Below are positions 1 through 64,000 of a DNA stretch of 64,000 bases, one piece after another (within the stretch, counting starts at the first letter, position 1; every line of letters starts with the position of its first letter). This stretch comes from Pseudoduganella lutea (GTDB lineage Bacteria; Pseudomonadota; Gammaproteobacteria; Burkholderiales; Burkholderiaceae_D), in NCBI RefSeq assembly GCF_004209755.1, contig NZ_CP035913.1:2976001-3040000 (forward strand), read 5' to 3'. A program made the translations under genes and the position numbers. A model generated the notes under the pieces. That model had not been told where the DNA came from and ran no database searches. It saw only the letters and a program-made list of their open reading frames with translations.

Positions 1-636
1 AACAATTCGCGCTGCTGGAACTGGTTCAATGCGCTCGACAACAACCATGGCCAGGGCGAACCCTCGCTCATCGCCGGCATCACGCGCGACATCATGGATA
101 CCTACCCGGTCGCCACCGGCCAGGTGTACATCGCCGGCATGTCGGCCGGCGGCGCGATGGCCGTCATCGTCGGCACCTTGTACCCGGAACTGTTTGCCGC
201 CGTGGGCGTGCATTCGGGGTTGCCGTTCGCCGCGGCACGCGACCTGTCGTCGGCCCTGGCGGCCATGAAGCGCGGCGCCGGCAGCGCGCGGACGGTGAAA
301 AGCGCCGGCCTGCCGATCATCGTGTTCCACGGCGACCAGGATACGACCGTCCACCCCGTCAATGGCGAGGAATTGATGGAGCAGGGCTTGCGCAGCCACC
401 CGCTGGGGCCGAAGGCCCTGCCTTCGCGGCTGGCCGGGCGCGTGCCGGACGGCCATGCCTACACCCGCACGAAGCACTGGCTGCACGATGGCTCGCCGCT
501 GGCCGAGCATTGGGTGGTCCACGGCGCCGGCCATGCCTGGTCCGGCGGCAGCCCCGCCGGCAGCTACACGGACGACAAGGGGCCGGACGCGAGCCGTGAA
601 ATGATGCGCTTCTTCGCGACGGTGCGCGGCGGTTGA
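1..636 (+). CDS. Extracellular PHA depolymerase (type 1 catalytic domain), 3' part
   Basis: The last 211 codons of a gene that begins before the window; the frame is open from base 1. The protein is an alpha/beta hydrolase of the PHB-depolymerase esterase family. The lipase box GMSAGGAM (Ser nucleophile) lies about 15 residues after VATGQVY, the probable catalytic Asp is in HGDQDTTVHP and the His in VHGAGHAW. An upstream NNSRCWNWF stretch is typical of the family. The enzyme would cleave short-chain polyhydroxyalkanoate ester bonds outside the cell, but the signal peptide is not in view. It stops just before a convergent small gene. The family is secure; polymer specificity is inferred. Confidence 0.88.
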   Translation, partial: NNSRCWNWFNALDNNHGQGEPSLIAGITRDIMDTYPVATGQVYIAGMSAGGAMAVIVGTLYPELFAAVGVHSGLPFAAARDLSSALAAMKRGAGSARTVKSAGLPIIVFHGDQDTTVHPVNGEELMEQGLRSHPLGPKALPSRLAGRVPDGHAYTRTKHWLHDGSPLAEHWVVHGAGHAWSGGSPAGSYTDDKGPDASREMMRFFATVRGG

Positions 637-649
637 GGGCGTGGCCGCG

Positions 650-916
650 TTATTGAGGGTGCGGCCGCGCTAGCGCCGCGATATGCGCCTTCAGGCAGTC
701 CGGGCACCAGCAGCCGACGGCTGCCGCCGTGGCCCGACCTTCCGCCGTACCTTCGCCCATGCCGTCGCCCGCCCCTTCCTGCCGGGGTACCGGGACGGCA
801 GGCGGCAGCAACGTGCACCAGCACGGCGGTTCGACGGCATCATTGCCCATGTTGCCGGGCTTCCCGTCGGCCATCGCGCAGTGAAAGGTGGCGCCGCAGC
901 GCTCGCAGGTGCTCAT
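650..916 (-). CDS. Cysteine-rich CWC family protein
   Basis: An 88-residue protein with paired cysteines: CERCGATFHC near the N-terminus, PCWC in the middle and CWCPDC near the C-terminus. This matches the small cysteine-rich CWC family, probable metal-binding proteins of unknown function common in proteobacteria. I chose the ATG at 914-916 because the CERC motif then starts four residues in, as in the family. A TTG at 950-952 would add 12 residues. It converges on the PHA depolymerase and is divergent from argB. Confidence 0.7.
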   Translation of the reverse strand: MSTCERCGATFHCAMADGKPGNMGNDAVEPPCWCTLLPPAVPVPRQEGAGDGMGEGTAEGRATAAAVGCWCPDCLKAHIAALARPHPQ

Positions 917-975
917 CGTGCCGAGGCTAATCGATCGTTCGTGAAATGACAACTAATTTGCGGCGGATTTGGTTT

Positions 976-1054
976 TATAATGCGCGTCAAAACCACCATT
1001 GCCGGCCGTCACTGGCCGGCGGAAGCGGCCTAGCCTGCCGCTTCGCTGTAAAAT
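976..1054 (+). promoter_or_regulatory. Possible argB promoter elements
   Basis: Two hexamers resembling sigma-70 -10 boxes lie before argB: a perfect TATAAT at 976-981, and TAAAAT at 1049-1054 about 27 bases before the ATG. Neither has a convincing -35 at 16-18 bp, so this is only a candidate region. Confidence 0.3.
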
Positions 1055-1081
1055 CGCCCCATACTCTTTACCGGACCCGCC

Positions 1082-2008
1082 ATGAGCCAACTGTCGAATT
1101 TGAACCTGGATGTGCCAGCCGATGACCTCGCCGCCGTTTCCCCGGCGATCAAGGCACAGATCCTTGCGGAAGCCCTGCCGTACATCCGCAATTTTCATGG
1201 CAAGACCATCGTCATCAAATACGGTGGCAACGCGATGACCGATGAGCGCCTGAAGCACGGCTTCGCGCGCGATGTCATCCTGCTGAAGCTGGTCGGCATG
1301 AATCCGGTCGTGGTCCACGGCGGCGGTCCCCAGATCGACAATGCGCTGAAGAAGATCGGCAAGCAGGGCACGTTCGTGCAGGGCATGCGCATCACCGACG
1401 AGGAAACCATGGAAGTCGTGGAATGGGTGCTCGGCGGCGAAGTCCAGCAGGACATCGTCATGCTGATCAACCACTACGGCGGCCAGGCCGTGGGCCTGAC
1501 GGGAAAGGACGGCGGCCTGATCCGCGCGCGCAAGATGGCGATGCCGGACAAGGAAAACCCGGGCCAGTACCTGGACATCGGCTTCGTCGGCGAAATCGAT
1601 GCGATCAACCCGGCCGTCGTGAAGGCGCTGCAGGACGACGCGTTCATTCCGATCATTTCGCCGATCGGTTTCGGCCAGGATGGCCAGGCCTACAACATCA
1701 ACGCCGACGTGGTGGCCGGCAAGATCGCCGAGATCCTGAAGGCGGAAAAGCTCATCATGATGACCAATATCGCCGGCGTGCAGGACAAGACCGGCAACCT
1801 GGTCACCGACCTTTCCGCCCGTGAAATCGACGAGATGTTTGCCGACGGCACGATCTCCGGCGGCATGCTGCCGAAGATTTCCTCCGCCCTCGACGCGGCC
1901 AAGTCCGGCGTCAACACGGTGCACATCATCGACGGCCGCATCGAGCACAGCCTGCTGCTCGAAGTGTTGACCGAACAGGCGTTTGGCACTATGATCCGGT
2001 CTCACTGA
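1082..2008 (+). CDS. argB: Acetylglutamate kinase
   Basis: A cytoplasmic kinase that phosphorylates N-acetyl-L-glutamate with ATP, the second step of arginine synthesis. The 308-residue sequence has the amino-acid-kinase signatures in order: VIKYGGNAM near residue 41, [10 protein letters not shown] near residue 77, LTGKDGG near 140, [13 protein letters not shown] near 205 and the [11 protein letters not shown] nucleotide-site segment after it. Length fits the family (about 300). The ATG at 1082 is the first start in frame; there is only a weak ribosome site. The gene is alone, closed by a strong terminator two bases after its stop. Confidence 0.97.
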
Positions 2009-2013
2009 AAAAA

Positions 2014-2039
2014 CGGGCGGTGCACACCGCCCGTTTTTT
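2014..2039 (+). terminator. Intrinsic terminator of argB
   Basis: A perfect 9-bp GC-rich stem (CGGGCGGTG at 2014-2022, CACCGCCCG at 2025-2033) with a two-base apex in the sequence, followed by six T. A run of six A precedes the stem, so it may also work on the minus strand. It isolates argB from the tRNA gene. Confidence 0.9.
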
Positions 2040-2058
2040 CAAAGCGTGCAGCGCAGAT

Positions 2059-2133
<75 letters not shown>

Positions 2134-2161
2134 CCCTCCCCGCTTTGCCTCCGCCTCATCC

Positions 2162-3088
2162 TCAGTACACCCGTTCCACCCGCAATCCTTGCCGCCGCAG
2201 CAGTTCCGGCACGCTGTCCTTCCCCACCAGGTGCAAGACCCCGATCGCGGCCACGCTCTGCTTTTCGCGCGCCAGCAGTGTCGCGATGCGTTCCGCCAGC
2301 AGCGGATTGCGCTCGCCCAGCAGCACACGGCTCACGAACCTTCCCGAAAACGTGTCGTCGGCAGCCGTCTTGTCGGCGATGCGGTCCAGTGCGGCACGGT
2401 CGGCCGTGGCCCATGCCGAAGCGATCGCGCGCGCATCGCTGGCCTGTTCGCGGCCATCGATCGCCTCGATCGTCTCCTGCAGGAACAGCGCCTGGTCGGA
2501 TGTGGCCATGCGCCCGAACAGCGCCATCTGCGCCTGCACGGATTCGAGCTCGACGATCTTCTGCTTGCGCGCCCGCGCCCCCTGCGACAGCCACACCTCC
2601 ACGGCCAGCGCGGTCTGGTAACCCTGCCGTTCGAATTCGCGCACCGTCAGCAGGCTCGCCAGCATCCAGGGCTTCATCGGCGCCACCGAGGCGGGTGGCA
2701 CGTCGTACTGGCGCAGCAGCCGCTCGAGGCGCGGCCGGTATGCGGCCGCCAGCTCGGCGGACGCGGGGCCGCGGCCGGCCGGGTACATGCCAAATTCGCG
2801 CACGGCGCCGGCAATGTCATCCTGGCTGCCCAGCGGGTCGACTTCCAGCGCCAGCACCGACGCGTTTTCCAGCGCGGCCGTGATCACGGGTTCGAGGGGA
2901 TAGAAGCTCTTTGCGCCGACGTGGATCGTGCCGAACAGCCATGTCACGTTGCCTGCCTTGCCATCCGCCTGCTCGATGCGGAACAGCGCGCCGCGGTTCG
3001 GGATGCCGTCCGCCGCCGTCGCTTGCGGCGCCAGCCCCGCGGTAAACACGAACAGGCAACAAAACATCACTATAATCTGGCGTCGCAT
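2162..3088 (-). CDS. TraB/GumN family protein, exported
   Basis: A 308-residue protein starting MRRQIIV, with an N-terminal hydrophobic signal peptide ending near AQATAAD-like sequence (about residue 25). The family hallmark LFGTIHVG follows at about residue 50, and a second conserved GVLHLVG motif lies near the C-terminus. These are typical of TraB/GumN (TiKi-type) domains, proposed to be metal-dependent proteases or chelatase-like enzymes; the substrate is unknown. The start at 3086-3088 has AAGGT a few bases upstream on the minus strand. It is divergent from the HAD gene, and the two ATG codons share the same CATG tetranucleotide. Confidence 0.85.
   Translation of the reverse strand: MRRQIIVMFCCLFVFTAGLAPQATAADGIPNRGALFRIEQADGKAGNVTWLFGTIHVGAKSFYPLEPVITAALENASVLALEVDPLGSQDDIAGAVREFGMYPAGRGPASAELAAAYRPRLERLLRQYDVPPASVAPMKPWMLASLLTVREFERQGYQTALAVEVWLSQGARARKQKIVELESVQAQMALFGRMATSDQALFLQETIEAIDGREQASDARAIASAWATADRAALDRIADKTAADDTFSGRFVSRVLLGERNPLLAERIATLLAREKQSVAAIGVLHLVGKDSVPELLRRQGLRVERVY
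3071..3076 (+). promoter_or_regulatory. -10 box of the HAD-slmA-pabB operon
   Basis: A perfect TATAAT ending 10 bases before the ATG at 3087, inside the signal-peptide codons of the divergent TraB/GumN gene. No clear -35 is visible at 17 bp. If used, the mRNA would start at about 3083, leaving almost no leader before the ATG. Confidence 0.5.
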
Positions 3089-3857
3089 GGCTACCTTTGC
3101 AGTTCCGAGAGACGTGAATATTAAACCTTTGGCCCCGGTCTGGCTGTTCGACCTCGACAACACGCTGCACAACGCATCGCACGCCATTTTCCCCGCGATC
3201 ATGGCGAACATGAACACGTACATCGCACGCGTGCTGGGCGATGGCACCACACCGGCCCACATCGACGCGGTGAATGCCGCGCGCACGCTGTACTGGAAGC
3301 GCTATGGCGCAACCCTGCTGGGACTGGTGAAGCACCATGGCGTAAAAGCCGACCATTTCCTCGCCGAGACGCATGGCATGGAGGACCTGCTGTCGATGAT
3401 CCGGCATGAAAAAGGCCTCGGCCAGCTGCTGAAGCGCCTGCCGGGCCGCAAGGTGCTGCTGACGAACGCGCCGCACCGCTATTCGACGATGGTGCTGCGC
3501 CACCTCGGCATACAGCGCCACTTCTCGCACCACATCGCCATCGAATCGATGCGCGTGCATGGCCAGCTGCGGCCGAAGCCCTCGAAGCTGTTGCTGCGCA
3601 AGGTGATGCGCCGCCAGCAGGTGGCGGCGCGGCGCTGCATCCTTGTCGAGGACACCCTGGCCAACCTGCGCACCGCGCATGCGCTGGGCATGCGCACGGC
3701 GTGGGTCACGCAATACCTGAAAGTGGGGGATCCGATCGGCGCGGCGCACCCGCCCAAGCGCCTGGTCCGCCCCGGCTGGGTCGACGTCAAAGTAAAATCC
3801 GTCAAACACCTGCCGGCGCGGCTGTCGCACCTGCGCCGCAATACCGTGATCGAATAA
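3087..3857 (+). CDS. HAD-superfamily hydrolase, pyrimidine 5'-nucleotidase type
   Basis: A 256-residue HAD phosphatase. Motif I is VWLFDLDNTLHN (nucleophile and acid Asp pair), motif II KVLLTNAP, motif III the RPKPSK lysine and motif IV ILVEDTLANL. The helical cap between motifs I and II and the wording of motif I fit the pyrimidine 5'-nucleotidase (SDT1-like) group, which dephosphorylates UMP/CMP-type nucleotides. The ATG start is uncertain: it has no ribosome site and overlaps the divergent ATG. A GTG at 3114, ten residues before motif I and preceded by GAGAG, is a good alternative. The stop overlaps the slmA ATG (TAATG), suggesting translational coupling. Confidence 0.85.
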   Translation: MATFAVPRDVNIKPLAPVWLFDLDNTLHNASHAIFPAIMANMNTYIARVLGDGTTPAHIDAVNAARTLYWKRYGATLLGLVKHHGVKADHFLAETHGMEDLLSMIRHEKGLGQLLKRLPGRKVLLTNAPHRYSTMVLRHLGIQRHFSHHIAIESMRVHGQLRPKPSKLLLRKVMRRQQVAARRCILVEDTLANLRTAHALGMRTAWVTQYLKVGDPIGAAHPPKRLVRPGWVDVKVKSVKHLPARLSHLRRNTVIE

Positions 3858-4438
3858 TGGCAACCCAACCGTCCGGCCAGCGCAAGCTGCAAATCCTCCA
3901 GGCCCTGGCCGCGATGCTCGAGCATCCGAAGGGCGAGAAGATCACCACGGCCGCGCTGGCGCGCCGGCTCGACGTCTCCGAGGCGGCGCTGTACCGCCAT
4001 TTCGCCAGCAAGGCGCAAATGTTCGAGGGCTTGATCGAGTTCATCGAAACCTCGGTCTTCGGCCTGATCAACCAGATCACCGAGCGCCAGCAGGATGGCC
4101 TGGCGCAGGCATGCGACATCCTCGCGATGCTGCTGCACTTCGCCACCAACAACCCGGGCATGACGCGCGTGCTGATCGGCGATGCGCTGGTGGGCGAAGA
4201 CGAGCGGCTGCAGCAGCGCATGAACGGCTTCTACGACCGCGTGGAACTGGCCCTGAAGGGCGCCTTGCGGCAGGCCGTCGCCGACGCGGCGGCGGGCGAC
4301 CAGGAACGCGACGTGGCGCTGCGCGCCAGCCTGATGGTGGCGTTCGTGGTGGGCCGCTGGCACCGCTATGCAAAGAGCGGCTTCACCCTCTCCCCGGCGC
4401 AGGACGCGAACGCGCAGATCGCGCTGCTGCTGCGCTGA
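3857..4438 (+). CDS. slmA: Nucleoid occlusion factor SlmA
   Basis: A 193-residue TetR-fold protein. The N-terminal helix-turn-helix reads TTAALARRLDVSEAALYRHF at about residues 35-54, followed by the all-helical ligand or FtsZ-binding domain with NNPGMTRVLIGDALVGED. This matches SlmA, which binds chromosomal SBS sites and blocks FtsZ assembly over the nucleoid (family length about 198). Translation is probably coupled to the HAD gene by a one-base overlap, and pabB-pabC follows after 16 bases. Assignment over a generic TetR regulator rests on the conserved middle motifs. Confidence 0.88.
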   Translation: MATQPSGQRKLQILQALAAMLEHPKGEKITTAALARRLDVSEAALYRHFASKAQMFEGLIEFIETSVFGLINQITERQQDGLAQACDILAMLLHFATNNPGMTRVLIGDALVGEDERLQQRMNGFYDRVELALKGALRQAVADAAAGDQERDVALRASLMVAFVVGRWHRYAKSGFTLSPAQDANAQIALLLR

Positions 4439-4454
4439 CCGCGATGAATGCCGA

Positions 4455-6305
4455 ATGAATACCGAATGCTTCGCCCTGCTCGATGATGCCGCCGCCGGTG
4501 GCCGATCGCGCCTGCTGACCGGCCACGTGCGCACGCTGCGCTGTACCTCGTTCGATGCCTGGCCGGCCCTGCTGCGGGACATGGACGCGGCGCTGGCGCA
4601 GGGGCTGTTTGCCGTCACGCTGTGCAGCTACGAACTGGGCCATCACATCGTGGGCATCGCGCCGCGCGATGCCGGCGTGCCGCTGGCGCAGGTACTGCTG
4701 TTCCGGCAGTGCGATCACCTGGACGGCGAAGCGGTGGCACGCTGGCTGCTGGAACGCGAGCGGGAATGTGAGCAAATGCGCGCTGCCGGCGGTACCGGAC
4801 ATGGCGTCGCCGGCGTGGCCGGCATCGCGGCCAGCGTCACCGAAACGCAGTTCACGGCGGCGATCGCGCGCATTCGCGACTACATCGCGGCGGGCGACAC
4901 CTACCAGGTCAACTACACGTACCGCCTGCGCTTCGATGCCTTCGGCTCGCCGTGCGCGCTGTACCAGCGCTTGCGTGCGCGCCAGCCGGTGCCCTATGGC
5001 GCGCTGGTGATGACCGACGACGGCACGGCGGTGCTGTCGCTGTCGCCGGAGCTGTTCGTGCGGCGCACGGGCAACATGCTGACCGCCCAGCCGATGAAAG
5101 GCACCGCGCCCGCGGCGCTGCCGGGCGAGGCTGACGATATCGAGGCGGAGAATGCACGTCGCGCCGCCGTGCTGGCGGCCGACCCGAAGAACCGCGCGGA
5201 AAACCTGATGATCGTCGACCTGCTGCGCAACGACATCGGCCGCGTGGCCGTGACCGGCTCGGTGCAGGTGCCGGCACTGTTCGACGTGCGGCGCTACAGC
5301 GGCGTCCTGCAGATGACTTCCACCGTGCAGGCGCAGGTCCGGCCGGATGCCAGCCTGGCCGACCTGTTCGCCGCGCTGTACCCCTGCGGCTCAATCACCG
5401 GTGCGCCGAAACGGCGCACGATGGAAATCATCGCCGAACTGGAAGCGGACCCGCGCGGCCTGTACACGGGCGCGATCGGCTGGTTCGATCCGCCGCGCCC
5501 CGGCGCGCCGGGCGATTTTTGCCTGAACGTGCCGATCCGCACCCTGGCCCTGCGGCCGGAAGCCGATGGCGTGCGGCGCGGCGAGATGGGCGTGGGCGCG
5601 GGCATCGTGTACGACAGCGTGGCGCAGGACGAATACGCCGAATGCCGGCTGAAGGCGCGGTTCCTGACCGGCCTGTCGAACGATTTCGAACTGTTCGAAA
5701 CGATGCATGCCACGCGGGAGGGCGGAGCGCGGCACGTGGAACGGCACCTGGCGCGTCTGGCGCGGTCGGCTCGCTACTTCGGCTTCGCCTGGGACGAAGC
5801 GGCCGCCAGGGCCTATATCGCCGTTGCCTGCAACGCCCTGCAGGCTGGAGTGGAACACCGGTTGCGCCTCGCAATGAACGGGGCCGGCGGTTTCGCGGTG
5901 CAAACCGGCGTGCTGGCGCCGCTGCAGCAGCCGGTGCGCGTGCTGCTGGCGGAATCATCCACCGCGTCGAACGACCTGTTCCTGCGCCACAAGAGCACGC
6001 TGCGCGCGGGGTATGACGCGGCCTGGAAGGCGGCCGAAGCGCAGGGCGCGTTCGACCAGCTGCACTTCAATGAACGGGGCGAACTGACCGAGGGCGGCCG
6101 CAGCAACGTGTTCGTGCGCATCGACGGCCGCTGGCTCACGCCACCGCTGTCGTGCGGCCTGCTGCCGGGCGTGATGCGCGCCGTGATACTGGAAGCGTGG
6201 GGCGCCACGGAAACGCCCATCACGCGCGACATGCTGGCGGGGGCCGAGGAAATCGTCGTCTGCAACGCGCTGCGGGGCGCGCTGCGCGCTGAATTGGTGA
6301 CCTAG
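4455..6305 (+). CDS. pabB: Fused aminodeoxychorismate synthase component I / aminodeoxychorismate lyase
   Basis: A 616-residue fusion for 4-aminobenzoate (folate) synthesis. The chorismate-binding PabB half (about residues 110-390) shows AAGDTYQVNYT, QPMKGTAP, KNRAENLMIVDLLRND and YPCGSITGAPKRRTMEI. The C-terminal class IV PLP half (about 400-616, PabC) starts FELFETMHATREGG and includes NERGELTEGGRSNVFV and CGLLPGVMR. PabB makes 4-amino-4-deoxychorismate and PabC splits off pyruvate. The glutamine amidotransferase PabA is not in the window. The ATG at 4455 was chosen because the PabB N-terminal region begins there; upstream codons belong to slmA in another frame. Confidence 0.93.
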   Translation: MNTECFALLDDAAAGGRSRLLTGHVRTLRCTSFDAWPALLRDMDAALAQGLFAVTLCSYELGHHIVGIAPRDAGVPLAQVLLFRQCDHLDGEAVARWLLERERECEQMRAAGGTGHGVAGVAGIAASVTETQFTAAIARIRDYIAAGDTYQVNYTYRLRFDAFGSPCALYQRLRARQPVPYGALVMTDDGTAVLSLSPELFVRRTGNMLTAQPMKGTAPAALPGEADDIEAENARRAAVLAADPKNRAENLMIVDLLRNDIGRVAVTGSVQVPALFDVRRYSGVLQMTSTVQAQVRPDASLADLFAALYPCGSITGAPKRRTMEIIAELEADPRGLYTGAIGWFDPPRPGAPGDFCLNVPIRTLALRPEADGVRRGEMGVGAGIVYDSVAQDEYAECRLKARFLTGLSNDFELFETMHATREGGARHVERHLARLARSARYFGFAWDEAAARAYIAVACNALQAGVEHRLRLAMNGAGGFAVQTGVLAPLQQPVRVLLAESSTASNDLFLRHKSTLRAGYDAAWKAAEAQGAFDQLHFNERGELTEGGRSNVFVRIDGRWLTPPLSCGLLPGVMRAVILEAWGATETPITRDMLAGAEEIVVCNALRGALRAELVT

Positions 6306-6319
6306 TTGGCACCGGGAGC

Positions 6320-6679
6320 CTACAGGCTGACGAACGTCCTGAAGCCGCCCCAGAACATGCGCTTGCCGTCGAACGGCATCGATTCCGGCGTCATCGAATC
6401 CTTCAGGCGCGGATCGTTCATCACCTTTTCATTGATCACATCGCGTTCCTCGCGCGAGTTGTAGACGATCCAGGAAAAGAACACGGTTTCGTCCTCCTTG
6501 AGCTGCACGGCTTGTGGAAAGGACGTGACTTCCCCCGGCTTTATATCGTCCGCGATGCACTCGTGGAATTCCAGTGCGCCGTGTTCGCGCCACACGGCGC
6601 CGGCCGTCTCGGCCATCGCGCGATACGCTTCGATCTTGTCTTTCGGGACGGGGACTACGAAACCATCGACATAGGGCAT
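6320..6679 (-). CDS. DUF1428 (YbaA-like) protein
   Basis: A 119-residue cytoplasmic protein starting MPYVDGFVVPVPKDK, with the family's FHECIADD, FFSWIVYNSREERD and FDGKRMFWGGF segments. DUF1428 proteins have a dimeric ferredoxin-like alpha/beta barrel fold; no function is established. The start is secure: AAGGAGGAG sits seven bases upstream on the minus strand. It converges with pabB-pabC and lies downstream of the FtrA-type regulator with a separate start. Confidence 0.9.
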   Translation of the reverse strand: MPYVDGFVVPVPKDKIEAYRAMAETAGAVWREHGALEFHECIADDIKPGEVTSFPQAVQLKEDETVFFSWIVYNSREERDVINEKVMNDPRLKDSMTPESMPFDGKRMFWGGFRTFVSL

Positions 6680-6738
6680 GGTGGACTCCTCCTTGTTTTG
6701 AAAGCTCGCGGGCGGCCGGGCGGCCGCGCCCATGCAGC

Positions 6739-7722
6739 TTAGTCCACGGATGTGCCCGCAACAAGGAATGCTTTCCGGTAAGCGCCCGGTGTCGTGGCGG
6801 CCAGCCGCCTGAAGTGATGCCGCAACGATTCCTCCGAGCCGAAGCCGGCCCGTTCCGCCACCTGCGCCAGCGGCAGCGGCGATTCCAGCAGCTCCTTGGC
6901 GAATGCAATCCGCTCGCGCGTCAGCCATTCGACCGGTCCCATGCCGGTGGCATCGCGAAATTGCCGTTGCAGCGTGCGCCCACTCATTGCCGCCCGTTCG
7001 GCCATCGTGGCCACGGTATGCGCCTGCGCGGGATGCCGCCGCAGCCAGTCCATCAGTTTTGCCAGCCGCCCCGCTTCGTCGGCGGGCATCGGGCGTGGCA
7101 GGAACTGGGCCTGCCCGCCCTCGCGGTGCGGCGCCACCACGAGCCGTTGCGCCACCATGTTGCCGACCCGCGCGCCATAGTCGCGGCGCACCAGGTGCAG
7201 CAGCATGTCCAGCCCCGCGGCAGAACCGGCCGAGGTGATCACCTGCCCGTTGTCGATGTACAGCGCATCCGGTTCGACGGTGATCGCCGGGTGGCGCTGC
7301 GCCAGCCGGCCAGCGTAGCGCCAGTGGGTGGTGGCACGCTGGCCATCGAGCACACCTGCCGCGGCCAGCACGAACACGCCGGAACAGATCGAGCACAGGC
7401 GCGTGCCGCGGGCGTGCGCGGCGCGCAGGGCTGCAAGCAGTGCGGGCGGTGGCGGTTCGTCGGCGTCGCGCCAGCCGGGAATGACGATGGTGTCCGCCTT
7501 CTTCAGCAAGCCCGGCGCGTAGCGGGCCTGGATCGTGATGCCGCCGGCGGCGCGGATCGGGCCCCGCTCCACGGCGCACACCTGGAAGTCGTACCAGTCC
7601 ACGCCCAGTTCCGGACGGTCGAGCGCGAACAGCTCGACCGTGCAGCCGAATTCAAAGGTGCACAGGCCGTCGTAGGCGAGAGCGACGACGAGGTGGCGTC
7701 GCGGAATGTGAGCAGGGGGCAT
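6739..7722 (-). CDS. ftrA: GlxA/FtrA-type AraC-family regulator
   Basis: A 327-residue regulator. The first 190 residues form a DJ-1/PfpI-like domain (LVVALAYDGLCTFEFGC, IPGWRD, CSICSGVFVLAAAG with the nucleophile-elbow Cys), followed by an AraC HTH pair (TVATMAERAAMSGRTLQRQF and LAQVAERAGFGSEESLRHHF). This is the FtrA layout. It is divergent from a single-domain rhodanese starting 96 bp away, a pairing often seen with FtrA, so it probably controls that gene. The inducer is unknown. Confidence 0.85.
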   Translation of the reverse strand: MPPAHIPRRHLVVALAYDGLCTFEFGCTVELFALDRPELGVDWYDFQVCAVERGPIRAAGGITIQARYAPGLLKKADTIVIPGWRDADEPPPPALLAALRAAHARGTRLCSICSGVFVLAAAGVLDGQRATTHWRYAGRLAQRHPAITVEPDALYIDNGQVITSAGSAAGLDMLLHLVRRDYGARVGNMVAQRLVVAPHREGGQAQFLPRPMPADEAGRLAKLMDWLRRHPAQAHTVATMAERAAMSGRTLQRQFRDATGMGPVEWLTRERIAFAKELLESPLPLAQVAERAGFGSEESLRHHFRRLAATTPGAYRKAFLVAGTSVD

Positions 7723-7818
7723 GGCGCAATCTTAACGCAGGTTGGCATTTGCGCCACTGCCCCGGCATGCCGGGCAGGCCGACAATGAAGCCTCGTTCAA
7801 CCAATCAAGGAGTCGATG

Positions 7819-8211
7819 ATGTCGATCGTGACCGAAGTTCCCGCCGCCCCCGCCGATGCGGCGCTGGCCCATTTCGAAGATTCACTGCGGTTCGAGACGG
7901 ATTGCTGGGACGTGCACAGCGTGCTCGGCACGCCGCAGCAGGATTTCGTGCTGCTGGACGTGCGCGGCACGGAAAAGTACGCGCAAGGCCACGTGCCGGG
8001 CGCCGTCGACCTGGCGCAGCGCAAGATCATCGGGTCGAAGCTGGCCGAATACCCGGCCGACACGCTGTTCGTGACCTATTGCGCCGGCCCGCACTGCAAT
8101 GGCGCCGCCCGGGCCGCCATCCGCATTGCCCAGCTGGGGCGGCCCGTGAAGGTCATGCCGGGCGGGATCACCGGATGGCTGGACGAGGGGTTCGAACTCG
8201 CCCGCGACTGA
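7819..8211 (+). CDS. Single-domain rhodanese-like sulfurtransferase
   Basis: A 130-residue rhodanese. It has VLLDVRGTEKYAQGHVPGAVDL, the active-site loop CAGPHCNGAAR with the catalytic Cys, and the closing PVKVMPGGITGWLDEGFEL. It would move sulfane sulfur or reduce a related substrate in the cytoplasm. Two ATGs lie at 7816 and 7819; AAGGAG at 7807-7812 gives better spacing (six bases) to the second. It is divergent from the ftrA-type regulator and converges on the peroxidase. Confidence 0.9.
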   Translation: MSIVTEVPAAPADAALAHFEDSLRFETDCWDVHSVLGTPQQDFVLLDVRGTEKYAQGHVPGAVDLAQRKIIGSKLAEYPADTLFVTYCAGPHCNGAARAAIRIAQLGRPVKVMPGGITGWLDEGFELARD

Positions 8212-8222
8212 TCACGACCTGG

Positions 8223-8837
8223 TCAGGAGGCCAGCGCCTTCTCGATCGCCCCGACCACCGCCTTGTCCTGCGGCGTGACCTTGCTGGGGAAGTTTTCGAT
8301 GACCTTGCCGTCGCGCCCGATCAGGTACTTGTGGAAGTTCCAGCCGGGCGTCTTGCCGGTGGCCTTGATCAGGTCTGCGTACAGCGGGTTCGCCGCGCTG
8401 CCGGACACCACCGTCTTGGCGAACATCGGGAACTTCACGCCGTAGGTGTTGAAGCAGAGATCGGCGATTTCCTTTGCCGTACCCGGTTCCTGCTTGCCGA
8501 AGTCGTTCGACGGGAAGCCCAGCACCACCAGGCCCTTGTCGGCGTATTTCGCATGCAGCGCCTCGAGCCCTTCATACTGTTTCGTGTAGCCGCAATAGCT
8601 GGCCGTGTTGACGACGAGGACCACCTTGCCGGCATACTGGCACAGGTCTTGCGGAGCTTCGTCCTGCAAGCGCTTGAACGAGCGGTGCAGGATGGCCGGG
8701 CAATTGGCCGGGCGCGTTGCCGCTGCTGGAGCGGCCGGCGCGGCGGAGGTGGATACAGCGGGCTGCTGCGCGAAGGCGCTTGCCGCAGCCAGCAGGCCAA
8801 ATGCGGAGACGGCCGTGAACTTGAACAGGATAGTCAT
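8223..8837 (-). CDS. Glutathione peroxidase family protein, exported
   Basis: A 204-residue thiol peroxidase with an N-terminal signal peptide (MTILFKFTAVSAFGLLAAAS, cleavage probably after SAFA). The catalytic Cys is in NTASYCGYTKQYEGL, the Gln in GFPSNDFGKQEPGT and the Trp in GWNFHKYLIGRDG. It should reduce peroxides in the periplasm, with thioredoxin- or glutathione-like donors unknown. I chose the ATG at 8835-8837 because it begins the signal peptide; an ATG 33 bases upstream is also in frame. No ribosome site is clear. Confidence 0.9.
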   Translation of the reverse strand: MTILFKFTAVSAFGLLAAASAFAQQPAVSTSAAPAAPAAATRPANCPAILHRSFKRLQDEAPQDLCQYAGKVVLVVNTASYCGYTKQYEGLEALHAKYADKGLVVLGFPSNDFGKQEPGTAKEIADLCFNTYGVKFPMFAKTVVSGSAANPLYADLIKATGKTPGWNFHKYLIGRDGKVIENFPSKVTPQDKAVVGAIEKALAS

Positions 8838-8942
8838 GTCGAAATCGGCAATGTAATGGTAAAAGACCATTGTATGCCGGCCGGACGGCGCTGTCCCGGC
8901 TTTGCGCTTGCATCCCGCAACACTACCGGTCTGGAGCAGCCA

Positions 8943-10019
8943 ATGAAGCGTATTTTGTTCTTCCGCCACGCGTGGGCGCTATCCCTGCCAGTCGCAATGC
9001 TGCTATCCGTGTCGGCCACGCTGGCGGCGACGCCGGCCGCGCCGCTGCCGGCCATGAAGACCGGCCAGCTGTCGGTCTCCGGCCTGTCCTCCGGCGGCTA
9101 CATGGCGGTGCAGTTCAGCGTGGCGTATTCGGCCACCGTCACGGGCGCCGGCGTCATCGCCGCGGGCCCTTACTCGTGCTCGCGCGGCAACCTGACCGTG
9201 GCGACGACGCTATGCAGCTGCACCAGCGGCCTGCCGTGGTGCGCCGTGTCGCCCGGCGGCACCAACGTGCCCGAACTGGTCCGCATCACCGCCCGGTATG
9301 CCGAACGCGGCCGGATCGATCCCACGCGTCACCTGGCCCGGCACCGGGTATGGCTGTTTTCCGGCCTGGCCGACAGCGTGGTGCCGATGGCCGTCATGGA
9401 CGACCTGCACGCCTACTACGAGCATTACATCCCGCCGGAGAACATCCGCTACCGCAAGGACGTGAAGGCCGAACACGCGATGCCCACGGAAAGCTTCGGC
9501 AACCGCTGCGACCAGCTCGGCGCGCCCTACATCAGCGACTGCGATATCGACGGCGCCGGCGAGCTGCTGCAATGGATCTACGGCCCGTTGCACCCGAAAT
9601 CGAATGGCGCCGCCACCGGCCGCTTCGTGGAATTCAACCAGGCCGAATTCCTGCCCCGCCCGCAAGAACACGGCATGGCGGCCACCGGCTGGCTGTACGT
9701 ACCGCGCGGCTGCAAACGCGGCGGCGCCGGCTGCAGGCTGCACGTGGCGTTCCACGGCTGCAGGCAGACGTCGACACTCGTGAAGGAAGCCTGGGTCCGG
9801 CACGCCGGCTACAACGGCTGGGCCGACGCGAACCGCATCGTGGTGCTGTATCCGCAGGCCGCGCCGCTCCGGTTCAGGAACCCGAATTCGTGCTGGGACT
9901 GGTTCAATTACGACGATCCGGATTTCGCGGTGCAGTCCGGGCGGCAGATGCGGGCGGTGAAGCGGATGACCGAGCGGTTGATGGGCGGTGGGCCAGGGCG
10001 CAATAACGGCCGTGATTGA
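8943..10019 (+). CDS. Extracellular PHA depolymerase (type 2 catalytic domain)
   Basis: A 358-residue secreted alpha/beta hydrolase. A signal peptide spans about residues 1-30 (MKRILFFRHAWALSLPVAM...LAATP). The lipase box GLSSGGYM occurs near residue 48, very close to the N-terminus, which marks the circularly permuted type 2 catalytic arrangement of short-chain PHA depolymerases. Several Cys pairs (YSCSRG, LCSCTSGLPWC) suggest disulfides, and NSCWDWFNYDDPDF near the C-terminus is a family motif. It is divergent from the peroxidase by about 100 bp. Together with the genes at 1-636 and 62012-64000 it gives the organism a PHA-degrading set. Confidence 0.88.
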   Translation: MKRILFFRHAWALSLPVAMLLSVSATLAATPAAPLPAMKTGQLSVSGLSSGGYMAVQFSVAYSATVTGAGVIAAGPYSCSRGNLTVATTLCSCTSGLPWCAVSPGGTNVPELVRITARYAERGRIDPTRHLARHRVWLFSGLADSVVPMAVMDDLHAYYEHYIPPENIRYRKDVKAEHAMPTESFGNRCDQLGAPYISDCDIDGAGELLQWIYGPLHPKSNGAATGRFVEFNQAEFLPRPQEHGMAATGWLYVPRGCKRGGAGCRLHVAFHGCRQTSTLVKEAWVRHAGYNGWADANRIVVLYPQAAPLRFRNPNSCWDWFNYDDPDFAVQSGRQMRAVKRMTERLMGGGPGRNNGRD

Positions 10020-10146
10020 CGGCGCGTCCGTCACCGGCGGTTTTCGTCGGGTTGCGGCGCCCACGCCATCGAGCGGTCGCTGGCGATCGCATCGACCAGG
10101 CGGACGGCATTCGCGCCCACTTTCCTCGACCGCTAACTTTCTTAAA

Positions 10147-10182
10147 AAATCGCTTGCTATTGCATAGCACACGATTTATTAT
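10147..10182 (+). promoter_or_regulatory. Promoter overlapped by a palindromic operator (site a)
   Basis: A -35 TTGCTA (10154-10159) and -10 TATTAT (10177-10182) are spaced 17 bp. An inverted repeat with 14-bp arms, AAATCGCTTGCTAT and ATAGCACACGATTT (10147-10160 and 10164-10177, 12 of 14 pairs), covers the whole promoter, so a bound dimer would block RNA polymerase. The same layout recurs at 28684-28719. A MarR-type repressor is a reasonable guess. Confidence 0.7.
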
Positions 10183-10221
10183 CACTCCATCGCAACAAAA
10201 CAACCCGCAACGGAAACCTGG

Positions 10222-10248
10222 ATAAGTAGTACACGATTAAATAGCAAC
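10222..10248 (+). promoter_or_regulatory. Downstream operator-like element (site b)
   Basis: ATAAGTAGTACACGATTAAA followed by TAGCAAC lies in the leader of the first DUF4148 gene, about 40 bases before its ATG. It matches elements at 10676-10703 and 28797-28824 in its ATAAGTAG start and in the order of AC-rich and TTAAAT-type blocks. Confidence 0.5.
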
Positions 10249-10290
10249 CTATCCAGCTATACGATATTTCACCTGCCAAGGAGCCACAAC

Positions 10291-10659
10291 ATGAAAACGA
10301 TCGCTATCGCCCTCTCCGCCGCCGCCCTGTTCGCTTCGGCCCATGCATCGGCCACGGCCCAGTTGACCCGCGCCCAGGGGGTTGCGGAATACAGCGCTGC
10401 TATCGCTTCCGGTCATCACCTGGTCCACGACGGTTCGTATGCCGGCACCTTCGCGGATGGCTTGTCGACCAGGACGCGGGACGAAGTGCGCGCCGAACTG
10501 CGCATTGCCCAGCAACGCGGCGAACTGACGGTGGGCGAGCAGTATCCATTCGTTTCATCCGATGTATCCGGCACCGGCAAGACACGCGCCGAAGTCGCGG
10601 CAGAGCTGGCTGCCGATCGTCACACGAACCCGGAAATGGCGCTCGAGGGCCGGCTGTAA
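10291..10659 (+). CDS. DUF4148 secreted protein 1
   Basis: A 122-residue small secreted protein. The signal peptide is MKTIAIALSAAALFASAHAS. The DUF4148 signature follows twice as short repeats: TRDEVRAELRIAQQRGELTVGEQYPFV, with KTRAEVAAELA nearer the C-terminus. These proteins are frequent in Burkholderiales and have no known function. The ATG at 10291 is preceded by AAGGAG. It is 52% or so alike by eye to the next gene, with which it shares operator-like sequences upstream; the two are probably a tandem duplication. Confidence 0.88.
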   Translation: MKTIAIALSAAALFASAHASATAQLTRAQGVAEYSAAIASGHHLVHDGSYAGTFADGLSTRTRDEVRAELRIAQQRGELTVGEQYPFVSSDVSGTGKTRAEVAAELAADRHTNPEMALEGRL

Positions 10660-10675
10660 CGTCAGATTGCAGCCA

Positions 10676-10703
10676 ATAAGTAGCACGCTATTTAATCGCT
10701 TAC
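10676..10703 (+). promoter_or_regulatory. Operator-like element before second DUF4148 gene (site c)
   Basis: ATAAGTAGCACGCTATTTAA followed by TCGCTTAC begins 17 bases after the first DUF4148 stop codon and ends 26 bases before the second ATG. Its first 12 bases are identical to site e (28797) and nearly so to site b (10222). Confidence 0.55.
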
Positions 10704-10729
10704 AAAATCCTATCTTGAGGAATACCGCC

Positions 10730-11098
10730 ATGAAAACCATTGCCCTCGCACTTGCCACCAGCGCCCTGCTCGCTTCCGCCCATGTATCGGCTCAGCAATC
10801 CAGCGACATGCCGCGTATCCAGGTGACCGCGGAACACACCGCGGCCGTCGCCACAGGCAACCTCTTCGCCTCCGGCGAACTGTACTCGGGCACCCACTTC
10901 GAGACCGTCTCGACCAGGACACGCGACCAGGTGCGTGCCGAATTGCGGGTTGCCCAGCAGCGTGGCGAGCTGGCCGTTGGCGAGCACTATCCGTTCGTGA
11001 TGGACGATGCGCCCGGCCAGGGCAAGACCCGCGCCGAAGTGCAGGCCGAGCTGGCCGCCTATCGCCTGGCCAATCCCGATGTCCATTACGAAAACTGA
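10730..11098 (+). CDS. DUF4148 secreted protein 2
   Basis: A 122-residue paralogue of the preceding gene: signal peptide MKTIALALATSALLASAHVS, then TRDQVRAELRVAQQRGELAV, GEHYPFV and KTRAEVQAELAAYR. It has the same length and domain order as its neighbour. The ATG at 10730 was chosen because it starts the signal peptide and follows TTGAGGAA. Function is unknown; the shared operator elements suggest co-regulation with the first copy and with the hydrolases near 28.8-30.7 kb. Confidence 0.88.
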   Translation: MKTIALALATSALLASAHVSAQQSSDMPRIQVTAEHTAAVATGNLFASGELYSGTHFETVSTRTRDQVRAELRVAQQRGELAVGEHYPFVMDDAPGQGKTRAEVQAELAAYRLANPDVHYEN

Positions 11099-11130
11099 GC
11101 AGGAGTCCAGCGATGGCGGCCGGCCCCGCG

Positions 11131-11562
11131 TCATTTGTCCAGGATGACGATCGGCTTGTTCTTCTCCACCAGGTAGGTGGCCAGTTCCGCCGTGATGTCC
11201 GGCCCCACGTTCTTCGCGGAGTGCACGGCGCCGGCCGGAATGTACAGCGACTCTCCGGCCTGCAGCGTGATCGTTTTTCCGTCCAGTTCATACTGGATCG
11301 TACCGCTCAGGACATAGGCGATTTCCACGCCCGGGTGGGAATGCTTCGGAAACGATGCGCCCGGGGCAAAGTCGACACGCACCTGTATCGCCTCGCGGTT
11401 GCCGTCGAAATCGCGCCGCACCGTCTCGGTCCGGGCGATGCCCTTGGCATCGAACTTCGGCGCAGCGGCTGCCGGTGCCTGTGCAAACGCCGTGGACATC
11501 GCCTGCACGGCGAACAGTGCCATCGTCATGGCGGCCTTGGCATGGTTCTTCGAAAATTTCAT
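11131..11562 (-). CDS. Exported cupin-domain protein
   Basis: A 143-residue protein with a signal peptide (residues about 1-28, ending STAFAQA) and a single cupin barrel. Cupin motif 1 is PKHSHPGVEIAYVLSG (two His and a Glu as metal ligands) and motif 2 is PAGAVHSAKN (His). Such periplasmic cupins are often annotated as quercetin-dioxygenase-like or simply sugar/metal-binding; no substrate can be told here. The ATG at 11560-11562 starts the signal peptide. It converges on DUF4148 protein 2 and is divergent from the response regulator. Confidence 0.85.
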   Translation of the reverse strand: MKFSKNHAKAAMTMALFAVQAMSTAFAQAPAAAAPKFDAKGIARTETVRRDFDGNREAIQVRVDFAPGASFPKHSHPGVEIAYVLSGTIQYELDGKTITLQAGESLYIPAGAVHSAKNVGPDITAELATYLVEKNKPIVILDK

Positions 11563-11683
11563 GGTTGCCTCTTTCTGAGTGGGGGAAGTAAAAACCTGCA
11601 TGCGGGAATGCGGGCTGGCAGCCCGATGGCCTGGAGCTGTATTACACTGGCGGCCTCCTCGCCCTGCCCATGGAGCATCCGCC

Positions 11684-12328
11684 TTGCGAACTACCGAACC
11701 GTGCCAAGCGGCGCCCATCCGCGTCCTCGTCGTCGACGATCATCCGATCGTCCGCGCCGGGCTGGTCGACACGATTTGCAGCCAGCCGGACCTCACCGTG
11801 GTCGGCGAGCTGGAGGATGGCACCCATGTGCTGGCCTCCTACGAGGCCTTGCGGCCGCATGTCACCATCATGGACATCGCAATGCCCGACATGGATGGCA
11901 TCCAGGCGCTGGAAGCGTTGCGCCGGCAGCATGGCAACGCCCGGGTCCTCATGCTGACGACCCTGGGCGGCGATCACCAGCTGCGTCGCGCAATGGAACT
12001 GGGTGCGTGCGGCATCCTGATGAAGAGCAGCGTGCGCCAGGACTTGCTCGCGGCCATACGCGCCGTGCACGCGGGGAATCGCTGGATACCGCCCGACGTG
12101 GCCTGCACGCTGGTCGAGCACCTGGGCCAGCCGCACCTGAGCGAGCGTGAAGTGGCGGTGCTGCGCAGCGCCGCGGGCGGCAATGCGAACAAGCAGATCG
12201 GCGTGAAACTCGGCATCGCGGAAGATACCGTCAAGACCCATATGCGCACCATCCTGGCGAAACTGGGCGCCAGCGACCGCACCCATGCGGTCGCCATCGC
12301 CATCAAGCGCGGCATTCTTTCCCTCTAG
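11684..12328 (+). CDS. NarL/LuxR-family response regulator
   Basis: A 214-residue response regulator. The receiver domain has the acidic pair VVDDHP, the phospho-acceptor Asp64 in TIMDIAMPDMDG, and Lys in GILMKSS. The LuxR HTH is LSEREVAVLRSAAGG...NKQIGVKLGIAEDTVKTHM at the C-terminus. I prefer the TTG at 11684 because GGAG lies eight bases before it; an ATG at 11579 in the same frame would add 35 residues of non-family sequence. The likely partner is the HisKA_3 kinase at 13478-16492, since both are of the NarL/HPK7 type, but a hydrolase gene separates them. Confidence 0.85.
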   Translation: MRTTEPCQAAPIRVLVVDDHPIVRAGLVDTICSQPDLTVVGELEDGTHVLASYEALRPHVTIMDIAMPDMDGIQALEALRRQHGNARVLMLTTLGGDHQLRRAMELGACGILMKSSVRQDLLAAIRAVHAGNRWIPPDVACTLVEHLGQPHLSEREVAVLRSAAGGNANKQIGVKLGIAEDTVKTHMRTILAKLGASDRTHAVAIAIKRGILSL

Positions 12329-12389
12329 CCGCGCATCTGCTTCAACGCCTGCCTCAACTGCTACTTCAACGCCTGCTGCAATTTCCGCT

Positions 12390-13355
12390 TCAGCCCTTGA
12401 GGAAGGCCAGCAGGTCAGTGTTGACCTGGTCCTTGTGGGTGTCCGTCAAGCCATGCGGCGCGCCCGGATAAACCAGCAGCCTGGCGTGCTTGACGATCGC
12501 GGCGGCCGCGCGGCCGGAGGAATCGATCGGCACGATCTGGTCATCGTCGCCATGGATGATCAGCGTGGGCTTGTCGAACTTGCGCAGGTCGGCACGGAAA
12601 TCCGTTTCGGAAAACGCCTTGATCGAGTCATAGGTGTTCTTGTGCCCGGCCATCATGCCCTGCATCCACCAGCTGTCGACCAGGGCCTGCGAGACCTTCG
12701 CGCCGGCCCGGTTGAAGCCGAAGAACGGACCGGCGGCGATGTCCTTGTAGAGCTGGGAACGGTTGGCGACCGATCCGGCGCGAATGCCGTCGAAGACTTC
12801 GCGCGGCAGGCCGCCCGGGTTGTCGGCGGTTTTCAGCATCAGCGGCGGCACGGCCGATACCAGGACCAGGCCGGCCGTGCGCTTCGTGCCATGGCGGCCG
12901 ACATACCGCGCCACTTCACCGCCACCCGTGGAAAAGCCCACCAGCACGGCGTTCTTCAGGTCGAGCGTTTCGATCAGGTGGGCCAGGTCGTCGGCGTAGT
13001 GGTCCATGTCGTTGCCGTCCCATGGCTGGCTGGAGCGGCCGTGCCCACGACGATCGTGGGCGATGCAGCGGTAGCCGTGGTTCGCCAGGAAGAACATCTG
13101 CGATTCCCAGCTGTCCGAGTTCAGTGGCCAGCCATGGGAAAACACGACGGGCTGGCCATTTTTCGGGCCCCAATCCTTGTAGTACAGCGACACCCCATCG
13201 CGCGTCGTGAGCTGGCCGCCACCACGGACCGGCGCGGCCGCCGGCGCGGCGGAAGCATTCAGGGCGACACCGGCCGCCGCGGCGCCGGCCGCGGCCGTGG
13301 CGGCGCTCATCAGGACGTTGCGGCGCAGCGGGTTCGGGTTGGTATGGTTGGTCAT
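12390..13355 (-). CDS. Tat-exported alpha/beta hydrolase, non-haem chloroperoxidase type
   Basis: A 321-residue protein with a twin-arginine signal ([20 protein letters not shown]). The mature part starts with [14 protein letters not shown] and has the oxyanion [36 protein letters not shown] split across the fold, the nucleophile elbow GFSTGGGE, the acid Asp in HGDDDQIVP and His in GAPHGLT. This is the arylesterase/cofactor-free haloperoxidase group; the natural substrate is unknown. The ATG at 13353-13355 was chosen because it puts the RR motif at the usual position. It lies between the response regulator and the sensor kinase genes. Confidence 0.88.
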
Positions 13356-13477
13356 TCGGGTCTCTCGTCGGTTAGTGGCTGACATCGTTTTCATGCCTGC
13401 ACAGCTTACCGTCGGACTGCACACTTGTATTCGTCATGAAGAGCGCGCCATCACTAGCTCTTTCGAGCGGTCGGTGC

Positions 13478-16400
13478 CTACGCCACCTGAGCGGGTGTCC
13501 GGCTGCGCGGGCGCAGCCGGTTGAACAGGGCTGCGGAACGGCGCCCGGGATATGCCGCTTCGGCCGCGATCTCCAGGTACACGGACGTGCCCTTGCCCGG
13601 GGCCGAGTCCAGTCTGCACACGGCACCGATCGCCGCCGCCCGCTCGTGCATGCCGACGATGCCGAAGTGCCGGGGCTGGCCGGCGCCCGCCACCATCGCC
13701 GGCGCCATGCCGCAGCCATCGTCGCGCACCAGCACCACCAGCCGGTCCGCACGGTAGTCCATGATGAGTTCCACCAGGTTCGCGCGGGCATGGCGCGAGG
13801 CGTTGAACAGGGCTTCGCGGGCGATCGCGTGCACTTCCGCGCGCACTTTCGGGCACACGGTCCGTGGCTTGCCATGGATGCTCGCGGCAAAGCGTTCCTG
13901 CAGCAGCACATGGCCGTACTGCGTCAGCGCCTGGCCCAGTTCGGCCGGCTCGCTGGCCGCGCGCAGGTCCGTGATGCAGTCGCGCCCCTCGATCATCAGC
14001 GCGTCGGCCAGGTCCAGTGTCTGCTCGAGCTTGTCGCGCTCGGTGGAACCGACGGGCAGCTTGCGTACCTGCTGGTCGAACAGCATGATCAAGCCCTGCA
14101 CGCTTTGCAGCAAGGTATCGTGCAGGCCCCGGGCGATCCGCTCGCGCTCGGCCAGCCGCTCGTGCATCAGGTCCACCATCCGCACGGTCAGGCGGCGCAC
14201 ACGCAACAGGTATAACCCGCCCAGCAGCGCCACCGCCAGCAGCACCATCAGGACAGCGAACAACGTGGTTTCCACGAAGCGTGGCAGGAAAACCAGGTGC
14301 AGCGTGGCGCCGCTCTCGTTCCATACGCCGTCTTCGTTGGCGGCCATGACCCGGAACCGGTAACGGCCGGGACGCAGGTTCGTATAGATCGCTTCCCGGC
14401 GCGAACCTGCTTCCTGCCAGCGCTCGTCGACCCCGTCGAGCCGGTAGCGAAAGCGTGCCCGCTCGGGAACGGCCAGGCTGAGCGCCGTGTACCGTATCTG
14501 CAGATCCCGGCTGCCCGCCGGCAGGCGCAAGCCATCCCTGGCTGGATACGCGACGTCGCCGGAACGCACCGACAGCAGTTGCACCGGCGGGGCCAGGGCA
14601 TTGCGTGGAATGCGGGCGGGATCGAGGGTGGCGACTTCGCTGGCGGTGGCGAACCACAGCCGGCCATCGGTACTGCGTGCCATCGATGGCAGCGGGCGCA
14701 ACTGTTCGGCACTGCCCACCAGGCCGTCGAGCGCGTCGAAACGTTCGTACGGCAACGGCCGCGCCGGCGCACGCCACAAGCGCGCGACATCGGTGGCGGC
14801 GATGCGGCTGATCCCGTCGGAACCGTGCAGCCACAGGTCGCCATCGGGCGTGCGGACGAGGCCGGAGATGCCCCGCAACGGCTGCTGCCCGGCCGGGGTG
14901 ACGCCGTGCCAGCGCTGCCCGTCATACCAGGCCAATCCGTTCTGCCCGCCCGCCCAGATCCGGGTGCCGTCCACCAGCAGCGCCTGCACGTTGCCCAGGT
15001 CCAGGCCAGCGGCCCGGTCGAACACCCGTACGCTGTCGCCATCGATCATGGCGATCCTGTTGCGCAGATAGGCCGCCCAGACGCGGCCGGCGCCATCGCA
15101 TGCCAGTGCCAGCGCCAGCCCATCCGGCAATCCCGGCAGGCCGCCGTTCCTGTGCCACTCGCCATCCCGGATCTGGAACAGCCCCACGCGCGCCATCGAC
15201 ATCCACATCCGCCCCTGCCGATCGGTCACCATGGCCTGGGTGTCGTGACCGGTCACCTGCGCGGGATGCGGCAGCCGTAGCAGCGTACCCGACGCGGTCC
15301 GGCGCCACCGTGCCTGGTGATTCGCGAACCACAGCGTGCCGTCGGGCGCGCGGTATGCGGCGCTCAGTTCCATGGGGCCCAGTGTTTCGCCGGCGCCGTC
15401 CGCGTCATGGCGGCGCAGCGGCTTGCGGCTGTCGCCGATAATGACACCGCCCCGGTCATCGGCGATCACCCCGGGTCGGTCGAATGCCGTATCGACGGGT
15501 ACCGTGCGCAGGCGGGTACGCCGCAAGCGGTCCAGGCCAGCCGAGGTCCCCACCCAGATATTGCCTTCGCGGTCTTCGAAGATCGATTGGATCAGCGGGC
15601 CGCTCAGGCCATTCGTGCGCGTCAGCTGCTGCGGCCGCGCCGCGGGGCCGACATAGGGCGCCCTGCGGCGCTCCAGAGCATCGACCTTCAGTATCCACAT
15701 ATTGCCATCGCGGTCGAACAGGGCACCGTTGCCACCCAGCTCGGCGCGCGGCGGCGGATTGCCGGGCGGCGGGGCCGTCAGCACGCGATAGTGCTTGTCG
15801 ATGCCGTCCGATCCCCAGATCGTGCCGTCCGGCGCCTCGGCGATCGCCATCATGTCGAGGTAGGGCCACGCCCGCCGGTAGCGCGCGGCGCCGGGATCCC
15901 GGAAGTAGATCCCACCTTCGACAGACACCCACTGGCGGCCATCGCGGCCATACAGCACCTGGCGCGTGCGCGTCACCGGCAGGCCCTCGGCGGTGCCGAC
16001 ACGGCGAAAGCGCGATGCACCCGCCGCCAGGTACCCCAGGCCGGTACTGGTGGCGGCCCATACGCCGCCGTCGGGCGCTTCCGCCATCGTCATCACGGCG
16101 CCGGGGGGCAGCCCGTCAGCCTCCCTGAACACGCGCATGCGCCCCGCGGAAAACACGCTGATGCCACCGAAACGGTCACCGACCCATAGCCGGCCGTCGC
16201 GCGTGACCAGCAATCCCAGCGTGTTGGTCGAGTGCAGGCGATGGCCCTGCACGCTGTCCATGCGCTCGAAGTCCAGGCCGTCGAAGCGGAACAGGCCATG
16301 GGGCGAACTGACCCACAACCAGCCGTCCGGTGTCTGGGCGAACTGCACGACGTCGGCGGGTGCGCCGCGCTGGCCATGCCACGCGGTGTGTGCATACTCG

Positions 16401-16492
16401 GTCAGAAGGTGCGAGCTGGCCCAGGCCATCAGGGGATGCAGCAGGACGACGAGGAGCAGCCCGAGGCGGGCGTGGGAAGGCGGCATATTCAC
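13478..16492 (-). CDS. Two-Y (Reg_prop/Y_Y_Y) sensor histidine kinase, HPK7 type
   Basis: A 1004-residue membrane sensor. A signal anchor (about 5-25) is followed by two periplasmic beta-propellers built of Reg_prop repeats (for example DGWLWVSSPHGLFRFDG, DGRLWVGDRFGG), a Y_Y_Y Ig-like module (RFRYRLDGVDERWQEAG, TNLRPGRYRFRV) ending near residue 735, one transmembrane helix at about 740-765, HisKA_3 with the phospho-acceptor H791 in IARGLHDTLLQS, and a HATPase with REALFNASRHARA, DDGCGM and HFGIVGMHER. Similar sensors detect polysaccharide fragments. The probable partner is the NarL regulator at 11684. It is minus-strand, with its own upstream gap of 126 bp. Confidence 0.9.
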   Translation of the reverse strand: MNMPPSHARLGLLLVVLLHPLMAWASSHLLTEYAHTAWHGQRGAPADVVQFAQTPDGWLWVSSPHGLFRFDGLDFERMDSVQGHRLHSTNTLGLLVTRDGRLWVGDRFGGISVFSAGRMRVFREADGLPPGAVMTMAEAPDGGVWAATSTGLGYLAAGASRFRRVGTAEGLPVTRTRQVLYGRDGRQWVSVEGGIYFRDPGAARYRRAWPYLDMMAIAEAPDGTIWGSDGIDKHYRVLTAPPPGNPPPRAELGGNGALFDRDGNMWILKVDALERRRAPYVGPAARPQQLTRTNGLSGPLIQSIFEDREGNIWVGTSAGLDRLRRTRLRTVPVDTAFDRPGVIADDRGGVIIGDSRKPLRRHDADGAGETLGPMELSAAYRAPDGTLWFANHQARWRRTASGTLLRLPHPAQVTGHDTQAMVTDRQGRMWMSMARVGLFQIRDGEWHRNGGLPGLPDGLALALACDGAGRVWAAYLRNRIAMIDGDSVRVFDRAAGLDLGNVQALLVDGTRIWAGGQNGLAWYDGQRWHGVTPAGQQPLRGISGLVRTPDGDLWLHGSDGISRIAATDVARLWRAPARPLPYERFDALDGLVGSAEQLRPLPSMARSTDGRLWFATASEVATLDPARIPRNALAPPVQLLSVRSGDVAYPARDGLRLPAGSRDLQIRYTALSLAVPERARFRYRLDGVDERWQEAGSRREAIYTNLRPGRYRFRVMAANEDGVWNESGATLHLVFLPRFVETTLFAVLMVLLAVALLGGLYLLRVRRLTVRMVDLMHERLAERERIARGLHDTLLQSVQGLIMLFDQQVRKLPVGSTERDKLEQTLDLADALMIEGRDCITDLRAASEPAELGQALTQYGHVLLQERFAASIHGKPRTVCPKVRAEVHAIAREALFNASRHARANLVELIMDYRADRLVVLVRDDGCGMAPAMVAGAGQPRHFGIVGMHERAAAIGAVCRLDSAPGKGTSVYLEIAAEAAYPGRRSAALFNRLRPRSRTPAQVA

Positions 16493-16618
16493 GATTGCAA
16501 GGCGATGCGCCAGTGTAACCTTGTTTGCCTGGCAATATCACATGAACAATCGGCGACCAGCGAATGCCATGCCGGCGGGCCGATATGGCGAGCCGAAAGG
16601 CGCGCCGGCAGCCCCCCG

Positions 16619-17425
16619 CTACTTCACCCGCAGTTTGGCGATCTTGGGATCTCCTGCCGGATACGCGAGGTTCATCGCCCGCATCGTTTCCGCGAGCAGC
16701 GCCGCCACGGCGGTATCCCGGTGCGGCTTCGAATCGGCCGGCACGATGTACCAGGGCGCATGGGGCGCATCCGTGCCGGCGATCGCCTTGTCATAGGCCG
16801 CGTGGTACTCGGACCATTTCTCGCGGTGCTTCAGGTCTTCCGGATCGAACTTCCAGTGCTTTTCCGGATTGTCGATGCGGTCCTGCAGCCGCCGGCGCTG
16901 TTCGTCTTTCGAGATGTGCAGGAACACCTTGACGATCGTGGTGCCGGATTCGGCCAGCATGCGTTCGAATTCCTGGATCTGCGCAAGGCGACGGCCCGCC
17001 TCGATGTCGCTGATCTGGCCATACACGACCGGGTGCAGCACGTCTTCGTAATGGCTGCGGTTGAACACGGCGATCTCGCCCTTGCGCGGTACCTGCAGGT
17101 GCACGCGCCACAGGAAGTCGCGCGCGGTTTCGGCCGATGTCGGCACGTCGAAACGCACGGGGCGCAGGCCCATCGGATTGATCCGGCCGAACAACTGGTG
17201 CACGGTGCCGTCCTTGCCGGCGCAATCGACACCCTGCAGCACCAGCAGCACCTTGCGCTGGCGTTCCGCGTACAGCATTTCCTGCAGCAGCGCGATTTCC
17301 TTGTGCAGCCCCTTGACGAAGTTCCGGTCTTCGCGCTCGTCGCCAGTGCACAGCGGCGTTGCCGCCGCATCCTTGTCCGCCAGTACGAGGCGGCCATTCA
17401 CGCCAAACAGATTACACGCCTTCAT
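16619..17425 (-). CDS. ppk2: Polyphosphate kinase 2 family protein
   Basis: A 268-residue PPK2. Walker A is QGVDCAGKDGTVHQLFG, the lid and Walker B region is FNRSHYEDVLHPVVYG, and the basic polyphosphate-binding segment is EKHWKFDPEDLKHREKWSEY. Enzymes of this size are single-domain PPK2s that move phosphate between polyphosphate and nucleotides; whether AMP or ADP is the acceptor cannot be told from sequence by eye. The ATG at 17423-17425 lies 14 bases inside the end of the LysR gene, so the two may be translated together. Confidence 0.88.
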   Translation of the reverse strand: MKACNLFGVNGRLVLADKDAAATPLCTGDEREDRNFVKGLHKEIALLQEMLYAERQRKVLLVLQGVDCAGKDGTVHQLFGRINPMGLRPVRFDVPTSAETARDFLWRVHLQVPRKGEIAVFNRSHYEDVLHPVVYGQISDIEAGRRLAQIQEFERMLAESGTTIVKVFLHISKDEQRRRLQDRIDNPEKHWKFDPEDLKHREKWSEYHAAYDKAIAGTDAPHAPWYIVPADSKPHRDTAVAALLAETMRAMNLAYPAGDPKIAKLRVK

Positions 17426-18383
17426 CCATGCTCCCGAGCCGAGGGTAGCGCTGCGCGGCCACTTCGCGCAGCGTGGCCAGCATCGCTTCCGCCCCTGGCG
17501 ACAGCCGATGCTGCTTGCGGGTGACGATACCATACAGGTCCATCGTCAGGCCCAGGTCGTACGGGAGAACGGTGATCAGCCCCATGTCCAGGTAAGGGCG
17601 CACCAGTTCGGCCGGCAGCGCGCACACCATGCGGCTGCCCGCCAGCAGGTTGACGATGACGGGCAGCGCCATCGCTTCCACGGTGTCCGATGGCGGCTCC
17701 AGGCCGTGCGACAGGAACAGCGCCGTCAGCCGGTCGCGCAGCACCGAGCCGGCCGGCGGCACGATCCAAGGTTCGCAGGCCAGGTCGGCCGGTGTCAGGT
17801 CCGTGCGCGATGCCAGCGGGTGGCCAGCGCCGGCGATGAGGCTGTGCGGCTCGTCGGTGATCGGCTCGAAATGCAGTTCGCCGGCGGCGTGCGAATCCTG
17901 CACGCGGCCGATGACGATGTCCAGTTCTCCGGCACGCAGTTTATCGGTCAGCAGCTTGCTCGTATCGACGGTGACGGACACGCGCACCCGGGCGTGGCGT
18001 GTCTTGAGCAGCTTGATCGCATCGGGCAGCAGGCTGGCCGAAGGCGTCAGTACCGCGCCGACATTGACCTTGCCCGACAGGCCGGCCAGCAGCTCCATCA
18101 CTTCCTGGTGCGCCGCATCCATCTCGGCCAGCGCGGCACCCGCGCGGCGGATCAGCACTTCGCCATACCAGGTCGGCAGCACGCCGCGCGGCAACCGCTC
18201 GAACAGCTGCACGTTCAGCGCGTGTTCCAGTTCGGCCAGCAGCTTCGATGCCGCCGGCTGCGTGAGGTTCGCCGCCTGGGCCGCGTGCAGGATCGAGCCA
18301 TGGCGGCCAAGTTCCACCAGCAGCACGAGCTGGCGCATCTTCAGGTGGGAGCGGACGAATCGGTCGGAATGGAGGTCGTGCAT
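17412..18383 (-). CDS. LysR-family regulator, GbpR-like
   Basis: A 323-residue LysR regulator. The winged HTH is GSILHAAQAANLTQPAASKL at about 30-49, and the effector domain begins KVNVGAVLTPSASLLPDAI. The sequence style (LKMRQLVLLVELGRHGSILHAA, LFERLPRGVLPT) resembles GbpR, a regulator of galactose-binding and galactose-utilisation genes. Its position at the end of the galactan/galactonate gene block supports control of that block by galactose or a pathway intermediate; this is inference. Confidence 0.85.
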   Translation of the reverse strand: MHDLHSDRFVRSHLKMRQLVLLVELGRHGSILHAAQAANLTQPAASKLLAELEHALNVQLFERLPRGVLPTWYGEVLIRRAGAALAEMDAAHQEVMELLAGLSGKVNVGAVLTPSASLLPDAIKLLKTRHARVRVSVTVDTSKLLTDKLRAGELDIVIGRVQDSHAAGELHFEPITDEPHSLIAGAGHPLASRTDLTPADLACEPWIVPPAGSVLRDRLTALFLSHGLEPPSDTVEAMALPVIVNLLAGSRMVCALPAELVRPYLDMGLITVLPYDLGLTMDLYGIVTRKQHRLSPGAEAMLATLREVAAQRYPRLGSMDEGV

Positions 18384-18484
18384 GCGGGTGACGCGATCGG
18401 GGGCAAAACCGGGTGCAAATCCCCGGTGCGTCAGCCATGATAGGCCGCTGCCCTGCCCCCGTCAATCAAAGCGTTCCCCCGTTT

Positions 18485-19690
18485 TTACTGCTTGCGGACC
18501 GCCGGCGTATGCTTGCGCCACGCATCGAGCACCGGCAGCGCGCGGCCCTTGAAGTCGAACAGCGTGGTATTCGACACCACGTTCTCGCCCGGCTTGCCGT
18601 CCGCGTCGCGCACCGCCCAGCCGGTACCCGGCACCTGGATCATCACCGGGTCCCAGTACAGCACGCCCAGCACGCGGTCGGTGCGGCGCAGGGCGCCCAG
18701 CAACTCGTCGATGAACGCGGCCTGGCCTTCCGGTGAACTCATCGATGCGGGGTATGGGCCGTTGTCCGCGAGCTGGCCGGCGTGGCCGTTCGGCAGTACC
18801 GGCGACCAGTTGAAGCCCGTCTCCATCACGAACAGGTCGCGGTCGTAGTGCTTCGTGATCTCCCGCGCAAAGGCGGTGAACTGGGCCACGTTCCGCTTGG
18901 TCCAGAACGGATAGTACGATGCGCCGATCACGTCCCACTTCACGCCCAGCTTCTGCAGGTGATCGAAATAGTGGCGGTACTTGGCCACATTGCCGCCGTC
19001 GTCCAGGTGGATGATCACCTGGCTGGCGGGCGACACGGCCTTCACGCCGTCATAGCCGGCCTGGAACAGCGCGCCCAGGCGCGGCCAGTTCTCGTCGAGC
19101 GTCTTGCCGCCCAGTTTCCCGTACGGGTACAGCATGCCGCCTTCGGTCTCGTTGCCGACCGAGACATACTGCGGCGTGGTGCCCTGCGCCTTCAGCGCGG
19201 CCATCACTTCGCGCGTGCGCTCGAACACGAGCTTGCGCAGGCGCTCGAAGCGGGCCTGGTCGTCCGGCAGCTTGTCCAGTTCGGCGCGCCACCGGGCCGG
19301 CACGATCTGCGTCTTGCTGTTGGTCCAGAAATCGCTGTAGTGGAACGTCAGCTCGATCTGCATGCCCAGGTCCGCGCTGCGGCGGGCCATCTTCAGCAGG
19401 TCCGGCAGGTCCATCGAGCCGGCCGGCCAGTGCCAGCCTTCGTTGCCGGTGCCGGGGCCCGCACCTTCGTACAGGCGCAGGCGGGCGATGTTGTGGCCCG
19501 ATTCGCGCAGGATCTTCAGCGCGTCGCCGGGCTTGCCCTGGCGGTCGCTGAACACGGCGCCATGCTTTTCCATCAGCGGCAGCACCGAATAGTCGCCGCC
19601 GGCCAGCAGCGGTTCGTTGGCCAGCACCGACCATGGCGCGGCGCACAGCAGTGCCGCCAGCATGAACGGGCGGAACAGGGATTTCATCAT
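18485..19690 (-). CDS. GH53 arabinogalactan endo-beta-1,4-galactanase
   Basis: A 401-residue secreted glycoside hydrolase. The signal peptide is MMKSLFRPFMLAALLCAAP, cleaved near VLANE. The GH53 pattern is clear: ADLGMQIELTFHYSDFW, the acid/base Glu in YVSVGNETEGGMLYP, and the nucleophile Glu in FVMETGFNWS. It should cut beta-1,4-galactan side chains of pectin outside or at the surface of the cell, supplying galacto-oligosaccharides to the neighbouring TonB receptor and GH35 enzyme. Two adjacent ATGs lie at 19690 and 19687; AGGAG seven bases before the first favours it. Confidence 0.92.
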   Translation of the reverse strand: MMKSLFRPFMLAALLCAAPWSVLANEPLLAGGDYSVLPLMEKHGAVFSDRQGKPGDALKILRESGHNIARLRLYEGAGPGTGNEGWHWPAGSMDLPDLLKMARRSADLGMQIELTFHYSDFWTNSKTQIVPARWRAELDKLPDDQARFERLRKLVFERTREVMAALKAQGTTPQYVSVGNETEGGMLYPYGKLGGKTLDENWPRLGALFQAGYDGVKAVSPASQVIIHLDDGGNVAKYRHYFDHLQKLGVKWDVIGASYYPFWTKRNVAQFTAFAREITKHYDRDLFVMETGFNWSPVLPNGHAGQLADNGPYPASMSSPEGQAAFIDELLGALRRTDRVLGVLYWDPVMIQVPGTGWAVRDADGKPGENVVSNTTLFDFKGRALPVLDAWRKHTPAVRKQ

Positions 19691-19718
19691 GGAGAGTCTC
19701 CTGGAAGATCGATCGGGA

Positions 19719-20594
19719 TTATCGAATGGATGCGTTGTCGTCGAACGGCGTGTCGGGAATGCCGCGCACACCGGGCGCGGTGATGTGGAACAGCTGGCCA
19801 CCGGCGCTGGCGACGAGCAGGCGGTCAAGCGCGGCGCCACCGAAGGCGGGCCGGGTCGGGTCGGCGACCGGCAGGCGCCACGTGCCGATCCGTTCACCTT
19901 CGGGCGAATAGCGGACCAGCCAGCCGCTGCCGCGCTCGGCGTTCCACACGCACCCTTCGCTGTCCACCACGGCGCCGTGCGGCATGGCATCCGCCAGTTC
20001 GGCGAAAGGCCGCACGTTCGCCACCTGCGCGCCATCGGCGTCATAGTCGCAGCACAGGATGCGCCGTTCGCCGGCGTCGCTGAAATACATCGTGGCCCCA
20101 TCCGGCGAAAAGCAGATGCTGCCGGCGACGGCCGCCGCCGGCAACGCCAGCCGGCGCAGGCCATGGGCCTGGGAATACTGGTAAAAACTGCCGATCGCGC
20201 GCGGTTCGCCGGCCTCGATGCGGGTGCCGAACACGAAATGGCCGCGCCGGTCGGTGCGGCCATCGGCCACGCGGGTGCGCGGCTCGGCGGGATCGACGAC
20301 GACGGCCGGCTGCAAGGCCAGCTGCCGCGCCGCCCTGCCGCCCGGTGCCGGCGGCCCGGCAAAGCACAGCCACTTGGCCAGGCCCACCAGCAGCCGGCCG
20401 GAACGGCAAAAGGCAAACGTGCCAGCACGGTCCGGCAAACGGCAGGCGGCCGGCGCGCGCTGGCCATCCTGCCAGGCATACAGCGTGGCGGCCGGCACGT
20501 CCGTCCACCACCAGCGGTCGGCGCCGTGTTGCCACAGCAGGCCATCGGCCAGCAGCGCGCGGTGTGCCAGTGCCAGCCGTACGCCGCCCGCCAT
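19719..20594 (-). CDS. SMP-30/gluconolactonase-like beta-propeller, altered metal site
   Basis: A 291-residue six-bladed propeller of the SMP-30/LRE family, with FSPDGATMYFSDAG and HGAVVDSEGCVWNAERG. By context it would hydrolyse galactono-lactone between galactose dehydrogenase and DgoD. However, by eye the three usual metal ligands are changed: Glu of the N-terminal GE(S/G)P motif is Asp (LLADGLLW), Asn of SNG-FSPDG is Ala (AVAGSICFSPDG), and Asp of PDG-hydrophobic is His (MPHGAVVD). Activity is therefore uncertain. Its ATG overlaps the receptor stop by one base (TAATG on the minus strand), implying coupled translation. Confidence 0.8.
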   Translation of the reverse strand: MAGGVRLALAHRALLADGLLWQHGADRWWWTDVPAATLYAWQDGQRAPAACRLPDRAGTFAFCRSGRLLVGLAKWLCFAGPPAPGGRAARQLALQPAVVVDPAEPRTRVADGRTDRRGHFVFGTRIEAGEPRAIGSFYQYSQAHGLRRLALPAAAVAGSICFSPDGATMYFSDAGERRILCCDYDADGAQVANVRPFAELADAMPHGAVVDSEGCVWNAERGSGWLVRYSPEGERIGTWRLPVADPTRPAFGGAALDRLLVASAGGQLFHITAPGVRGIPDTPFDDNASIR

Positions 20595-23245
20595 TACAGG
20601 TTGGCTTGCAGGCTGAGGCCGAAGCGGCGGTCGTCCGCGTAGCGGCCGAACTGCGTGCCGGTCACGCCGTAGTAGCTGCTGCGCGACTTGCGGGTCAGGT
20701 TGCTGACTTCGAACGCCACCTTCAGGTTCTTCGTCAGCTGGTAGCTCGCGTAGGCGTCGACCAGGCCATAGCCGTTCATGTACGTGGGCGTCTGCGACAT
20801 CGTGGCGCCGTTGTTCACGTAGTAGTTCTGCGTGCCGGACAGGTACTTGCCGCGGTAGTTGTAGGCCAGGCGGAAGCCGAAGTCGTTCCAGTCATACATG
20901 CCGATGATGTTCGCGCTCTGCTTCGACAAGCCTTCCAGCTGGGTTTCCTGGCCTTGCAGCGGGCCCGGTGCCTTGCTGTTCACGTAGGTGAAGTTGGCTT
21001 GCAGGCCCAGGCCCTTCCAGTAGCCCGGCAGGTTCGTGAAGAAGCCCTGGTAGCCGATCTCCAGGCCCTTGATCGTGCCATCGTTGCCGTTCGCCGGCGT
21101 GCGCACCGAATAGATCGTGGGGCCGTACGTGATGTCGCTCGTCGTGGTCTGGATGAAGCCGTCGACCTTCTTGTAGAACGCGGCGGCGAACACGTAATCG
21201 CTCTGGCTCAGGTAGTACTCGAGCGTGGTGTCGAACTGGCGCGCCTTCAGCGGCTGCAGGTCCGGGTTGCCCAGGTAGCCGGTGCGGTCGTTGGCGTTCA
21301 GCGACAGGCTCGGGGTCAGCTGGTCGAAGTTCGGGCGCGTCACCACTTTCGAGGCGGCCACGCGGGCGATCAGCTTGTCCGTCAGTTCCAGGCGCGCGTT
21401 CACGCTCGGCAGGAAGTCGTCATCCGTGGTGTCGGCCTGGCGCGCCACGTAGCTGCCGTTCTGCGATTCCTGCCAGGTGCGCTCCGTTTTCGTGCGCACG
21501 TAGCGCACGCCGAAGTTACCGGTGAGGGTCTTGCCGGCCAGCGTGGACTCGAAGTCGGCCATGCCGTACAGCGCCTGCGTCTTCTCGGCGAAGTCGAAGG
21601 TTTGCGCCGCGTCGAAGCCCGGCACTGTCAGGCCCAGCGCGCCGCGCACGGCCTGCGGGTCGCGCAGCCAGTCCAGGTTGGCGATGGACAGCCACTGTTT
21701 CGGGAACGTGCCGGCGCCTTCGCGGTGCAGCAGGTCGCTGTAGGGGATGGTGCCGATCTGGCTGGCCAGGCCCGGCAGCGCGCCGCCCACCGGGCCGGTA
21801 CCGCCGGCGCTCCAGATGTCGTTGATCGTGTTGATCTCGGAACTTTGCGCCTTGCGGTCGGAAATGCGCACGCCGGCCTTGATGCGGGGGATCAGCTCGC
21901 TGTCCAGGCTGCGCTCCACGTCGCCGCGCCACACCGTTTCGCGGCCTTCGTTCTTCTGGCGGAAGTACAGCGCCTTGCTGGCCCAGTATTGCGACGGCGT
22001 CACCAGGTCGTTCGGGTTCGCCAGTTCCGGGTAGGCCGAAGGAATCGCCGTCGTCAGGTCATACGTGAAGGCCGGGGCGGTGGTGCCCACGCCCAGGCGC
22101 ACTTCCTGGTACAGGCGGTCGAAATTGCTCTTGGTGTAGCCCAGCTCGGACTTCACGGTCCAGCCGTTGGCGCGCCAGGAACCGCCAATGGCCAGCTGGC
22201 GCGTCTTCGTGTCGTTGTCGCCGATATAGCCGGACGTGCTCATGTCCGCGCCATAGAACGTGCCCTTGGTGATATTGCCGTTCTCGCTCTCGACGGTACC
22301 GCGCGGCCACATGGCGCCGGCATTGGTGGCGGCCGACCAGTTCGGCCAGTACGGCGAAGCGTAGAAGCCATACGTGTCGGTGGCGGTTTCCAGCTTGGTG
22401 TGGTTGGCGTCAAGGTACAGCTCCACACCGCGCACCGGGCGCCATTGCAGCGACGCGTTGATGCCGGTGCGTTCGCGCTCGCCGAACTCGTACGCCTGCC
22501 AGGTGCCGATCGGTGCGTAGATGCCTGAACCGTCGGCCAGCTGGGCCGGGGCGCCGATTTCCTGCGTGTCCGAGCGGTAGTTGCGGCGCTGGTGCGCCAC
22601 CGACAGCAGCGCGCCGAAATCCTGGCCGTTCAGTTTCCAGCGGTTGGAAACGAGGATCGAGCCTTCGCCGTTACGCTTGTCGGCGTAGTCGGCGTCGGTC
22701 ATCTTGACGGTGCCGGCCACCTTCAGGCCGGCGAAGTCGAACGGCCGGCGCATGCGCAGGTCGATCACGCCGCCGATGCCGCCTTCGACCTGTTCGGCCG
22801 TGGGGCTCTTGTAGACGTCGGCGCCGGCCAGTAGTTCGGACGGCACGTCCTGGAACGACAGGCCGCGTTCCTTGCCGGCCGTGAAGATCGAGCGGCCGTT
22901 GACCAGCGTCTGGGTCTGCGACAGGCCGCGGATCTGCACCTTGTCGCCTTCGCCGCGGCTGCGCGAGATCTGCACGCCGGTGATGCGCTGCAGCGCTTCG
23001 GCCACGTTCGAATCGGGCAGCTTGCCGATATCGTCGGCCACGATCGAGTCGACGACCTGGTCGGCGTTCTTCTTGAGGTCCTGCGCCTTTTGCAGGCTGG
23101 CGCGCATGCCGGTCACGACGACCTGCTGCGTTTCAGCCGCGGGTGCGGCAGCGGTGTCGGTGGTCTGGGCCAGCGCCGGCATGGCGCAGAGGGCCGCGGC
23201 GATGGCGATCGCGTGGCGGCGACCGGGTTGGTTGTTGAAGTTCAT
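20594..23245 (-). CDS. TonB-dependent outer-membrane receptor for galactan oligosaccharides
   Basis: An 883-residue receptor: a signal peptide (to about residue 26, PALAQ), TonB-box-like and plug region beginning QQVVVTGMRASLQKAQ, the plug motifs ADDIGKLPDSNVAEALQRI and KVQIRGLSQTQTLVNGR, then a 22-strand-type barrel. It is the carbohydrate-type receptor family common in Caulobacter, Xanthomonas and Massilia. The substrate, galactan fragments, is inferred from its place between GH35 and GH53 genes. No inner-membrane sugar transporter gene is present nearby. It has only 26 bp to the GH35 gene upstream. Confidence 0.9.
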   Translation of the reverse strand: MNFNNQPGRRHAIAIAAALCAMPALAQTTDTAAAPAAETQQVVVTGMRASLQKAQDLKKNADQVVDSIVADDIGKLPDSNVAEALQRITGVQISRSRGEGDKVQIRGLSQTQTLVNGRSIFTAGKERGLSFQDVPSELLAGADVYKSPTAEQVEGGIGGVIDLRMRRPFDFAGLKVAGTVKMTDADYADKRNGEGSILVSNRWKLNGQDFGALLSVAHQRRNYRSDTQEIGAPAQLADGSGIYAPIGTWQAYEFGERERTGINASLQWRPVRGVELYLDANHTKLETATDTYGFYASPYWPNWSAATNAGAMWPRGTVESENGNITKGTFYGADMSTSGYIGDNDTKTRQLAIGGSWRANGWTVKSELGYTKSNFDRLYQEVRLGVGTTAPAFTYDLTTAIPSAYPELANPNDLVTPSQYWASKALYFRQKNEGRETVWRGDVERSLDSELIPRIKAGVRISDRKAQSSEINTINDIWSAGGTGPVGGALPGLASQIGTIPYSDLLHREGAGTFPKQWLSIANLDWLRDPQAVRGALGLTVPGFDAAQTFDFAEKTQALYGMADFESTLAGKTLTGNFGVRYVRTKTERTWQESQNGSYVARQADTTDDDFLPSVNARLELTDKLIARVAASKVVTRPNFDQLTPSLSLNANDRTGYLGNPDLQPLKARQFDTTLEYYLSQSDYVFAAAFYKKVDGFIQTTTSDITYGPTIYSVRTPANGNDGTIKGLEIGYQGFFTNLPGYWKGLGLQANFTYVNSKAPGPLQGQETQLEGLSKQSANIIGMYDWNDFGFRLAYNYRGKYLSGTQNYYVNNGATMSQTPTYMNGYGLVDAYASYQLTKNLKVAFEVSNLTRKSRSSYYGVTGTQFGRYADDRRFGLSLQANL

Positions 23246-23270
23246 GCTTTCTCCGATGGGGTGTGAATTC

Positions 23271-25733
23271 TTATGGTGTGATGGTGAGCTTGTAGACGGG
23301 GGTCAGGCTCACTTTGTTGACGCGCGCAATCTGCGTTTGCGCGCCGAAATCCGGTCTTGCTTCCTTGGCGATGTACACCGGCGCATCCGCGCGCAGCGGC
23401 AGTACCGCCAGCGACAGTTCGTGTTTTAGTGCCAGCGCCTTCAGGCCGGCCTGCCAGCCGTAGCCGCTGTAGTACCAGTCGTCCGCCAGCCGCGTGCCGT
23501 CGAACAGCCGGCCGATGTCGCCGGTGAAATCGACCTGCAGCAGCGCATCGTCGACATGTTTCAATGCATCGCGCTGCACGTCGATGCGCCACGTGGCGGC
23601 GGTGCGCCATGCTTCCGGGATCGGCTGGATGGCGGCCTTCGCGAGGCCGCCCTTCATCACGGCCGGCGCCGGCCGCGCTTCGCGCAGCGGCGTGGCCGTG
23701 GCGGTCAATCGCACCGCGGGCAGCGTGGCTTCGTACGCCTGGAATACGCCGTCAGCGCCTCGGGCCCGCAGCGCATGGTCCGCTTTCGGCGCGCGGCTCA
23801 ATGCCGGATACACGGCAAAGCGCATCGCGGCATCGCCAACGGAGCGCAGGTGCAGCTTGCCGCCTTCGAACCATGCCTGCTGGCCGCTCAGTACGAGGTA
23901 GCGCTGGCCGGCGACCTCGCCGATGACCAGCTGGCGCGCCTGTGCCGCCGGCAGCACCAGCAGGTGCACGGGTGTTGCGCCGGCGCGGCGGATCGTCAGT
24001 GCACGCGACGTGCCTGGCGTGACGTCGGCGATGGTGGCGCCGTCCTGCATGGACCGGGGGGCGGGCGTGTCGATCGTAGCGCTATCAGCCTCCAGCGCCA
24101 ATTCGACCGGAATGCCTTCCGTGGCGGCAAACACGTAGGTGATGCCATCGGTGCCGGCATCGAGGCGCGCCACCGGCTGCGCCGTCGCATGGCGCAGCCG
24201 CGTGCCATCGAGGTCGAAGTTCACCGGCCAGATCGCATAGGCGCCGTCCGGCACGTCGACCGCGCGGCGCGGGAAGCGCACCGTGCCGCCCACCAGCTTC
24301 ACGTCGAACTGCAGCGACTGCGCCGGCATCGGGTACTGGCGCACATGGTTGTTGACGAACACGAAGGCGCTGTCGCCATTGCTGCGCACGGCCACGCGGG
24401 GCGTGCGCAGGTCCGCCGGGCCGGACGGTGTCACGTCCGGCTTGCGCACGGTCATCGGTGCCAGGCGGTTGCCGAAGCCGGCGATGAAGTAGTGGAACGG
24501 GCGCAGGTAGCCGAGCACGGGGCGCTGCTGGCCGTCCGGGCCCAGCGGGGCCTGGAAGTCGTAGTTGATCGCCGGCGTGTCGTTGTAGCCGCCGCTGATG
24601 CTGCTTTCTTCCAGCGTGGTGGCGCCGACCGGATTGCGCCCGCCGTGGAACATGTAGTAGCCCATCAGGTTCACGCCGGACCCCAGCTGCACCGGCAGCA
24701 TCGATGCGATATCGTCCGGCGACACCACGGGGCGGCGGCGGTACATGAACGGCAGCCCGGCGCCGTACTCGGCGCCCAGGAACGGCGTCTTGTCGATGTC
24801 CGACTCGGCGGTGCCCGGGCCGTGCGACTTGGTTTGCGCGCCGAGGTCGCCGGACACGCGGCTGTCGAAGCGGAACGCGTAGGTTTCCTTCGGCGGCAGT
24901 TCAGTGGTGGACACGGCCCAGGGCTCGTCGACATAGCCGCCGAACACGGGCGTGACCTGGCCGGACGGATACTGCGCGCCATCCCAGCCGGTGACGGTAT
25001 AGAACGGCACATCCATCCCCGCCCGCAACGCCAGCTTCTTCAGCGTGGCGATGTGGCCGGCGCCCTCGCCCGGGCCATTCAGGTTGTATTCGTTTTCCAG
25101 CTGCAGGCCGATGACGGGGCCGCCATCCTTCCACAGGCTGCCCTTCAGCTGCGCGCCGATCTCCCGGTACAGCCGCGCCACGTGGCGCAGGTATTGCGGA
25201 TCGTCGCCGCGCGTGCGCATGCCATCGACGACCCAGTCGGGAATGCCGCCATAGCGCACTTCGCCATGCACCCATGGCCCCACGCGCACGATCGCCTTCA
25301 GCCCCAGCTTGCCGCACAGTTGCACGAAGCGGCGCAGGTCGCGGTCACCTTGCCAGTCGAACGCGCCATCCTTCGGTTCGTGGTGGTTCCAGATCACGTA
25401 GCTGGCGACGACGGTGATGCCGGCCGCCTTCATCTTCGCCAGTTCCGCTTCCCACGTGGCCGCGGGGCTGCGCGAATAATGGAATTCGCCCATCACGGGC
25501 ATCCACGGCTGGCCGTCGAGCGTGAGATAGCGGTTGTTCGCGCCCAGCACGCTGCCGCGCGGCGTCGTCGCGGCACCCAGTTGCAAGTGGCCGGTAACGG
25601 GGTTTGCGGCTGGCGCGGACGCGTCCACGCCGATGACTTGCGCCGCCATGGCCTGCATGGTCATGGCTTGCAATTGCATTATGGCGAATGCTGCCGCCAG
25701 CGCCATCGCGGGGCGCTTCGATCCCTTGTTCAT
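23271..25733 (-). CDS. GH35 beta-galactosidase, secreted
   Basis: An 820-residue enzyme with a signal peptide (about 1-33). The GH35 barrel begins GEFHYSRSPAATWEAELAKM and contains GPWVHGEVRYGGIPDW, the acid/base Glu in QLENEYNLNGPG and the nucleophile Glu in FLGAEYGAG. Beta-sandwich domains follow to the C-terminus. It would remove terminal galactose from the oligosaccharides made by GH53, in the periplasm or at the surface. It is part of the minus-strand block after dgoA, with an 86-bp gap rich in GCTTGCTT-like repeats. Confidence 0.9.
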   Translation of the reverse strand: MNKGSKRPAMALAAAFAIMQLQAMTMQAMAAQVIGVDASAPAANPVTGHLQLGAATTPRGSVLGANNRYLTLDGQPWMPVMGEFHYSRSPAATWEAELAKMKAAGITVVASYVIWNHHEPKDGAFDWQGDRDLRRFVQLCGKLGLKAIVRVGPWVHGEVRYGGIPDWVVDGMRTRGDDPQYLRHVARLYREIGAQLKGSLWKDGGPVIGLQLENEYNLNGPGEGAGHIATLKKLALRAGMDVPFYTVTGWDGAQYPSGQVTPVFGGYVDEPWAVSTTELPPKETYAFRFDSRVSGDLGAQTKSHGPGTAESDIDKTPFLGAEYGAGLPFMYRRRPVVSPDDIASMLPVQLGSGVNLMGYYMFHGGRNPVGATTLEESSISGGYNDTPAINYDFQAPLGPDGQQRPVLGYLRPFHYFIAGFGNRLAPMTVRKPDVTPSGPADLRTPRVAVRSNGDSAFVFVNNHVRQYPMPAQSLQFDVKLVGGTVRFPRRAVDVPDGAYAIWPVNFDLDGTRLRHATAQPVARLDAGTDGITYVFAATEGIPVELALEADSATIDTPAPRSMQDGATIADVTPGTSRALTIRRAGATPVHLLVLPAAQARQLVIGEVAGQRYLVLSGQQAWFEGGKLHLRSVGDAAMRFAVYPALSRAPKADHALRARGADGVFQAYEATLPAVRLTATATPLREARPAPAVMKGGLAKAAIQPIPEAWRTAATWRIDVQRDALKHVDDALLQVDFTGDIGRLFDGTRLADDWYYSGYGWQAGLKALALKHELSLAVLPLRADAPVYIAKEARPDFGAQTQIARVNKVSLTPVYKLTITP

Positions 25734-25819
25734 TGCGTCTCCAGTGGTTCACTGCGGGCTGTTACCGCCAGCGGGGTGCCGGCGCTTGCTTGCGCTTGCT
25801 TGTTCTTGCTTCTTCCTTG

Positions 25820-26437
25820 TTACTGCCAGGCGTCGACGAAGGCCTTGGCATTGGTGGCAACCGTTGCGGCATCCATGCCGGGCTTGTACAGGGCGGACCC
25901 GAGGCCGAAGCCGGCCACGCCGGCGGCGCGGAAGTCTGCCATATTTTCGGGCGTTATACCACCCACGGGCAACATTTTTATATCTTTTGGCAATACCGCG
26001 CGCATCGCCCGCACGACGGCCGGCGAGATCAGCTCGGCCGGGAACAGCTTCAGGGCATCGGCCCCCGCCTTCAGCGCCGCAAAGGCTTCGGTGGGTGTGG
26101 CCACGCCGGGCACGCACCACATGCCGGCGGCCTTGGCCGCGCGGATCACGTCCACGTCCGCATGGGGCATCACGACGAGCGTGCCGCCTGCATCGCGCAC
26201 GCGCGCTACCGCTTCGGTATCGAGCACGGTGCCGGCACCCACCACGGCGTCGGCCGGCAGGCTGTGCGCCAGGCGCGCGATCGATGCAAATGGGTCGGGC
26301 GAATTGAGGGGCACTTCGATCAGGCGGAAGCCGGCGCCGTACAGCGCGGCGCCAATCGCTTCCGCTTCGGCGGGTTGCAGGCCGCGCAGGATCGCGACGA
26401 GCGGCAATCGTTCAAAAGCGGTCGTGAAAATGGTCAT
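25820..26437 (-). CDS. dgoA: 2-dehydro-3-deoxy-6-phosphogalactonate aldolase
   Basis: A 205-residue class I aldolase of the KDPG/KDPGal family. The catalytic Glu is in LIEVPLNSPDP, the phosphate-binding and Schiff-base Lys in ADALKLFPAE, and the end of the barrel has LPVGGITPENM. The LNSPDP wording is that of the galactonate (not gluconate) aldolase. It splits KDPGal into pyruvate and glyceraldehyde-3-phosphate. Its ATG overlaps the dgoK stop by four bases (ATGA). Confidence 0.92.
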   Translation of the reverse strand: MTIFTTAFERLPLVAILRGLQPAEAEAIGAALYGAGFRLIEVPLNSPDPFASIARLAHSLPADAVVGAGTVLDTEAVARVRDAGGTLVVMPHADVDVIRAAKAAGMWCVPGVATPTEAFAALKAGADALKLFPAELISPAVVRAMRAVLPKDIKMLPVGGITPENMADFRAAGVAGFGLGSALYKPGMDAATVATNAKAFVDAWQ

Positions 26438-27402
26438 TGACTCTCCAGTGGCGCCAGTGGCAAAAGCCCTGCGGCGCGCGCGAGCGCCAGCAGGCCCGCG
26501 GGCGCCGTGTTATCGAGAACGAGGTCGGCGGGCCGGTCGAAACGGTGCAGCGCCACCTGGTAGCGTGCGCACAGGTTCGGCGCGCCCACCAGCGCCAGCG
26601 GCTGCGGGCCGAGGCCGGCCATCGCGCGCCATTGCAGGCCGGCGCGCAATTCATGGCCGATCAGCAGGCCGGACAGGTAATCGGCCAGCATGTCGTTGGG
26701 CAGGCGCCCGGTCACGCCCAGGCTGCGCACGGCGAAGATCTGGTGCGCCAGCCCCAGTTCGCCATGGTCGCGCGCCGCGTCGACGCCCTGCACGAAGGCA
26801 TCGGGATCGACCGGCGCATCGTCGGGCATCAGCCGGCCCAGCACGGAATGCTGGCGCAGCACCGCGTACAGCTCGCCCGTCATGTGCGTGGCAAAGCGCA
26901 CGATGCGCTCCGCGCAGATCTGCGTCCATTTCGAATGGGTGCCGGGCAGCACCACGCAGCTCGAGGCGCGCAGCGTGTCGTGCAGGTGCAGCGTGCCGAC
27001 GACCTGCGTTTCCTCGCCGCGCATCACGTCCGGCGGCAGGCTCGTGTCGTCGAACAGCACGCCGGGAACGATGAAAGGTCCACCATCGGGGCGGCGCAGG
27101 CCGGCCGCCAGCACGGCGGCACCGGCAGGGCAGCGCGCATACGGCACGTCCAGCCAGCCGTGTGCACTGCCGACCATGCCACAAGCCAGCACGGGCAGCC
27201 CGGGATGCGCGGTGCGCCAGCCGCCGGACACGTCATCGAACGCTTCCACAAAGGCGGCGTGGCCGGACAGCGTGGAAGCGCCCTTGTCGGCCTTGCGTTC
27301 CTCGAGCACCGTGCCGTCGGGCCCGACCAGCCAGGCGCGCAGGCTGGTGCTGCCCCAGTCCAGGCCGATCAGGGAAGGCACCGCTGCCACGGCGGTCACC
27401 AT
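26434..27402 (-). CDS. dgoK: 2-dehydro-3-deoxygalactonokinase
   Basis: A 322-residue sugar-acid kinase: the phosphate-binding [16 protein letters not shown] at the N-terminus, [10 protein letters not shown], and [11 protein letters not shown], which are the DgoK landmarks. It phosphorylates KDGal to KDPGal with ATP. The ATG at 27400-27402 overlaps the end of dgoD by seven bases, so the order dgoD-dgoK-dgoA is tightly coupled. Length matches the family (about 290-320). Confidence 0.92.
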
Positions 27403-28544
27403 TCGGCCACGCTGCCGTCCGGGTGGCGCCACACGGGGTTGCGCCAGTCCGGCGGGTTCTGGCTGGCCGCGATGACGCGCTCTTCGTCGACGATCACGCC
27501 CAGGCCCGGCTTGGGCAGCGGCGGGAAGTAGCCGTCCTTGATCTGGAAGTCCTCGCGGTTGATCACGTAGTCGAACAGCTCGGCGCCCTTGTTGTAATGG
27601 ATGCCCATGCTCTGTTCCTGCAGCACGGCGTTGTGCGACACGAAGTCCACCTGCAGGCAGGCGGCCAGCGCCACGGGGCCGAGCGGGCAATGGGGCGCGA
27701 ACGCCACGTCGTAGGCTTCGGCCATCGCGGCGATCTTCACGCATTCGGTGATACCGCCGGCATGCGAGAGGTCGGGCTGCACGATGGCGATGCCGCCGCG
27801 CGCGAACACATGCTTGAACTCGAAGCGCGAATACATGCGCTCCCCTGCCGCCAGCGGGATCGACGTGTGCTCGGCCAGGCGCGGGTAGTATTCGGCCTGC
27901 TCGGCCAGCACCGGTTCCTCGACGAACAGCGGGCGGAACGGCTCCAGCTCGCGCAGCAGCACCTTGGCCATCGGCGCGGCCACGCGGCCATGGAAATCGA
28001 TGCCGAATTCGATGGTGTTGCCGAATGCTTCGCGGATCTGCGCGATGCGCGCGATGGCCGCGTCGACGGCAGTGGCCGTGTCGACGATGCCCAGCTCCTC
28101 GGTGCCGTTCAGCTTGAACGTGTGGATGCCGATGTCGCGCAGCGTGAGGATGCCTTCGATGACGTCCGCCGGGCGGTCGCCGCCGACCCAGCTGTACATC
28201 TTCATCTTGTCGCGCACGCGGCCCCCCAGCAGCTCGTAGACGGGCACGCCCAGGGCCTTGCCCTTGATGTCCCACAGCGCCTGGTCGATGCCGGCGATGG
28301 CGCTCATCAGGATCGCACCGCCCCGGTAGAAGCCGCCGCGGTACATCACCTGCCACAGGTCGTTGATGCGCGTGGGGTCCTGCCCCACCAGGTACTCGGC
28401 CAGCTCGTTGACGGCCGCCTCCACGGTGCGCGCGCGGCCCTCGATCACCGGTTCGCCCCAGCCGGTGATGCCTTCATCGGTCTCGATCTTCAGGAACATC
28501 CAGCGGGGCGGTACGCGGTACAACGTGAGCTTGGTGATCTTCAT
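27396..28544 (-). CDS. dgoD: D-galactonate dehydratase
   Basis: A 382-residue enolase-superfamily (mandelate-racemase subgroup) enzyme, the usual DgoD length. The start [20 protein letters not shown] is typical. Metal and catalytic residues are visible: GIDFHGR (Asp, His), VEEPV (Glu), AAGERMYSR (Glu) and [10 protein letters not shown] (His). It removes water from D-galactonate to give 2-keto-3-deoxygalactonate. It is the first gene of the galactose block on the minus strand. A galactose dehydrogenase, needed to make galactonate, is not in the window. Confidence 0.94.
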
Positions 28545-28571
28545 GGCGGCCTGCGTGAATGTGGTCAGGCC

Positions 28572-28599
28572 AGTGTAGCGCGCCCTGTTAGAGATGAAA
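28572..28599 (-). promoter_or_regulatory. Candidate promoter of the dgo/galactan block
   Basis: Read on the minus strand, TACACT (28577-28572) lies 16 bp after TTTCAT (28599-28594), 28 bases before the dgoD ATG. The -35 is poor, as expected for a promoter needing an activator. AT-rich sequence upstream (28600-28640) could hold the LysR-type site. Confidence 0.3.
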
Positions 28600-28683
28600 T
28601 ATTGTTTATTGATCGGAACATATATCAATTTCGCATATCTGCCGTGTACGGCGCCCGGCGCAATGCCGTGAAAAAAAGTAAAA

Positions 28684-28719
28684 ATATCGCTTGCTATTAC
28701 ATAGCGCGCTATCTATACT
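28684..28719 (+). promoter_or_regulatory. Promoter overlapped by a palindromic operator (site d)
   Basis: A -35 TTGCTA (28691-28696) and -10 TATACT (28714-28719) have 17-bp spacing. Arms ATATCGCTTGCTAT and ATAGCGCGCTATCT (28684-28697, 28701-28714) form an imperfect inverted repeat with a three-base centre, like site a at 10147. The 11 bases ATCGCTTGCTA are identical between the two sites. Confidence 0.7.
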
Positions 28720-28796
28720 TCTTTCCATGCACTGAAGACAACGCAACGAAAGCAGCGAACCAAGTACGAAGCTTTCCCGCGATGTCATCGAACTCA

Positions 28797-28824
28797 ATAA
28801 GTAGCACACTATTTAAGCGCAAAC
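28797..28824 (+). promoter_or_regulatory. Downstream operator-like element (site e)
   Basis: ATAAGTAGCACACTATTTAA followed by GCGCAAAC lies 20 bases before the ATG of the frameshifted hydrolase. It differs from site c (10676) at only a few positions and is followed by another TATTTAA. Confidence 0.55.
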
Positions 28825-28843
28825 TATTTAACTGGAGATCACC

Positions 28844-29625
28844 ATGAACGCCATCAAAACCATCGCCCTCGCCCTGTCGATCATCGGTAGCGCATCCGCC
28901 ATCGCCGCCCGGCCGCGGAACTGAAACCCACCGTCATCCTGGTCCACGGCGCCTTCGCCGATTCGAGCAGCTGGAACGGCGTGGCCGCGAAACTGCGTGC
29001 CGATGGCTACACCGTCATCGGCGCGGCCAACCCGCTGCGCAGCGTGAAAGGCGACGCGGCATCGGTGGCCACCGTGGTGAAAAGCGTCAAGGGCCCCGTG
29101 GTGCTGGTGGGCCACTCGTATGGCGGTGCCGTGATCTCGGCCGCGGCCTACGGCCAGTCCAATGTGAAGAGCCTGGTGTATGTGGCCGCCTTCGCACCGG
29201 AGCAGGGCGAGACGGCGCTCGAACTGTCGGGCCGCTTCCCGGGCGGCACGCTGGGTGGCGCACTGGCCGAACCGGTGGCCCTGCCCGATGGCGGCAAGGA
29301 TTTCTACATCCAGCAGGACAAGTTCCACCAGCAGTTCGCTGCCGACGTGCCGAAAGCCCAGGCGGCACTGATGGCGGTGACGCAGCGCCCGATCGCCGAA
29401 GCGGCATTGACCGAAGCGGCCGGCGTGCCCGCCTGGAAGAACGTGCCTTCGTACTTCGTCTACGGCACCGCCGACAAGAACATCCCGGCCGCGGCGTTGA
29501 AATTCATGGCCGACCGTGCGCAATCGCGCCAGACCGTCGCCATCCCCGGCGCCTCGCATGTGGTGATGACGTCGCACCCGGCGGCAGTGGCCAAGCTGAT
29601 CGAGACCGCCGCCCAAGCCAACTGA
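28844..29625 (+). pseudogene. Secreted alpha/beta hydrolase, one-base frameshift after the signal peptide
   Basis: The ATG at 28844 (GGAG six bases upstream) opens a signal peptide, MNAIKTIALALSIIGSASAI, but this frame stops at 28922. From about 28909 the +1 frame encodes a complete mature hydrolase: PAAELKPTVILVHGAFADSS, nucleophile elbow VGHSYGGAV, acid Asp in YGTADKNIP and His in PGASHVV, ending at 29625. One extra C in the run at 28908-28910 would join the two into a normal 260-residue protein. A GTG at 28981 could start a shorter product but would lose the oxyanion segment. It is either a recent mutation or a sequencing error. Confidence 0.82.
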
Positions 29626-29654
29626 TTTAAATCGCACACAATAAAATCGCTAAC
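29625..29654 (+). promoter_or_regulatory. Operator-like element between the two hydrolase genes (site f)
   Basis: ATTTAAATCGCACACAATAA followed by AATCGCTAAC fills most of the 52-bp gap between the hydrolase genes. It shares the TCGC(A/T)-ACAC and AATCGCT-AC blocks with sites a and c, on either strand. Confidence 0.45.
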
Positions 29655-29677
29655 TAAAAGAAACTGAAGGAAACAAC

Positions 29678-30703
29678 ATGAACGCCGCCAAATCGCTCCT
29701 CGCCACCGCCCTGCTCGCCATCACCGCAGGCACTGCAACCACCGCGGCCACGGCCGCCGCCCTCCCCGGCGTGGAACGCCAGACCGCCGCCTTCCTCCAG
29801 GCGATCGAAGGGGGCAAGCCGATCGAGCGGATGACGCCGCAGGAAGCCCGCGCCGTGCTGGTGGGTGCCCAGGCCGGCGCGAAAGTGACACTGCCCGCGG
29901 CGGACGTCAGCGAAAAAACCGTGACGCTGGACGGCAAGCCGGTCAAGCTGACGATCGTGCGCCCGGCCGGCGCGAAGGGCACGCTTCCCGCGTTCATGTT
30001 CTTCCACGGCGGTGGCTGGGTGCTGGGCGACTACCCGACGCACGAGCGGCTGGTGCGCGACCTGGTGGCGGGTTCCGGAGCGGTAGCGGTGTTCGTCAAC
30101 TACACGCCCTCGCCGGAAGCCGGCTACGGCGTGGCGGTCAACGAAGCCTATGCGGCAACCCGCTGGGTGGCCGCCCATGGCAGCGAGATCGGCGTGGACG
30201 GCAAGCGCCTGGCGGTGGCCGGCAACAGCGTGGGCGGCAACATGGCGGCCGTCGTCAGCCTGATGGTCAGGGACAAGGGCGGCCCCGCGCTGCGCGCCCA
30301 GGTGCTGCTGTGGCCCGTGACGGATGCGAACTTCGACACGCCGTCCTACCAGCAGTATGCGGAAGGCCACTTCCTGACGAAAAACATGATGACCTGGTTC
30401 TGGGACAACTACACCCGCGATGCGGCGGCCCGCAAGGAAACCTACGCTGCACCGCTGCAGGCCAGCCTCGAGCAGCTGAAAGGCCTGCCGCCCGCGCTGA
30501 TCCAGACCGCCGAATTCGACGTGCTGCGCGATGAGGGCGAAGCGTATGGCCGCAGGCTCGATGCCGCCGGCGTGACCGTGACCTCGGTGCGCTACAACGG
30601 CATGATCCACGACTTCGGCCTGCTCAACGTGCTGGCCGACGTGCCGGCGGTGCGCGATGCGATGGACCAGGCGGCCAATGAGTTGAAGAAGCGGTTGAAG
30701 TAA
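29678..30703 (+). CDS. Secreted esterase, alpha/beta hydrolase-3 (HSL) family
   Basis: A 341-residue protein with a signal peptide (residues about 1-28, ending ATAAALP). The hormone-sensitive-lipase signatures are FFHGGGWVLGDY (oxyanion hole), the nucleophile in AVAGNSVGGNMAA, Asp in AEFDVLRDEGE and His in GMIHDFGLL. It would hydrolyse short-chain esters in the periplasm or outside. The ATG is preceded by GAAGGA. It follows the frameshifted hydrolase by 52 bp and shares its operator pattern, so the two are probably one transcription unit. Confidence 0.9.
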   Translation: MNAAKSLLATALLAITAGTATTAATAAALPGVERQTAAFLQAIEGGKPIERMTPQEARAVLVGAQAGAKVTLPAADVSEKTVTLDGKPVKLTIVRPAGAKGTLPAFMFFHGGGWVLGDYPTHERLVRDLVAGSGAVAVFVNYTPSPEAGYGVAVNEAYAATRWVAAHGSEIGVDGKRLAVAGNSVGGNMAAVVSLMVRDKGGPALRAQVLLWPVTDANFDTPSYQQYAEGHFLTKNMMTWFWDNYTRDAAARKETYAAPLQASLEQLKGLPPALIQTAEFDVLRDEGEAYGRRLDAAGVTVTSVRYNGMIHDFGLLNVLADVPAVRDAMDQAANELKKRLK

Positions 30704-30744
30704 CGGGAGCGTTAAAACTCCGCGCCTTGCGGTGCGAAGGCAGC

Positions 30745-30774
30745 GACGGGCATCTCGATGAGGTGCCCGTCTTT
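30745..30774 (+). terminator. Intrinsic terminator after the esterase
   Basis: A 12-bp stem (30745-30756 with 30760-30771, one wobble pair; GACGGGCA pairs with TGCCCGTC) with a three-base loop and a short TTT. It lies 40 bases after the esterase stop. Confidence 0.6.
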
Positions 30775-30905
30775 GCATTGATCGGCCAAGAGACTTGGCG
30801 CGCGGCCGTCCGATATCGGCTATTCCAGTGATGGCTGGTAGAGGGAACCCTCCTTGCCAAACCACGCCGCATGGGCCAGCATGCCGTTTTTTCACGGAGC
30901 TTCCG

Positions 30906-31448
30906 ATGAACCTGTGGTTTCGCCTGCTCTTCCTGCTGATCAGCACCCCCTTCCGCCCCAAGCTGGCCGCGCCGCATGGTGTCTCGCGCCTGGCCTTCCG
31001 CGTGTGGTTCAACGACCTGGACACGAACGGCCACGTCAACAACGGCCGCTACTGGACGCTGTTCGACCTGGGCCGCACCGACATCATGCTGCGCATGGGG
31101 TTATTGGGCGCCGTGTTGAAGAACAAGTGGACACCGATCGTGGGTGGCGGCGCGATCCGCTTCCGCCGCGAGCTGCGGCTGTTCCAGTCCTTCGTGCTGG
31201 AGACGCGGATCGCGGCGTGGACGGAAAACCGCGTCGTGTTCGAACAGCGTATCCTCGCCGACGGCGACGTGGTGGCGACGCGGGCGCTGGTGCTGGCCGG
31301 GCTGTACGACCGCAAGGCGCGTGGCTTCGTGCCGGTCGATACGATCTTCCGCAGCGTCGGCGTGACGGGCACGCAATCGCCGCCGATCGATGCCGCCGTG
31401 CAGGCGATGCTGGACCTCGATGCGGCGATGAAGCTGAATGCGGATTGA
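30906..31448 (+). CDS. Thioesterase family protein (hot-dog fold)
   Basis: A 180-residue protein. A hydrophobic N-terminus (MNLWFRLLFLLIS) precedes a hot-dog domain with WFNDLDTNGHVNNGRYWTLF, where the D-x-N-x-H-V-N motif is the 4HBT/acyl-CoA thioesterase signature. It probably hydrolyses acyl-CoA or acyl-ACP at the inner membrane; the substrate is unknown. The ATG at 30906 follows GGAG by six bases. It converges with the GNAT gene. Confidence 0.82.
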   Translation: MNLWFRLLFLLISTPFRPKLAAPHGVSRLAFRVWFNDLDTNGHVNNGRYWTLFDLGRTDIMLRMGLLGAVLKNKWTPIVGGGAIRFRRELRLFQSFVLETRIAAWTENRVVFEQRILADGDVVATRALVLAGLYDRKARGFVPVDTIFRSVGVTGTQSPPIDAAVQAMLDLDAAMKLNAD

Positions 31449-31477
31449 AGCGCCCTGACGGGCCGAATACCCGTTGG

Positions 31478-32002
31478 CTATGCCAGCGGTGCTGACCGCA
31501 GCCCGATCCTCAGCATGCCGCTGCCATCCTCCCGATACCCGAGCCGTTCGAACATCCGCCGCGCCCGCGCATTCTCCGGCGCGACATCGGCCATCAAGCC
31601 GTTCAAGTGGAGCACCCCGGCGGCGTAGTCCGCCAGCACGCCGAGCGCTTCCGGCATGAACCCCTGCCCCCATGCTGAACGCCGCAGCAGGCATCCGACC
31701 TGCGCGGTGCGGGATGCCGGGTCGAAGCCGTGCAGCCCGCAAGTGCCGATCGGCGCGCCGCCATCGGCCGGCACGACCGCCCATTCCAGCGACTGGCCGG
31801 CGGCCAGCAGCCGCCGCACGCTGGCCAGCATCCGCCCCACCGTGGACAGGTCGGGAAAAGGGTCTTCGTCCGTGTAGCGCATGACGAGCGGATCGCCGTA
31901 GAGGGCGAACAGTGCCGCCGCATCGTCCTCGCCCATCGGCCGCAATGTCACGCGCCCGCCGTGCAGCACGGGCACTACCGTGGGAAGGGCCAACGCATCC
32001 AC
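31478..32002 (-). CDS. GNAT acetyltransferase, RimJ/RimL type
   Basis: A 174-residue GNAT domain. LRPMGEDDAAALFALYGDP opens the fold, the CoA-binding region is QVGCLLRRSAWGQGFMPEAL, and LNGLMADVAPENARARRMFERLGY closes it. It acetylates an amine or N-terminus; the substrate is unknown. The GTG at 32002 gives a start one base after the flavin oxidase stop, so the two genes are probably co-translated; a TTG at 31993 is an alternative. Because the operon also contains a spermidine-synthase-like gene, a polyamine substrate is possible but unproved. Confidence 0.8.
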   Translation of the reverse strand: MDALALPTVVPVLHGGRVTLRPMGEDDAAALFALYGDPLVMRYTDEDPFPDLSTVGRMLASVRRLLAAGQSLEWAVVPADGGAPIGTCGLHGFDPASRTAQVGCLLRRSAWGQGFMPEALGVLADYAAGVLHLNGLMADVAPENARARRMFERLGYREDGSGMLRIGLRSAPLA

Positions 32003-32003
32003 G

Positions 32004-33623
32004 TCAGGCCAGCGCTTTCTGCGCCGCCTGCCATCCCCACCACGACGCTTCCTCGAACACGGAAAAACCCGACAGGTCGGCGTGCGCGAACAGCACCGGC
32101 CCGGCAGCATCGCGCAGCGCCTGCACGCCGGGATTGGAGAGAAAACCCGGCAGCGGGGCCGCCATCGCATGGGCGCGCAGCGTGATGTCGGCGCGCTGCA
32201 CGCAGGCATCGAACGCGTTGCCGTAGGCGGCACGCAGGTCGACGGTGGCCAGCGCCAGCAACTCCTCGGGCGACGCGGACTGCATCCACGTGCGCGCCGC
32301 CACCGGATCGCGGTCGGACAGCGCCACGTAGCTGGTGAACACGCTTTGCGCCGGCGGCTGCTGGCGGATGTCCTGGTGCGTGGACACCACATAGCCCAGC
32401 CCCTGCGTGCCGTGCACCACGTTGTCCCACGACAGCGGCGCCTCGGGCAGCTCTTCCGGAAAGCGGTCCAGCAGGAAATTCGCCACGAGCCACGGCGAAT
32501 ATGCCGGCATGTGCCGCGCCGGATCGAAGCCGTACTGCGCGATGTCCTCGACCACGCGGCTGGTCACGAACAGTGGCATCGCGCAGATCACCTTGCGGGC
32601 GCGAACCAGATACGTGCGCGGCTTGCCATTCTCCAGCACGAAACACAGCGCTTCGGCACGCCCGTCGACCTGCTTCACGGTGGCGACCGTGCCGGCCATG
32701 CGCCGCGCGCCGGTCCGGGCGGCCAGCTTCTCGGCCAGCGGCTGCAGGCCGCCGGGCCATGTCAGCCACGCGCCCCCTTCCGCATTGGAGGCTTCGCCGC
32801 CGCGCGCGCAAAAATAATGCAGGCCGGCCCAGGCGGAAACGCGGTCGATGTCGGTGCCGTAATCGTCGCGGCAGCAGTAGTCGAGGTACCACAGCAAGGT
32901 GGGGGCCCGGTAGTTGTTCTGCGCCAGCCAGGTTTTGAAAGTGATCGTGTCGAGCCGCCGCCAGGCCGGGTCGGTGGAGGCCTGCGCGGCCGGCAGCGTG
33001 AACACCTTGCGGCGGTCGGCGCCGCGCATCGCATGCAGCTTTTCCATCTCGGCGGAGAAACGCGCATGCTCGGCCAGCTCCGCCGGCGGCACGCCGGCGC
33101 GCGGCATGACGCCTTCGTGCCACTTGCCCCCGTACAGCAGCCGTTCGTGGGGTGCGTGCAGGATCAGCTTTTCATCGTAGTACGGCTTGGGGCCGTAGGG
33201 ATCGCGCGTGATGATGCCCAGGTCGTACAGCAGGTGGCGCACGTGCAGGCATTCCTGCGGCGGGATCGGCAGGTAGTGCGCGCCGGTCGGATACGCCAGC
33301 GGGCCATACGCGCCGCCGGCGGCGTTGCCGAACGGTTCGGGGCCGTCGACCATCAGCACGTCCTTGACGCCTTCGCGGTGCAGCTTCCATGCCGCCGTCA
33401 GCCCGGCGATGCCGGAACCGAGGATGGCGACGTCGGCTTCGACGATGCTCGAAGGTGGGGGCAAGGCCTGGCGGTCGCGCAAATAATGGCCCTCGGCGCG
33501 GCCGGGGTGATGCAACCCGGGCTTGATTTCGTGCCAGCGCGCCCAGGCGGCGATGCCGGCGGCAGCGGCGCCGCCGCCGGCGCCCAGAGCGGCGGTCCAG
33601 CGCAGGAATGAGCGGCGTTCCAT
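32004..33623 (-). CDS. Tat-exported flavin amine oxidase-like protein
   Basis: A 539-residue protein with a twin-arginine signal (MERRSFLRWTAALGAGGGAA). The FAD Rossmann motif VAILGSGIAGLTAAWKLHREG begins near residue 63, and amine-oxidase-like elements follow, including GGAWLTWPGGLQPLAEKLA and the C-terminal GPVLFAHADLSGFSVFEEA FAD segment. It would oxidise an amine, or act as a related FAD oxidoreductase, in the periplasm. Its ATG has GAGGAC upstream. It sits 40 bp after the spermidine-synthase-like gene and directly before the GNAT gene, which makes a polyamine substrate worth testing. Confidence 0.82.
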   Translation of the reverse strand: MERRSFLRWTAALGAGGGAAAAGIAAWARWHEIKPGLHHPGRAEGHYLRDRQALPPPSSIVEADVAILGSGIAGLTAAWKLHREGVKDVLMVDGPEPFGNAAGGAYGPLAYPTGAHYLPIPPQECLHVRHLLYDLGIITRDPYGPKPYYDEKLILHAPHERLLYGGKWHEGVMPRAGVPPAELAEHARFSAEMEKLHAMRGADRRKVFTLPAAQASTDPAWRRLDTITFKTWLAQNNYRAPTLLWYLDYCCRDDYGTDIDRVSAWAGLHYFCARGGEASNAEGGAWLTWPGGLQPLAEKLAARTGARRMAGTVATVKQVDGRAEALCFVLENGKPRTYLVRARKVICAMPLFVTSRVVEDIAQYGFDPARHMPAYSPWLVANFLLDRFPEELPEAPLSWDNVVHGTQGLGYVVSTHQDIRQQPPAQSVFTSYVALSDRDPVAARTWMQSASPEELLALATVDLRAAYGNAFDACVQRADITLRAHAMAAPLPGFLSNPGVQALRDAAGPVLFAHADLSGFSVFEEASWWGWQAAQKALA

Positions 33624-33663
33624 CGTGTCCTCAGCGTATTCTCGGCATACTCTCAGCGTACCC

Positions 33664-35175
33664 TCAGCGTATGGTGTTGCGCCAGTCCTGTTCGAACTCG
33701 TGCACCAGCGATTGGGTGTTCAGGCGATTCGGCGCCATCTTCAGCGGCTTCATGTCGGGCGGAAAGGCGAACATGGCGGCCGTGGTGGCGCCGTTCAGGA
33801 AGCGCATCGGCAGGCGGTAGGCATCGGGCGGCGTGAAGGCGCCCTGTGGCGACGCGAGGATGAAGCCCCACTCGCCGAACGACGGCACGTAGGCGTGGTA
33901 AGGATACGTGCGCAGGCCCACTTCGCGCAGTGTCGCATCGATGGTCCAGTAGGCATGCGGCGCGAAGAACGGCGACGTCGATTGCACCACCACCAGGCCA
34001 TTGGCCGCCAGGTGGTGCTTGAGCATGCTGTAGAACGGCACCGAATACAGCTTGCCCAGTGCGAAGCTGGACGGATCGGGGAAGTCGACGATCACGGCAT
34101 CGAACATCTCATCGGTACCACGCAGCCACACGGCCGCATCGGCATTGATGACCTTGACGCGCGGGTCCGACAGCGCGCCGTGGTTCAGGGCCGCCAGTTC
34201 GGCGCGCGTCTTGAATGCGGCGGTCATGGCCGGATCCAGGTCGACCAGCGTGACGTGCTCGATATGCTTGTAGCGCAGCACCTCGCGCGCCGCCAGGCCA
34301 TCGCCGCCGCCCAGCACCAGTACCCGTTTTGCCCAGGGCAGCCGTTCCAGCGCGGGGTGCACGAGCGCCTCGTGGTACCGGTATTCGTCGCGCGACGAAA
34401 ACTGCAGGTTGCCGTTGATGTACAGGCGCGTGTCGTCCTTCCAGCGGGTGATCACGAGCCGCTGGTAGGGCGTGCTCGTGGCATACACGATCTCGTCGCC
34501 GAACAGCGCATGCTCGCCGAAGTGGGTAAGCCGGTCGGCGCTGGCAAAGCCGAACGACAGCGCGACCAGCACGGCGCAGGCGCGCAAGGTGCGGCCGGCC
34601 AGGTTCGTCAGTTCGGCGCGGAACACGTAGATCGTCCACAGCGCCACGCCGATGTTGAGCATGCCGAACAGGTAGCCGGTACGTACCAGGCCGAGATAGG
34701 GCGCCAGCACCAGCGGGAACAGCAGCGACACGGCCAGCGCCCCCAGGTAATCGAACGTGAGCACCCGGCTGACGATATCGGCGAACGCGGTCTCGCGCGC
34801 ATTGAGCGCGCGCATCACCAGCGGCACTTCCATGCCGACCATCGCGCCGATCATGAATACCAGCACGTAGAGCAGCAGCCGGAATGGTGCGGCCGCCCAC
34901 GAGAACGTGAGGAACAGCAGGGCGGCGGAGACACCGCCGATCAGGCCGATCGCCAGCTCGATGTCGACGAAGCGCGCCAGCACGTGCTCGTCCTTCACGT
35001 ATTTCGACAGGTGGGCGCCGACGCCCATGGCGAACAGGTAGCAGCCGATGATGGTGGAAAACTGCATCACCGAATCGCCCAGCAGGTAGCTGGACAGCGC
35101 GCCGGCGATCAGTTCATAGGCCAGGCCACACGAGGCAACGACGAACACGGACAGGATCAGAATCTTTTTGGTCAT
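33664..35175 (-). CDS. Membrane-embedded spermidine-synthase-like aminopropyltransferase
   Basis: A 503-residue protein in two parts. Residues 1 to about 215 hold some seven hydrophobic helices (ILILSVFVVASCGLAYELIA and others). The C-terminal half is a spermidine-synthase-type Rossmann domain: RLYINGNLQFSSRDEYRYHE, VLVLGGGDGLAAREVLRY, VTLVDLDPAMT and VIVDFPDPSSFALGKLYS. It should transfer aminopropyl from decarboxylated AdoMet to putrescine or another amine acceptor at the membrane. SpeD, which makes decarboxylated AdoMet, is encoded by the divergent arm. The N-terminal membrane part is what separates it from soluble SpeE. Confidence 0.9.
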   Translation of the reverse strand: MTKKILILSVFVVASCGLAYELIAGALSSYLLGDSVMQFSTIIGCYLFAMGVGAHLSKYVKDEHVLARFVDIELAIGLIGGVSAALLFLTFSWAAAPFRLLLYVLVFMIGAMVGMEVPLVMRALNARETAFADIVSRVLTFDYLGALAVSLLFPLVLAPYLGLVRTGYLFGMLNIGVALWTIYVFRAELTNLAGRTLRACAVLVALSFGFASADRLTHFGEHALFGDEIVYATSTPYQRLVITRWKDDTRLYINGNLQFSSRDEYRYHEALVHPALERLPWAKRVLVLGGGDGLAAREVLRYKHIEHVTLVDLDPAMTAAFKTRAELAALNHGALSDPRVKVINADAAVWLRGTDEMFDAVIVDFPDPSSFALGKLYSVPFYSMLKHHLAANGLVVVQSTSPFFAPHAYWTIDATLREVGLRTYPYHAYVPSFGEWGFILASPQGAFTPPDAYRLPMRFLNGATTAAMFAFPPDMKPLKMAPNRLNTQSLVHEFEQDWRNTIR

Positions 35176-35230
35176 TGGTCCGCGGCTGGATTATCATGTT
35201 TCTCTGTCTACAAGTCCGGTACTATAAGCC

Positions 35231-35617
35231 ATGTTCGCAGTTGCCAACTACCTGATCCACCTGTGCATCGCGGCCGCGCTGCTCGCGGTCTTCTTCAAGG
35301 CCTATACCTGGATGACGCCTTACGACGAAGTCCACCTGATCCGGGAGGGCAACCACGCGGCGGCATTGTCGCTGGGCGGTGCGCTGCTCGGCTTTTCCCT
35401 GACGATCGCCTCGGGCCTGCTGCACACCCGCAATTACGAGGAATTCTTTGCCTGGGCATTCGGTGCAATGATCGTGCAGGCGCTGGCCTATGCGGTGACC
35501 ACGCGCGCCTTGAAGATGGCCCGGGACCAGATCGAATCCGGCAACAGCGCGTTCGGCGCGCTGCTCGGCACCATTTCCCTTTCCATCGGCGGCATCAATG
35601 CCGCCTGCATTTCCTGA
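35231..35617 (+). CDS. DUF350 membrane protein
   Basis: A 128-residue integral membrane protein with four predicted helices (starting YLIHLCIAAALLAVFF) and the DUF350 segments LIREGNHAAALSLGGALLG and SGNSAFGALLGTISLSIGGIN. The family (YjfL in enterobacteria) has no known function; YjfL there is encoded beside the ATP-grasp protein YjfC, a glutathionylspermidine-synthetase relative. The ATG has no ribosome site, and a -10-like TACTAT ends six bases before it, so the message may be leaderless. Ten bases separate its stop from the SPFH gene. Confidence 0.88.
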   Translation: MFAVANYLIHLCIAAALLAVFFKAYTWMTPYDEVHLIREGNHAAALSLGGALLGFSLTIASGLLHTRNYEEFFAWAFGAMIVQALAYAVTTRALKMARDQIESGNSAFGALLGTISLSIGGINAACIS

Positions 35618-35627
35618 AGGAGCCATG

Positions 35628-36689
35628 ATGGGTATCGGCAGCTTTATCAAGAAGCAGTTCATCGACGTCCTGCAGTGGAACGAAGACCAGGAGGGCGTGC
35701 TGGCCTGGCGCTACCCGATGCAGGATTTCGAGATCCAGAACGGCGGCGTGCTGGTGGTGCGCGAATCGCAGGTGGCGGTATTCGTCAACGAGGGCCAGAT
35801 CGCCGACGTGTTCGGCCCCGGCACGCACAAGCTCACCACGCAGACACTGCCCGTGCTCACCAACCTGAAGAACTGGGACAAGCTGTTCGACGCGCCGTTC
35901 AAGTCGGACGTGTATTTCTTCAGCACGCGCGTGCAGACGGGCCGCAAATGGGGCACCACGCAGCCGGTGACGATCCGCGACAAGGATTTCGACATGATCC
36001 GCGTGCGCGCCTTCGGCATGTATTCGTATCGCGTGACGGATGCCCGCAAGTTCTTCACCGAGATCAGCGGTACCCGCGAAGCGTACACGCGCGACGAAGT
36101 GGAAGACCAGTTGCGCGGCATCCTGCTGGCCACCATGGCCAGCTCGATCGGCGGCTCGAACGTGGCCTTCCTCGACATGGCGGCCAACCAGGCGCTGATG
36201 GCGCAGGAGATCAAGGGTGACCTTGCCGACGCGTTCGCGCGCTACGGCATCGGCCTCGATGAATTCAATGTCGCTTCCGTGAGCCTGCCCGAGGAATTGC
36301 AGAAAGCGCTGGACGACCGTATCTCGGCCGGCATGAAGGGCGGCCTCTCCGCCGACAAGATGGCCGGCTTCACGCGCTACCAGACCGCCACCGCGATCCC
36401 GCTGGCGGCACAGAACGAAGGCGGCATCGCCGGCATCGGCGCCGGGCTGGGCGCCGGCGTGACGATCGGCCAGGCCATGGGCCAGGCAGTGGGTGCTTCG
36501 CTGGCGCCGGCCTCTCCGCAAGCGGCCGCGACGCCACTGCCGCCCGCAGCGGCCGCACCGGCAGCGCCCGCCGAGGATTCGATCGAGACGCGCCTGCAAA
36601 AGCTCAAGGGCTTGCTGGACAAGGGCCTGATTTCCGCCGCCGACTACGACAGCACGAAGGCCGAGCTGCTGAAGAAACTGATCGGCTAA
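35628..36689 (+). CDS. SPFH/Band 7 (YdjI-type) protein with C-terminal SHOCT domain
   Basis: A 353-residue protein without a membrane helix. The SPFH domain (about 25-240) begins WRYPMQDFEIQNGGVLVV and includes SQVAVFVNEGQIADVFGPGTH and AFARYGIGLDEFNVASVSLP. A Gly/Ala/Pro-rich linker follows (about 270-315), then a SHOCT helix pair SIETRLQKLKGLLDKGLI. This resembles the YdjI/virion-core-like SPFH group, thought to form membrane-associated scaffolds and linked to PspA-type stress systems in Bacillus. I chose the second ATG (35628) because AAGGAG lies five bases before it; 35625 is in the same frame. Confidence 0.9.
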   Translation: MGIGSFIKKQFIDVLQWNEDQEGVLAWRYPMQDFEIQNGGVLVVRESQVAVFVNEGQIADVFGPGTHKLTTQTLPVLTNLKNWDKLFDAPFKSDVYFFSTRVQTGRKWGTTQPVTIRDKDFDMIRVRAFGMYSYRVTDARKFFTEISGTREAYTRDEVEDQLRGILLATMASSIGGSNVAFLDMAANQALMAQEIKGDLADAFARYGIGLDEFNVASVSLPEELQKALDDRISAGMKGGLSADKMAGFTRYQTATAIPLAAQNEGGIAGIGAGLGAGVTIGQAMGQAVGASLAPASPQAAATPLPPAAAAPAAPAEDSIETRLQKLKGLLDKGLISAADYDSTKAELLKKLIG

Positions 36690-36692
36690 GCG

Positions 36693-38159
36693 TTGCTGAC
36701 CCTCTCTTGCCCCAGCTGCGGCGCCGAGGTGCGCTTCCGCTCGCATGCGGCCGTGATGGCCGTGTGCGAGTACTGCCGCACCGGCGTGCTGAAGGACCCC
36801 GGCAGCGTGGGCGACCTGGGCAAGATCGCCGAAGTGCTGGAAGACTATTCGCCGATCCAGCTCGGCACGTCCGGCACGTGGTCCAGCCGCCCGTTCACCG
36901 TGGTGGGCCGGCTGCAGCTGCGCTATGACGACGGCTTCTGGAACGAGTGGTACCTGCTGTTCGACGATGGCGCGACCGGCTGGCTGGGCGAGGCATCCGG
37001 CCAGTTCACGATGACCGCCGCCCGGGAGGCCGGCGGCCCCCTGCCCGCATTCACCGACCTGCGACCGGGCGAGCACGTGACGCTGGCGACCCAGCGCTGG
37101 ACGGTGGCCGATGTGCGCACGGCCCGCTGCACCGGCGGCCAGGGCGAACTGCCGTTCCGCGTGGGCGAAGGCTGGCAGGCGAAGGTGGCCGACCTGCGCG
37201 CCGGCAGCGCCTTCATGACGCTCGACTATTCCGATGGCGAACAGCCGGTGGTCTACGCCGGCGGGGCCGTCAAGCTGGACAACCTGCACCCGCAACTGCT
37301 GCGCGACGACATCGACATCCGGCGCACCGCCGGCCGCTTCCGCGGCAAGGTCGCGGCGCTCGATTGCCCGGCGTGCGGCAGCGGCATCCAGTACTTGCCG
37401 GGCATGACGGCGAACCTCGTGTGCCCGGCATGCAGCGCGCAGCTCGACGCGGCCAGCCCGAAGGTCGCGGTGCTGCGCGCCGGCGAACGGCTCGATGCCG
37501 TGCCCGTCACGCTGCCGCTGGGCACCGAGGGCACGCTGGGCAACCAGAAGCTCACCGTGATCGGCGTGATGCGCCGCGAGGATGACGAAGGCACCGCGTG
37601 GACCGAATACCTGCTGTACGGCGGCCGCGCCGGCTTCACGTGGCTGGTGGAGACGGACGAGGGCTGGCAACGCTCGGAAGTGCTCGACAGCTGGCCGGAC
37701 TGGCGCGACGGCTCGGCCGTGCTGAAGAAGACGACCTACCGGCGGCTGTACCAGTACCCGGCGCGGGTGACGTTCGCCGCCGGCGCCTTCAACTGGCGCG
37801 TGGCGGTGGGCGACGTGGCCCAGGTCGAGGAACTGCGCAGCGGACAATCGATGCTGGCGGTCGAACGCACGGAGAACGAGATCACCTGGTCGCGTTCCTC
37901 CCCTGTGGCATTCGACCAGTTGCACATGTGGTTCCCCACGGTCTTCAAGGGCAAGCCGAAGCAGCCACTGCGCCCGCCGGGCAAGCTGACGAGCGGCACC
38001 CGGTACCGCGACGCGGCCCGCATGCTGATCATCATCACGGGCGTGGTCAACGCGATCCCGCTGATCGCCAATTTCGGCGGCACGTTCGCCTACCCGGTGC
38101 TGGGTGCGCTGGCGCTGTACCTGCCGGCCGTTTTCCTCGACGATAACGATAAGGCATGA
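36693..38159 (+). CDS. DUF4178 protein with two zinc ribbons and C-terminal membrane segment
   Basis: A 488-residue protein. Two CxxC...CxxC zinc ribbons are visible: CPSCGAEVRF...CEYC at the N-terminus and CPACGSGIQY...CPAC near residue 225. Each is next to a beta-rich DUF4178 unit (PFTVVGRLQLRYDDGFWNEW, KLTVIGVMRREDDEGTAWTEY), so the protein is an internal duplication. A hydrophobic C-terminus (MLIIITGVVNAIPLIANFGG and on) gives one or two helices. It begins with TTG three bases after the SPFH stop and ends in ATGA overlapping the next gene. Function is unknown; it is a frequent SPFH and SpeD neighbour. Confidence 0.85.
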   Translation: MLTLSCPSCGAEVRFRSHAAVMAVCEYCRTGVLKDPGSVGDLGKIAEVLEDYSPIQLGTSGTWSSRPFTVVGRLQLRYDDGFWNEWYLLFDDGATGWLGEASGQFTMTAAREAGGPLPAFTDLRPGEHVTLATQRWTVADVRTARCTGGQGELPFRVGEGWQAKVADLRAGSAFMTLDYSDGEQPVVYAGGAVKLDNLHPQLLRDDIDIRRTAGRFRGKVAALDCPACGSGIQYLPGMTANLVCPACSAQLDAASPKVAVLRAGERLDAVPVTLPLGTEGTLGNQKLTVIGVMRREDDEGTAWTEYLLYGGRAGFTWLVETDEGWQRSEVLDSWPDWRDGSAVLKKTTYRRLYQYPARVTFAAGAFNWRVAVGDVAQVEELRSGQSMLAVERTENEITWSRSSPVAFDQLHMWFPTVFKGKPKQPLRPPGKLTSGTRYRDAARMLIIITGVVNAIPLIANFGGTFAYPVLGALALYLPAVFLDDNDKA

Positions 38160-38326
38160 AAAAGTTCTGGATCTACGGGATCGCGGTGGTTTTCGTTTCG
38201 ACCGTGCTTAGCTGGAGCAATATGGGCCAGAGCAGCGGCGGCAGCAGTGGCTATCGCAGCGGCGGCTCGTCATGGTCGTCGAGTACGGGCAGCGGCAGCT
38301 GGGGTGGTGGCGGAGGCCACAAGTGA
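38156..38326 (+). CDS. 56-residue membrane peptide with Ser/Gly-rich tail
   Basis: A short gene, ATG at 38156 and stop at 38324-38326. The N-terminus MKKFWIYGIAVVFVSTVLSW is one hydrophobic helix or a signal; the remaining 36 residues are almost only Ser, Gly, Trp and Tyr, ending GGGGGHK. It overlaps DUF4178 by four bases (ATGA) and the speD start by four bases (GTGA), so it is very likely a real, co-translated member of the operon. No family is recognised. Such tails suggest a surface or membrane-tethered low-complexity peptide. Confidence 0.75.
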   Translation: MKKFWIYGIAVVFVSTVLSWSNMGQSSGGSSGYRSGGSSWSSSTGSGSWGGGGGHK

Positions 38327-38709
38327 GCGCCGGGGCAAGCCACTACAAGGCCGAGGGAACCCATCTGCTGGCGGACTTGTCCGGCGTGGCGCCCGCCCTG
38401 CTCACGAGCTGCGCGCGCATCGAGGCATTGCTGCGCGCCGCGGCGGAAGCGGCCGGCGCGCACATCCTGCACAGCCATTTCCACGGCTTCGGGCCCGGCC
38501 TCGGCGTGACCGGCGTGGTGCTGCTGGCCGAATCCCATATCTCGATCCACACGTGGCCGGAACAGGCATTCGCGGCCGTCGACATCTTCATGTGCGGCGC
38601 CGCCGCGCCGCAGCGCGCACTGGAAGTACTGCGCACCGCGCTGGCCCCGGCGCACTGCCGCGTGCGCACCGCGCAGCGCAGCCCCGTTGACGAAACAGTC
38701 AGCGGATGA
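38323..38709 (+). CDS. speD: S-adenosylmethionine decarboxylase proenzyme
   Basis: A 128-residue class 1b (Bacillus/Thermotoga-type) AdoMet decarboxylase. The self-cleavage site is Glu-Ser in LLAESHISIHTWPEQ, where the Ser becomes the pyruvoyl group. Conserved HFHGFGPGLGVTGVVLL and DIFMCG (proton-donor Cys) are present. It makes decarboxylated AdoMet, the aminopropyl donor for spermidine synthesis. The GTG start overlaps the stop of the 56-residue gene. It is the last gene of the DUF350-SPFH-DUF4178 operon and complements the divergent spermidine-synthase-like gene. Confidence 0.92.
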   Translation: MSAGASHYKAEGTHLLADLSGVAPALLTSCARIEALLRAAAEAAGAHILHSHFHGFGPGLGVTGVVLLAESHISIHTWPEQAFAAVDIFMCGAAAPQRALEVLRTALAPAHCRVRTAQRSPVDETVSG

Positions 38710-38748
38710 CAAACTTGCTTTCCCACTAACCCTGCCAGGAGACACCCC

Positions 38749-38787
38749 ATGAAAGCCACGGATATTGCCTTCCTGCCGGCCGCCTGA
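38749..38787 (+). CDS. Putative 12-residue leader peptide before the RsgA-type GTPase
   Basis: ATG at 38749 with a good ribosome site (AGGAG, seven bases upstream) encodes MKATDIAFLPAA and stops at 38785-38787. It opens a 143-base leader to the GTPase ATG at 38931, which contains hairpins (GGCGC/GCGCC at 38825-38839, GCCCGAA/TTCGGGC at 38863-38880). This looks like an upstream ORF controlling the next gene, but no known leader peptide is recognised. Confidence 0.4.
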   Translation: MKATDIAFLPAA

Positions 38788-38930
38788 CGCCAGGGTTACC
38801 TCTTACAAACTCCCGGTGTTCCTCGGCGCCTGACGCGCCGGCCCTCCCGTTTCAACGTTGCCGCCCGAAGTGCTTCGGGCCGGCCTGTGCCCGCGCGCGC
38901 CGCGGGCGATGAACCCATGGGAACACCATC

Positions 38931-40004
38931 ATGCTCGATTTCGCATCCGACGCTTTACGCCGCATCGGACTGAACAACCTTAACGCCGCCCGCCTGGCGG
39001 TACTGCCTGCCACGGACACGATGCGCCCGATGCGCATCGCCGCCATCCACGGCGAATGGATCACGGTGCACGACGGCGACGCCGGCCACCAGGCCCGCGC
39101 CCTGCCCCGCCTGCTGGCCAGCCTGGCCAGTGACCACGACACGCTGGCGGTCGGCGACTGGATCGTCGTCGACGACCTGGCCGGCGAGCACTGGATCGCC
39201 GCACGGGCCGAGCCGCTGACGCAGCTTGCCCGCCGCGCCAACGATGGCCGCCGCCAGGTATTGGCCAGCAATATCGATACGGCCCTGCTGGTCATGGGCC
39301 TGGACCTCGATTTCAACCTGCGCCGGCTGGAACGGTATATCGCCATCGTGCAAAGCGCCGGTATCGCGCCGGTAATCGTGCTGACCAAGGCGGATCTGGC
39401 CGAGGATGCCGGCGAACGGGTCGCCGCCGTGGAGCGCCGGCTCCCGGGCGGCATGCCCGTCATCGCCCTGAATGCCTTGAGCGGCGAAGCCGCCGCGCTG
39501 CTGCAACCGTGGCTGGGAACGGGCCAGACGCTCTGCCTGCTGGGTGCTTCGGGCACGGGCAAATCGACGCTGACCAACACGCTGGCCGCCGCCGGCCAGG
39601 AATCGGCAGTAAAAACGGGTGGCACGCGCAAGGGTGACGGCCGCGGCATGCACACGACCACGGCGCGCTCCCTGCACCGCTGCGCCAATGGTGCCTGCAT
39701 CATCGACACGCCGGGATTGCGCACCTGGCGGCCGGACGCGGATGAAACGACGCTGTCGGCCACGTTCGACGATATCGCGGCGCTGGCCCTGCACTGCCAG
39801 TTCCGCGATTGCCGCCACGAACTGGAACCGGATTGTGCCGTGCGCGCGGGCACCGATCCGGACCGGCTGGCCAATTACCACAAGCTGTTGCGCGATGCCC
39901 GGCGCGGCGAGCAGACACCGCTGGACCGGATCGCCGCGCGCGCGAAATGGAAAGTGATCAGCAAGGCCGCACACCGGCACATGCGGGAGAAAGGCAAGCC
40001 GTAA
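38931..40004 (+). CDS. rsgA: Ribosome small-subunit-dependent GTPase A (RsgA/YjeQ family)
   Basis: A 357-residue circularly permuted GTPase. An N-terminal OB-fold-like region (VGDWIVVDDLAGEHWIAAR) leads into the permuted G domain with G4 VLTKADL, G1 LLGASGTGKSTLTNTL, G2 region TGGTRKGDGRGMHTTTA and G3 IIDTPGLRTW, followed by a C-terminal zinc knuckle CQFRDCRHELEPDC. RsgA matures the 30S subunit. The length and divergent N-terminus suggest the YloQ-like second paralogue often found in addition to a housekeeping copy. It is preceded by a translated leader ORF. Confidence 0.88.
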   Translation: MLDFASDALRRIGLNNLNAARLAVLPATDTMRPMRIAAIHGEWITVHDGDAGHQARALPRLLASLASDHDTLAVGDWIVVDDLAGEHWIAARAEPLTQLARRANDGRRQVLASNIDTALLVMGLDLDFNLRRLERYIAIVQSAGIAPVIVLTKADLAEDAGERVAAVERRLPGGMPVIALNALSGEAAALLQPWLGTGQTLCLLGASGTGKSTLTNTLAAAGQESAVKTGGTRKGDGRGMHTTTARSLHRCANGACIIDTPGLRTWRPDADETTLSATFDDIAALALHCQFRDCRHELEPDCAVRAGTDPDRLANYHKLLRDARRGEQTPLDRIAARAKWKVISKAAHRHMREKGKP

Positions 40005-40066
40005 GCCGCACGCAGGCAACGAGAGCAGCAGTAAGCGCAGCAATGAGCGGCAAACAGTGAACGGCA

Positions 40067-40097
40067 AGCACCAGGCGGCAGAGCCGCGCCTGGTGCT
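40067..40097. terminator. Hairpin between convergent genes
   Basis: AGCACCAGGC (40067-40076) pairs with GCCTGGTGCT (40088-40097) around a loop with a small inner stem. No T-run follows on either strand, so termination is only likely from position between convergent rsgA and the VOC gene. Confidence 0.4.
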
Positions 40098-40098
40098 G

Positions 40099-40488
40099 CT
40101 ACTTCTCGCGCAGCGTGGCCTCGATGTTGTTGCCGTCGAAGTCGAGGATGTAGGCGCTGTAATAATGCCCCGAGCCGACGCGCAGGCCGGGCGGCCCGTG
40201 ATCCTCGGCGCCGTGTTCCATCGCCGCGGCGTAGAACTTGTCGACGGCTTCGCGATCGGCTGCGGCAAAGGCAATATGCAGCGGCGCGTTGCCGGCCTGG
40301 TGGTCAGCCCGCCAGTAAGTGGGAATTTCGGAGCCCAGCCAGATGAACGGCTGGCCTCCCTCGGCCGCGTAGATGGCCCAATCCATGTCGGTTTCGGTGC
40401 GACGGATTCCCAGCGGCGCAAGACAGGCGTCGTAGAGCGCCGCGCTGCGTGTGAAGTCCGTCACGACAATACCGAGATGATGAAACAT
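40099..40488 (-). CDS. VOC (glyoxalase/bleomycin-resistance) family protein
   Basis: A 129-residue vicinal-oxygen-chelate protein. MFHHLGIVVTDFTRSAALYD opens the first beta-alpha-beta-beta-beta unit (His metal ligand), APLHIAFAAADREAVDKFY opens the second, and AYILDFDGNNIEATL carries the C-terminal Glu ligand. The substrate is unknown. The ATG has AGGAG seven bases upstream on the minus strand. It stands alone between rsgA and the beta-barrel gene. Confidence 0.9.
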   Translation of the reverse strand: MFHHLGIVVTDFTRSAALYDACLAPLGIRRTETDMDWAIYAAEGGQPFIWLGSEIPTYWRADHQAGNAPLHIAFAAADREAVDKFYAAAMEHGAEDHGPPGLRVGSGHYYSAYILDFDGNNIEATLREK

Positions 40489-40575
40489 GCGCTGCTCCTG
40501 AAGTCAGAGAGACCAGCCTAACATTGTTGAACGCGCTCTGGCGCGCGCGACCCCCAGGGAGCCGGCAGGAACGGT

Positions 40576-41232
40576 CTAGAAGCGGCGCGTGTAGGCGAGC
40601 GACAGCGCACCGAATCGGCGGCGCTCGTAATCGGCCGCCGCCCCGTCATCGCGCTCGGGCGCGGGCAGCGCCAGCCACGTATATTGCAGCGACACGGCCT
40701 GCACGGGCGAAAGCCGGTACTCGAGCCCTGCGCGCAACTGCCATGCGAAGCCACTCTTCGACGCGGGCCCGAAGCACCGGCAATCGGTACTGCCCAGCCG
40801 CAGTTCCGGCAACTCGACACGGCCCCAGCCGATACCGCCGCCCACGAAGGTGCCAAGCGATTCCGACAGCCGGTCGGTGCGATAGGCATTGGCGAAGACG
40901 GCATCGTAGTGACCGCGGCCGTCGGCCGCCTCGGTCACGGGGCCAAGCGCCAGCCGCTCCACGCGCAGCGCACCCCGCTCGTATTCCAGCTCGTAGCGCG
41001 CATGCTCGGTGGCGTGTCCGACCTGGACGCCGCCGTGCAGGCCGCGCTGCAACTCGGCGCGGCCGTCGAACGCGACGCCGGCGCCGAAATCGACACGGGC
41101 ATCCCAATGGTCGAGCGTATTGGCGCCCAGGTGGGCGCTCCAGTAGCGATACGGTTCGGTGGCCGTGGCGGCGCCCGATGATCCGGCCGCGAACAAGACC
41201 GCAAGTACGGCCGCATGCAAGATGTGTTTCAT
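40576..41232 (-). CDS. Outer-membrane beta-barrel protein
   Basis: A 218-residue protein with a signal peptide (about residues 1-25, ending ATATE). The rest alternates polar and hydrophobic residues in short strands (YRYWSAHLGANTL, GTFVGGGIGWGRVEL, AWQLRAGLEYRLSPVQAVSL) and ends with the aromatic C-terminus LAYTRRF typical of outer-membrane barrels (eight strands, OmpW/OmpX-like size). Function is unknown. GGGAG lies upstream of the ATG at 41230-41232. It is 31 bp downstream of the Calx-beta protein gene, so it may be its partner. Confidence 0.75.
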   Translation of the reverse strand: MKHILHAAVLAVLFAAGSSGAATATEPYRYWSAHLGANTLDHWDARVDFGAGVAFDGRAELQRGLHGGVQVGHATEHARYELEYERGALRVERLALGPVTEAADGRGHYDAVFANAYRTDRLSESLGTFVGGGIGWGRVELPELRLGSTDCRCFGPASKSGFAWQLRAGLEYRLSPVQAVSLQYTWLALPAPERDDGAAADYERRRFGALSLAYTRRF

Positions 41233-41263
41233 GTGTCTCCCACGTTGATGACTTGGCCGTGCC

Positions 41264-44200
41264 TCAGTTCGCGAACCCTGTGCCGAATGCCGCATTCAGC
41301 TCGGCCGCCGTGGCGGCCGCACCGTGCGCGACACCGACGATCGTGACCTGCGCCAGGTAATTCTGTTCGACGGCATCGACGAAGCCCGCCGCGCTGCTCG
41401 ACTGGTAGCTTGCCGCCAGTTGCTGCACCAGCGCCTGCACCGACGCGTTATCCTGGTTTGCCACCAGGTACCCTTCCGCGTCGAAATCAAACGCCTTGCT
41501 TGTCGTTGCCGAAAACGCCGCGCCGCGGTCGGTATAGCCCTGGGCCGCCAGGCCGAGGCTTGCCGCATCGGCCGCCGTGACCAGCTGCGTGGCGCCGCGT
41601 GCATCCTGGAACAGGTGGAAATCCGTTCCCGTGCCGCTTCCCGCTGCCGCCGCCGTGAAGCCGCCGGCGCCGTCCACGGCGCCGTAGCACGCGTAAGGCA
41701 AAGCCTGGCCGGCAGCCGCGAACGTCCAGTCCCGTGTAAATGGCTGGTAATACGCCGTCATCTTCTGCCCGCCCGGCTGTGCGTCGAACGCCACGCCTTC
41801 GAACGTGTTGCCGGCCACGGCCGCCTGCTGTGCCGCCTCCGCGGCACTGGCCGTGTAATACCGGTCGCCGGTCGCCAGCAGGATGCTGTAGACCTGGTGG
41901 TCCGGCGTATCGAATGCCAGCATGCCCGGGTCGACGATCGTGCCATTGACGAGCCCATCTTCGTCGCCCCAGCCACCATCCGTCAAGGTGAGCACGATAC
42001 GATCGACGCGGCCATCCGCATTCAGGTCGACCAGCGTGGCGCCGTTGTCCATCGTGTCCAGCCGCCCGTCGTCGAGAAAGCTGTAATAGCTTTGCGTGGC
42101 GCCGTCGAACTTCAGGAAATCGGTTGCCAGCGAACCGCCGGCCGCCAGGTCGATGACGACCCGCGTCTGCAAGCCGTCGCGGCCGGTATCGAGGTCCGGC
42201 AGGCTGGCCACGCCATCTTCCGCCGTGACCGTGAAATTGAACACGGGCGACGTGGCACGGAATTGCTCCGGCAGCGCCGCGGGCAGGTCGGTCAGGCTCA
42301 GGTCCTTCAACTGGGCGCCATTGGTCAGCTGCACGGCTTCGCCGGCATTCGTCACCGAACCGGCGAGTACGGCACCGAACGATGCCGCCGAGGCGCTCTT
42401 GCCCAGCGCGAAGTCGGCCAGCGAGCGCATCGGCATTTGCGCCACCGCGTGCTGCTGCCAGTCGAGCACGCCATCGTGGTTGAAGTCGCCGCCGTTGGCG
42501 GCCAGTTCGATCGATGGCGCCACGCCGTCCACGTCCGTGACGATCGTGACGGCAACGGGGGCCTGCGCCACCACGTTCCCGGCGGCATCGAGGATCTGGG
42601 CATTGAACGTGTAGACGCCATCGTCGAGCAAGCCTGCGTTCACATTGACCTTGCCGGCCGCGATATCCTCGGCCGTGATGGCATTGCTGCCCACCACTTC
42701 GCCGGCCGCGCTCAGCAGCCGGACGCTGCCACCGGTGGCCAGCAGCGCACCGCCGCTGATCGTGAAGTCGGGCGTGACAACGCTGGTCACCGTATCGCTC
42801 TGGCTCGAGCCATCGTCCGATGCCGGGTCGAGGCCGGTCTGGAGGCCGGGCGTCGTCGGCGTTTCGGGTGTCGTTGGCGTTTCGGGTGTCGTTGGCGTCT
42901 CGGGCGTCGTCGGCGTCTCGGGCGTCGTCGGCGTTTCGGGCGTCGTCGGTGTCTCAGGGGTCGTCGGCGTCGTCGGCGTCACGGGTGGGGTGACCACGAC
43001 GTCGTTGTCCACGATGGTGCCGGTGGCGGATACGCCGCCCACCGTCAGCACCGCGCTTTCGGCATTTTCCACCACCGCATCGTCGATCGTCGGCAGCGTG
43101 ACGGTGAAGGCCGCCACGCCGGCAGGGACGACAACGATGCCGCTTGTTGCGCTGCCATTTTTCCAGGCCACGCCGTCGCTGAACGACAGGGTACCCAGAT
43201 CTTGCGGAGCGGCCGTGCCGGCCAGGGCCAGGGTGAATTCGACCGGCCCCGCGCCGGCCGTGTTCAGCGCCACCGCGTAGGCCAGTGCCGCCCCTTCCGT
43301 GACGTTGGTCGCGCCGCTGGACGGTTGCGCCGCATCGAAGGCGGTTACGGTCGCGATGGCCGGCGCGTCGTTGTCCGTCACGGTGCCGGCAGCCACGATG
43401 CCGCCCAGCGTGATCACGACGGTTTCCGCGGATTCGACGAGGGTATCGTCGATCGTCGCGACATCGATCGTGAAGCTGGTGACTGCCGCCGGCACCACGA
43501 CGATGCCCGTGGCCGGGTCGCCGTTCTTCCACGTGACGCCATCGGAGAACGTGACCGCGCCCCGGTCCGCCGTGGCAGCACTGCCGGTGAACGCGAGGGT
43601 GTATTCGCCATCGGTCACGCCGGCCGCGCTGACGGTGGCGGTGTAGCGCAGCGTCTGCCCTTCGACCACGGCGTTGTCGACCGGATTCGCGCCCACGTTC
43701 GCGGCATCCTCGGCCACGACGGCCGTGATGCTGCGGCTGTCGTTGTCCACGATGGTGCCGGTGGCGGACACGCCGCCCACCGTCAGCACCGCGCTTTCGG
43801 CGTTTTCCACCACCGCATCGTCGATCGTCGGCAGCGTGACCGTGAAGGCCGCCACGCCGGCGGGAACGACGACGATGCCGCTGCCCGCAACGCCGTTCTT
43901 CCATGCCACGCCATCGCTGAACGACAGGGTACCCACGTCCTGCGCGGCGGCCGTGCCGGCCAGGGCCAGGGTGAATTCGACCGGCCCCGCGCCGGCCGTG
44001 TTCAGCGCCACCGCATACGCCAGCGCCGCCCCTTCGGTGACGCTGGTCGCGCCGCTGGACGGTTGCACCGGATCGACCGCGGTCACGGTCGCAATAGCCG
44101 GCGCGTCGTTGTCGGTCACGGTGCCGGCAGCCACGATGCCGCCCAGCGTGATCACGACGGTTTCCGCGGATTCGACGAGGGTATCGTCGATCGTCGCGAC

Positions 44201-46399
44201 ATCGATCGTGAAGCTGGTGACGGCCGCCGGCACCACGACGATGCCTGTGGCCGGGTCGCCGTTCTTCCATGTGACGCCATGGGAGAACGTGACCGCGCCC
44301 CGGTCCGCCGTGGCGGCGCTGCCGGTGAACGCGAGGGTGTATTCGCCATCGGTCACGCCGGCCGCGCTGACGGTGGCGGTATAGCGCAGCGTATGCCCTT
44401 CGACCACGGCGTTGTCGACCGGGTTCGCGCCCACGTTCGCGGCATCCTCGGCCACGACGGCCGTGATGCTGCGGCTGTCGTTGTCGACGATGGTGCCGGT
44501 GGCGGACACGCCGCCCACCGTCAACACGGCGCTTTCGGCGTTTTCCACCACCGCATCGTCGACAGTGGGCAGCGTGACCGTGAAGGCCGCCACGCCGGCG
44601 GGGACGACGACGATGCCGCTTGCCGCGCTGCCGTTTTTCCACGCCACGCCATCGCTGAACGACAGGGTACCCAGGTCTTGCGGGGCCGCCGTGCCGGCCA
44701 CGCCGAGCGTGTACTCGACGGCTGACGGGCTGGCGCCGTTCAGCGCCACCGTGTACACCAGCGTGGCACCTTCGGTCACGGCGTTGTCGACCGGGGTGGC
44801 GCCCGTATGCGCGGCGTCTTCGGCGATGACACTTGCGACAGCCTGGCTGTCGTTGTCCGTGATCGTGCCGGTGGCGGACACGCTGCCCACCGTCAGCACG
44901 GCCGTTTCCGCCGCTTCGATGACGGCGTCGTCGACCGTGGCGACCATCACACCGAACGTCGTGACGCCGGCCGGCACGACGACGATACCGCTGCCGGCAT
45001 TGCCGTTCTTCCAGGCCACGCCGGCGGTGAACGCCAGGGACGCCACATCACCCGCGCCGGCCGTGCCGGACAGCGCCAATGCGTATTCGGTCGCGACCGG
45101 GCTGGCGCCGCTCAGCGTCACCGTGTACAGCAGCGATGCGCCTTCAGCAACGCTATCGTCCACCGGCAACATGCCCGTGTGCGCGGCATCTTCGGCCGTA
45201 ACGGCCGACACGGCCTGGCTGTCGTTGTCCGTGATCGTGCCGGTGGCAGCCACGCCACCCACCGTCAGCACGGCCGTTTCCGCCGCTTCGATTGCGGTGT
45301 CGTCGGTCGTCGGCAGCGTGACCTTGAAGCTGCCCACGCCATTCGGCACGACGACGATGCCCGTCGCCGGGTTGCCGTTCTTCCAGGTCACGCCGTCGCT
45401 GAACGACAGTGCGCCCAGGTCGCCCGCCGCAGCGGTGCCGCCGCGGACCAGCGCATGCTCGCCGCCGGTACCGCTGAGGATCACCGTATAGACGAGCGTG
45501 CCGCCTTCGCCAACGGTGCTGTCGACAGGCATCGCACCCAGGTGCGCGCCATCTTCGGCCACCACGCTGGCCACCGTGGCAGGGGCAGGCACGTTGGCGT
45601 CGTTGTCGGTGATCGTCAGCACGCCCGTGTTGTCCGTGATCGCCGCGAATGAACTGTCGCTGAGCAGGATGGAGACCGTGCGCGCGCCATCGACTGCGGT
45701 GGTATTCGTGACCGGTACCGTGACCGTCTTTGTCGTCTGGCCCGGTGCGAAGGTCAGCGTGCCGGTGACCGCCCCATAGTCGGTACCGGCAGTGGCGGTA
45801 CCATCGACGGACGTGTAGCGCACCGTCACCGTATCGGTGCTTGCACGGCTGAGCGAAACGGTGACGGTGGCCGTGCCGGCCCCCTCATCGACAGTCGTGT
45901 CGCCGACGGTCAGCTTGGGCTGGTTTGCCAGGTAGGCGTTCAATGTGCCGAGCAGGCCCTGGGTTGCCGCGTTGCCGCTGACCGAGCCGTTCGGGATCGC
46001 CAGTGCCTGGCCATTGAAGGTCAGGCCGATAAAGCTGCGCGGATCGCCATTGGCCTCCGTCCAGGGGTCGATGAAGTACGTGCCGCCGCCAGCCGTGGCC
46101 AGCGTGTGGCCGCTGCCCGTGGCATAGAACACCATCGTGCTGACGGTACCGCTGGGCGCGCGCCAGTTGATGACGCCATCGATGCGGTGCTGTACGCCCA
46201 GCGCATCCGTGACCAGGATCGTGCCCGTCAGGTCATTGCCCTGGGCGCCGCCGAACTGTCCATTGTCCGTCGCCTGTTCGAATTGCAGCTTCGACCAGCC
46301 GAGCGTCGATGCGAGAAAAGCGTTTCCGGCTTCGTTGTTCCGGACGGCGTCGCCGGCGAAACCGTTGGCGAACGAAACGGATACGGTGGTGATGGGCAT
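41264..46399 (-). CDS. 1711-residue Calx-beta repeat protein with choice-of-anchor U domain
   Basis: A giant, probably surface or secreted protein. Residues 1-165 form a unique N-terminal domain without a signal peptide. One classical Calx-beta domain (about 165-275) precedes seven tandem units of about 110-125 residues, each with VTWKNGNPATGIVVVP-like strands and an AETAVLTVGG...TGTITDND end. A TPETPT linker follows (about 1140-1180), then an Ig-like region and a choice-of-anchor U region with DLNADGRVDRI and DGGWGDEDGLVNGTIVDPG, and a C-terminal stretch. Calx-beta units bind Ca2+ and form rods, so adhesion or biofilm is a fair guess. Lack of a signal peptide suggests type I secretion, but no exporter gene is nearby. 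Confidence 0.85.
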   Translation of the reverse strand: MPITTVSVSFANGFAGDAVRNNEAGNAFLASTLGWSKLQFEQATDNGQFGGAQGNDLTGTILVTDALGVQHRIDGVINWRAPSGTVSTMVFYATGSGHTLATAGGGTYFIDPWTEANGDPRSFIGLTFNGQALAIPNGSVSGNAATQGLLGTLNAYLANQPKLTVGDTTVDEGAGTATVTVSLSRASTDTVTVRYTSVDGTATAGTDYGAVTGTLTFAPGQTTKTVTVPVTNTTAVDGARTVSILLSDSSFAAITDNTGVLTITDNDANVPAPATVASVVAEDGAHLGAMPVDSTVGEGGTLVYTVILSGTGGEHALVRGGTAAAGDLGALSFSDGVTWKNGNPATGIVVVPNGVGSFKVTLPTTDDTAIEAAETAVLTVGGVAATGTITDNDSQAVSAVTAEDAAHTGMLPVDDSVAEGASLLYTVTLSGASPVATEYALALSGTAGAGDVASLAFTAGVAWKNGNAGSGIVVVPAGVTTFGVMVATVDDAVIEAAETAVLTVGSVSATGTITDNDSQAVASVIAEDAAHTGATPVDNAVTEGATLVYTVALNGASPSAVEYTLGVAGTAAPQDLGTLSFSDGVAWKNGSAASGIVVVPAGVAAFTVTLPTVDDAVVENAESAVLTVGGVSATGTIVDNDSRSITAVVAEDAANVGANPVDNAVVEGHTLRYTATVSAAGVTDGEYTLAFTGSAATADRGAVTFSHGVTWKNGDPATGIVVVPAAVTSFTIDVATIDDTLVESAETVVITLGGIVAAGTVTDNDAPAIATVTAVDPVQPSSGATSVTEGAALAYAVALNTAGAGPVEFTLALAGTAAAQDVGTLSFSDGVAWKNGVAGSGIVVVPAGVAAFTVTLPTIDDAVVENAESAVLTVGGVSATGTIVDNDSRSITAVVAEDAANVGANPVDNAVVEGQTLRYTATVSAAGVTDGEYTLAFTGSAATADRGAVTFSDGVTWKNGDPATGIVVVPAAVTSFTIDVATIDDTLVESAETVVITLGGIVAAGTVTDNDAPAIATVTAFDAAQPSSGATNVTEGAALAYAVALNTAGAGPVEFTLALAGTAAPQDLGTLSFSDGVAWKNGSATSGIVVVPAGVAAFTVTLPTIDDAVVENAESAVLTVGGVSATGTIVDNDVVVTPPVTPTTPTTPETPTTPETPTTPETPTTPETPTTPETPTTPETPTTPGLQTGLDPASDDGSSQSDTVTSVVTPDFTISGGALLATGGSVRLLSAAGEVVGSNAITAEDIAAGKVNVNAGLLDDGVYTFNAQILDAAGNVVAQAPVAVTIVTDVDGVAPSIELAANGGDFNHDGVLDWQQHAVAQMPMRSLADFALGKSASAASFGAVLAGSVTNAGEAVQLTNGAQLKDLSLTDLPAALPEQFRATSPVFNFTVTAEDGVASLPDLDTGRDGLQTRVVIDLAAGGSLATDFLKFDGATQSYYSFLDDGRLDTMDNGATLVDLNADGRVDRIVLTLTDGGWGDEDGLVNGTIVDPGMLAFDTPDHQVYSILLATGDRYYTASAAEAAQQAAVAGNTFEGVAFDAQPGGQKMTAYYQPFTRDWTFAAAGQALPYACYGAVDGAGGFTAAAAGSGTGTDFHLFQDARGATQLVTAADAASLGLAAQGYTDRGAAFSATTSKAFDFDAEGYLVANQDNASVQALVQQLAASYQSSSAAGFVDAVEQNYLAQVTIVGVAHGAAATAAELNAAFGTGFAN
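42850..42981 (-). repeat. 18-bp tandem repeat coding for TPETPT
   Basis: About six copies of an 18-bp unit (GGCGTCGTCGGCGTTTCG-like on the plus strand) encode a TPETPT linker in the Calx-beta protein. Copies differ by silent changes. The number of units could vary by slippage. Confidence 0.85.
43001..44476 (-). repeat. Two nearly identical 738-bp tandem units in the Calx-beta gene
   Basis: The sequence GTCGTTGTCCACGATGGTGC occurs at 43001 and 43739 and, with one change, at 44477: an exact 738-bp period (246 residues, two Calx-beta-like units each). The two copies are almost identical in DNA, including silent sites, so they stem from a recent duplication or gene conversion; other units in the gene are more divergent. 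Confidence 0.85.
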
Positions 46400-46609
46400 G
46401 GTGTCTTCCTGAAATGGATCGATGGCCGGCCGGATGGACGGTGGATTTCAGGCGGGGACGGGGCACAGATGGATGGGTGCGGCGAGGGCCTGGCCGCGGA
46501 CTCAAGCATACTAAAAAGCACACCGCGCGGGATATGGACTCGCTCGCAACATGGCAGGAATGTGCCGGATTGTGGTTGCCGTACGACAAATATCGATGCC
46601 GTGATGACG
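46400..46609. other. Intergenic region between the Calx-beta and lipoprotein genes
   Basis: This 270-bp gap (with the promoter entry that follows) separates two divergent genes. CAGGAAG upstream of 46399 is the ribosome site of the Calx-beta gene. No further gene or clear repeat was seen. Confidence 0.5.
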
Positions 46610-46639
46610 TTGTGGCAAGCGACCGCGCTCGGGTACACT
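46610..46639 (+). promoter_or_regulatory. Promoter of the lipoprotein gene
   Basis: -35 TTGTGG (46610-46615) and -10 TACACT (46634-46639) are spaced 18 bp, with the ATG 30 bases after the -10. Confidence 0.55.
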
Positions 46640-46668
46640 GTCGGCTGCTTTCACCATCGAAACCGATC

Positions 46669-47226
46669 ATGCGTCGAGTCGCGCTTCTTGCCTTTCCCCT
46701 GCTGCTGGCCGTCACGGGCTGCGGCGACGATTACCAGCCCGAACAGCTCTACCTGGCCACCACTCCCGATTGCCGGGAATGGGTCGACGGGTCCACGTTC
46801 AGGCTGCCCGAGGGCGTCAGCGTGTCGGCCACCACCCCCGTCACGGTGAAGGAAGGCAGCGCCGAATTCGGCGTCGTCTACCTGGTGCCGCGCGGCGGCA
46901 GGGTGCAGTTCGTCACGCGCGCCTTCAACATCACGCAACCGAAAGGGGCAACGATCGCCAAGGCCAAGGTGCTCAGCTACTACCAGCGCGGCACCAACAA
47001 CCGCGCGGAAATGGTGGAAGTCATCACGAATATCCCGGCGCTGCTGCTGCCGGTGGCCACGGCGGAGGTCACGCAATGGCGCATCCGGCTGGGCGTCGAC
47101 CAAAAATTGCCCGCGCGCTTCGACCTCGTGCTTTCTGACGTCATCATCGACGACGAGCGCCATCCCGTGCGCACCTTCACCTATCGCTGGTTCCCGGAAC
47201 GGAAAGCCTACGGACTGTGCCGCTGA
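46669..47226 (+). CDS. Lipoprotein of unknown function
   Basis: A 185-residue protein with a lipoprotein signal: MRRVALLAFPLLLAVTGC with the lipobox Cys at residue 18, followed by GDD. The Asp at +3, not +2, leaves outer-membrane sorting likely. The mature part is rich in beta strands with no recognised domain (VQFVTRAFNITQPKGATIAK, RHPVRTFTYRWFPERKAYGL). The ATG at 46669 was chosen because it starts the signal; there is no good ribosome site. It is divergent from the Calx-beta gene. Confidence 0.8.
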   Translation: MRRVALLAFPLLLAVTGCGDDYQPEQLYLATTPDCREWVDGSTFRLPEGVSVSATTPVTVKEGSAEFGVVYLVPRGGRVQFVTRAFNITQPKGATIAKAKVLSYYQRGTNNRAEMVEVITNIPALLLPVATAEVTQWRIRLGVDQKLPARFDLVLSDVIIDDERHPVRTFTYRWFPERKAYGLCR

Positions 47227-47253
47227 GCCATCGCGGTCGGACAGCACGCACGG

Positions 47254-47294
47254 TGTTGTAAAAATTCGGGGACTGTCCCCGAATTTTTACAACA
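47254..47294. repeat. Palindrome with GGGGACTGTCCCC core
   Basis: Perfect 19-bp arms (47254-47272 and 47276-47294) around the centre CTG. From memory, similar sequences are scattered between genes in Oxalobacteraceae genomes, REP-like. It lies between the lipoprotein gene and the ATP-synthase terminator and could also stop transcription. Confidence 0.75.
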
Positions 47295-47307
47295 GTGCAG
47301 GGAAATA

Positions 47308-47334
47308 AAAAAAGCAGCCCGAAGGCTGCTTTTT
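47308..47334 (-). terminator. Terminator of the atp operon
   Basis: On the minus strand AAAGCAGCC-TTCG-GGCTGCTTT is followed by a run of T (complement of 47306-47313). The stem is GCAGCC/GGCTGC (47314-47319, 47324-47329) with a CGAA/TTCG tetraloop. It lies 20 bases after atpC; A/T tracts on both sides make it bidirectional. Confidence 0.88.
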
Positions 47335-47351
47335 CATGGGCGGGGCAAAGC

Positions 47352-47780
47352 TTATTTGCCGCCGCGCGCGCGCAGTTTTTGCAGGGCTGCCAGCTGGCCG
47401 ATGGCCGCTGCCAGTTCGGCCTGCGCTTTCGCGTAGTCGATGCCGGTCTTGTTGTTGGCGAGGCTTTCTTCCGCCAGCTTCTTGGCCTCCTGGGCCTTGG
47501 CTTCGTCCAGGTCGCCGCCACGGATTGCGGTGTCGGCCAGGACCGTCACGGCGTTCGGCTGCACTTCCAGCAGGCCGCCGGCGACGAAGACGAACTCCTC
47601 TTCCGACTTGCCTGCAACCTGGATGCGCACCGCGCCCGGACGGATACGGGTGATCAAAGGCGTGTGCTTCGGGTAGATACCCAGCTCGCCCTGCTCGCCC
47701 GGCAACGCGACGAACGTGGCTTCGCCGGAGAAGATCAGCTCTTCCGCGGACACCACATCGACGTGAATTGTGTTTGCCAT
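47352..47780 (-). CDS. atpC: ATP synthase epsilon subunit
   Basis: A 142-residue subunit: the N-terminal beta sandwich starts [20 protein letters not shown] and includes [19 protein letters not shown]; the C-terminal helical pair ([13 protein letters not shown] on) can brake the enzyme. It is in the F1 central stalk. Last gene of the operon, 59 bases after atpD. Confidence 0.97.
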
Positions 47781-47839
47781 AATTATCCTATCGGTTTGAA
47801 CGGCCCCGCCCCCGTTCAGGGGCGGAGCGCCGCATCAAA

Positions 47840-50148
<2,309 letters not shown>

Positions 50149-50203
50149 GAGTCCTTACTCCTTCTGCGCGAATGGCGGTTCACTGGGTGAACCGCCGTGC
50201 CGC

Positions 50204-51745
<1,542 letters not shown>

Positions 51746-51821
51746 GGTAACTCCTAATTGTGTTCTCTCAGCTTGCGCGAGGGTATAAGGGTCTGCCGCA
51801 GGTGCACGCAGTACTGCCGGC

Positions 51822-52355
51822 TTACGACGTCAGCGCGACGCGCATCTGTTCCAGCCGGGCGCGTACCGAAGTGTCCAGCACTTCGTCACCGACCACCACG
51901 CGCACGCCGCCGATCAGCGATGGATCGACCGTGACTTGCGGGTTCAGCTTGCGGCCGAATTTCTTTTCCAGCGTGGCGACCAGGGCGGCGGTTTGCGCGC
52001 CATCGAGATCGAATGCGCTCGTGATTTCGGCATCCGCCGCACCTTCCGTGCCATTTTTCAGGTCATGGAATTGGGCACCGATTTCCGGCAGCAATGCGAT
52101 GCGGCCGTTTTCGATCAGCGTCGAGAGAAAATTGTTCGCTTCCGCGGTCAGCGGCGACTTCAGCAGGGAAGTGACGGTGGCGAGCACATCGCTGTCCGTC
52201 ACTTTCGGGTTGCGGGCATATGCCAGCACCTCTTCGTGCGAACCGATCTGGGCCAGTTCGGACACCAGATCGGACCACTGCGCGAGGTTGCCAGCCTGGG
52301 CTACGCGGAAGAGGGCTTCCGCGTAAGGACGAGCGACGGTTGCGAGTTCAGCCAT
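51822..52355 (-). CDS. atpH: ATP synthase delta subunit
   Basis: A 177-residue peripheral-stalk subunit that ties F1 alpha to the b dimer. It has [15 protein letters not shown] at the N-terminus and [20 protein letters not shown] at the C-terminus. It is two bases after atpF. Confidence 0.97.
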
Positions 52356-52357
52356 GA

Positions 52358-52828
52358 TTACAGCTCGGTCGCAAGGCGATTCAGCAGGTCGGCGTGGGCC
52401 GACGCGTTGACTTCGCGCTTCAGGATTTGCTCGGCGCCCTTGACTGCCAGGTCGGCGACCTGGGCACGCAGTTGCTCGCGTGCCTGGGTCACTTGCTGGT
52501 CGGCTTCGGCACGGGCTTGCGCAATGATGCGGTCCGCCTCGGCTTTGGCATTGGCCTTGATTTCTTCAGCGATCAGCTGAGCGCGCTTTTCAGCGTCCGC
52601 GACGCGCGACGCAGCTTCGTCGCGCGCGGAGGTCAGGGCTTCCGTGGCGCGCTTTTCAGCTGCCGCCATCGAAGCCTGGCCCTGCTCTGCAGCAGCCAGA
52701 CCGTCCGCGATACGCTTGGCACGCTCATCCAGCGCAGCATTCAGCGCCGGGAATACGAATTTCATCGAGAACCAGACGAGCACCGCGAAGGTGATCATCT
52801 GACCGATGAGAGACATATTGATGTTCAT
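52358..52828 (-). CDS. atpF: ATP synthase b subunit
   Basis: A 156-residue peripheral-stalk subunit: one N-terminal membrane helix ([20 protein letters not shown]) and a long Ala/Glu/Arg-rich coiled coil. Confidence 0.97.
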
Positions 52829-52868
52829 ACCTTGCTCCTAAAAAGTTTCCCCTGGTTGGAGCGGTAAA

Positions 52869-53153
<285 letters not shown>

Positions 53154-53267
53154 TTAGATTTCTCCTAAGATTTAAAAAAAACGACGATACAGATTTAAAA
53201 AACTCTTTTTTACAACGAACCGCTTGGCGTCCCGCCGGAACCGTGTCCGGACCGGCGAGGTGCCTTA

Positions 53268-54070
<803 letters not shown>

Positions 54071-54139
54071 AGTAAAGTTGGTATTGAATTTAGAAACTTT
54101 GTCCGCATCCTTCGATTCTCGAAGGGCATCAAACGGCAT

Positions 54140-54508
54140 TTAAACTGCGAGCAATGAGAACCAGTAAGCCAAGGTCGTCACCGCGAAACCCAAGATCAGC
54201 CAAACCGACGCGGCCGATGGAAACAGCACCAGTACTGCGATGAACAGCACTGCTGTAATGAATAATTTCACCATCTCGGCGCGGAAATGCCGCCGGAAGA
54301 TTGCTTTCGGGTCGCCGTTGGCCCGCGTGACGATCAACGCGTAGGCCAGGCTGCCCAGCACCGCGATCGCGCCGCCCATGGCGGCAGGCCAGCCTTTTCC
54401 CACCCCGGCGAAGAGCGCAACGAGGGCTGAAAAGAGGACGGCGATGGTTAATTGCAGGGCGACGATTCGATAGACCGGCCGGGCGATGCTTGCAGCAGAA
54501 TCACTCAC
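54140..54508 (-). CDS. atpI: ATP synthase assembly protein AtpI
   Basis: A 122-residue membrane protein with four helices (YRIVALQLTIAVLFSALVAL first, LILGFAVTTLAYWFSLLAV last). AtpI helps assemble the c-ring and may carry Mg2+. The start is GTG (54506-54508) with AAGG upstream. First gene of the operon. Confidence 0.92.
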   Translation of the reverse strand: MSDSAASIARPVYRIVALQLTIAVLFSALVALFAGVGKGWPAAMGGAIAVLGSLAYALIVTRANGDPKAIFRRHFRAEMVKLFITAVLFIAVLVLFPSAASVWLILGFAVTTLAYWFSLLAV

Positions 54509-54551
54509 TTGCCAACCTTCTAAACGTAGCTTTAAGACCCAAAGACACGGG

Positions 54552-54581
54552 ATTATAGGACTGTTACGTGAGCGGCGTCAA
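54552..54581 (-). promoter_or_regulatory. Sigma-70 promoter of the atp operon
   Basis: On the minus strand TTGACG (54581-54576), 18 bp, TATAAT (54557-54552). Transcription would start at about 54545, 37 bases before atpI. One of the best promoters in the window. Confidence 0.85.
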
Positions 54582-54589
54582 ACAAGTTG

Positions 54590-55096
54590 CACCTCTCGAG
54601 AGCAAATGAAGCAACATTGTGACGAATATGTCAGTCCTGTGCACCGTCCTGGTGCGGCTCGACAGTGCATGGCCGGCTTAACCGGGCCTTAAGCACCTTT
54701 TCGCACCGAAACCGTATCTTTAACGCAACATCCATGCCCTTCCAACAAGCGGCATTCACCTTCGTTGCCTCATATCGGGACGGCGAGAAGGCACACAATA
54801 TCAATACGTTACGGTCAAACGAAGATTTTTAGAGGATCTCTTCAGCGGCGATTGGCTGGTCGCCGCCGGCGGCGGCCCGAGCGGCGCGCATTTTGCCGCA
54901 CGGGTTATCACAGATTAGGTTTCTAATTGAACAATCTGAATATCGATTGTGAATAACTCGGCTTTATCGCAATCGCCATTCAAATTCGGTGAATATATCC
55001 GCGCCGCTGAATTAATCCGTGGCCGGTAATGCGCCACGCTTGCCATTTCCCGTGGCGGCCCCGCGCGGCTGTATGCCGGCAGGGCCAAGGAACTGC
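54590..55096. other. Long gene-free gap between atp operon and parB
   Basis: About 500 bp without a credible gene. It turns AT-richer from 54890 on. One sequence matches the relaxed DnaA-box consensus TTATNCACA (54948-54956, minus strand) and two are close (54905, 54964). Not enough for an origin call. Confidence 0.5.
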
Positions 55097-56020
55097 TTAC
55101 TCGCTCGCCGATTCACGCAACCGGGTGAGCACGCCTTCCAGGATGTCCAGGTCGGCGAAGTCGATGATCATCTGGCCCTTGCCTTTCGCGCCGATGCGGA
55201 ACGTGACCGGTGTGGCCAGCCGGTCGGACAGTTCTTCTTCCAGGCGCTTGATGTCGCCGGACTTCTCCCGCACCCGGGCTTCCGGTGGTGCATCCTGCTC
55301 TTCCTGCGTGCGGGTGACGAGTTTTTCCGTTTCCCGCACCGACAGGCGCTTGGCCACGACCACATTGGCCAGCGTGATCTGCGTGGCCGCGTCGACGGCC
55401 AGCAGCGCGCGGGCATGGCCCATGTCGATATCGCCCGCCATCAGCATCGTCTGCACGGGTGCGGCGAGGTTCAGCAGCCGGAGCAGGTTCGACACGGCGG
55501 AACGCGAGCGCCCCACGGCCGTGGCCGCCTGTTCATGCGTAAACGCGAAGTCCGTGATCAGCCGGTGGATACCCTGCGCCTCCTCGAGCGGATTCAGGTC
55601 TTCGCGCTGGATGTTCTCGATCAGCGCCATCGCCGCGGCGGAGGTGTCGTCCACCTCGCGCACCAGCACGGGAACGGTGTCGAGGCCGGCGATCTGTGCG
55701 GCGCGGAAGCGTCGTTCGCCGGCGATGATTTCGTACCGGGGCTTGCCCCCGTCATTGTTGCCTGCCTCGTTGCCGCCCGGTTCGGTGCCGAGCGGGCGCA
55801 CGAGGATCGGCTGCATGATGCCCTGGGCCCTGATCGACGCGGCCAGCTCGTTCAGGCTGCCCTCGTCCATCCGCGTGCGGGGCTGGTACTTGCCCGGCTG
55901 CAGTTGCGCGAGCGGCAGTTCGGACGGATTGCCCTGCTCCGCCGCGGCAGGTTGATCGCTGTCGCCGCCCAGCAGCGCGTCGAGGCCGCGACCGAGGCCC
56001 TTGAGTTTTTTGGTTGCCAT
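55097..56020 (-). CDS. parB: Chromosome-partitioning protein ParB
   Basis: A 307-residue ParB/Spo0J protein. A basic N-terminus (KKLKGLGRGLDALLGGD) is followed by the CTPase domain with GERRFRAAQIAGL, the HTH (FTHEQAATAVGRSRSAVSNLLR) that reads parS, and a C-terminal dimer domain. It loads on parS, three copies of which lie at 59.7-59.8 kb. It follows parA after 105 bp that hold a palindrome. Confidence 0.97.
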   Translation of the reverse strand: MATKKLKGLGRGLDALLGGDSDQPAAAEQGNPSELPLAQLQPGKYQPRTRMDEGSLNELAASIRAQGIMQPILVRPLGTEPGGNEAGNNDGGKPRYEIIAGERRFRAAQIAGLDTVPVLVREVDDTSAAAMALIENIQREDLNPLEEAQGIHRLITDFAFTHEQAATAVGRSRSAVSNLLRLLNLAAPVQTMLMAGDIDMGHARALLAVDAATQITLANVVVAKRLSVRETEKLVTRTQEEQDAPPEARVREKSGDIKRLEEELSDRLATPVTFRIGAKGKGQMIIDFADLDILEGVLTRLRESASE

Positions 56021-56064
56021 AGTCTAGTTCGGGTGCGGACACCCTGTTCGTGTGCCGTGTGCGT

Positions 56065-56104
56065 GGTGACAGGCACCATCCTGCGAAAGATGGTGCCTGT
56101 CACC
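56065..56104. repeat. Palindrome between parA and parB
   Basis: GGTGACAGGCACCATC (56065-56080) and its exact complement GATGGTGCCTGTCACC (56089-56104) enclose an 8-base loop; a T-run follows on the plus strand. GGTGCCTGTCACC palindromes are, from memory, common between Oxalobacteraceae genes. Confidence 0.75.
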
Positions 56105-56125
56105 GTTTTTTGTGCGAATCGGAAG

Positions 56126-56896
56126 TTACATTGTCTTGATGCGCTCGACCATCTCCGCGCCAAAGGCGATATAAGCCTGCGCGCCCTTCGACGACGGGTC
56201 GAACGATACCCCGGGCATGCCATACGACGGCGCTTCGGCCAGCCGCACGTTGCGGGGAATGATCGTCTTGAACACCTTGTCGCCGAAGTGCTGCTCGAGC
56301 TGGGCCGATACCTGCTGCGACAGTGTCATGCGCGGGTCGAACATCACGCGCAACAGGCCGATGATCTTCAGGTCCTGGTTCAGGTTGGCATGCACCTTCT
56401 TGATCGTGTTGACCAGGTCGGACAGCCCTTCGAGCGCGTAATACTCGCACTGCATGGGAATGATCACGCCGTGCGCGGCGCACAGGCCGTTCAGCGTGAG
56501 CATCGACAACGCCGGCGGGCAATCGATCAGGATGAAGTCGTAATCCTTGTCGACCAGGGCCAGGGCATTCTTCAGGCGTTTTTCCCGCTGCGCCAGTTCC
56601 ACCATCTCTACTTCCGCACCGGCCAGCTCGCGGTTGGCGGGCAGCACGTCGAAGCGGCCGGATTCCGAGCGCTGGCGCGCGGTCGCGACGTCGGCACTGC
56701 CCAGCATGACTTCATAGGTGGAAGCGGGCAACCCGGCCTTGTTGATGCCGGCGCCCATCGTTGCATTGCCTTGCGGGTCCAGGTCGACCAGCAATACGCG
56801 CTGGTTCAGTTTGGCAAGGCCGGCGGAGAGGTTGACCGTGGTGGTGGTCTTGCCCACCCCGCCCTTCTGGTTCGCTACGCAGAATATCTTTGCCAT
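56126..56896 (-). CDS. parA: Chromosome-partitioning ATPase ParA
   Basis: A 256-residue ParA/Soj ATPase. The deviant Walker A is KGGVGKTTTTVNLSAGL, Walker A' LLVDLDPQGNATMG and Walker B DFILIDCPPALS. It binds DNA nonspecifically as the ATP dimer and moves ParB-parS complexes. The ATG at 56894-56896 is next to the 18-bp repeat array, which could be its control region. Confidence 0.97.
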   Translation of the reverse strand: MAKIFCVANQKGGVGKTTTTVNLSAGLAKLNQRVLLVDLDPQGNATMGAGINKAGLPASTYEVMLGSADVATARQRSESGRFDVLPANRELAGAEVEMVELAQREKRLKNALALVDKDYDFILIDCPPALSMLTLNGLCAAHGVIIPMQCEYYALEGLSDLVNTIKKVHANLNQDLKIIGLLRVMFDPRMTLSQQVSAQLEQHFGDKVFKTIIPRNVRLAEAPSYGMPGVSFDPSSKGAQAYIAFGAEMVERIKTM

Positions 56897-56935
56897 TGGT
56901 TTTTGTTGTTCTTTCCAGTTCTGGTTCTTTAACGG

Positions 56936-57036
56936 TATAAACTATTTATTCAATTTATACCGTTTATATTATTTATACAGTTTATATGATATAAACTGTA
57001 TAAACGATTTATACAGTTTATTCTATTTATACCGTT
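56936..57036. repeat. 18-bp periodic AT-rich array before parA
   Basis: Units of exactly 18 bp begin at 56936, 56954, 56972, 56990, 57008 and 57026. Most read TTTATAC(C/A)GTTTAT plus four or five bases; two are in reverse sense (TATAAACTGTATAAACGA). Units 56972-56987 and 56989-57004 make a perfect 16-bp-arm palindrome around one G. The array fills the gap between rsmG and parA and its last unit covers the rsmG stop codon. Possible roles are a parA operator or an easily melted region. Confidence 0.8.
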
Positions 57037-57680
57037 TCGCCGCGTTCGACGAAGACCAGGTGCCGTTCCGCGTCCAGCCCCGGCACCCGGAGCGGCTGTA
57101 AATCGCGCACTTTCCAGTCGCCCGGCAGCCGCTCGCGTTCATCCTGCGGCGCCGTGCCCTTCAGGGCGATAAAGCGGCCGTTATCGGCCAGCAGGTGATG
57201 CGACCACTCGACAAAGTCGGACAGGTCGGCAAACGCGCGCGACGTGATGACATCGAACGGTTCCTTCACGGCCAGCTCCTGCACCTTTTTCGTGTACACG
57301 GTCACGTTGGCCAGGCCCAGTTCGGCCTTCACCTGCGTGAGGAAGGCGGTTTTCTTGTGCACCGTGTCGATCATCGACACCTTCATGTCCGGCCGGGCAA
57401 TCGCCAGCACGATGCCCGGCAACCCGCCCCCTGCCCCCACGTCGAGCACATTGCGCGCGCCGGCAAACGCCGGCACCGCGGCCAGCGAATCAAGCAGGTG
57501 CAGCGTCATCATCTGCATCGGGTCCCGCACCGACGTGAGGTTGTACACATGGTTCCATTTGTTCAGCAGCGCCAGGTAGTCGAGCAATTGCTCCTGTTGC
57601 GCACCCGATACGTCCAGGTCCAGTTCGGCAACGCCGCGCGACAGTACCTGGGCCAGCGCGGCACGATCGACGCCGGCCAT
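57027..57680 (-). CDS. rsmG: 16S rRNA m7G527 methyltransferase
   Basis: A 217-residue AdoMet-dependent methyltransferase. It has LLALLNKWNHVYNLTSVRDP-like sequence at the N-terminus, the AdoMet motif NVLDVGAGGGLPGIVLAIA and DVITSRAFADL. It methylates G527 of 16S rRNA. Its ATG overlaps the mnmG stop by one base (TGATG on the minus strand), the usual coupling. Confidence 0.97.
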   Translation of the reverse strand: MAGVDRAALAQVLSRGVAELDLDVSGAQQEQLLDYLALLNKWNHVYNLTSVRDPMQMMTLHLLDSLAAVPAFAGARNVLDVGAGGGLPGIVLAIARPDMKVSMIDTVHKKTAFLTQVKAELGLANVTVYTKKVQELAVKEPFDVITSRAFADLSDFVEWSHHLLADNGRFIALKGTAPQDERERLPGDWKVRDLQPLRVPGLDAERHLVFVERGETV

Positions 57681-59608
57681 CAGGCAGCCTCGTCTTTCAG
57701 GGTCACGAACCCGCCAAAGCCGGCCTTTTTGAGGTGGACCAGCAGCAGCGAGATCGCGGCCGGCGTCACGCCGGAAATGCGCGACGCCTGGCCCAGCGTT
57801 TCCGGGCGGTGCTTGTTCAGCTTTTGCCGCACCTCGACCGACAGCGCGGCAATGTCCAGGTAATTGAACCCTTCCGGCAGCTTCAGGTTTTCGTAATGCT
57901 CATGCCGCTCCACTTCCTTCAACTGGCGATCGATATAGCCGGAATACTTCAGCTGGATCTCCACCTGTTCCTGGACGGCCGCGTCCGCCACGCCCGGACC
58001 GCCGAGATTACGGCCGTCCTCGCCTGTCAGCGTCACCAATGTGTCGTAATTGACGTTCGGGCGGCGCAGCAAATCCGCCAGCGAATATTCGCGTTCGATG
58101 GCTTGGCCGATCACCCGTTCGGACTCCGCAGCCGCCAGAATGCGCGGATTCACCCACGTCGATTTCAAACGTTCCAGCTCGACGGCGACGGCATCGCGCT
58201 TGCGTTCAAACGCTTCCCATTGGGCATCGCCGACGATGCCCAGCTTGCGGCCAATTTCGGTCAGGCGCATGTCCGCGTTATCTTCACGCAGCGACAGGCG
58301 ATATTCGGCACGGCTGGTAAACATGCGATACGGTTCCTGCACGCCTTGCGTGACCAGGTCATCCACCAGCACGCCCAGGTACGCTTCCGAGCGCGCCGGC
58401 GTCCAGGCTTCCTTGCCCTGGGTTTGCAGCGCGGCGTTCAAGCCAGCCAGCAGACCTTGCGCAGCGGCTTCTTCATAGCCGGTGGTGCCATTGATCTGGC
58501 CGGCGAAATACAGGCCGGAAATCAACTTGGTTTCCAGCGATGCCTTCAGGCCGCGCGGATCAAAGTAGTCATATTCGATCGCATAGCCCGGGCGCAGGAT
58601 GTGCGCGTTTTCGAGGCCCTTCATCGATCTCACCAGGTCGATCTGCACGTCGAACGGCAAGCTCGTGGAAATGCCGTTCGGGTAAAACTCGTGCGTCGTC
58701 AGGCCTTCGGGCTCCAGGAAAATCTGGTGCGATTCCTTGGACGAGAAGCGGTGGATCTTGTCTTCGATCGACGGGCAGTAGCGTGGGCCGACACCTTCGA
58801 TGACGCCGGTATACATCGGGCTGCGGTCCAGCCCGCCGCGGATGATGTCGTGCGTTTGCTGGTTCGTGTGCGTCACCCAGCATGGCAACTGCTTCGGATG
58901 CATGGCCGTGTTGCCCATGAACGAAAACACCGGCACCGGATCGAGGTCGCCCGGCTGTTCCGTCATCTGCGAAAAATCAATGCTGCGGCCATCGATGCGC
59001 GGTGGCGTGCCCGTTTTCAGGCGCCCTTGCGGCAGCTTCAATTCCTTCAGCCGTGCCGACAGCGACAAGGCCGGCGGATCGCCAGCACGGCCTGCCGAAT
59101 AACTTTGCAGGCCAACGTGGATCTTACCGTCGAGGAAAGTGCCGGCCGTGAGCACCACGGCCCGGGCACGGAACTGCAAGCCGATCTGGGTGACGGCACC
59201 CACGACACGGTCGCCCTCCACCATCAGGTCATCGACGGCCTGCTGGAACAGCCACAGGTTCGGCTGGTTTTCCAGGCGCGAACGAATGGCGGCCTTGTAC
59301 AGGATACGGTCCGCCTGCGCGCGCGTCGCCCTAACGGCCGGGCCCTTTGACGAATTCAGGATGCGGAACTGGATGCCGGCTTCGTCGGTGGCGATCGCCA
59401 TGGCACCGCCCAGCGCATCGACTTCCTTGACGAGGTGGCCTTTGCCGATACCGCCAATCGACGGATTGCAGGACATCTGGCCGAGGGTTTCGATGTTATG
59501 GGTCAGCAACAAGGTCTTCTGACCCATGCGGGCCGACGCCAGTGCAGCTTCGGTACCGGCATGGCCGCCGCCGACGACGATGACGTCGAATTCAGTAGGA
59601 AATAGCAT
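57680..59608 (-). CDS. mnmG: tRNA uridine 5-carboxymethylaminomethyl enzyme MnmG (GidA)
   Basis: A 642-residue FAD protein. [18 protein letters not shown] is the FAD fold; [30 protein letters not shown] and [14 protein letters not shown] are GidA signatures, and the C-terminal helical domain ends near [15 protein letters not shown]. With MnmE it modifies U34 of several tRNAs. Length is standard. It lies directly downstream of the parS cluster. Confidence 0.98.
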
Positions 59609-59641
59609 GGTGGAAAAGAAAAGCAGAGGGGATGAAGAGAG

Positions 59642-59647
59642 ATTATA
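59642..59647 (-). promoter_or_regulatory. -10 box of mnmG-rsmG(-parAB)
   Basis: On the minus strand TATAAT (59647-59642), 33 bases before the mnmG ATG. The -35 region is weak (TCGCAG-like). Confidence 0.5.
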
Positions 59648-59694
59648 GAGTTTTTTGGCGGCTGCGACTTTTTTAGGCAGAAATATTCCAGCGA

Positions 59695-59710
59695 TGTTTC
59701 ACGTGGAACA
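59695..59710. promoter_or_regulatory. parS site 1
   Basis: TGTTTCACGTGGAACA: matches the ParB site TGTTTCACGTGAAACA with one change (A to G at position 12). Confidence 0.92.
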
Positions 59711-59765
59711 GTGCACAGCGAAGGGTTTCCTGGGCATAGTCAAAGCAGTTACACGGTCGAGCGCA

Positions 59766-59781
59766 TGTTTCACGTGGAACA
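59766..59781. promoter_or_regulatory. parS site 2
   Basis: TGTTTCACGTGGAACA, identical to site 1, 71 bp away. Confidence 0.92.
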
Positions 59782-59805
59782 AAAAACCCGGCATCGCCGG
59801 GTTTT
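59781..59805 (-). terminator. Terminator of the TSUP gene
   Basis: A 10-bp stem (AAAACCCGGC 59783-59792 / GCCGGGTTTT 59796-59805) with loop ATC; the minus-strand T-run is the complement of 59781-59786. It lies between parS sites 2 and 3. Confidence 0.85.
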
Positions 59806-59822
59806 ACGAACGACCGTTACGC

Positions 59823-59838
59823 TGTTTCACGTGAAACA
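59823..59838. promoter_or_regulatory. parS site 3 (perfect)
   Basis: TGTTTCACGTGAAACA, the exact 16-bp palindrome bound by ParB, one base after the TSUP stop codon. Confidence 0.96.
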
Positions 59839-59839
59839 A

Positions 59840-60604
59840 TCACCAACGCTGCCAGGCATCCCACGACGTCTTGACGATCAGGATGGTCACCACGACCAGG
59901 AACACGCGCCGGACAAAACCACTGCCGTGGCGCATCGCTAGCTTCGTGCCGATCAGCGATCCAGCCACCTGGCAGACCGCCATCATCAAACCGAGCTGCC
60001 AGAGCAAATGGCCGCTGTAGCCAAACCACAGCAAGGCCGACAGATTGCAGGCGACATTGACGACCTTGGCCACGGCGGACGCGCCAAGAAAATCAAAGCC
60101 AAAAAGGCGGACAAACAGGAACACGAGGAAGCTGCCCGTGCCCGGGCCAAAGAAGCCATCGTAGAATCCGATGCACGCCCCAATGCCGACCGCCAGGAGC
60201 CGCTCGCGCAGACCGCTGTGCAGCGGCGCATGGATACTGCCCAGGTCCTTGCGGCGAAAGGTGTAGATCGCCACGGCAATCAGTACGAAGGGCAGCAAGG
60301 TGCGCATGAAATCGGCGGGGATCTTCGTGACCGTGTAGGCGCCAACGAACGCAAACAGGAAAGCGGCAAATGCTGCTGGTGCCGCGGTGGTCCATGCGAT
60401 CGACACGCGGCGCGCATAATTAACGGCCGCGGCAGCCGTGCCGAAAATCCCGGCCAGCTTGCTGGTGCCCAGCAAGGTGGCGGGCGCCGTGTTTCCGAAC
60501 GTCGAAAACAGCACAGGAATCTGGATCAACCCGCCCCCACCCACGACGGCATCGACCAACCCGGCTGAAAACGCCGCCACTGCCAAAATCGTCAGATCCA
60601 CCAC
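59840..60604 (-). CDS. TSUP family (TauE/SafE) permease
   Basis: A 254-residue membrane protein with about eight helices and the family's glycine-rich repeats: AGLVDAVVGGGGLIQIPVL near the start and GFYDGFFGPGTGSFLVFLFV in the second half. TSUP proteins export or import sulfonates, sulfite or related anions; the substrate here is unknown. It is transcribed toward the parS sites and divergent from the alcohol dehydrogenase gene. Confidence 0.9.
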   Translation of the reverse strand: MVDLTILAVAAFSAGLVDAVVGGGGLIQIPVLFSTFGNTAPATLLGTSKLAGIFGTAAAAVNYARRVSIAWTTAAPAAFAAFLFAFVGAYTVTKIPADFMRTLLPFVLIAVAIYTFRRKDLGSIHAPLHSGLRERLLAVGIGACIGFYDGFFGPGTGSFLVFLFVRLFGFDFLGASAVAKVVNVACNLSALLWFGYSGHLLWQLGLMMAVCQVAGSLIGTKLAMRHGSGFVRRVFLVVVTILIVKTSWDAWQRW

Positions 60605-60718
60605 CCTGCCCCCGCCTGTTCATGGTTATCGAACCCGACATTGTACGGGCGATATTTGCATCCGGCTGCGGCAGGCAATGCGCTATGCTGGAGCAACACC
60701 GACACCCACGGAGATCGC

Positions 60719-61888
60719 ATGAACGATTTTTCCTTCAGCACCGTGCCCCACATCGTGTCCGCCGCCGGCGCTGCTGGCTACCTCGGCGAACATAGCCGCG
60801 AACGCTTCCCTGACGCACACCGTGCCCTGCTCGTGACCGACGCCGGATTTCTTGCCACGGGCCTGGCCGGTGCGCCGATCGCCAACCTCGAAGCGTGCGG
60901 TTTTCACGTGAAAACGTACAGCGACGTCATCGCGGACCCGCCGGAACACATCGTTCTCAACGCCGTCCAGATCGCTCGCGACCACGGTACCGATCTCGTC
61001 ATCGGATTGGGCGGCGGCAGTTCGATGGATGTGGCCAAGCTGATCGCCGTCCTGGCCGGCAGCGACCAGCCGCTGGCCGAGGCCTATGGCATCGGCAATG
61101 TTCGGGGCCGGCGCCTGCCGCTCGTGCAGGTGCCGACGACGGCCGGCACCGGTTCCGAAGTCACCAACATTGCCATCGTGACGACGGGCGCCACCACGAA
61201 AACGGGCGTCGTGGCGCCACAACTGTATGCGGACGTCGCCATCCTCGATGCGGCATTGACCCTGGGATTGCCGCCGCATGTCACGGCGGCGACCGGGATC
61301 GACGCGATGGTGCATGCGATCGAGGCCTACACGAGCCGGCAAAAGAAGAACCCTCTGTCCGACATGCTGGCACGCGAGGCACTGCGGCTGCTGTCGGCCA
61401 ACCTGCTGCCCGCCTGCGAGGGCGGTGCCGACCGGGCTGCGAATCTCACTGCGCGACAAGCCATGCTGCTGGGTGCGCTGCTGGCGGGCCAGGCATTCGC
61501 CAACGCGCCCGTCGCCGCCGTGCATGCGCTGGCGTACCCGATCGGCGGCATTTTCCACGTGCCGCATGGCCTGTCCAATGCGCTCGTCCTGCCGCATGTG
61601 CTGCGCTTCAATATGCCGGCAGCCGCCGCGCACTATGCGGAACTGGCGGCCATCGTGGCCCCGCATGCGCAGGGCACCGTCGAAGCGCGGGCGGAAGCGT
61701 TCGTACGGGCGATGGAACAGTTGGCAGGCAGCACAAAAATCGACAGCAGGTTGTGCGACGTGGGCATTGTCGAAACCGACCTGGACCGCCTGGCCGATGC
61801 CGCCATGTTGCAGACCCGGCTGCTGGGGAATAATCCCCGGGAAATCACGCGCACTGACGCGCGTGCCATCTATGCTGCGGCATTGTAA
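60719..61888 (+). CDS. Iron-containing alcohol dehydrogenase
   Basis: A 389-residue group III dehydrogenase. The NAD-binding GLGGGSSMDVAKLIAVLAG, TTAGTGSEVTNIAIV and metal ligands in GIDAMVHAIEAYTS (Asp, His), AVHALAYPIGG and HVPHGLSNALVLPHV (His) are clear. It oxidises an alcohol or reduces an aldehyde; the substrate is not known. GGAG precedes the ATG at 60719. Its coding sequence contains a degenerate parS-like palindrome at 60900. Confidence 0.92.
   Translation: MNDFSFSTVPHIVSAAGAAGYLGEHSRERFPDAHRALLVTDAGFLATGLAGAPIANLEACGFHVKTYSDVIADPPEHIVLNAVQIARDHGTDLVIGLGGGSSMDVAKLIAVLAGSDQPLAEAYGIGNVRGRRLPLVQVPTTAGTGSEVTNIAIVTTGATTKTGVVAPQLYADVAILDAALTLGLPPHVTAATGIDAMVHAIEAYTSRQKKNPLSDMLAREALRLLSANLLPACEGGADRAANLTARQAMLLGALLAGQAFANAPVAAVHALAYPIGGIFHVPHGLSNALVLPHVLRFNMPAAAAHYAELAAIVAPHAQGTVEARAEAFVRAMEQLAGSTKIDSRLCDVGIVETDLDRLADAAMLQTRLLGNNPREITRTDARAIYAAAL
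60900..60915. promoter_or_regulatory. Degenerate parS-like palindrome inside the dehydrogenase gene
   Basis: GTTTTCACGTGAAAAC is a perfect palindrome sharing the 12-bp core TTTCACGTGAAA with parS but differing at both outer pairs. It lies 1.06 kb from parS site 3. Binding is uncertain. Confidence 0.4.
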
Positions 61889-61934
61889 CGATCCGGCGCA
61901 GGCGTAAAAAGGCAGGCCATCGTACTTCGTCATG

Positions 61935-61971
61935 AAAAAACCCCAAAAGTTGGTGTCCAACTTTTGGGGTT
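61935..61971 (-). terminator. Terminator of the oligomer hydrolase gene
   Basis: A 15-bp stem (AACCCCAAAAGTTGG 61939-61953 / CCAACTTTTGGGGTT 61957-61971), loop TGT, with a minus-strand run of six T. It lies 40 bases after the hydrolase stop codon. Confidence 0.9.
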
Positions 61972-62011
61972 CGGTTCACACGCGGGCCCGCCTTTTTTGA
62001 ATCAGCCGAAA

Positions 62012-64000
62012 TCAGTCCGGCACGTTCACCGTGGTACCGCTGACGGTGATCGCGTTGTTGCCCGGCGCTGCCGCGATCAACGGCACATTGGCCACGGTGA
62101 TCGGTACCGCATTGCTGGCCCGTGTCACCGTGTGCACCACCTGCGACGGTGGCAGCGGCGTCGCGCTGTTCTTCAGGTTGGCATACACCGCGTCGAGCGC
62201 GCGGAACAGGTAGACGTGCAGCGGCACGACCACGTTCGGCAAGGCATTCGAGAAGCTGTCGAAGTGGTTGGCATTGGTCACCTCGATGTAGCGCAGCTTG
62301 CTGCTGCTGCCTTCCACCGCGGCGTTCAAGCCGACATAGGCGCGCGAGGCATGGTTGACCGGGATCAGCGCATCGGCCCGACCGGAGACGATCAGCGCCG
62401 GCTTGCCGCGCAGGTTGCCCGTGGCCTGCACCTCGGCCATGCCGGCACGCACGCGAGCACTTTGCGCCGCCAGGTCGCCCGTCAGGGCAGCACCCGTGAC
62501 TGCATCGACGCCGGTGGCGAGCGAGCGCAGGCACAGGAAACCGTCCAGCGCCTGGTCTTCGATGCCGGTCGACTTCGACACGCCCAGGTTGTACAGCTTG
62601 GCGCCCCCTACGGAATCCTCGTAGATCGGCGTGCCGATGATGCCGTTCATCGTGGCAAAGCTGGCGGCGCGGGCGGCGCCCGTGAAAGGCACTGGCGAGC
62701 CGGTGGCGTCGGCCGCGCCCCAGCTGAAGCCGCAGACATTGTCGGTTACGGAAAACTTGCCGTAGGCGTTCACATACGTGACAGCGACGAGGACGTTCGT
62801 CAACGCATGCGCGGCCTGCAGCGGTTCCGCGTCCGCCGTCCAGCCGTACGCCTTCATCCTGGCCCGCGCATCCGCCTGGCGCGATGCCAGGTCGTTCCCG
62901 ACCAGCAGCCCCTTCTGCACCAGCGAAGCGCAGCGCCCTGCCCCGCCGGCGATGCATGGCTGGTACAGCGCGGCGTAGCTCGCATAATCGAGCAGCGGCT
63001 TGCCCTGCGCCGTAACGTTCGCGCCGGCTTGCCGCACCGTGTACCCGGACGTGCGGTTCGGCTGGATCTGCGGCTCGGTGGCCGCCACCGCATCGATCAG
63101 CCCGGCCGTGTCCTGCTCGGCAGCCAGCAATGCCGAACCGGCCCCATTGGAAATCGACGACGCGATCGTCAGCGTGTTCGCCGGCGTGAAGCGGACGATG
63201 TGGCTGGTATTGTCGCGGGCGACGACCCCGTACTTTTCGTTGAGCACGTAGAGCGCGAATTCAACGGCCTGCAGCGTGACCTTGCCCCAGTCCTTTTCCG
63301 GATTCAGCTGCGAGTGCGCATGCTTGAACGCGACGCGTCCGGGGAATTGCTGGGCAAACGCGGTGCGCTGCGCATCGCTGAGTTCGGGGGCGAACAAGGC
63401 ATTCTTGGCGGCCGCCGTACGCGTCGCCCGCACGCCATTCTGGCCGTTCACGGTGTCGTCCTCGAACGCGTACAGGCCGGTGCCACTGCCCTTGTCCGCG
63501 TACGCCACCGCGCAGTTGTTCTTCAGGCCCCACTCCCCCGCACTGCCGATCGCGCCATAGATGCCGCGCGAACCGCTCGAGGTGCCGGTCACGATGCATG
63601 GATTGACGGGGTCGAACCCGTTCGGTACCTGCACCATCAAGGTCACGTTTTGCCGGCCCGTACCGTCGTCCGTGTACGCCAGGTATTCCGTGCCGGCCAC
63701 CATGCCATTGCCGTTCGTCGCCACGCCGGCCGCGTTGACGTTGGGGCCGTACATCGTGCCATAGCCGCTGTTGGTAGCGATGTCGAGCACGGCGCGGTAA
63801 TTGGCGAAGATGGCGTTGCGGCGCAATTCCCGCGCCGAGGGATTGGCCGGATCGTTGTAGGCCGGTGCGGCGGCGGCTGCCAGGCCGGTCGCGCCCAGGC
63901 CCGCCGTCAGCAGGTCGTCGCTCGTGCCATCGTAGCTGGCGGTCGAGACCGTGCCGAGCCAGGCCGGTTTCTGGTTCAGTACTTCCGGTTCGTCGTCGTC
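62012..64000 (-). CDS. 3-hydroxybutyrate oligomer hydrolase, 3' part
   Basis: The last 662 codons; the frame is open to the window edge (DDDEPEVLNQKPAWLGTVST is the first visible part). The sequence matches the 3HB-oligomer hydrolase family: SYDGTSDDLLTAGLG, GTSSGSRGIYGAIGSAGEWG (nucleophile region), AYADKGSGTGLYAFEDDTVN, VSGRADALIPVNHASRAY and NANHFDSFSN (His). It cuts soluble oligomers of 3-hydroxybutyrate left by PHB depolymerases, in the periplasm or outside. It finishes the PHA-degradation theme of the window. Confidence 0.92.
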   Translation of the reverse strand, partial: DDDEPEVLNQKPAWLGTVSTASYDGTSDDLLTAGLGATGLAAAAAPAYNDPANPSARELRRNAIFANYRAVLDIATNSGYGTMYGPNVNAAGVATNGNGMVAGTEYLAYTDDGTGRQNVTLMVQVPNGFDPVNPCIVTGTSSGSRGIYGAIGSAGEWGLKNNCAVAYADKGSGTGLYAFEDDTVNGQNGVRATRTAAAKNALFAPELSDAQRTAFAQQFPGRVAFKHAHSQLNPEKDWGKVTLQAVEFALYVLNEKYGVVARDNTSHIVRFTPANTLTIASSISNGAGSALLAAEQDTAGLIDAVAATEPQIQPNRTSGYTVRQAGANVTAQGKPLLDYASYAALYQPCIAGGAGRCASLVQKGLLVGNDLASRQADARARMKAYGWTADAEPLQAAHALTNVLVAVTYVNAYGKFSVTDNVCGFSWGAADATGSPVPFTGAARAASFATMNGIIGTPIYEDSVGGAKLYNLGVSKSTGIEDQALDGFLCLRSLATGVDAVTGAALTGDLAAQSARVRAGMAEVQATGNLRGKPALIVSGRADALIPVNHASRAYVGLNAAVEGSSSKLRYIEVTNANHFDSFSNALPNVVVPLHVYLFRALDAVYANLKNSATPLPPSQVVHTVTRASNAVPITVANVPLIAAAPGNNAITVSGTTVNVPD

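Follow-up and report, generated by a model that had tools for sequence, protein, structure and literature searches.

What does a membrane-embedded relative of spermidine synthase act on when its gene lies back to back with an operon for DUF350, SPFH and DUF4178 proteins and the S-adenosylmethionine (AdoMet) decarboxylase SpeD? Such an arrangement occurs in the window, the whole 64,000-nucleotide stretch of Pseudoduganella lutea DNA analyzed here. Its most telling part is a 56-amino-acid peptide whose significance the preliminary description missed, because the C-terminal lysine of this peptide is invariant.

Two divergent arms form one conserved module

The minus arm of the locus encodes an FAD oxidase and a 7-TM spermidine-synthase-like protein, and the plus arm DUF350, SPFH, DUF4178, a Ser/Gly-rich protein and SpeD (Table 1). 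Every gene named in the preliminary description was found in place, and rereading the sequence bore out its layout, with 55 bp between the arms, and its gap figures for the plus arm (10, 3, −4 and −4 bases). The first gap depends on the SPFH start (10 bp for the ATG at 35628, 7 bp for that at 35625), SPFH and DUF4178 are 3 bp apart, and the gaps from DUF4178 to the peptide and from the peptide to SpeD (GTG at 38323) are both −4. Profile matches agreed with the family names assigned earlier (Acetyltransf_3, Amino_oxidase, Spermine_synth/NF002956, DUF350, Band_7_1, DUF4178, AdoMet_dc), except that the label SPFH-SHOCT held for Band_7_1 (250.8 bits) whereas SHOCT fell just short (25.9 bits, cut-off 27). 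A promoter scan of the region around the 55-bp intergenic stretch gave a single weak promoter-like match, not above shuffles.

Table 1. Coordinates of the module in the window
Feature	Position	Strand	Evidence
FAD amine-oxidase-like protein, 539 aa	32004..33623	-	PF01593, 35.8 bits over cut-off
Membrane aminopropyltransferase, 503 aa, 7 hydrophobic segments + spermidine-synthase domain	33664..35175	-	NF002956, 683 bits
Divergent intergenic region, 55 bp	35176..35230	.	Sequence
DUF350 membrane protein, 128 aa	35231..35617	+	PF03994, 107.5 bits
SPFH/Band_7_1 protein, SHOCT-like C-terminal end	35625..36689 (ATG 35625 or 35628)	+	PF13421, 250.8 bits
DUF4178 protein, TTG start	36693..38159	+	PF13785 in 2 stretches
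Membrane-tethered Ser/Gly tail protein, 56 aa, His-Lys end, candidate acceptor	38156..38326	+	Place, composition
His and Lys codons (CAC AAG) of the peptide C-terminus	38318..38323	+	Last base = first base of SpeD GTG
SpeD, class 1b S-adenosylmethionine decarboxylase, 128 aa, GTG start	38323..38709	+	TIGR03330, 126.6 bits

The two arms form one conserved module. We collected 80 DUF4178 loci, of which 7 lay too near contig ends, leaving 73 complete loci; 6 of 13 plasmid matches were taken in, and the truncated synthase of one plasmid match (H13) was left out. Locus counts come from a single-pass search because iterated profiles had drifted into shadow ORFs, and ORF lengths may be inflated where the ORF start precedes the true start. 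All five partners lie beside DUF4178 in 69/73 complete loci, with identical order and orientation in 66 of those 69. The GNAT gene, 1 bp from the oxidase gene and counted earlier as part of the minus arm, occurs in only 1/73 loci and is for that reason excluded from the module.

The preliminary description had made the module idea hinge in part on whether SpeD and the membrane enzyme accompany DUF350 and DUF4178 beyond chance, and the association proved far above it. Among 199 Pseudomonadota genomes, the fused synthase occurs in 18/18 with DUF4178, always on the same contig and within 12 kb, versus 6/181 others (Fisher 8e-21, kinship uncorrected). All 24 fused-synthase genomes of this sample have a DUF350 match, and 20 encode a class-1 SpeD (versus 34/175 genomes without the fused synthase), although just 12 of the 20 have it within 12 kb. 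Two of the remaining four encode a class-2 AdoMet decarboxylase, and neither class was found in the other two, which are draft assemblies (G037 and G057). The oxidase is present in 72/73 complete DUF4178 loci but in only 9/24 of these fused-synthase genomes, and in other lineages the synthase has PspA nearby in place of SPFH. At one locus (L121) DUF4178 and the His-Lys peptide are present, and the synthase was not found in 21 kb.

The preliminary description named phage defence as one possible purpose; that the genes are an anti-phage defence cassette we find scarcely credible. The synthase does match the PADLOC family mad2 (71.6 bits), over residues 278–426, its AdoMet-binding domain; among the 8 proteins scanned, however, PADLOC otherwise returned only a 16-bit match to the oxidase, and the module keeps a single form across many related genomes.

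An invariant lysine ends the tail protein

A Ser/Gly-rich peptide, chosen by place and composition, occupies the position of the window peptide in 80/80 loci. Taking the most Ser/Gly-rich ORF of 30–130 aa near the DUF4178 stop, regardless of how it ends, yielded 81 window-type peptides; all 81 end in His-Lys, although only 26/81 are similar in sequence to the window peptide at E 1e-5 (single-pass). The overlap with the SpeD start does not explain this ending, since the usual in-frame overlap is missing in 18/81 peptides that nonetheless keep His-Lys, and since the codons vary synonymously (CAC/CAT, AAG/AAA), with all three stop codons in use. Nor is DUF4178 itself the lysine-ending partner in window-type loci: its best 120 homologues end in many residues (17/120 in Lys), so the lysine belongs to the tail.

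The pattern extends beyond window-type loci. A membrane-tethered, Ser/Gly-tailed protein ending in lysine is encoded in 24/24 fused-synthase genomes of the 199-genome sample (in two of them on another contig, beside DUF350), and a Ser/Gly-tailed, lysine-ending protein in 22/22 further loci of a second sample. It takes the form of a separate peptide, a lipoprotein or a fusion to DUF4178 (six first-sample loci), and the residue before the lysine differs by group (H, G, I/V). In the first sample this pattern was found by looking for it. A plain tail filter, used in both samples, picks up shadow ORFs as well at several loci, and there the gene was picked by place and tether; we therefore repeated the test with a stricter filter that ignores the last residue and asks for a tether, a Ser/Gly tail and a position abutting the core genes, and 21/24 and 18/20 of its candidates end in lysine. 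For background, of 332 ORFs that have a full-length homologue at some other locus, 24 end in lysine, such tails included. At 9 loci the blind filter gave no lysine-ending candidate (the window, L008, L031, L154, L156–L158, L027 and L030): the lysine-ending proteins of the first seven were found by the other searches, and the genomes of L027 and L030 carry theirs on L009 and L010.

This constancy suggests, but does not prove, that the tail lysine is the acceptor of the enzyme. It could instead be a mere positive anchor or docking motif that draws the complex to anionic lipids or SPFH/PspA, while a lipid or envelope polymer is aminopropylated, a reading we regard as improbable. SPFH and PspA do act at membranes, and SPFH, DUF350 and the synthase are all membrane-type proteins. 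Docking, however, needs no invariant last residue; arginine never replaces the terminal lysine in the 81 window-type peptides, and across groups the final lysine is the constant element. That aminopropylation of other substrates might alter membranes has been suggested in the available text of Ravi 2024 (PMC11237479).

The membrane aminopropyltransferase and its putative donor

The window synthase combines a multi-TM N-terminal domain with a synthase domain carrying a catalytic Asp pair (364/367), and it fits the fused family NF002956/PRK03612 (683.2 bits, curated cut-off 472); the mean hydropathy profile of 51 sequences shows seven hydrophobic segments. The Asp pair is kept in 24/24 fused synthases, all of which have Phe (PSF) in place of the Tyr of P-x-Y, the substrate-loop residue of spermidine synthase, in a loop two residues shorter. 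In contrast, Tyr is kept in E. coli SpeE and in 16/16 aligned soluble SpeE-like proteins; four of the 20 loci in this comparison were not extracted by the motif filter (L054 and L055 show P-x-Y; L053 and L056 were left out). The protein also falls below the cut-off of the speE equivalog model TIGR00417 (130.1 bits, cut-off 249.55). Because an aligned Thermus aminopropyltransferase has Phe as well, the exchange points to another acceptor but not specifically to a protein.

These features weigh on the more ordinary account of the locus, in which SpeD and the fused enzyme turn putrescine into spermidine at the membrane, for the membrane proteins to use or sense. No other protein of the genome matches Spermine_synth strongly (129.8 bits for the enzyme, 27–35 bits for three further matches), NCBI names its family polyamine aminopropyltransferase, and putrescine is plausible, given OKR- and Orn/Arg-type decarboxylase-family matches in the genome; Massilia antarctica contains 0.3 µmol/g spermidine beside 4.8 putrescine (PMC9028926). 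The equivalog score, the Phe and the shortened loop nevertheless argue against this account, which gives no reason for the terminal lysine, and we think it unlikely. Moreover, the membrane fusion studied by Li in 2019 reportedly fails to complement a spermidine synthase mutant.

SpeD falls in class 1b (TIGR03330 cut-off 75.65), is the single AdoMet_dc match in the whole genome, where no class-2 AdoMet decarboxylase was found, and carries the pyruvoyl-processing motif ESHISIHTWPE, aligned with a solved SpeD. A strict pattern for this motif matches 52/70 SpeD proteins, and the other 18 show ESH with HTWPE by eye. The proline of HTWPE may map to one of the positions described, in the available text of PMC10407285, as diagnostic of AdoMet versus ornithine/arginine use. 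We infer that SpeD makes decarboxylated AdoMet.

Sidedness of the catalytic domain and tail

Loop charges and cysteine depletion hint, with caveats, that the catalytic domain is periplasmic. Lys/Arg content is higher in loops 2+4+6 than in loops 1+3+5 in 51/51 synthases (about 0.16 versus 0.06 per residue), and cysteine is absent from 46/51 catalytic domains versus 0/21 soluble SpeE-like proteins. However, these indications are not clean: Lys/Arg outnumber Asp/Glu ahead of the first TM in just 21/51, and the SPFH proteins, expected to be cytosolic, likewise lack cysteine in 73/73. The oxidase, whose N-terminus (MERRSFLRW) resembles a Tat signal and which shows a loose RRx-hydrophobic pattern within the first 120 aa in 67/73 cases, has cysteine in 73/73. 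As for the tail, a lipobox pattern is present in 11/16 lipoprotein-like forms and unmatched in 5/16, and tails of the lipoprotein type would be periplasmic. We know of no precedent for periplasmic decarboxylated AdoMet.

A candidate lysine modification

Tentatively, and judging from sequence patterns, we propose that SpeD would supply decarboxylated AdoMet, which the membrane-anchored aminopropyltransferase would use on the C-terminal lysine of the tethered Ser/Gly tail. A lysine side chain is an aminobutyl amine; therefore, one added aminopropyl group would turn it into a spermidine-like end borne by the protein. The tail would lie on the periplasmic face, probably together with the catalytic domain, in which case carrying the donor across the membrane would fall to DUF350 or to the transmembrane part of the enzyme. 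A scaffold role is plausible for SPFH, which (like PspA in other lineages) may organize the inner membrane face. The DUF4178 protein, with two Zn-ribbon-like sets of CxxC pairs whose Cys columns are invariant or nearly so and a C-terminal hydrophobic region, may hold or sense the tail. A possible part for the putatively exported FAD oxidase is to strip off or oxidize the modified amine.

The terminal lysine is a specific acceptor candidate: a single residue at the end of a protein, present in all the fused-synthase systems examined. If the proposal is right, the tail lysine would be 57.06 Da heavier per aminopropyl group, the modification would be a new one for proteins, and decarboxylated AdoMet would have a role outside free polyamines.

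Relation to known systems

The question of what the membrane spermidine-synthase fusion acts on, and of why SpeD is linked with DUF350, PspA or SPFH, was reportedly raised by Li in 2019, in work said to describe a polyamine-independent AdoMet decarboxylase linked with an MFS-like/spermidine-synthase fusion and DUF350, and a non-polyamine role for SpeD. The window shares with that system, as reported, SpeD, the membrane fusion, the DUF350 linkage and the question of a non-putrescine acceptor; the candidate lysine-tail acceptor and the putative periplasmic catalytic domain go beyond it. In the hypusination of eIF5A a polyamine-derived group is likewise placed on a specific protein lysine, but by other enzymes, with an aminobutyl group and in the cytosol, so the likeness is one of analogy only.

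The grouping of polyamine genes with DUF350 and DUF4178 is already described in the accessible part of Ravi 2024 (PMC11237479). The second group there includes a CesT/Tir-PspA operon (AAN56744-AAN56747) with a 7TM-spermidine synthase, DUF350, a lipoprotein and DUF4178. The window has the same 7TM-synthase fusion, DUF350, DUF4178 and a tethered extra protein, but carries SPFH at the place of CesT/Tir-PspA, in a genome where PspA_IM30, the family that would point to a phage-shock (PSP) system, has no match; its tethered protein is a single-TM peptide rather than a lipoprotein, and it adds SpeD and the FAD oxidase. A variant of the third group described in the same accessible text combines Band-7-SHOCT, its band-7 protein having two C-terminal TM segments, with AdoMet decarboxylase and polyamine oxidase. 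Band-7 with SHOCT, AdoMet decarboxylase, amine oxidase and DUF350 are shared with the window, but that group centres on an ATP-grasp ligase, in place of which the window has the membrane aminopropyltransferase. The word "lysine" is absent from the main text of PMC11237479, and no proposal of a lysine tail was found there or, among the matches listed, in the open-access literature. The polyamine/membrane link has thus already been published, in Ravi 2024 and reportedly in the 2019 work, and what is new here is the lysine-ended tail that accompanies the fused synthase.

The link drawn earlier between DUF350 (YjfL) and a glutathionylspermidine-synthetase relative is confirmed by the E. coli genes yjfL-yjfM-yjfC, the last of which encodes a protein (YjfC) that carries the RefSeq name of a peptide-spermidine ligase. 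YgiC and YjfC were reportedly identified as such ligases by Pederick in 2023. E. coli YjfM and YgiB, of the DUF1190 family, adjoin these ligases and end in Gly-Gly, as do 116/120 DUF1190 proteins (the best-scoring 120 of 1192, mostly enterobacterial where named). By analogy, the reactive group of our tail might be the C-terminal carboxylate rather than the side-chain amine, served by an unlinked ligase or protease much as spermidine ligases may use Gly-Gly; this is very improbable, as a Pfam scan of ten window proteins gave no ATP-grasp ligase, the linked enzyme alkylates amines, and a lysine would not be required.

The E. coli system and the window have in common DUF350 and a Ser/Gly-tailed protein. 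Under our proposal of side-chain aminopropylation they would also share polyamine chemistry on a peptide and a chemical logic in which the natural substrate of the E. coli ligases may be the Gly-Gly tail of YgiB/YjfM. The yjf operon has a PspA relative and a DUF1190 tail protein; its enzyme is an ATP-grasp amide ligase paired with Gly-Gly ends, whereas that of the window is an aminopropyltransferase paired with lysine ends. Possible, though we hold it doubtful, is the broader reading that periplasm-facing aminopropylation of tail lysines is a new bacterial modification yielding spermidine bound to protein, and that these two chemically unrelated routes, with matching tail ends, both serve membrane-stress complexes of DUF350 with PspA or SPFH.

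Conservation of the module

The genes of both arms, the GNAT gene apart, constitute one conserved module. Every gene named for the two arms in the preliminary description was confirmed in the window (G000:C1:2976001-3040000, within a single-contig genome of 7.5 Mb), with 55 bp separating the minus and plus arms. Among the matches listed, the closest named relatives of the window's DUF4178 protein come from Pseudoduganella, Duganella and Massilia. We scanned named genomes with a DUF4178 alignment and used the best 80 of 545 related loci, mostly from Betaproteobacteria, 73 of which have sufficient flank on both sides. The oxidase, synthase, DUF350 and SPFH genes are each present in 72 of these 73 loci and SpeD in 69; all five occur together in 69, of which 66 keep the order and orientation of the window. 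The exceptions (L077, L090 and L115) look like artefacts of picking overlapping or over-long ORFs. GNAT, listed earlier as part of the minus arm, occurs in just 1 of the 73 despite its tight spacing, and we drop it from the module.

Features of the window and of compared loci
Feature	Location	Position	Strand	Remark
GNAT acetyltransferase	window	31478-32002	minus	tight operon spacing, 1 base after oxidase gene
FAD amine-oxidase-like protein	window	32004-33623	minus	
Membrane aminopropyltransferase	window	33664-35175	minus	
DUF350, SPFH, DUF4178, 56-aa peptide, SpeD	window	35231-38709	plus	
1711-aa ORF	window	41264-46399	minus	long internal repeats, TTPETP run
DUF4178 and His-Lys-ending peptide	L121, Uliginosibacterium aquaticum	10001-11700		
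SpeD, DUF4178, DUF350, Lys-ending protein of about 510-536 aa	L165, Alteromonas mediterranea plasmid	7944-14602		cluster also encodes toxic anion resistance protein
Synthase-like protein	L166, Rhodovulum plasmid	7950-8654		matches window enzyme residues 295-503 alone, without membrane domain
yjfM	L137, E. coli	2388-3026		DUF1190, Gly-Gly end
ygiB	L167, E. coli	1245-1916		DUF1190, Gly-Gly end

The 1711-aa ORF resembles a large, repeat-rich surface protein. The window's own genome also encodes three small spermidine-synthase-like proteins (L003, L004 and L005; PRK04457-like, scoring 198-205 bits where the cut-off is 304). At L121, no synthase, SpeD, SPFH, DUF350 or oxidase match was found in the 21-kb locus at E 1e-5.

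Across 199 Pseudomonadota genomes, DUF4178 occurs in 18, the fused synthase above its cut-off in 24, class-1 SpeD in 54 and DUF350 in 65. The proposed association of SpeD and the membrane synthase with DUF350 and DUF4178 was borne out: all 18 DUF4178 genomes carry the fused synthase, always within 12 kb, and the 24 fused-synthase genomes all carry DUF350 (within 12 kb in 22) and mostly SpeD (20, within 12 kb in 12). Genomes lacking the fused synthase show no SpeD-DUF350 association (11/34 versus 30/141, p 0.13; co-occurrence p-values here ignore kinship). Of the four fused-synthase genomes that lack class-1 SpeD, G138 and G169 have a class-2, eukaryote-like AdoMet decarboxylase away from the module; neither class was found in G037 and G057. 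Otherwise similar modules (L006-L031) carry DUF350 forms of about 72, 128 or 300 aa.

The scaffold-type partner varies. Near the synthase, 8 of the 24 fused-synthase genomes have a Band_7_1 protein (one about 13 kb off), 9 have PspA, none has both and 7 have neither; PspA_IM30 has no match in the window's genome.

Lys-ending tails

The most informative part of the module is the 56-aa peptide, whose presence the preliminary description recorded while passing over its significance. Selecting by place and Ser/Gly content, blind to the C-terminal end, we found a short ORF at its position in 80/80 loci (best 80 of 545). These peptides (48-77 aa, starts unrefined) have a short N-terminal hydrophobic segment followed by a Ser/Gly-rich tail, and only 26 of 81 resemble the window peptide at E 1e-5, yet all 81 (80 loci plus the window; 77 distinct) end in His-Lys. 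Since the codons (CAC or CAT, AAG or AAA), the stops (TGA 65, TAA 11, TAG 5) and the usual 4-base SpeD overlap (present in frame in 63/81, not so in 18/81) vary, the terminal residues are held at the protein level.

Other fused-synthase loci carry comparable tails: at the DUF4178 C-terminus in six (L012, L014-L017, L021), on small proteins ending THK in L018 and L019, and elsewhere on lipoproteins or small membrane-spanning proteins with GGK, RGK, GSGK or GRIK ends. A Lys-ending tail protein is present in 24/24 fused-synthase genomes of the first sample; two of them encode it next to DUF350 on a different contig. As we had found this pattern by looking for it, we examined 22 further fused-synthase loci, taken from an enlarged draw of 396 genomes in which 45 have the fused synthase and 21 of those are new; all 22 encode a Lys-ending protein. 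So do 5/5 plasmid loci with a complete synthase (six fetched), including a Gemmatirosa locus from another phylum (485-aa ORF ending FRHGK) and a Novosphingobium locus (GPTHK). Simple tail filters also pick up shadow ORFs, so the test was rerun with a filter ignoring the last residue: Lys ends 21/24 and 18/20 candidates in the first and second samples, compared with 24/332 ORFs having full-length homologues in another locus.

The membrane enzyme and its sidedness

By sequence, the closest solved relatives of the membrane enzyme are soluble aminopropyltransferases. The 24 membrane enzymes aligned with E. coli SpeE keep the D-x-x-D Asp pair (364 and 367; E. coli 158 and 161) and the GGG/GAG-DG stretch. 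The E. coli loop P-T-Y-Y-G-G, whose Tyr contacts putrescine, reads P-S-F-G-[EDNQ]-W-G in 24/24 and is two residues shorter; the Tyr is present in 16/16 aligned soluble homologues, and the Thermus aminopropyltransferase also aligns Phe there. With the Asp pair kept and the loop Tyr replaced, the transfer chemistry appears preserved and the acceptor pocket different. We tentatively propose the tail Lys as acceptor, an assignment somewhat short of probable.

Hydropathy averaged over 51 membrane enzymes gives seven hydrophobic segments. Loops 2+4+6 carry more Lys+Arg than loops 1+3+5 in 51/51; the even loops are longer, yet per residue the means still give about 0.16 versus 0.06. By this charge pattern the N-terminus would be inside, with the synthase domain on the outside, yet the segment before the first TM is net positive in only 21/51. 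Cys is absent from the synthase domain in 46/51, against 0/21 soluble SpeE-like proteins; however, SPFH also lacks Cys (73/73) and the oxidase has it (73/73). An outside domain fits the exported Ser/Gly tails (lipobox pattern in 11/16 lipoprotein-like tails, net positive N-terminus in 75/81 His-Lys peptides) and the Tat-type oxidase motif (67/73 loci, best 80 of 545). Counting against it, periplasmic catalysis would need decarboxylated AdoMet to cross the membrane.

Relation to known systems

The module is real, conserved and partly described before, and it and the general idea are already known. Ravi et al. 2024 (PMC11237479) report an operon of synthase, DUF350, DUF4178 and lipoprotein with CesT/Tir-PspA, and a band-7-SHOCT/AdoMetDC/oxidase variant; they suggest that membranes are altered by polyamine level or by aminopropylation of other substrates. 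For AdoMetDC linkages they refer to Li et al. 2019. The word lysine is absent from their main text, and the open-access literature searched yielded neither the tail Lys and its protein contexts nor the Gly-Gly match or sidedness argument.

In E. coli yjfIJKLMC, genes for a PspA relative and DUF350 (YjfL) stand with those for the DUF1190 protein YjfM and for YjfC, a peptide-spermidine ligase by its RefSeq name; the YjfM-YjfC pairing recurs in ygiB-ygiC. YjfM and YgiB have Ser/Gly-rich C-termini closing in Gly-Gly, as do 116/120 DUF1190 proteins (2 GS, 2 other; best 120 of 1192 matches), and are candidate natural substrates of YjfC and YgiC. From this we infer a parallel: a carboxylate-to-spermidine ligase would suit the Gly end in E. 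coli, whereas an aminopropyltransferase would suit the Lys end in the window, and both routes would yield a tethered spermidine-like group. We consider the full two-route picture, Lys ends with aminopropyltransferase and Gly-Gly ends with ligase, somewhat more doubtful than the Lys assignment.
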